The notes below the pieces were generated by a model. It ran no database searches. It saw only the letters and a list, made by a program, of their open reading frames with translations, and was not told the DNA's origin. 28,437 nt of DNA from IMG/VR virus record IMGVR_UViG_3300029266_001866, positions 1 to 28,437 of that record; one strand, given 5' to 3'. Position numbers and translations under genes: made by a program. Within the stretch, counting starts at the first letter, position 1. Each line of letters starts with the position of its first letter. This document shows, one piece after another, positions 1 through 28,437 of the stretch. This stretch comes from a virus.

Positions 1-420
1 AACTTCTGGAGTCTCATCTGTAGGAGCATCCAATGTTCCTGCAACAGTTGGTGTATCATCTGTAGGTGCTTCTACTGTTGTTGCAACTTCTGGAGTCTCA
101 TCTGTTGGAGAACTTAAAAGTACAGAAACTTCTGGAGTCTCATCTGTAGGAGCATCCAATGTTCCTGCAACTTCTGGTGTCTCATCGGTTGGAGCATCCA
201 ATGTTCCTGCAACTTCTGGTGTCTCATCGGTTGGAGAACTTATTTGAGTTGCAACTTCTGGTGTCTCATCTGTTGGAGAACTCAAAAGTACAGAAACTTC
301 TGGTGTCTCATCTGTTGGAGAACTCAAAAGTACAGAAACTTCTGGTGTCTCGTCAGTTGGCGAATTTAGAAGAACAGAAACTTCTGGTGTCTCGTCAGTT
401 GGCGAATTTAGAAGAACAGA
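1..420 (-). repeat. Ten in-frame 42-bp tandem repeats (SVLLSSPTDETPEV type)
   Basis: Ten consecutive 42-bp units fill bases 1-420 exactly and probably continue past the window edge. Each encodes 14 residues ending in PTDETPEV (one unit has PTDDTPTV), with a variable first half such as SVLLSS, SVLLNS, AGTLDA, ATQISS or ATTVEA. Units at 253-294 and 295-336 are identical at the base level, as are 337-378 and 379-420, which points to recent duplication. All units are in the reading frame of the large minus-strand gene. Confidence 0.95.
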
Positions 421-2763
421 GCTTTCTACAAACACTTCAGAATTATCGGCCGGTAAGACAGTACCATCTTCAGATGTATCAGAATTATCCGATGATGTAA
501 TAGTACCATCTTCGGATGTATCAGAATTATCAGAACTTGCAACAGATGAATCTATCGTTTCACTAGAATCTGTACCCGATTTTGTATCAGTATCTAAAGA
601 AACTTCTGAACTATCAGTAGATGTTGTTCCTGCATTTTCTTTGGTTTCTTCTAATATAGTTTCAATAGATTCATCTAAATCTGGTGCATCTACAGCTGTC
701 GCAATTTCTTTATCAATATCTTGTTCTTGATCGGAAAGATCTACGGTTTCTACAACATTTTCACTATCTCTATCAGATGTGGTTGTTACGTCTAATATAT
801 CAGCTATAGGTCTATCTAAAAAACTATTTCGTATTACTTCGCTGAGTGCTTCTTGTGTTAAAAGAGAAAATGTTTCGTTTATTATTTCTTGATCTACATC
901 CGATAAATTTTCATTTTCTAAAATATTATCAAATTCAGATTCTAATAAATTTACTATTTCGGATTGACTAATCGATTCCGTATCAGAAAGAGTTATATCT
1001 TCTGATACTTGTTCTAGGACGGCTGTTAAAAGATCTGTAGTTATTTTTTCGGATACGCTATCAACAGTCGCCAAAAATTCAGTTATTTTTTCCTCTATAC
1101 TATCAACGTCTGAAGTAGTAATATTTTCAGTTTCAGTTTCCGTACCCACATCAGATTCTGCTGATATTTCAGTTTCAGTTTCCGTACCCACATCAGATTC
1201 TGCTGATATTTCAGTTTCAGTTTCAGTACCCAAATCTGATACGGCAGAAATTTCGGTTTCAGTTTCAGTACCCAAATCAGATACAGCAGATATTTCAGTT
1301 TCGGTTTCGGTGGCTACATCGGATACATCAGATATTTCAGTTTCAGTTTCAGTACCTAAATCAGTTGTACCCACAACTTCCGTTTCAGTTTCCGTACCCA
1401 CATCAGACACAGCAGAAATTTCAGTTTCAGTTTCAGTACCTAAATCAGATTCTGCTGATATTTCAGTTTCGGTTTCAGTACCTAAATCAGATTCTGCCGA
1501 AACTTCTATTTCAGATACAGTACCTAAATCAGATACAGCAGATATTTCAGTTTCAGTTTCAGTACCTAAATCAGATACAGCAGATATTTCAGTTTCTGAA
1601 TCTGTGACCACATCAGACACAGCAGAAATTTCGGTTTCAGTTTCCGTGACTAAATCTGACACGGCAGAAATTTCGGTTTCAGTTTCAGTACCCAAATCTG
1701 ATTCGGTTGATATTTCAGTTTCTGACTCTGTACCCAAATCTGATACATCAGATATTTCAGTTTCGGTTTCAGTACCTAAATCAGATTCTGCCGAAACTTC
1801 TATTTCAGATACAGGATCAATATCTGACAATCCTAAAGTTTCATTATCCGAAACGGGATCAAGATCTGACAATCCTAAAGTTTCATTATCAGAAACGGAA
1901 TCTAATTCTGGCGTTGTTATAGTTTCTGCTGTGGCGATCACTTCTTGTATGAGAGTTTCAGTATCATATATATTTTCTTTTAAAATTTCATTTAAAGTAA
2001 ATATATCGGCCGTTTCTTCTATACCAAATTCAGTTATGGTGTGTGTTAATATCTCAGAGATATTTTCTCTAATTGTTGCGGTTACAATTTCTTTTATTTG
2101 TTCAATATCGTAACTAATAGATTCATTTTTTTCTACGACATTAACAATGAGAGATTTTATAGAGTTTATAACATTTGTCTGAGCCCTATAAGACACTTCC
2201 TGATTATCACTAGATCCTGGCCTACTAACTTCCGTATCAAATCCTGCAAACTGTGGATCAGAAAGTTCTACTATCCATCTAACAATAATTCCCGATATAT
2301 CTATGTCAAAAATATTTGGTTGGTTTGTATTGGGAATATAATCTGATACTGAAATTCTAATCGTATCTCCATTAACGACTGTTGTAGAATTTCCGACAGA
2401 TATACCATTTTTTTCAATATCCCCGCCATTAAATGTTATTGTAGCCATAGCGAACGGGAGATCTGACACCATAATAAGATTAGATTTTACTTTGATTTTC
2501 CAATAATCTGCAAAATATCCGAAAAGTTTCAAACCTTGTGTTTGAAAAGTATATTCGATGTTTCCTTCGGTAAAAACGGTATCCTGTGGAATGTTCCATC
2601 CATAAGGATATCTAAATTCATATAGATTATCATTGATAGAAAGACTAAACTCTTTATTTTGTGGATCTGTAGTTGGAACAACTATGTAATTGGAAGGCCT
2701 TTCGACCCCAATCCTAACTTTTTTTAAGTCATTAAATAAAAATATGTTGGCAATATCTGGCAT
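1..2763 (-). CDS. Giant acidic tandem-repeat protein, 3' end outside window (partial)
   Basis: Reading the complement from an ATG at 2763, the frame has no stop down to base 1, so at least 921 codons belong to one gene whose end lies outside. AAGAG six bases upstream supports this start. Residues 1-210 look beta-rich; around 100-140 the pattern (ATITFNGG, then VNGDTIRISV) resembles Ig-like repeats of adhesins, a weak match. Residues 210-286 look helical. Residues 287-552 are 19 tandem 14-residue units of the type LGTETETEISAVSD. Residues 553-744 are an acidic linker, 745-772 two units of DNSDTSEDGT type, and 782-921 ten units of SVLLSSPTDETPEV type. From residue 287 on I count only eight Lys/Arg in 635 residues, so the protein is very acidic and probably extended or disordered. 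I do not recognise a family. Its place at the end of a tail gene run suggests a fibre, whisker or decoration protein (inference). Confidence is high that it is coding, low on role. Confidence 0.85.
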   Translation of the reverse strand, partial: MPDIANIFLFNDLKKVRIGVERPSNYIVVPTTDPQNKEFSLSINDNLYEFRYPYGWNIPQDTVFTEGNIEYTFQTQGLKLFGYFADYWKIKVKSNLIMVSDLPFAMATITFNGGDIEKNGISVGNSTTVVNGDTIRISVSDYIPNTNQPNIFDIDISGIIVRWIVELSDPQFAGFDTEVSRPGSSDNQEVSYRAQTNVINSIKSLIVNVVEKNESISYDIEQIKEIVTATIRENISEILTHTITEFGIEETADIFTLNEILKENIYDTETLIQEVIATAETITTPELDSVSDNETLGLSDLDPVSDNETLGLSDIDPVSEIEVSAESDLGTETETEISDVSDLGTESETEISTESDLGTETETEISAVSDLVTETETEISAVSDVVTDSETEISAVSDLGTETETEISAVSDLGTVSEIEVSAESDLGTETETEISAESDLGTETETEISAVSDVGTETETEVVGTTDLGTETETEISDVSDVATETETEISAVSDLGTETETEISAVSDLGTETETEISAESDVGTETETEISAESDVGTETETENITTSDVDSIEEKITEFLATVDSVSEKITTDLLTAVLEQVSEDITLSDTESISQSEIVNLLESEFDNILENENLSDVDQEIINETFSLLTQEALSEVIRNSFLDRPIADILDVTTTSDRDSENVVETVDLSDQEQDIDKEIATAVDAPDLDESIETILEETKENAGTTSTDSSEVSLDTDTKSGTDSSETIDSSVASSDNSDTSEDGTITSSDNSDTSEDGTVLPADNSEVFVESSVLLNSPTDETPEVSVLLNSPTDETPEVSVLLSSPTDETPEVSVLLSSPTDETPEVATQISSPTDETPEVAGTLDAPTDETPEVAGTLDAPTDETPEVSVLLSSPTDETPEVATTVEAPTDDTPTVAGTLDAPTDETPEV
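448..531 (-). repeat. Two 42-bp repeats of a second type (DNSDTSEDGT)
   Basis: Bases 490-531 encode DNSDTSEDGTITSS and 448-489 encode DNSDTSEDGTVLPA, two 14-residue units in the same frame. A partial third copy begins with DNSEV at about 447. Sequence differs from the flanking blocks but the 14-residue length is the same. Confidence 0.8.
1108..1905 (-). repeat. Nineteen in-frame 42-bp tandem repeats (LGTETETEISAVSD type)
   Basis: The 798 bases divide exactly into nineteen 42-bp units without any indel. The typical unit is LGTETETEISAVSD. The first units in translation order diverge (LDSVSDNETLGLSD, LDPVSDNETLGLSD, IDPVSEIEVSAESD), the rest vary at a few positions (AV or AE before SD; LG, VG, LV or VV at the start). 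Each unit carries about four acidic residues and no basic ones. Confidence 0.95.
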
Positions 2764-2775
2764 TAATTCTCTTAC

Positions 2776-2807
2776 AAAAAAAGGGGAACCAAAGTTCCCC
2801 CTTTATT
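2776..2807 (-). terminator. Rho-independent terminator after the 1595-residue gene
   Basis: On the minus strand a perfect 7-bp stem, GGGGAAC and GTTCCCC with a TTTG loop (2783-2800), is followed by seven T (2782-2776). It lies 34 bases past the TAA at 2834 and 13 bases before the ATG at 2763. Its layout is that of an intrinsic terminator, so the acidic repeat gene would need read-through or its own promoter. Confidence 0.8.
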
Positions 2808-2811
2808 TATT
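2804..2811 (-). promoter_or_regulatory. Possible late promoter element, one mismatch
   Basis: Minus-strand AATAAATA differs from the T4 late consensus TATAAATA at one base. It sits immediately upstream of the terminator hairpin rather than after it, so a transcript starting here would carry the hairpin in its leader. The surrounding sequence is A/T-rich and a chance match is likely enough to keep confidence low. Confidence 0.3.
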
Positions 2812-2833
2812 TTAAATTTTACTATTCCATTAA

Positions 2834-5800
2834 TTATGTAAAGGTATTTTGTTCACTTGCAACCTGATCTCTTGGAGTAAAATCACTATATTGAGGTCTT
2901 ATACTACCACCCCGACATTGGATAAATATTCTCATACCATTACCATATGGTTTAGTTGAGTGCATACCTAAGTAAGTTCTAGAAACAGAATTTTCTGGTG
3001 TGTCAAATGCCCGTACACTAGGTGACGCTGTGGCCCCTGATCTCTGTCCTGTTGCCAAAGTTAAACCACCTTGATACACATTATGCCAATAATATTCTCT
3101 TCTATAATTTAATGCAAGTGGATCTCCAGCCGGATTGAGTCCGCCGGACTTACTGACATTTACGTCACTTCTAAGACCAGTTGCAGGATCTTCTCCAAAT
3201 TGAGTAGTGGTAAGAATTGTTCCAGCATCTGTATTATCTAACGAAGTAGCATAGGTCTTATCATTAGTATAGTTTCTGTAACCGCTGTGTTGCATGTGGT
3301 CCAAATCGTATTTTGATTCCGATGTTTTGATAATTCCGCCTTGAGTCGAACTACCAGCATTTGCAACACAAACAAGATCCAATTCAGCATTACTATAGAT
3401 AAATCTTTGGGTCGCCAAAGGAGTTGGAAAATTAAATATTACAGTTTTATCTTGTGTAATTGATAATTGTTCTACAGGATTTATACATGCTGGACTATCT
3501 ATTTGTGGAACCACAGCAGAAACATGATAATCCCACGGTTTGAATATATCATTTTCACGCACGACAAATCTATAAATGCCTTTGGCGACAGAATGTATAT
3601 CTTGCCAAATATTAGGAACATCTCTGTCTTCTGGAATTTTAATTAAATAAGTACCTTTTCCAGTGTCCTTTTCTTCAGTATCCGAATAATTTTCATAACT
3701 CAACTTCACAGTGATGCCATCTTGTATTGGAAGTGCGAATTTTAATGTATCATTTGACACATTATATGCATACATAGATTTGGCCACTCCAAAATATTCT
3801 AAACTAGAAGTTGTAGTACCAAATTGAATATCGCCATCACCGTCAATGTTATAGTTTTGTCCCAATATTGCTGAATCAGCCTCTGTTCCATTAACAAAAA
3901 CTTTGAGTCTATTTACTTCGAACAATGGGTGGGAGTTGATACCACTTCTACCATAATAGTTGGCATATTCATTATTATATCCAGCACCTTTCCATGAATA
4001 TTCGTATATAAAAGAGTCATCTTTTGGAAACATTTGTATGACAGCGGAAACTCTTGCGCCAATGCGTTCCGCGCTCTTGGCATTCTCTTTCGCAAAACAA
4101 ATCTCATCTCCAATCTCTGGAAGTACGATTTCTTTGTCTAAAACACTTCCCGCCCGACATAGAATTGATCCTTCAAGCTGAGTATTCTGAGATACTATTA
4201 TATCCTCAACTACTAGTCCCTGTGTCTTGCCACCATGAATACCGCGACCACCTACTGGTTGCAATTCTGATTCTGCGAAAGTATACGGTCCACCAAACGT
4301 ACTCAAAGTATCCTTCATCTGTCCAACCGATTCCGAAAACGTCAAAGGTTGCGAGTTCACCGCAAGGCCCACAGATAGGCTATCTTGAATGGCCCTAATA
4401 GCATAATTGGATCCCAAAGGTTCGTATGTGAGCGAAGTATAATAAATAATTGTGTGCGCTTCTCGTTGTACTAAAGCTTTAGCTTCGGTGGAATTGGGTT
4501 TAAAAATCGCCACAGCAGAGGAAAGGGACAATTCTCTTGCTTTTCCATCAGCATTTACTCTTGCAGGTTCTTCTGCCCTATTGATTATTTGAAAATCCTT
4601 TTCGGTATCTAATATAGTGTCTTGGCCAGTTGCACTTCTATGTCTCACTCTTGATAGTGTCAAACCAAGTCTTGTTGGCCCTTGCATTTGATTCCATGCC
4701 ATGACATAATTTGAGAGTCCGTTATCGGTATTTCCCAACAGACCCCAAACTGAAGTACTTCCAGGCGTAAGAGTTGTGCTTGTATATCGGTTGGCAATGG
4801 TGTCGCCCGTAATAAAATCTCCCACTGGAACAAACTTGGTATTCTCAACCTGTTGTGGATATCCTAACGACCATCCATCTCTATCGGTAACAGTGGACGC
4901 TTTTGTGGCACTGGTATGATTTGCAAAGGAAATATTAGCTGGATAATTCGCTGCGGTGATATCTGGGAATTGAAAGAAATCATTAACAGTAGTAAATCCA
5001 GATAGAGTCCCACCCGAACCAATTTGTGCGCCGTCTGTAAGTGGATATCCAGTAGTGCTCGATTGCAAATAATTTTGTCCACTTTGATAAGAACTACTTC
5101 TAACCTGTACTGGTCCAGCATGCGTAATAATTGTACTATCTAGTGGAATTCCGGGCCTTAATTTCCTACCATTTATATCAAAAATTTCCATTTCATCTAA
5201 TGTTTTCGATGACATCACCGTTTCGCCAGTTGCCGGATCCATTTTACTATCTACGGAAGCATAGAACCCTGTATTGTAGTTACTGGTTTCATCTGGTCTC
5301 TTTGCTGGCGCATATAAACAATGCACAGGTGATTTTCCATCCTCGAGTTCAATAGTACCAGACACATTATTTACATGTCTTTGTACTACAAACCAAGCAT
5401 AATCATCATCTTGATCTACTGAGGCCTGATCGTAACAGAAAAATCCTGTTCCATGATCAGTACATGTCAATCTGTATGCCATTGGGTATGATCCTTCGAT
5501 CCCCGACTCTGTTTTACCCTGTCTTCTAAAGAAACCACTTTTTGCTTTATTAGTTTCGGATGCAAAATTGAAATAAACCTCGCTTAGTTCGCCAGGTTGT
5601 CTGAAAATAGCTTGTTTAATACCATCGCGACCTTGTCCAGCTGTCATATCTCCATTATCTAAAATTTGTAATGGAGTTGCAACATTAACGTATAGGTACT
5701 CATCTCTAGAATCATAATAAAATCTCATACGCCACTTTTGTGGTTTGCGTTTATCTCTTACTGGCGGTGTCAAGTTGACAGTCGTAGGCATAGACGTTGT

Positions 5801-7621
5801 GGAAGGAGAAATGTCATCTGTCGAAGATAATAGATCTGTCGCCTTTTCAGATTCTACAACAAATAAATCTCCAATTCGACGAATACAAGACATAACATCT
5901 CTATGATTTTGCTGACCATTGGTACTTATATGGACATTGATTTTGTCTTCTGCTTTTAAATGAGGATATATGATATTATAGGGTTGTGATTCAAAACCAC
6001 CTTCATTGGCCACCATTTCTTTATGATTTGCATTACTAGTAGGAGATCCTGCATCATAACTAATTTCCCATTTACTTTTCTTGATAGCCAGTCTCCAAAA
6101 CTTTGGTTTATATGTAAGTTTTGTGGCATCGGTGAAGGTATTTACTTCATCAGAAAATCTTTCATCTGGGGCCCCTGTATTGGGAGTCATGGTACAAACC
6201 GCACAACCTGCTGGGTGGACATTGTAAGCTCTACCAGAATCTGCCGCGCCGCCCGATCCATCGTCATTGCCGACATCTGTAATTAGCATAGTACCATCAC
6301 CATATGGTTCTATAATTCTTTTTCCCACATCTGTAATTTGAAATCCTGTATCAACAGTTAATGACAAATTTGTTTGCGTATCTGTCAAAGTAGCAATAAT
6401 ATTATCCATAGAGGCGCCAACCGTAAGGTCTGTTAATCCACTACCAGAAAAGGTTAGTTTTGCAATACCTTGTTCTAGTGTAGAAAACGCAGAAGTATAA
6501 TAATTTGAATACGGATGTAAACATAAATCAGTCGCTAAACTCCTCAACATTCCATTAGGAGTATTAAGATCGATATTATTGTCTATGTGATATTCTAATA
6601 TAACATCTTGATTTAAGTCAAAACTTTCAGATCTCCAAATAGCACTACCAAAATCTAAATCTACTTGTGGTTGCGCTGCAATATTAGTAACATTTAGAAC
6701 AACTTGATTTGATGTACTGTCTGCATCAATCCCACCAATTTGAGACTGTGGTATGGTGATTGTATCGCCGGCCGAAAATCCTTCGCCGTATCCCATTAAA
6801 ACAAATTTTGTAACATTACCAGAATTGTCAACATATAATTGTCCCGAAAACCCTGTCAAAGATCCACTACCGGAAGTAGTCAACGGCTGGTCTGTATTGT
6901 GTTTAATAAACCATACACCAGGCCTATGTCCTGCCAAAATAGTGCCAGTACCGTTTACATTAGTAGCTGTTACAGCACCTACGCCATTGACTTGCTGCGG
7001 TCCATGAAATCTTGTTACAATAAAATTGCCTTCTATAGGAGTGTCATCTAATTCAGCGCTGATGGCAGGAAATCCAGCTGGAGCCAATGAATATCCAATA
7101 CCACCATCAATAATTTGGATAGTACTTATTCTACCAGAACCATCTGAAAATGCACGAATATTAGCTGGTTTAAGATCATTAAGTGAAAACAAACCGTTAG
7201 CGACTCCGCCTCTAATACAAACATTAAACACAGTAGACGGCGAGTATCCAACCCCGCCATTTGCAATACTAATACCTGTTACTGCACCAGTTAGAGATAG
7301 AGTTTCCACATTCAGTTCAGCCTTATCCGCTAAATCTACAGGTGAAAACATATATGCTAATGGTTTTTTAATTGTTGTTATAGTACCTGAGATGACTTTT
7401 CTTTCTTCTGACCGTACTTCATAAGGCGGAATTCGATCAATTTGTTTTGTTACATCTTGACCCAATCCTTGCGCTGGTTTATCTAGACGTGTAAATGTCT
7501 GGTTAAATTTATTGGTAAATTGAAATCTTTGATGAAATTTCTGTTGTGGAATTGATATCATTTCGTTTCTCTGGATAGAGAAACCGCCCGACAGATACTT
7601 CTGTTCTAGTGAAGTTGGCAT
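2834..7621 (-). CDS. Large virion structural protein, paralogue A (1595 aa)
   Basis: Start ATG at 7621 has AAGGAG seven bases upstream and a perfect late promoter 28 bases upstream. The protein shares three stretches with the two genes before it: an N-terminal GFSIQRN motif (residues 13-19, shared with paralogue B); a central module from RKPQKWR (about 622) through DQDDDYAWFVVQRHVN to SPVHCLYAPAKRP (about 770); and a C-terminal module from RFVVREND (1351) through NPVEQLSITQ to GNGMRIF near residue 1570. Residues 120-180 hold two GGxGY motifs (NGGVGYS and DGGIGYS) of the kind repeated in phage tail proteins. No transmembrane or enzyme motif is visible. It is probably a virion (tail or fibre-network) protein, by position after baseplate genes and by its late promoter; the exact role is unknown. 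A hairpin terminator follows. Confidence 0.85.
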   Translation of the reverse strand: MPTSLEQKYLSGGFSIQRNEMISIPQQKFHQRFQFTNKFNQTFTRLDKPAQGLGQDVTKQIDRIPPYEVRSEERKVISGTITTIKKPLAYMFSPVDLADKAELNVETLSLTGAVTGISIANGGVGYSPSTVFNVCIRGGVANGLFSLNDLKPANIRAFSDGSGRISTIQIIDGGIGYSLAPAGFPAISAELDDTPIEGNFIVTRFHGPQQVNGVGAVTATNVNGTGTILAGHRPGVWFIKHNTDQPLTTSGSGSLTGFSGQLYVDNSGNVTKFVLMGYGEGFSAGDTITIPQSQIGGIDADSTSNQVVLNVTNIAAQPQVDLDFGSAIWRSESFDLNQDVILEYHIDNNIDLNTPNGMLRSLATDLCLHPYSNYYTSAFSTLEQGIAKLTFSGSGLTDLTVGASMDNIIATLTDTQTNLSLTVDTGFQITDVGKRIIEPYGDGTMLITDVGNDDGSGGAADSGRAYNVHPAGCAVCTMTPNTGAPDERFSDEVNTFTDATKLTYKPKFWRLAIKKSKWEISYDAGSPTSNANHKEMVANEGGFESQPYNIIYPHLKAEDKINVHISTNGQQNHRDVMSCIRRIGDLFVVESEKATDLLSSTDDISPSTTSMPTTVNLTPPVRDKRKPQKWRMRFYYDSRDEYLYVNVATPLQILDNGDMTAGQGRDGIKQAIFRQPGELSEVYFNFASETNKAKSGFFRRQGKTESGIEGSYPMAYRLTCTDHGTGFFCYDQASVDQDDDYAWFVVQRHVNNVSGTIELEDGKSPVHCLYAPAKRPDETSNYNTGFYASVDSKMDPATGETVMSSKTLDEMEIFDINGRKLRPGIPLDSTIITHAGPVQVRSSSYQSGQNYLQSSTTGYPLTDGAQIGSGGTLSGFTTVNDFFQFPDITAANYPANISFANHTSATKASTVTDRDGWSLGYPQQVENTKFVPVGDFITGDTIANRYTSTTLTPGSTSVWGLLGNTDNGLSNYVMAWNQMQGPTRLGLTLSRVRHRSATGQDTILDTEKDFQIINRAEEPARVNADGKARELSLSSAVAIFKPNSTEAKALVQREAHTIIYYTSLTYEPLGSNYAIRAIQDSLSVGLAVNSQPLTFSESVGQMKDTLSTFGGPYTFAESELQPVGGRGIHGGKTQGLVVEDIIVSQNTQLEGSILCRAGSVLDKEIVLPEIGDEICFAKENAKSAERIGARVSAVIQMFPKDDSFIYEYSWKGAGYNNEYANYYGRSGINSHPLFEVNRLKVFVNGTEADSAILGQNYNIDGDGDIQFGTTTSSLEYFGVAKSMYAYNVSNDTLKFALPIQDGITVKLSYENYSDTEEKDTGKGTYLIKIPEDRDVPNIWQDIHSVAKGIYRFVVRENDIFKPWDYHVSAVVPQIDSPACINPVEQLSITQDKTVIFNFPTPLATQRFIYSNAELDLVCVANAGSSTQGGIIKTSESKYDLDHMQHSGYRNYTNDKTYATSLDNTDAGTILTTTQFGEDPATGLRSDVNVSKSGGLNPAGDPLALNYRREYYWHNVYQGGLTLATGQRSGATASPSVRAFDTPENSVSRTYLGMHSTKPYGNGMRIFIQCRGGSIRPQYSDFTPRDQVASEQNTFT

Positions 7622-7648
7622 TTATGGTCTCCTTAAATGTTTTAATTC

Positions 7649-7656
7649 TATTTATA
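7649..7656 (-). promoter_or_regulatory. T4-type late promoter TATAAATA
   Basis: Exact minus-strand TATAAATA lies 28 bases before the ATG at 7621, followed by AAGGAG (7634-7629). The upstream side reads TATTTTTTATAAATA, identical over 15 bases to the promoter at 12230. Late promoters of T4-like phages are recognised by the phage gp55/gp33 factors; those genes are not in the window. Confidence 0.8.
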
Positions 7657-7669
7657 AAAAATACTTCGA

Positions 7670-10600
7670 TTAGGACTGAGTCATCGGCGGCGGAGTACCC
7701 TCTTCAACATCGCTATGGCGAATAGACCCACCAGTGACTTGCAAAAAGATTCTCATACCATTACCATTAGGTAAAGTAGATGGCATTCCTTCATATTTTC
7801 TTTTATGTTTTTTCCATATATAAAGTTTATCATCTGGCCCGGTGTGGCCCCCATATGCACCAGCTGCAACAGCAGAGACACTAAATCTATTTGCCGCGGA
7901 ACCTGAAGAATCTGCAGCTGAGAAGGACTGAACCATTGCCAGTTGAGCTGGAGTGGAAGCAGTTGTGTTTTTACCATCAGAATCGGAATACTTATCTATT
8001 TCTACATAACCAGCTTGAGTACTAAAATCAGCAGAAGAAACACAAATCAAATCAAGTTCGCTTTCTGGATAGTAGAATCTCTGACTTGTTAATTGAGTTG
8101 GAAAAGAGAATACAAAATTTCTACCTTGAGTAATTGAAAGTTGTTCTTGTGGATTGATAATAGCATGTGAATCTATTTCGTGCATTGTTGCAGAAACATG
8201 ATAATCCCAAGGTTTCAATACATCCTTTTCTCTTACAATAAACCGATTTATCGACTTAACTTCATTCAAATTTGTCTCTGGGAAATTCCTATCTTCTGGT
8301 CTAGAAATAATGAAAGTTCCTTGAGAAGGATTTGCAGTCTGATAATTCACCATAGAAATTGAGAATGTTGTTCCTGCCCGTGGCGAAATTTTGAAGAATA
8401 GAGATTTATTCCAAAAATCATACATATATTCGTTGCGTTCGACACTATTAGTCCAAATAACATCGCCAGGCAATTTATCTTTAAGACTATTAATATTTGC
8501 AGATTGTACCAAATTACTACTTGTAAATGTCCATTCGGGGAAATCTCCGTTTGCAGCTGTCCAACCAGTGGGAGTGACACCCAGCTGAAAATAATTTTGC
8601 CATTGGTGGAAAAACTTTCTACCAGTAGAAGCATTATTTGTATTAAATGTAATTTTGTTTACACCAGCACCTGTTGCTGTTGGGTCCATGCCAGGAATTA
8701 ATTGATTGAAGTTAGGAAGAGTAGTAGAATCTGGATTGGGAATTTTAAAATCGGCCCCAATAATTGTAACGCCTGCAGCATCCATCGATTGCAAAAATCT
8801 TGGAACTGTAGTGGGATCGCCACGCATTACCCACTCATCATATGTAAGAACATATGACTGTGTATCTCTTTTAATTTCTATGTCATCTAATGCCACTACC
8901 ATAGATTCGAATACTTTATTTACATTGTCCGGTTGAGCAGTATATAAAATATCTAACAGAGCTGAGTCACCACTCTTGAAACTAGACATATTTACATTTT
9001 CGGCCGCAGTACCAATTCCACTACCAGATGCAGAAGCATTTTTAAATGTAGACATTCTTTCTAATAGATTTGATGGCCAAACAATATTTTCGGACATCTG
9101 GGAAGCAGTAGTATTTCCTAACGACCAAGACGCAGCAGGAGATGTTGTCGTCAACATATTGGCACCAGTACTTGTCGGTACTCTAATGAAAGCAGGCGGG
9201 CCTGCGACTTGAAAGATAGATCCTGGCGATGGCGAAGCATCTAACGCAATAGAAGTATCTCTGCGTCTAGGTAATGAATTAAATCCTGTTATTGCCAAAT
9301 CCGTAATTCTTGATTCTGGTCCTGTTTTTCCCTCCACAGGAAGAGTTGCCAACTTACCTTTTGCTACTCTGGTCGCATCTGTTATGGTTGTGTAAGGAGA
9401 TGTTGTACCCGCATGTGCGGTAAAATCAGTAGAAACATCGCCTGTAGTCGAGGAGCCCATTTCCAATTCCAATCCACCAGCTGCAAGAATACTCGGCAAC
9501 ACAGCGGGATCTGTTGTTGAGTCATACAACTCGCCAGCTCCGGTGGCACCAAGGTCTTGTGATGAAACAATTGTCAACATACCGCTTGTAGGATCCCAAA
9601 ACTTAATTCTGCCACCCCAATTATCTAAAGTAAGCGGATCAGAATCGGGGTCGATTTCCATCATGACATAATGACCTACCAAAAATTCGGGTAGGAGTCC
9701 TGTCCCAGAGTCTCTTTCGATACGGAAAGTCCATACCTTTTCAGACCAGATATTTGTAGTGCCAGCACCTATATTACCTGTAATTCCTCTATATAAATCT
9801 GTTTTTATATCTGTTGTGGATAACGTGGTTGGTGTGACTTGTCCTTTAGCGGTACTAGAAGCATACCCATAACCATTAAAATCAATAGCATTTATCAATC
9901 CATCGAAAAAAGTCGACTCTCTATTCACATAAATTGTTGGTGCTTCTGTCTTATATAGATTACCTAAAGAACTATAGATAGCATCTGGTTTTGACAAATC
10001 TTCGGTATCTTTTGTAGCAAAATATGGAGTCAAAGACGAAACATCGACAGGTCTCTTTGATGGCGAATAAACACAATGAACAGGTGATTTATCTGTAAAT
10101 TCTGGTTCACCTGTAGTTTGGTTGACGTGTCTCTGTACTACGAACCAAGCATAGTCATCGTCTTGATCTACTGAAGATTGATCAAATACGAAAAGAGCCA
10201 TACCATGATCGGTACATGTCATTTTATATGTCATTGGATACGTGCTTGCAATATTTTGTTCTATTTGGCGCTTTTTAAACCACTGCGACTTTGCCCGAGA
10301 AATAGACAAAGTGGCTCCACGTCCAACCCCAGAGGTTTTATAAACATCACACAGTTCGCCAGGTTCTCTAAATATCGGAGATTTTACCCCATCTCGTACA
10401 TCCATAGCAGAAATAGTGCCGTCATCTCTTAATTGATATTCTGTTCCAACATTTACTTTGATAGACAATGTTGACGGATCCCACTCAAACCTTACCCGCC
10501 ATTTCTGTGGTTTTCTATTACTTGCGGGGTGATTGCTGTTGGTCCAACTAAGATTGCTGTCCGACAAAAGATCGACGCCTTTATCTGACTCTATCAAAAA

Positions 10601-12202
10601 TTTGTCGGTTATTGTTCTCAGTTTATTTTTAATGTCTATTTCGTTAGAAGAAGATAGAGGGGCTGGGAAAATTAGTTTAAATGGATTTGCAAATTCTTCA
10701 TTTTCCAACATAGACAAATTAAACAAATCGCCATCTTTGATTTTTACAATATTTATGTGTCTTGCACTTGTAGCGGGAATGACGCCGGTATTACTTACAC
10801 CAACAATAGTATTGGCGGCATCCGCTTGTGCGGTCACGATATGCGGGTCTACATTGAGTACCGGAGCATGCCAACCAAAGTATGCATTTTGTGGATTATT
10901 GGGGTCCATTGAGGCGTTTGAAATGCCGCGAAATGCCTTACTAAATGTCCAATATTTGTTGCAATCGGCATCTGTTATAGTGTTATCTATAACTTGATCA
11001 TCATGTGGAAATGCAAGATCTGCTGCGCTGCCAGAGCCAGTATCGGCGGTAACTTGATTTGGTCCCAATCCTTTTCTTCCTACCAATGCACCAAAAGGAA
11101 CATCTATAGATTTCTTCCAGATATAAGAAATAGTTATATTAACATTAGTCAAATCGGCAACCCATGTCATCTGATCGGTTCTTTTTAATTTAAAAGTTGC
11201 TTTTCTAGTAACATCATCGGAAGATACTACCCAATCATTATTTGATAATAATTGATTGTTTATAGAAACTCTAAATTCTCCAGCACCCAAATCAGATTCC
11301 ACTAATGGAAAATCATTCATAAGTTCGACATATGTAGTTCTGTCAGTTGCGTCTATGTTTGGAAAAGTAGAGGCAATGTTTAGGGCCATGTTACTTTCTC
11401 TATGTTCTTTTACAACTTTCCATAAATATTTTACATTTCTTTGAGTGGCTTGAATTCCTTCACCAGTAAAAACATCATTGTATTCTATCGACAATGGATT
11501 TTTATATACCCTAATTTGATCAACACCAGCGGCTTGAGGCATACCACCCTTAGTTGGGTCGACCTGAGCGACATTATTACCACCTACTATAGTGCCTAAA
11601 GCAATATCAGCTTCAAATTCTGACCCTGTTTCTCCGGTTGTTCCCAAGTTAATTGTTTTTTGATTACCGAAATGGGCTTTGAAAATTTCAGCACTATTAA
11701 ATGGATGGAGACAGAAATCGTGTGCAATTTGAAACAACAATCCGCCGTCACCTTTAAATTTCGATACATCTTCTATATAAGAAATTTCTACCTTTTCCCC
11801 AGACATGGGAGCCGACTGTGCATTAAATACGATGGCACCAAATTCTCCATATTTAGAATCATATTCTACCGACCCACGGCCTGCAACTAAAGAACCTTCT
11901 GTATATAAATCTTCTTTAAATGCTTGATCTTCTGTTACAGCGACTGCGTTGGTTTGTGTCCCAACACCAGTTGCAGTGGTGTTTTCAATATTTACACCTA
12001 GAGAAGCGGATCCTCTTTCTAGGTGAATTCTAACTTCACCCATGCGGATATCCCAACCCCATGATTTATCTTTAAAATCGGGTAATGATCTTAATACATA
12101 AACAGAATTTCCTGCTATGGCATTATGAACTTCGTATTGTTGCCTGTGAGGCACTTGTATAACGTCATTTCTCTGAATGCTAAATCCGCTTGCAATAGAC
12201 AT
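7670..12202 (-). CDS. Large virion structural protein, paralogue B (1510 aa)
   Basis: Start ATG at 12202 has AGGAG six bases upstream and an exact late promoter 28 bases upstream. It aligns by eye with paralogue A at the N-terminus (GFSIQRND at residues 6-13), in the middle (RKPQKWR near 564, DQDDDYAWFVVQRHVN, SPVHCVYSPSKRP near 707) and at the C-terminus (RFIVREKDVLKPWDYHVSA from about 1320, NPQEQLSITQ, GNGMRIF near 1480). The stretches between these modules differ greatly, so the pair looks like a conserved scaffold with variable insertions. No signal peptide or catalytic motif is seen. It probably forms part of the tail or fibre network; no T4 counterpart is recognised. The stop is 48 bases before the next start, with a promoter between. 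Confidence 0.85.
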   Translation of the reverse strand: MSIASGFSIQRNDVIQVPHRQQYEVHNAIAGNSVYVLRSLPDFKDKSWGWDIRMGEVRIHLERGSASLGVNIENTTATGVGTQTNAVAVTEDQAFKEDLYTEGSLVAGRGSVEYDSKYGEFGAIVFNAQSAPMSGEKVEISYIEDVSKFKGDGGLLFQIAHDFCLHPFNSAEIFKAHFGNQKTINLGTTGETGSEFEADIALGTIVGGNNVAQVDPTKGGMPQAAGVDQIRVYKNPLSIEYNDVFTGEGIQATQRNVKYLWKVVKEHRESNMALNIASTFPNIDATDRTTYVELMNDFPLVESDLGAGEFRVSINNQLLSNNDWVVSSDDVTRKATFKLKRTDQMTWVADLTNVNITISYIWKKSIDVPFGALVGRKGLGPNQVTADTGSGSAADLAFPHDDQVIDNTITDADCNKYWTFSKAFRGISNASMDPNNPQNAYFGWHAPVLNVDPHIVTAQADAANTIVGVSNTGVIPATSARHINIVKIKDGDLFNLSMLENEEFANPFKLIFPAPLSSSNEIDIKNKLRTITDKFLIESDKGVDLLSDSNLSWTNSNHPASNRKPQKWRVRFEWDPSTLSIKVNVGTEYQLRDDGTISAMDVRDGVKSPIFREPGELCDVYKTSGVGRGATLSISRAKSQWFKKRQIEQNIASTYPMTYKMTCTDHGMALFVFDQSSVDQDDDYAWFVVQRHVNQTTGEPEFTDKSPVHCVYSPSKRPVDVSSLTPYFATKDTEDLSKPDAIYSSLGNLYKTEAPTIYVNRESTFFDGLINAIDFNGYGYASSTAKGQVTPTTLSTTDIKTDLYRGITGNIGAGTTNIWSEKVWTFRIERDSGTGLLPEFLVGHYVMMEIDPDSDPLTLDNWGGRIKFWDPTSGMLTIVSSQDLGATGAGELYDSTTDPAVLPSILAAGGLELEMGSSTTGDVSTDFTAHAGTTSPYTTITDATRVAKGKLATLPVEGKTGPESRITDLAITGFNSLPRRRDTSIALDASPSPGSIFQVAGPPAFIRVPTSTGANMLTTTSPAASWSLGNTTASQMSENIVWPSNLLERMSTFKNASASGSGIGTAAENVNMSSFKSGDSALLDILYTAQPDNVNKVFESMVVALDDIEIKRDTQSYVLTYDEWVMRGDPTTVPRFLQSMDAAGVTIIGADFKIPNPDSTTLPNFNQLIPGMDPTATGAGVNKITFNTNNASTGRKFFHQWQNYFQLGVTPTGWTAANGDFPEWTFTSSNLVQSANINSLKDKLPGDVIWTNSVERNEYMYDFWNKSLFFKISPRAGTTFSISMVNYQTANPSQGTFIISRPEDRNFPETNLNEVKSINRFIVREKDVLKPWDYHVSATMHEIDSHAIINPQEQLSITQGRNFVFSFPTQLTSQRFYYPESELDLICVSSADFSTQAGYVEIDKYSDSDGKNTTASTPAQLAMVQSFSAADSSGSAANRFSVSAVAAGAYGGHTGPDDKLYIWKKHKRKYEGMPSTLPNGNGMRIFLQVTGGSIRHSDVEEGTPPPMTQS

Positions 12203-12229
12203 TAAGGTCTCCTATCTAGTTTTTCTTTA

Positions 12230-12237
12230 TATTTATA
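12230..12237 (-). promoter_or_regulatory. T4-type late promoter TATAAATA
   Basis: Exact minus-strand TATAAATA lies in the 65-base gap before the 1510-residue gene, 28 bases from its ATG. The downstream leader ends in AGGAGACC, as does the leader of the next paralogue, so promoter and leader seem to have been duplicated along with the gene. Confidence 0.8.
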
Positions 12238-12267
12238 AAAAATATTTTGTTGATTTTGTTTTTGCAA

Positions 12268-14616
12268 TTAAGGCGTATATTCAACTCCAATTGCATCGTT
12301 TACATCTAATATTACATCGCTATTGTGAATATTTTGGCCATTGACTAATGCCATAATCCGCATACCGTTTCCAAATGCGGCTGTAGACCGCATACCTTGA
12401 TATCTGCGCTTATCTGTGTTTGTTCCATCATATTTGTAAGTTGTCATAGGAATATTACTAGATTCAGCAACCACTTCGGCAGATGAGAAACAAATCAAGT
12501 CCATCTCTTCTTTTGGATACATAAATCTTTGTGTAGTCAGTCCTGTAGGAAATGTTATAACAAATCTGTTTTCGTCTGTAATAGATAATTGTTCGAGTGG
12601 GTTTATAACTGCGTTACTATCTATCTGATGTCGTGTGGCAAATTTATGAACATCTGTAGGTTTTAAAATGTCAAATTCTCTTGCAACAAATCTCCAAATA
12701 TTTTTTGCAGTATATTCATCTGCAAGATAATCTTCTCTATCATATGGACTAAGAATATAGAATGTTTTACTATTATCTAAATTTGATAAGTTGTATGTGT
12801 TACCTCGTTCGTCATAAACTGTATCTACTACTGTTTGTGCATTTTGTAAATTGGCCGCATCCTGAGAAAAGTATATTCCCGCATCTCTGGAATATAATGA
12901 ATCTCTTGAACAAGAATACATTACATGTACTGGAAATTTAGAACCTTCATCGACTCTTGGTATACCAGTTTCATTATTTACAGTTCTTTGAATTGCGATC
13001 CATGAATAATCGTCTGCTTGATCTGAAGATGCATCATCGTGAATATATAAAAATATCCCTTTTTCTGTCATAGTCAATCTATATGAAAATGGATATGTTC
13101 CTTGCAATACTGGTTCTGTTTTTGGAAATCTTTTAAACCAACCCGAACCCTTTTTCTTATTTCTAAATCTGAGAGATCTATTGTTTATATATTTTTTATG
13201 TCCCGATGATGAAGTTGGCGCAGTAGCAGTTCCCCATAAGGCGGAGTTAGCAGCGGCAAGAGTGGTAGTAGGAACATATACTGTTAATAATGGAAATTCA
13301 GAAAATGTTTTTGCAGAAGATGTGCCCACTCCCGAAGTAACACTGCCCCCACTAACATATTGTTGAGCAACAGTCCAACCACTACCGTTTAGTGGTATGG
13401 TACAATTGGAATTCATATAAACAGAAAATTGACCAGTATTTCCCGAAATAGGTTTTACATAATATGTGTTGCCGTTTAGTGGATTTATAGTCGGCGAAAT
13501 ACTAGAAAATGCTACTGGTTGTCCCTGCGTATAACCATGAGGGCTGGTTGTGGTTACTACTACAGGATTTGTGTTAGAGACACCTGATATACTTATCGAA
13601 GTACCAGTGTTTGCGATTGCTCCATCATATTGATTTGCTGCATATTGATCTAAAAACACTGGATAGTAAAATAGTTGATTTGGGTCTCCACCGATCAAAG
13701 TACCCTCTACATAATAAGGCCCTGTATTAGAAGGATCGGACAACACAGTAACGTCCTCATAAGTCAAATCTACACACTCGCCAGGAAATCTTAAAATAGA
13801 TGTATCGACTGTCGATCCATTTTCTAAGGTGATTATTCCATTTGAATCCGATTGTGGAGATGAAATATCACCAGAAGCTAATAGTTGATTTGAACATCCC
13901 ACATTGACTTTGAACCATCCATACATAGGATTTGGAATACCTATTTGATCTTCCCAACCAGAAGTATTCGGAAATCCAGAATTAGGCAAAATAAAGGCAT
14001 CAGGTCTATATACACTGTCGGGATAATATGAATTTGGTTTGAATGTTTGTTCATTTATTTGATTTCCACCAGCATAATGATAGTATCCTAAAGAATCCAT
14101 TCTCAAATTTAGTTGATACAATTCATCTGCAAATTCTCTGTCTCCGGTCGCAGTCGAAAAATTATAATAAAGTCTAGGTCTTAAATCTAATTCGAATCTA
14201 ATTCTATAATTTTGGTCCAATCCTCTAGAAACTGTACCGTTGTTGGGTAAACTTTCGGTTGTTGTTTGGAAAAGCATAACGTGCTGGGCAGGGGCATTTG
14301 GTGTAGACTGACTATAATTTGCCGATCCTGCATAATTCCCAGAAGATGATGGGCTAGTAATTCCAATTTCTTGAAAAAATTGTTTTGTTATGGGTGTCCC
14401 AACATGATCGACTAATTCATTACCGGCATCTGGCGAACCATTAAACATTCCCCATTGGGTTTGCATATCTATAGCTAAGGCCATCATCATACCGCCAGTG
14501 ACAACTTCATTTCCATCTATAGAAGCTGTTCCTTCTATGGTCGTAAATCCGGTTCTTATTCTACTCATTCCATAATTCTTGAATGTAGAAAGATTTGTTA
14601 TTTGCCTTTGAGCCAT
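12268..14616 (-). CDS. Virion structural protein, paralogue C (782 aa)
   Basis: I place the start at ATG 14616 (MAQRQITNLS), ten bases after AGGA; a GTG two codons upstream (14622) is an alternative four bases after AGGA. The C-terminal half matches paralogues A and B: KTEP, YPFSYRLTMTEKGI and DDYSWIAIQRTVNNETG (about 500-555), FPVHVMYS (about 563), then WRFVAREFDILKP, NPLEQLSIT, FPTGLTTQRFMYP and GNGMRIM (about 643-757). It lacks the GFSIQRN N-terminus and is half as long. Residues about 343-428 hold a beta-rich insert (SPHGYTQGQPVAFSS, then NGNTYYVK) like the 'E1 FCCH-like' domain often found in marine phage virion proteins. It is probably the compact member of a three-protein structural family; role in the particle unknown. 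Confidence 0.85.
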   Translation of the reverse strand: MAQRQITNLSTFKNYGMSRIRTGFTTIEGTASIDGNEVVTGGMMMALAIDMQTQWGMFNGSPDAGNELVDHVGTPITKQFFQEIGITSPSSSGNYAGSANYSQSTPNAPAQHVMLFQTTTESLPNNGTVSRGLDQNYRIRFELDLRPRLYYNFSTATGDREFADELYQLNLRMDSLGYYHYAGGNQINEQTFKPNSYYPDSVYRPDAFILPNSGFPNTSGWEDQIGIPNPMYGWFKVNVGCSNQLLASGDISSPQSDSNGIITLENGSTVDTSILRFPGECVDLTYEDVTVLSDPSNTGPYYVEGTLIGGDPNQLFYYPVFLDQYAANQYDGAIANTGTSISISGVSNTNPVVVTTTSPHGYTQGQPVAFSSISPTINPLNGNTYYVKPISGNTGQFSVYMNSNCTIPLNGSGWTVAQQYVSGGSVTSGVGTSSAKTFSEFPLLTVYVPTTTLAAANSALWGTATAPTSSSGHKKYINNRSLRFRNKKKGSGWFKRFPKTEPVLQGTYPFSYRLTMTEKGIFLYIHDDASSDQADDYSWIAIQRTVNNETGIPRVDEGSKFPVHVMYSCSRDSLYSRDAGIYFSQDAANLQNAQTVVDTVYDERGNTYNLSNLDNSKTFYILSPYDREDYLADEYTAKNIWRFVAREFDILKPTDVHKFATRHQIDSNAVINPLEQLSITDENRFVITFPTGLTTQRFMYPKEEMDLICFSSAEVVAESSNIPMTTYKYDGTNTDKRRYQGMRSTAAFGNGMRIMALVNGQNIHNSDVILDVNDAIGVEYTP

Positions 14617-14648
14617 TTGCACCGATTCCTAATATTTTTAGTTTTCAT

Positions 14649-15116
14649 TTATTTATATGATATTTTTTTGTTAAATTCTGTTTCGTCTTGAATAAATTCT
14701 TTGTCCTTGTATTTATTCTCAATATCATATACGAAAGTTTTTGTATTACTCTCAGCCAGCTCAAAATTATGATATTTAACATATCTTTTCTGTAGTGCTT
14801 CTGCACCCGTCACTGTATACACTAACTTGCATTCGTTGTCAACCGCTAATTTGCACAGTTCATCTATACAGATTTTTAATGCCTTATGCGAATCCCTATC
14901 CGATATATTTTTGTCTCGCACTACCCATTCCATAAAACCGAAAGCAGTTCCTTGGCCGATATACAACCCGCCACCACAAATCGGTGTATCTTCTTTTTCT
15001 ATCATTATTCCTAATGGTGGCAAACACTCTATTGGTACAATTCCAAAATCCCATTGTTGCCACCATTTTGTTAAAAATTCATAATCTGTTTTCAAATTCC
15101 ATTTTCTAAAATTCAC
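14649..15116 (-). CDS. GNAT-like N-acetyltransferase (155 aa)
   Basis: The start is GTG at 15116, overlapping the TGA of the preceding fibre gene in GTGA, which suggests translational coupling; no other start fits before residue 38. The layout matches small GNAT proteins: N-terminal helices with WWQQW, strands with PICGGGLYIGQG and GFMEWVVRDKN, a helix (HKALKICIDELCKLAV), then VYTVTGAEALQKRYVKYHNFEL, like the typical 'N..a..lYeklGF' end of the fold. The canonical acetyl-CoA loop R/Q-x-x-G-x-G/A is not clear; the corresponding stretch reads RDKNISDRDSHK. Activity is therefore uncertain. Members of this fold sit beside tail fibre genes in other marine phages as I recall; a role in modifying the fibre or a host molecule is inference. 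Confidence 0.6.
   Translation of the reverse strand: MNFRKWNLKTDYEFLTKWWQQWDFGIVPIECLPPLGIMIEKEDTPICGGGLYIGQGTAFGFMEWVVRDKNISDRDSHKALKICIDELCKLAVDNECKLVYTVTGAEALQKRYVKYHNFELAESNTKTFVYDIENKYKDKEFIQDETEFNKKISYK
14650..14657 (-). promoter_or_regulatory. T4-type late promoter TATAAATA
   Basis: Exact minus-strand TATAAATA overlaps the TAA stop of the acetyltransferase gene and lies 34 bases before the ATG at 14616. It would drive paralogue C separately from the fibre/acetyltransferase pair. Confidence 0.75.
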
Positions 15117-18100
15117 TTGTTCATAATCTCCATTGTTTTTTGTTTTGACGTAGAATCTTGATCTCGCCAGTGATTAAAATATTCATCTCCGACTAACTGC
15201 AATTTTTCTTTTTCGTGCATTTCAAAATAATCGGTAAAAGTGATTCCTTCAATTTCGAGTCTACGATTTTCCGTACCGAAATTGTATGTAGTCACAACTT
15301 CATCCGAAATAAAGTTACTATCGGGAGAATCTTTCACTTGAATCCAATTACCATTTTCTAAAACCATATGCGATCCCGAAACTTTGATACCATGATAATC
15401 ATGCAAATCATCGGATAGAAATTTGCCACAAGCAAATATTCTGCCGCCAGTTTTAACACTTTCGCCTAGATCTATTGTTTCTATAGCCTTTTTTGTTCCA
15501 TCTTCCATTGTCACCATTGTGCCTGCAAGGAAACATAAATTAATATCCCACCACTTATCTTTTTTCTTCACCCATGTATGCGCTACAGTTGTACCCATAC
15601 CATTGTGTTGAACGCCTCTATAACCACAACTAAAATAAGTAGTATTTTCCACGGTTGTGTCATATACACTATATGCCAAGGATTGCCAATCAGATTTAAT
15701 CCAATAGATTGATTTACTAATTAAACCACCACGATCATTGAGTCGATCCGAATTTCGTGCAATCTCTTTCCAATCACTTTTCAGTCTAAAGTTTGAATGA
15801 ACCGTAACCTCTTCATCATCAGTGCCAAACTGATGCTGCCAGTAGAACCTCTCGTACAACTCAGGAAAATTACCCACATATTCAAACTCGGCCACCGCAC
15901 CCGTAGTTCCACCGCCGTCGAATTCCGCTTTTGTGATAATTCGTCCAAGGCGGTGAAACATGACCAGACGCATATAATCTTCGCCAAGTCTGACTGTCTC
16001 CGAGCCAAAGAGTTCTTTTATTCTTCCGCCGCTGATAGTCCAATCTCGGTGCCACGAATAAGGCCAAAATGATGGGCCATCGATCGGATGTCCAGTGGTT
16101 CCAAAAACAAGAGATTTTGATTCAGGCCCGTCCGTAACTAGGTCAATATTGTGGAATAATTCTGGGAAATTTGCAGGGGTTAGTTTTTTAGGAGTTGAAA
16201 TAGATCCGCCTTTAATTGTCCAGTTACTATTATATTCTACTAAAGTAAGTCCGTTGCCATTTTGATAATTGATTAAGTGAGCTTCGGGATGACGTTGTAC
16301 ACCGGAAGCGTTTGAGTTAGTTTTATCAATTTGAACAACGGCCGGACTATTCCCACTTAAATAAAACCCGCCCATTCCTTCATATGTAACTGCCATATCG
16401 GCACTTGCGAACGAGTTCATAGCACCACTATCGTCAAGTTGCATTTGATTTCTATTTCTCACATAAGATGCAACTCTATTATTCGATTCAACAGACCGGC
16501 CCGTTCCATCTAAATTCTGTGGTGTTAATACATATCTTTCCTGAGAGGCCATTCTAAATTCTACAACACTTTGACTTTTGCTTAATGTAAATGAAGCTGG
16601 TCCGCCGCCTCTATTTGTTGCAACAGCAGTTGACGCGACTTTTGTAAATGTCGCTGTGTTACTATAACTGCTTCGATGCGTCAATTCAAATTTAACAGGA
16701 CATGTTGAAATAAACCAATTATCAATATCTTCAAAATCAGTTTGATCTCTGGGTCTATATGATCCCGATACCTGTTCAACAGTGAGCGAAGTATCTGGAT
16801 TATTATATAATCCTTCTAAAGCAGGACTATTTAAAAATATTTTTCTTCCTAATACGTCTACCTTTACTGATTTTTTCCCCAAGTGACAAAATCTGGTTTT
16901 CATTGGCACATCGCCATTTTTTCCAATTCTAGCACTAAATCTTAACCGATACATTTTTGGATTATTTACATCGTTAGATCCCATTACATCTACACTTCTA
17001 GCAGAAGTCATCGATCCTTGAAAAGTTGTTACTCCGCGAACTGAAACACTTTTTGCATATGAAGATGCTAAAATATCACCAGAGTCATCTTCTAATATCC
17101 AGCCTGGGTGAGTCAATTTTGAATGAGAATGTCCATGAGATCCTATTATCTGAACGATACCATCACCGCCATAACCAGATTCGGAAATTTTTGAGCTCTG
17201 TGTGAAAGGAAATGTTTGCATTTCAATATCGTTGAATTGATTTTTACTATTTTTGCCCCCAGCCCCAACAGTAATATTTATTATATCCCCACCGTTTACT
17301 TCAAAGTCTCCGAAATATCCAGTAATACCAGCTTGTCCTGCTTCAGTGCCTGTATATCCGCTTTCTTCTGATCCGCGGCCGCCGTGTTGACCAGCTGCGC
17401 CGCCAACGCCAAAGGATATATCAGACACTTGAGTTATCTCAGTTTGGCGGGCCCCAGAATATGTGTATTCAATACCCGGCGCTCCACCTGTGCCAAACAA
17501 AGAATCTTCGCCGAGACCAGACTCACGGTTTACCGCATGACCACGATTATCTATATATGATACTTTGTGCAAAATGTTAATAGGAAAATTGTTTCGACCA
17601 AAAGAAATACTACCGTTAGCGGGAACCATTGTGTTTGATACGATATATTCTGTTGGTGTATCAGATGATTTATTTTCGTACGAAGTTGGAAATCCGCCAC
17701 TTACAATTGGGTTTTCTGGTGTAGATAATGTTTGATCGTATAAATTGCCTGTTTTAATGACTCCACCTACTTCAGAGACATCCCCACCGCCGGCGCCGCC
17801 TCTTAAATTTATAGCTGCGTCTTCCATCCAAATAGTAGAATCTCTACCATCATAACCTAGTTCAACAATACCTTTTGTTTTTCTATTTTTTAATTCATCT
17901 CCAGATACAATAGTTTTTTGGACGCTACCAGAACCACCGCCGGAAGATATCATAATTCTAAGTCTTTTGAATTTTTTGGGAACGATCATTCGCCACTCGC
18001 CGGGAGCAAAGCTTGTTGTAGGTAATCCCAAATCTCTAGCAACAGTAGAAGTATTCTCTAAAATTCTTTCGTATCTAAGATCCTCCCCCAATTCACTACC

Positions 18101-18496
18101 AATTTCAAATTTCAATGCAGGAATTGTTATTGTTGCAGATTCGTTAAAAACTGGTATTGTCATTGAAGCTTCAGTATCATCTCTTCCTACATATTCATTT
18201 GTTGAATCTTGTACTTGATCCCAGTTTTCAACACCTTTTCCAAAAAGATGAAATGAATCTGTGCAAAGTTCTGGAATTGGCCAATAATATTCAGATTGCA
18301 GTCCTGTTCCATAAAAATCTGACCATTTTATTTCGCCAGATGTTGGAATGGATTTATTACTCACGAAATCTTTTACATTTCCATTTGGGTGACCCCTATA
18401 ATATTCACTTATTTTGTGTGGTGAACTATTATTATCTGGATTAAAATTTACAACGATTTCAGATAAAGATAATTTTCCTGATTTTGGTATTGCCAT
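15113..18496 (-). CDS. Glycine-rich tail fibre/adhesin with C-terminal Hint domain (1127 aa)
   Basis: Residues 1-64 carry a motif common at the start of phage fibre proteins (SGKLSLSEI, then KISEYYRG, then IPTSGEIKWSDFYGT). Residues about 182-425 are glycine-rich (SSGGGSGS, LRGGAGGGD, GVGGAAGQHGGRG, NITVGAGG), as in adhesin tips of T4-like phages. The middle, to about 985, is beta-rich and unrecognised. Residues 988-1095 form a Hint domain: CFLAGTMVTMEDG at its start, IETIDLGESV, then SGSH with His1043 (block B), then YNFGTENRRLEI. The usual terminal His-Asn is absent. Hint domains cleave or ligate at their first Cys, here Cys988. Start ATG at 18496 follows a weak GAG. The stop overlaps the start of the GNAT-like gene. 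Probably a receptor-binding or fibre protein, possibly self-processed; the processing is inference. Confidence 0.85.
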   Translation of the reverse strand: MAIPKSGKLSLSEIVVNFNPDNNSSPHKISEYYRGHPNGNVKDFVSNKSIPTSGEIKWSDFYGTGLQSEYYWPIPELCTDSFHLFGKGVENWDQVQDSTNEYVGRDDTEASMTIPVFNESATITIPALKFEIGSELGEDLRYERILENTSTVARDLGLPTTSFAPGEWRMIVPKKFKRLRIMISSGGGSGSVQKTIVSGDELKNRKTKGIVELGYDGRDSTIWMEDAAINLRGGAGGGDVSEVGGVIKTGNLYDQTLSTPENPIVSGGFPTSYENKSSDTPTEYIVSNTMVPANGSISFGRNNFPINILHKVSYIDNRGHAVNRESGLGEDSLFGTGGAPGIEYTYSGARQTEITQVSDISFGVGGAAGQHGGRGSEESGYTGTEAGQAGITGYFGDFEVNGGDIINITVGAGGKNSKNQFNDIEMQTFPFTQSSKISESGYGGDGIVQIIGSHGHSHSKLTHPGWILEDDSGDILASSYAKSVSVRGVTTFQGSMTSARSVDVMGSNDVNNPKMYRLRFSARIGKNGDVPMKTRFCHLGKKSVKVDVLGRKIFLNSPALEGLYNNPDTSLTVEQVSGSYRPRDQTDFEDIDNWFISTCPVKFELTHRSSYSNTATFTKVASTAVATNRGGGPASFTLSKSQSVVEFRMASQERYVLTPQNLDGTGRSVESNNRVASYVRNRNQMQLDDSGAMNSFASADMAVTYEGMGGFYLSGNSPAVVQIDKTNSNASGVQRHPEAHLINYQNGNGLTLVEYNSNWTIKGGSISTPKKLTPANFPELFHNIDLVTDGPESKSLVFGTTGHPIDGPSFWPYSWHRDWTISGGRIKELFGSETVRLGEDYMRLVMFHRLGRIITKAEFDGGGTTGAVAEFEYVGNFPELYERFYWQHQFGTDDEEVTVHSNFRLKSDWKEIARNSDRLNDRGGLISKSIYWIKSDWQSLAYSVYDTTVENTTYFSCGYRGVQHNGMGTTVAHTWVKKKDKWWDINLCFLAGTMVTMEDGTKKAIETIDLGESVKTGGRIFACGKFLSDDLHDYHGIKVSGSHMVLENGNWIQVKDSPDSNFISDEVVTTYNFGTENRRLEIEGITFTDYFEMHEKEKLQLVGDEYFNHWRDQDSTSKQKTMEIMNK
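15197..15535 (-). other. Hint (hedgehog/intein) domain coding segment
   Basis: Encodes residues 988-1100 of the fibre. Visible landmarks are Cys988 at the splice-type N-terminal edge preceded by WWDINL, the pattern AGTxVxMEDGxxKxIE, a block-B-like S-x-x-H (Ser1040, His1043) and a block-F-like YNFGTENRR. After ITFTDYFE a short charged tail of about 35 residues follows instead of an extein. No homing endonuclease is inserted. Confidence 0.75.
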
Positions 18497-18517
18497 GTTT
18501 TGATACTCTTTTTTACC

Positions 18518-18525
18518 TATTTATC
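18518..18525 (-). promoter_or_regulatory. Probable late promoter, GATAAATA
   Basis: Minus-strand GATAAATA, one mismatch from the late consensus, lies 22 bases before the ATG of the Hint fibre gene and includes the TAA stop of the preceding gene (18523-18521). Its position matches the other late promoters of the window. Confidence 0.5.
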
Positions 18526-19714
18526 CGACAGAACCGATATATGCCACAATATCTCCGGAACAAGTAATGACTCTTCCGTCCGAGCCTTGTATATTTAAAT
18601 CTCCATTATTTATATCAAGTCCAGTACTCATACTGTCACCATCAGGTTTAGCCCTCCTGACAAATCCACCATTATTAGTATAATCATCGTGCATAGGTTT
18701 TAACCAACCATATATAGCATTTATTGCATCAACAATAGTTGTACCTTCTAATCCAGTTGCCAAACCGGCAACAGTACCCACGTCTTCTATTTTGGTTCTA
18801 AGATCAATTTGTGATTGTAATGAATTGAGTTTGACTTCAAGATCTTTGTCTATTTTTTCATTCAGCAATAAAATATTATCATCCAATATCTTAATATTAT
18901 TTCTTACACTGGTTTCGATTGCATAAGTGTTTCTAGGATCTACAACCGAAATACCTTGTGGACTATCAGTACCTAATGTTGTAATAATATTGGTAATTTT
19001 TTGTGAATTTTGTTCTGTTGAAGTTGAGCTTGCAATTCTACCATCTGTATTAGTTTTGATTCTATTATCAAGGATAACCAAATTCTTTTTAATATTTGCG
19101 TAGCCGCTTGTTTCTACTGACAAATAGTTTATTGTACTATCTGACCAATTAAATTTAGCGTCTGCCTGAGCACCCAGTGTGTCGATGAGGGTGTCTAGTA
19201 AGTCTGCCTTTGACTTGACTGCAATATCTAATGTAGTGACTGCGTTCCATAGTGAGGTGGAAGCCCCTACATAAGATGCCCCCGTCATTAAAGGAAATGT
19301 ACCATTAGTACTGATTCCAATAGCTACTTGACTTATATCTAATTCCGATTGAATTGCAAGATCTGCAGCTTTTCTATCAATAACTTCTTTGTCTATTTGT
19401 GTGTCGGTGTTTGTTTTTTGCCAACTATAATTGTTATTGATTGCTGTTACCAAATCTACAGCACTAATATCTGACTCTAGAAGTGCTAAATTGCCAATTG
19501 ATTGTGTATTTGTATCAGCCTCATTGTGTACTTCGTTGATCGAATTTACAATAGAAAATTTATCAGAAGTGTTAAGAAGTGCCAAATCACCGATATTATC
19601 TTTGGCGGCCTCTGTATGGACAATCATAGCGTTAGTTTTCTTGCGCCATTCTTCGAATGTATCAGTATTTTTTACGGATTCCATCTTTTCCAAGTCTTTG
19701 TATACTACGGCCAT
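18521..19714 (-). CDS. Tail fibre-like protein with coiled-coil repeats (397 aa)
   Basis: The ATG at 19714 is one base after the stop of the small upstream gene, so the two are translated as a unit. Near the N-terminus TFEEWRKKTNAM is a motif seen at the start of cyanophage-type fibre proteins. Residues 41-62 and 73-95 are two copies of a repeat (IGDLALLNTSDKFSIVNSINEV and IGNLALLESD...LVTAINNN), a pattern typical of trimeric phage fibre shafts; a further weaker copy (VAGLATGLEGTTIVDAINAI) is near 330. Several heptad-like stretches lie between. The C-terminus is short and glycine/aspartate-rich (GDSMSTGLDINNGDLNIQG). No enzyme motif. Likely a virion fibre or fibre-connector protein; attachment site on the baseplate is unknown. 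Confidence 0.75.
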   Translation of the reverse strand: MAVVYKDLEKMESVKNTDTFEEWRKKTNAMIVHTEAAKDNIGDLALLNTSDKFSIVNSINEVHNEADTNTQSIGNLALLESDISAVDLVTAINNNYSWQKTNTDTQIDKEVIDRKAADLAIQSELDISQVAIGISTNGTFPLMTGASYVGASTSLWNAVTTLDIAVKSKADLLDTLIDTLGAQADAKFNWSDSTINYLSVETSGYANIKKNLVILDNRIKTNTDGRIASSTSTEQNSQKITNIITTLGTDSPQGISVVDPRNTYAIETSVRNNIKILDDNILLLNEKIDKDLEVKLNSLQSQIDLRTKIEDVGTVAGLATGLEGTTIVDAINAIYGWLKPMHDDYTNNGGFVRRAKPDGDSMSTGLDINNGDLNIQGSDGRVITCSGDIVAYIGSVG

Positions 19715-19715
19715 T

Positions 19716-19925
19716 TTATTTTTTCTCCAATATCTTTATTAAAAGTTCTTTTATTTCAGACATCTCGTTTTGCAAATCTGTGATATCTTCTTTTGTTTGT
19801 CTTTGTGCATTAATTTTTGTCATATACTGTTTATATGATTTTACATCAGTATTGATAATTGCATTTGTAGAACTATCTCTCACATAATTTTCGTGGTCTT
19901 GTACCTTTAATTTTTCTTTTTTCAT
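19716..19925 (-). CDS. Small conserved-type coiled-coil protein (69 aa)
   Basis: The gene fits tightly between its neighbours: three bases after the stop of the 2333-residue gene and one base before the next ATG. GTTAAGAT directly upstream gives only a weak ribosome site, so coupling to the gene before is likely. The N-terminal half (YVRDSSTNAIINTDVKSYKQY) resembles short uncharacterised proteins found next to fibre genes in marine T4-like phages. The C-terminal half (DITDLQNEMSEIKELLIKIL) is a clear heptad coiled coil. It may help a fibre protein trimerise or assemble, which is inference; it has no known function. Confidence 0.75.
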   Translation of the reverse strand: MKKEKLKVQDHENYVRDSSTNAIINTDVKSYKQYMTKINAQRQTKEDITDLQNEMSEIKELLIKILEKK

Positions 19926-19928
19926 ATC

Positions 19929-22900
19929 TTAACTCGCTAATGCAATTATTCTTAGGTCTTTTATTTTTGGCACAATTGCCGAGTTTTCGGTTGTCATTAC
20001 AATTTTTACTGAAACTGAAGTAAATTCTGGTAAATCTTGCAAATCGAATTCAAACTCTTTAAAATCATCTTCATTCACAGAATTAATACTATAGACATTC
20101 GGTCTTTCCATTAACAACCACGGTCTGTTAGCAAAAACCTGTTCTTCTGAAGTTTTGATTCTATAGTAAAAATCAATATCACATGGTGACTGTTTATTTA
20201 CGGACGCAATAGTTTTCAAAGATGTAGAGGCCTGATTTAAAGTAACTTCTTTTGTCATATATTTAGTTGCAATAGAACCGCCTGTGGGTTCAGTCTCTGC
20301 AATAAACCCTGTATTGACAAACCCTCTTTGTCCAGAAGTGGTATTTGTTGGACTATTTGTTTTATTTGATATAAGAATTGCACTCATTCTTTGAGTATCT
20401 ACAACAGGAGAAATATTATCAAATCCAGAAGACAATTTCAATTTTATTGCCAATGATTTTTTATCAATTGCAGTAGACGAAGTGTTGAAAAGTTTTTCGT
20501 TTGTGTCTGTTGCCATCATCATTGGAGAAGAAAATTCTATATTTTGATTCGGTACAAAGAACTGATAATTAGGATCTTTAACGCCTGGCACTCTATTGGA
20601 ATCTTGAGATGTACCAGACAATCCACGGTACTGAGCAGTAATATCAGTATTTGGCAGTTCTATTGTTTGAACAGTTGGTTTCATTAGATCAAATTTAAAA
20701 TTGCTTTTAAATCTTGGAGCAAAATTAGTATTGCTCTTCGGAGTATATGTATTTGTCACTGTCGGTAATTCTGCAGCAGAATAAGCAATACTTTCTGTAG
20801 AAGATCCTTGAGCATAAAAATTATTTCTCATATCAATAGTGAATGTATCATACGTTGTATTGGTAACTAGGTGATCGCCATTAAAAGATCCTGATGGAAA
20901 TACATCATATGTTCCATGAAAATCTGATAAAGTAACATAGTTATATCCTTGTCCCGACCACCGATCTGTTGGAACAAATCCCGAAGTGTCATTCACACTA
21001 AAAGTAATTTTTGATGAATTTTCAGTTATTTTCATACTCTGTGGTCCAAAATCTTTTGACCATAAATCATTATTATTGTCATCATATTCAGAGTTTTGTA
21101 ATACCACTTCTCCACTAGCAGATGTGTCGAATACGGCTCTATGTACTCTAAATTTCAAATCTTCCATTTGATCAGCTGTCCAAGTAGATGCGTTCTGAGA
21201 TTTAAAGAATACACCCGCATGTGGTTGAGCTGAAATTACTCCCAAACCATCCATTCCCTCTTGGCCCATTCTTGAAATATGAGCCCTATATCCTTGAGTG
21301 TCAGCCATAATAACAATACAATATTCCGTTTGATCCTGAACATAAATTGGGGAAGGAAATACAAACTGTGTAGGTGTGTTACCAAGATCAGAAATATTCA
21401 CTTTGCTTGGGTATAGAATTTTTTCACCCAATATTTTAGGGCCAGGATAACCATTTACAGTGTGTCTAATTTGGCATGTAACAGGTTTTATATCGTCTTT
21501 AGTAGAAAAGAATAGGTCGACTGCACTAATAAACATGCCACCGTCCATATCAACCATGATTGTCTGTGCTAGCGGATCATACCACCCTGATCCAAGAGAT
21601 ACTGAGTTGATAGGTGGTAGTTGTTGACTGATAGGTTCCATATCATCAACATTAGTGACCGTAAATTCCGGAACCCTTGTCAATACAATTTGATCAGCAA
21701 CAGTTTCTATAATACCGGATGCAGAATATGTTGTTTGACCTTCTGTGCCTGCATCGCCGGCATTATTCATCTGGTCAGACATTCTAAAAATTCTTTCACC
21801 AGTTTTGAATCTCATATTTCCAGAATTCGGAAGTGAGAATATTCCAGAAATAAATCCAGCTTCATTTGTTCTAAGATCTGAATTTGCTGCTACTAAATTA
21901 TCCCCAGTAGGTAATGTTCCAACTCGTTTTTCGGAAAGTCCGGTCGGACTATTCGGATCCGGCCACATAACAGTCATTTGTTCTCCGGCAGTATATGAAC
22001 CCTCTCGGCCACCAAATTGTGCAAATACATTATCTGGTCCCACATGTAGTGTAATAGTAGTTGCATCGATCCAATCAACATCATATACATTGACTTTATG
22101 TTCGCTGGTGTCTCCTACCAAACCAACACTTCCCCTGTTATCCACCAACACATCTCTATTATTTTTAAACCACTCGGCAATAACTTCATTCGTATCTGTG
22201 AATGTGAATTTTCTAGTACTTTCACAAAACTCCGAAACTGCTACGCCGTCAAAATACGCATACAATCTCGTATTTGATTTCATTTTTTCAGCAGAGAAAT
22301 AAACTTGTCTCGAACGAATATATGGAACCACTTCAGTTTTCAGAGTTTTAGTTCCATAATTATCTCTTTTATCTAAAGGCGCTACAGTTGTCAATAGCCC
22401 AGTACGTGTTTTAGTACCTACTTGCGTCTGTTGGGTTGTTGTTGTGTTTTGTGTTCTCCACCACGCGCCGCCCTTTGCAGGGTCTTGAATCGTCCTGCTA
22501 CTACTGGATGTCGCGCCTGACTCTATGCCGGTCCAGTTATTTTCCCATTCGCCCCATTCTGTACCCATGACTCCATCAGCAGGAAGTAAATGTTTGAATA
22601 CTTCATACTCATCTCTTTTGTCTGTCACAATATCTGGGGCCTGATTAGTTTCTTTCCAATCATCAGTTGAAGGATAAAGATTTAAACTACCTTTAAATGA
22701 GAAAATTGCAAAAGGATTTACATTGATTGTTTTTGAAGATTTTTCCTGTGCCATCACAATCTCACTAGTATATGGCAAGTAAATTTTCTGTTCTTTAAGA
22801 GCATATCCGAAAGACTCTACTGTGTTGATTTTAAGATTGATATTTTTTGAGGTATGGAAAGGTCTCAATTCTCCCCTATTACCATCAATAGCCACTCTAT

Positions 22901-25900
22901 AATCTGGGTCTGCTGTCGCACCAACATTATGATTTTGAAACTGATCTACAATAAACCCATTTTTAAATCTATCATTTCCATCAGCATCTGTAACTTTCAT
23001 ATCCATTGTATCTTTTTCTAAAAGATTGAGAGATGTATAATATTCTAAATTGGAAATTCTTTTTTCCAACTTTCCAATATCCCTCATAGTATATCTTCTA
23101 TTATCCAACATAGAAACTGATATTGCTTCTGGACCTACTGTATATGGTTGTGTTGTTAATTCATATATAACCATAGCATCTGTCGGATCATCGGGCAACA
23201 TTGGATTTAATGAAGAACTACCGTATTTTATTAGAAATTTACCCTTTGGTGTGACATAAAGTTTATCTTTTCTACCTAGATATGCTCGAAGATCTGCACT
23301 AATAGCGCTGCCTGTTCTGGGATAGTTAATAGCCGTATTGCTTATAACACCCTTGACATTTGGCCATCCACCACCTACTAGACCATCTGAACCATCTAGT
23401 TGTGACCACTCCAAAGCAGGCCTAAAGTCTAAAACATCAGACAATCTATCTTTATCGAAGAAATCAATATCATTATAATTAAGATATGAATCTACTGAAG
23501 CATAATCTCCGACACCATGACTCAAGTAAGTATATATTAAAATAGGTCGTCCCTTACAACCCTCTGCCGCGCCTTTAAGACTCGCTGTTGCAAGTCCCAG
23601 AACATTTGATTTACTTCCAGTGTCTAAAATATATCTATCAGTAACATCATTAATTTTAACAGGTATGTCCGTCTGATTTGAAATTGCAGTTACACCAGCA
23701 ACAAACATGGTTAGAATTTCACTAGAAAAGGGATTTTTTATACCAGCCTTTGTTAATCCAGACTCTACAAGTTCATATGTCATGGTATTAGTGTCGTTTT
23801 GTAAACTTACATCGAATGGACTAGAACCGGTCTGTTCCCAAAAATCATATGCTTTCACAGCAAATTCAAAATTAGCCTCTGACATTTGGTGGATATTTTT
23901 CTTATCCGAAGAATCTAATCCTACTCTATACGCATAATTATTCACATTACATGTATCGTATAGTTTTTTCAATTTAGTCACGTCCGAATGGTGTAGTTGG
24001 TAGTGATTTATCGACACCTGTGTTGTAGTACTGGTCCCCAATCCCGTCAAGGTACTAAGTAACTGACCAGAAGAAGTGGTTCTTTGAGAAGCAATATCAG
24101 TTTCATATGTACTAGAATTATTTGTGTCGTTAGTCGCCACAATTGAGTTCCAATTTATCCCTGTTATATTTGCACCCGTCAGAGTTGATAATGAGAATGG
24201 CATTAATATTTGAGTATTTGTTGTTTTGAGTTTTTCTTTGGATTGAGTTTTTCTAACTGGAGCAAAAATATTTACAGTTGAGGATGATAAAGAACTTGTA
24301 AAAGTAACTTCTTTAAGATCGGCAGAGAAACTGAAAGATGACTGAACTCCTACCACACCAGCACCAACAGTTGATCCATTTGGCGGAGCCCATACATCAA
24401 ACAAATTTGTTGTTTGTTCAAAATATTCATCTGCGGCCGCTAAGGAGAGAGTAATAGAACCAGTAGCACTACTGGTCGAGCCAATAAATTGTTTCATAAC
24501 AGAATATTGTGTATCTACTGTAGCAGTTCCACTAATGTCATCTATACTGCGTACTGTCTGTACCCAGTTGTTACCTGTGTTAATTATACTACTACCCTCG
24601 GAAGCAGTTATAACTGTTTTGCTGAAAAGTCTAGCGGAAACTCCTGTATCTTTAATGGTAGCGTCAGTAGCATTGCCACTATTTGTAAATGTTCCGGATG
24701 AACTTACACCACTAGCCTCTAAAATTACTCTATTAAGAATAAAACTATCTCTAGGCAAAATATTGGTAGTACCAATTTGACCGTTTGTCCCACCCGCATT
24801 ACCAGAATTCAATGGTTTTACCATTAAGAGTCCAGTATATTGATTAAAATAATATACTATTCCCCTAATTGCATCGTTATCTTTTTCATATAACATAGTT
24901 TTTATGGAAAACCTACCATTAGTTTGCATTGTGGTCATTTTTGTTAATATATTTGCGCCGAAATCATATACTTTAGTAGATCCAATAGTTTCTATCGATG
25001 TCAAAGATCTTGCATTTGACATGTTATATTCAACACCAGTTCTAGGATTAGTTTCAAATTCTAAATCATACAAATATACTTTATATATTCCTGTTTCTTG
25101 AGCAGTAACAGGTGGTCTAAAATCTGAGGTTGTATAGTTATTACCTCGAGCACTACTACTAGAGTCATCAAAATAATGAACTGCCTTGACCTTTGCCGTT
25201 CCAACAATATCAATACCATATGTGTTTGTACCCAAAACGCCATTAGACAGAGTACCAGATTCAAACATATTTTCTGGAATTTCGCCCGCAACACCGTTAA
25301 CAACTATTCCAGCTGCGCTTTGCGAGGTTATTGCAGAATCTGCCGAAACTGAAACCCATTTTTCAGATGCGCCGGACCCAATGTGCATATTGACCAAATT
25401 AATAGAACTATTGACTTTTGGTAATCCCTTCACATCAGAAACAAAGATATATGGGCCCAAATCTACTGGAATAAACTCATTATTTTCTTTGTAAATTTCT
25501 CTTGCTTTATCGTATATAAGATATTTACCTTGTTTTGTGAGCGCCTTAGATTCTATTTCATAACCTTTTACATATGCCTTACCAGATTCAATACCAATTG
25601 CAATTTTATTTCTGACGGCATTGATTAAATTTTCATGTGTGAGGCCTGGATAGTATTTTGTTTGAGTTGCATCTAATACCTGATCGGGGTAATTTCTAAT
25701 ATCCTGTTGAGTTATTTGATGAGATTGTCCAACTCCATCTATAGTCATTCCATATTCTTTGGGCATTTTAGTTTCAGCCCAAAATCTAGCCTCAACATCT
25801 GTGTCAAATACAAAATCTGACATATCAAAAACACCTTCATTTTCATCTTCATTATAATATTCTCTAATATCCAATTTAAAAGGTCTGACCGTGTAATCAC

Positions 25901-26930
25901 CAGATTCGTCATAGGTTCTTCTGGCCAAAGTTTTCATTAAAATTTCATAGTCATCTCTTGCTGCCTGAGTAGCAATCTTACCATCTTTAACACTAATTAG
26001 TTCTACAAAACCAGTAGTATCTATCACATCAATAGGTCTCTTTACCAATGTTAATTTTACTTGCAATCTATCTGCGCCTGGCGCATTATAATTTACACTA
26101 CCCAAAGATGTATCAAGCAGGGAAGTGTCATCGTTAGACGTTACAACAGTTTCGGAAATTTCTAAACCAATTTTTACAGATGGATCGGTAGTATATTTAC
26201 TTAAAACAATACTTTGTGATTGGACTTTTATTAATTGTCCACCGATATAATAAACACCTTCTTCGATAAAAGCAATCGTCCCACGACCAATAGGATTAGT
26301 AACAACAGAATTTGACATAACTTCGCAAATTAAAGTAGAACCATCTGTTCCAGTTGTTACTAGTGTTTCGCCCTCAACAAATGTAGAAGTTGCCCCTTCT
26401 GCAATAGTAACAGTCTCTCCATTAACTATAAAAGATGTGGTGCCTGCCTCAGAATTTTCAATACTAACTAATCCAGAACCTGTATTGACTTGTGTGGTCG
26501 AAGCGGGAGCTCCATCAAGGTATTTCAAATATAATGTGGTCGGTTCATCTCCATCGGACTCATAATCCGTAAAATCTCCATCGCTATTTCCATCTACAAT
26601 ATCTACATGTTTAACGACTAATGCTTTCAATCCAGTTTTATTTCCTTGAACTACTTTTCCTACAAAATCATTTGCAGATGGTAACGCTGTTGGAAGGGTA
26701 ACTTTTACATACTGAGCATATAAATCAATTGCAGCTTGGCCAGGAATTACCATTGCGCCTTCTTTAAAAAAATGATCAGACAAATTGCTGATTTGTTTTT
26801 GCAACAAACTCTGCATTTGAGTCAATTCTCGTGCCTGAATAGAATTGCCAGGCTTGAATAATATTTTTAAATATCCCTTGTTTACGTCATAATCGTCAAA
26901 ATAGGGCGTGACATTAAGATTTAAAGTCAT
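19929..26930 (-). CDS. Very large virion protein with DUF4815-type N-terminus (2333 aa)
   Basis: One uninterrupted 7-kb frame. The N-terminus (YFDDYDVNKGYLKILFKPG, then QARELTQMQSLLQKQISNLSDHFFKEG) is the signature start of DUF4815 virion proteins of marine T4-like phages, and I take this domain to cover roughly the first 600 residues. Near residue 1290 a helical RISNLEYYTSLNLLEKD segment appears, and near 1780 the motif SGWYDPLAQTIMVD followed by FISAVDLFFSTKD, both typical of the same family. The C-terminal part contains an LPEFTSVSVKIVMTT beta segment. It follows gp8 by 32 bases, where T4 has gp9 and gp10, so a baseplate-peripheral or fibre-anchoring role is likely. No separate promoter is seen in the gap. 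The start ATG has only a weak GAGAG upstream. Confidence 0.85.
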   Translation of the reverse strand: MTLNLNVTPYFDDYDVNKGYLKILFKPGNSIQARELTQMQSLLQKQISNLSDHFFKEGAMVIPGQAAIDLYAQYVKVTLPTALPSANDFVGKVVQGNKTGLKALVVKHVDIVDGNSDGDFTDYESDGDEPTTLYLKYLDGAPASTTQVNTGSGLVSIENSEAGTTSFIVNGETVTIAEGATSTFVEGETLVTTGTDGSTLICEVMSNSVVTNPIGRGTIAFIEEGVYYIGGQLIKVQSQSIVLSKYTTDPSVKIGLEISETVVTSNDDTSLLDTSLGSVNYNAPGADRLQVKLTLVKRPIDVIDTTGFVELISVKDGKIATQAARDDYEILMKTLARRTYDESGDYTVRPFKLDIREYYNEDENEGVFDMSDFVFDTDVEARFWAETKMPKEYGMTIDGVGQSHQITQQDIRNYPDQVLDATQTKYYPGLTHENLINAVRNKIAIGIESGKAYVKGYEIESKALTKQGKYLIYDKAREIYKENNEFIPVDLGPYIFVSDVKGLPKVNSSINLVNMHIGSGASEKWVSVSADSAITSQSAAGIVVNGVAGEIPENMFESGTLSNGVLGTNTYGIDIVGTAKVKAVHYFDDSSSSARGNNYTTSDFRPPVTAQETGIYKVYLYDLEFETNPRTGVEYNMSNARSLTSIETIGSTKVYDFGANILTKMTTMQTNGRFSIKTMLYEKDNDAIRGIVYYFNQYTGLLMVKPLNSGNAGGTNGQIGTTNILPRDSFILNRVILEASGVSSSGTFTNSGNATDATIKDTGVSARLFSKTVITASEGSSIINTGNNWVQTVRSIDDISGTATVDTQYSVMKQFIGSTSSATGSITLSLAAADEYFEQTTNLFDVWAPPNGSTVGAGVVGVQSSFSFSADLKEVTFTSSLSSSTVNIFAPVRKTQSKEKLKTTNTQILMPFSLSTLTGANITGINWNSIVATNDTNNSSTYETDIASQRTTSSGQLLSTLTGLGTSTTTQVSINHYQLHHSDVTKLKKLYDTCNVNNYAYRVGLDSSDKKNIHQMSEANFEFAVKAYDFWEQTGSSPFDVSLQNDTNTMTYELVESGLTKAGIKNPFSSEILTMFVAGVTAISNQTDIPVKINDVTDRYILDTGSKSNVLGLATASLKGAAEGCKGRPILIYTYLSHGVGDYASVDSYLNYNDIDFFDKDRLSDVLDFRPALEWSQLDGSDGLVGGGWPNVKGVISNTAINYPRTGSAISADLRAYLGRKDKLYVTPKGKFLIKYGSSSLNPMLPDDPTDAMVIYELTTQPYTVGPEAISVSMLDNRRYTMRDIGKLEKRISNLEYYTSLNLLEKDTMDMKVTDADGNDRFKNGFIVDQFQNHNVGATADPDYRVAIDGNRGELRPFHTSKNINLKINTVESFGYALKEQKIYLPYTSEIVMAQEKSSKTINVNPFAIFSFKGSLNLYPSTDDWKETNQAPDIVTDKRDEYEVFKHLLPADGVMGTEWGEWENNWTGIESGATSSSSRTIQDPAKGGAWWRTQNTTTTQQTQVGTKTRTGLLTTVAPLDKRDNYGTKTLKTEVVPYIRSRQVYFSAEKMKSNTRLYAYFDGVAVSEFCESTRKFTFTDTNEVIAEWFKNNRDVLVDNRGSVGLVGDTSEHKVNVYDVDWIDATTITLHVGPDNVFAQFGGREGSYTAGEQMTVMWPDPNSPTGLSEKRVGTLPTGDNLVAANSDLRTNEAGFISGIFSLPNSGNMRFKTGERIFRMSDQMNNAGDAGTEGQTTYSASGIIETVADQIVLTRVPEFTVTNVDDMEPISQQLPPINSVSLGSGWYDPLAQTIMVDMDGGMFISAVDLFFSTKDDIKPVTCQIRHTVNGYPGPKILGEKILYPSKVNISDLGNTPTQFVFPSPIYVQDQTEYCIVIMADTQGYRAHISRMGQEGMDGLGVISAQPHAGVFFKSQNASTWTADQMEDLKFRVHRAVFDTSASGEVVLQNSEYDDNNNDLWSKDFGPQSMKITENSSKITFSVNDTSGFVPTDRWSGQGYNYVTLSDFHGTYDVFPSGSFNGDHLVTNTTYDTFTIDMRNNFYAQGSSTESIAYSAAELPTVTNTYTPKSNTNFAPRFKSNFKFDLMKPTVQTIELPNTDITAQYRGLSGTSQDSNRVPGVKDPNYQFFVPNQNIEFSSPMMMATDTNEKLFNTSSTAIDKKSLAIKLKLSSGFDNISPVVDTQRMSAILISNKTNSPTNTTSGQRGFVNTGFIAETEPTGGSIATKYMTKEVTLNQASTSLKTIASVNKQSPCDIDFYYRIKTSEEQVFANRPWLLMERPNVYSINSVNEDDFKEFEFDLQDLPEFTSVSVKIVMTTENSAIVPKIKDLRIIALAS

Positions 26931-26962
26931 ATGTGTTTTCTCTCATTAGTTAGTTAAACAAA

Positions 26963-28437
26963 TTAAAATTCAAAGACAACCTTGATATCTTCGATTTGGT
27001 CTATAGCGCGGGATACTGGTTGTCTATTTTCAGTATATAAGACTTTTCCTGAACCAGATTCTACATCAAATGTAGTTTCATTTGCCGTGCCCCATGCATT
27101 TGCGACCGGTGTTGTATAAGCTGGGCCTCTATATGACACATTTGTTGCAGGGATAAGACTCGTTTTTTCAACGGGATCTGCAACAATTGAAATCTGTCTG
27201 AATACAGAAGACGTATCAGAAACAGGGAACATGATTTTTGTTTGACTTGTAGAAGTATCATCATCCCTAGTATGTTGTTCATCATATTCTAGTCGCATTG
27301 CAATCATAATATAATAACCACCAAGTTCTTCTATAGAATCAAATCCGTGGCCATATTCTGGACTGATAATCGGTTTTACTTTACATGCATTTACGTTTGG
27401 CGCACCGGACGTGAGAGCTGGTAAATGTTCCGTGTCAATGGTTGCAGAAGCAATAGAGGTGTAATTTGCACCTTTATTTGTAATAACTATACTAGAAATT
27501 TTTCCTTGCGATCCGCCATTGGAAACTATACCATATGCTGCAAATCCACTTCCATTACCACTATTAATAGTGATTCCTGGCGCAATTATAATACTAGAAT
27601 TTGCACCACCTGTCAATGAAGAGTCTAGTGTAAAAGTGACATTTGTTCCTGATGTAACAGCGTTCAAGATTTTGCCCTGTTCTGGTGGACTCTTACTGAT
27701 GTCTACCATATGATATCCCTTGTACATATCATTCGCCATACTGGAGTCAATGCCTGTGATCATATGGGTTGTACCAGAGGAGACCGCAATATCAGATCGA
27801 ACTAGATTTGCATGATATCCGCTACCACCTGTTACTGCGCCGCCAACGATATTTGGCATAATCTTTACCTGATCAATATTGCCAGGCGCAACGAGAGCAG
27901 CTTGTTGTACTTGCCATTGTACACCTTCCGCAGATGCAGAATCAAGAGGGTCGTACTGAATTGTGGTCACTGGAATATAATCTTTAGTCAAAAATTTCAA
28001 CGAATCCGATAGAGAAATAGAATACATGAATTTCCACTTATAACCATCTGCTGTAGTTTCTATTTCGGATGCTGATGTAGAAGTAGGTTTTACAGTCGAT
28101 TGTACTGCCACAGATGTTGTGCTATCATCGACAAATTTTTGATTGTTTAAACATTTATATACATTATACTGATTCGATCCTTCAGTTATTACATAAGAAT
28201 TTGGAATAATCTCTTCTGCCAGATCATGTTCGTACATAGTATAAACAGTATTTGCTATCCAATTGATTCTTGGAATTGCAAGAGTCATATCATTCAGTCC
28301 AACTTTTTTCATTGCAATAGATGCGGTTTTCACTGCATAACCATATCCGATAGAATCTTCTGGTGTGGGCGGATTTGCATCATTCAACCATGCAGTAGGT
28401 TTACCTATTGACATATAGAGATTGTTATATACTGACT
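26963..28437 (-). CDS. 8: Baseplate wedge subunit, gp8-like (5' partial)
   Basis: The C-terminus (GKVLYTENRQPVSRAIDQ, ending VVFEF) matches that of T4 gp8 (MIYMENRPP..MAMDQ), and FRQISIVADPVEK matches FRQISIITNPLEA. Near the N-terminus LYMSIGKPTAW corresponds to IYITFGRSEPW of T4. The frame stays open to the window edge (SVYNNLY precedes the ATG at 28414), and the T4 alignment puts that Met inside the protein, so the true start lies outside. At 490 visible residues it is longer than T4 gp8 (334); an insert of about 150 residues with a GGSGY motif sits in the middle. In T4, gp8 dimers join gp7, gp10 and gp6 in the wedge. Its position upstream of large tail genes agrees. Confidence 0.9.
   Translation of the reverse strand, partial: SVYNNLYMSIGKPTAWLNDANPPTPEDSIGYGYAVKTASIAMKKVGLNDMTLAIPRINWIANTVYTMYEHDLAEEIIPNSYVITEGSNQYNVYKCLNNQKFVDDSTTSVAVQSTVKPTSTSASEIETTADGYKWKFMYSISLSDSLKFLTKDYIPVTTIQYDPLDSASAEGVQWQVQQAALVAPGNIDQVKIMPNIVGGAVTGGSGYHANLVRSDIAVSSGTTHMITGIDSSMANDMYKGYHMVDISKSPPEQGKILNAVTSGTNVTFTLDSSLTGGANSSIIIAPGITINSGNGSGFAAYGIVSNGGSQGKISSIVITNKGANYTSIASATIDTEHLPALTSGAPNVNACKVKPIISPEYGHGFDSIEELGGYYIMIAMRLEYDEQHTRDDDTSTSQTKIMFPVSDTSSVFRQISIVADPVEKTSLIPATNVSYRGPAYTTPVANAWGTANETTFDVESGSGKVLYTENRQPVSRAIDQIEDIKVVFEF

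Follow-up and report, generated by a model that had tools for sequence, protein, structure and literature searches.

A position-conserved family of hyperacidic 14-residue-repeat proteins in the baseplate and fibre region of uncultured T4-like phages

A previously unannotated family of hyperacidic proteins, built largely from 14-residue repeats, occupies a conserved position in the tail gene cluster of uncultured T4-like phages. One member lies at the edge of the window, the stretch of 28,437 bp that constitutes an entire public IMG/VR record, where the complement of 1-2763 is open from an ATG at 2763 to the contig edge and encodes 921 residues without a stop. Because the window is the whole of the public record, the gene is truncated by the contig end. 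Judged at slightly better than an even chance, the family comprises late tail-tip or fibre components in which the repeats would provide a flexible, polyanionic tether.

The composition of the visible protein is extreme. Residues 287-921 include 179 Asp or Glu residues, eight Lys or Arg residues (K 5, R 3) and no His, and are dominated by Ser (91), Thr (106), Glu (106), Asp (73) and Val (58). Given the Lys/Arg frequency of three neighbouring proteins (0.080), eight or fewer basic residues would be expected by chance with a probability of ~2e-14, and the Asp/Glu fraction of 0.28, against 0.110 in the same neighbours, with a probability of ~9e-33. The sequence-only reading that drew attention to this gene had described an open frame lacking a stop, only eight basic residues in the last 635, a content made largely of Ser, Thr, Glu, Asp and Val arranged in regular repeats, and a composition unusual for a phage structural gene; its count was exact, the repeats proved to form two arrays that both have a period of 14 residues, and the protein is indeed far removed from its neighbours in acidic and basic content. 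Long open reading frames on the plus strand across the gene (267 residues in the window, and a 405-residue antisense frame in the related locus L002) were discounted as antisense shadows of the repeat sequence, and a Pfam RNA_pol_A_CTD match within the repeats (20.4 bits, under its cut-off) was set aside as compositional.

The window protein (1-2763, minus strand) occupies the same position as its homologues in related contigs and is divisible into six parts, all encoded on the minus strand. An N-terminal Ig-like beta domain (residues 1-172; 2248-2763), conserved in 16 sequences and recognized by AlphaFold and a BFVD structural match, is followed by a predicted helical segment (residues 190-284; 1912-2196), which in the model of a complete relative, L004, appears as low-confidence helices at 198-278. 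Repeat block A (residues 285-550; 1114-1911) consists of ~19 units of the SDLGTETETEISAV type and is predicted to be unstructured in L004. A second predicted helical segment (residues 551-665; 769-1113), the L004 counterpart of which is helical over 610-762 at low confidence, separates the two blocks and leads into a Ser/Thr/Asp/Glu linker of imperfect 14-residue units (residues 666-773; 445-768), where windows spanning 673-757 have a period of 14. Repeat block B (residues ~774-921; 1-444) comprises at least ten visible units of the SPTDETPEVSVLLN type and is cut by the contig edge.

The surrounding genes place this protein in a T4-like baseplate module, in agreement with the earlier assignment to a phage tail gene cluster. 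Upstream of the acidic gene lie three paralogues on the minus strand, of 1595 residues (2834-7621, directly upstream, with a C-terminal part matching phrog_12249), 1510 residues (7670-12202, phrog_12249) and 784 residues (12268-14622, phrog_12249), which have C-terminal blocks in common. Farther along the same strand are a homologue of the VrlC protein of T4-like cyanophages and pelagiphages (19929-26930), the best matches of which are from Kyanoviridae, and a homologue of the baseplate wedge protein gp8 (26963-28414, phrog_438). The remainder of the window encodes a 397-residue protein, a 1127-residue protein and a small protein. The PHROG label "tail sheath" attached to phrog_12249 is doubtful for the paralogues at 2834-14622, which are probably not sheath proteins, since a 203.8-kb relative (G001) carries a separate, true sheath gene (phrog_23). 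G001 is T4-like, with terminase, major head protein and tube genes, and its cluster runs in the order gp5, gp6, gp8, VrlC, paralogues, acidic gene and fibre-type gene, with a fourth paralogue also present. A fibre-type gene follows the acidic gene in relatives, and in L022 the second gene after it encodes a PAAR-CHAP tail-tip protein. In pelagimyophages, the host-recognition cluster sits downstream of VrlC; the acidic gene occupies the same region as the host-recognition and tail fibre proteins of these phages and of cyanomyophages (PMC7029224).

Several other features of these genomes were observed. The 1127-residue protein has a likely C-terminal Hint (intein-like) domain (15113-15580, minus strand), with a Pfam Hom_end_hint match at E 0.001, which is under the cut-off, and a PDB match to NEQ068 at E 2.6e-4. 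The tail cluster also contains a 155-residue phrog_17252 protein (14649-15116, minus strand) that resembles an acetyltransferase by eye only, with no Pfam match. G001 carries a permuted tmRNA gene of the alphaproteobacterial type (L065:9363-9782, ~129.4-129.8 kb) with the tag ANDNFAPSEFALAA, matching Rfam RF01849 at 123 bits and RF04321 at 124 bits, with six tRNAs alongside; the type of this tmRNA suggests an alphaproteobacterial host. A search of nine records for psbA found none.

The boundary between the acidic gene and the upstream paralogue is itself distinctive. The upstream stop and the ATG are separated by a GC-rich hairpin with a trailing T run (2780-2804, minus strand); directly upstream of the hairpin is the octamer AATAAATA (2804-2811, minus strand), a putative late promoter by its resemblance to TATAAATA, the T4-type late promoter sequence. 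Each of the 13 representatives compared has a hairpin directly before the acidic gene, with altered stems; in this small alignment, five pairs have at least one two-sided change. An octamer similar to TATAAATA is found upstream of the hairpin in most representatives, and such octamers likewise precede the two upstream paralogues. A comparable hairpin was present in the scanned upstream stretch of only 3 of 156 G001 open reading frames, a count that leaves out the G001 acidic gene, the hairpin of which lies inside an extended ORF call. Together, the hairpin and octamer make it probable that a separate late transcript begins with the acidic gene, where the baseplate genes give way to the fibre genes.

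Protein searches of a viral contig collection with the upstream 1510-residue paralogue as the query yielded 32 loci. Each of the 27 other contigs that reach this place, representing ~12 lineages, has an acidic ORF after the same two large paralogues. Fifteen contigs read through the whole gene, while 13 of the 28 related contigs that enter it stop within it, all past residue 340, beyond the N-terminal domain. The simplest explanation for the missing stop in the window is that short-read assembly breaks in the repeats. When the L004 C-terminus and the downstream gene were used to look for the rest of the window gene, only known contigs were returned. Complete members have 1155, 1141, 2325, 1877, 1663, 772, 998, 1157 and 683 residues, masses of 75-247 kDa, a pI of ~4 (about 4.05) and net charges of -115 to -547, and they retain the same domain order: an Ig-like N-terminal domain first, then helical segments and acidic arrays, and a C-terminal module last. 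This module of ~45 residues, KGIIxMRxGExKLYxLxP...IGPFIDRxxxNR, is conserved by alignment and is absent from the window protein, as the contig edge precedes the end of the gene; the full product of the window gene would probably have some 1000-1200 residues and finish with this IGPFIDR module. In L028 the N-domain and the acidic part are encoded by two ORFs, and L020 has a broken frame; both may represent sequence errors or real splits. The sequence-only reading, which knew of no family for this protein, anticipated that a stop just beyond the edge and no homologue in related phages would weaken a structural role; instead, a position-conserved family with complete members of 683-2325 residues was found, and no Pfam or PHROG family covers the window protein or its relatives. 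Searches with the N-domain found no such protein in a collection of named phages, an N-domain profile scan of viral contigs returned none beyond those already known, and literature searches found no description of an acidic protein of this kind.

Structure prediction divides the protein sharply. The N-domain, which spans ~115-190 residues across the family, was modelled by AlphaFold, as the earlier reading had proposed for residues 1-286, and is all-beta; between residues 91 and 140, the means of 10-residue blocks are 91-96. In the model of complete L004, the N-domain is folded, the helices are of low confidence, the arrays are without secondary structure (pLDDT ~30), and four short C-terminal strands have low confidence (pLDDT ~50-56). 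Comparison of the N-domain with the PDB revealed only generic Ig-like sandwiches (best E 0.019) and no strong match. In BFVD the top match was a 1330-residue protein (E 3.3e-6), which, because its length is identical, we infer to be BN7874_240 of phage NCTB; further viral structural matches (E 0.004-0.05) came from Dickeya JA11, PaBG and Erwinia SNUABM_5.

BN7874_240 (1330 residues) belongs to phrog_29316 of the NCTB and Yoloswag ("Lupandier") jumbo phages, whose members are encoded at the same place, after phrog_12249 proteins. An Ig-like domain carrying the motif IIKNGSSVGASTTLSNGDS is common to both groups; against BN7874_240, hhalign gave E 1.7e-6 with 37% identity across 54 columns. Unlike the acidic family, phrog_29316 proteins are without hyperacidic arrays and end in WxWxQxIPC...GY(I/L)xGG instead of KGIIxMRxGE..LYxLxP..IGPFIDR, and the phrog_29316 profile found no match in the window protein, L004, L022 or L032. 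Because both the profile and the C-terminal features fail, the acidic protein was not counted as a member of phrog_29316, despite the common domain and genomic place. A likeness in working plan is offered by the staphylococcal Sdr/Clf adhesins, which combine an Ig-like fold with a long, disordered, acidic Ser/Asp repeat stalk, and SdrC was a weak structural match of the N-domain (rank 17, E 0.069). The acidic family differs from these adhesins in its phage origin, its 14-residue units and its C-terminal module in place of a wall anchor, and, as read from the sequence, it has neither SD dipeptide repeats nor an LPXTG anchor.

The period of the arrays is exact. Autocorrelation in 112-residue windows of 14 proteins gave 189 significant windows, all with a period of 14 (121 windows) or 28 (68 windows). 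Unit sequences vary by lineage, from SDLGTETETEISAV and SPTDETPEVSVLLN in the window to GEDESTTLVTGGET in L022, DTGDSADVGEVDPQ in L025, GQDDTTDDTVTPNV in L032 and SIETDSSNTQANNL in L028. Even several hundred residues apart, positions in the degenerate L008 arrays are identical more often at multiples of 14 than at other lags (0.15 vs 0.10 at 421-700). Phase alignment of the last arrays of nine lineages revealed a common degenerate motif, the score of which was reached by none of 200 column-permuted nulls, with acidic residues at positions 3, 13 and 14, Ser/Thr at 5, a hydrophobic residue at 8 and Pro/Gly at 11. The gene after the acidic one also encodes 14-residue repeats, which are non-acidic (L068:6839-12031 and L032:19396-22644; for example, YPVQKPTYEGIQSQ), and this periodicity was seen directly downstream in both G001 and L032. 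A weak 14-residue periodicity was observed in Salmonella phage Sen-NF (L036:12733-16557), and no acidic 14-residue array was found in the five named Kyanoviridae regions scanned (BUCT-ZZ01, Mosig, Melnitz-3, S-SM1 and HTVC008M).

Length changes follow the same register. Between close relatives, insertions and deletions inside the arrays are of 14, 28 or 42 residues, that is, whole 42-bp units gained or lost. Exceptions were found in L020, where a 13-residue gap falls at the frame break, and in L025/L030, whose gaps of 8, 48 and 60 residues we assigned to regions outside the clear arrays. The dN/dS ratio was 0.13-0.25 after the N-domain, a range that gene conversion between units could bias, and 0.07-0.17 within the N-domain, apart from one pair at 0.58 that reflects only three changes. 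By this measure, the arrays are under purifying selection.

A register of 14 residues is not required of a purely disordered spacer, and the arrays may therefore bind a partner or adopt an ordered form that is invisible to monomer prediction. The alternative that survives best, which we regard as possible but unlikely, is that the unit is a true structural repeat and that oligomeric or Ca/Mg-bound arrays fold into a regular fibre (a solenoid, beta-spiral or roll), yielding a rigid rod of variable length. The exact period of 14 or 28 despite differing unit sequences, the register held over several hundred residues of degenerate sequence, the motif common to nine lineages and the periodicity of the neighbouring non-acidic gene all favour this alternative. 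Against it, the AlphaFold monomer shows arrays without secondary structure, no Pfam repeat family matches, and tandem duplication of 42-bp units alone keeps the period; because such duplication requires no selection, the register speaks for a structural constraint but does not prove one. YadA-type head repeats, which form a 14-residue left-handed beta-roll, have the same period, but the acidic arrays have no Pfam match to Hep_Hag, are composed of D/E/S/T-rich units and have no predicted strands. Somewhat less likely still is the more specific proposal that the arrays represent a new fibrous protein with a fixed register and freely changing letters, perhaps stabilized by Ca/Mg or oligomerization, that would form a tail-tip filament of evolvable length.

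An intracellular or assembly-only role, as a late acidic chaperone, scaffold or DNA mimic that is not retained in the virion, appears improbable. Hyperacidic proteins can act as DNA mimics or scaffolds, but this gene sits in a baseplate/fibre operon, its Ig-like N-domain is common to a large tail-cluster protein, and its product, at 75-247 kDa and of variable length, is unlike compact DNA mimics. The suggestion that the protein is a spacer setting tail or fibre length by unit number is very hard to credit: although the units are tandem and length differs among phages, close relatives differ by whole units, and the candidate tape measure, by inference another gene near the tube gene, encodes 783-904 residues compared with the 3.4-fold range of 683-2325 in the acidic protein. 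A tape measure would be a long helical chain matching tail length, encoded beside the tail tube gene, whereas the acidic arrays are not helical in the L004 model and the length of the candidate does not follow that of the acidic protein. Neutral, functionless expansion or assembly artefact, the least probable account, might be proposed because tandem repeats expand easily and 13 of 28 contigs break here, but it is already contradicted by array dN/dS of 0.13-0.25, the C-terminal module conserved beyond the arrays, the 15 contigs that cross the gene and its retention in ~12 lineages.

The tether remains the best reading, supported by gene position, domain order, predicted disorder, selection, period, N-domain kinship and the octamer and hairpin; a structural role in the virion is suggested specifically by gene position and the N-domain. 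An extended whisker or fibre, or a charged surface decoration, as had been suggested from the sequence, is still the best guess for this unusual protein of a baseplate/fibre cluster. The protein would be expressed late as part of the tail tip or fibre complex, and its Ig-like N-domain would dock on the baseplate or fibre assembly made by the neighbouring paralogues. The several hundred to two thousand residues that follow, mostly acidic 14-residue units, would form a long, flexible, strongly negative chain in the virion, with the conserved module, placed by alignment, at its far end. Such a chain may act entropically, as a polyanionic tether or bristle holding the end module off the tail and contacting surfaces through divalent cations. 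Points that weigh against the tether are that the jumbo phage counterpart is without acidic arrays, that nothing in the PDB matches the N-domain fold strongly (best E 0.019) and that the C-terminal strands are of low confidence.

This work adds to the record a position-conserved family that belongs, in T4-like phages of environmental metagenomes, to the end concerned with host recognition, and it accounts for the many such contigs that end at this place. It also provides a clean case of a repeat that keeps its unit length and acidity while its letters change. If the arrays are virion bristles, they would give phages a novel means of controlling contact with the host surface; if they fold, they would constitute a new fibrous repeat.
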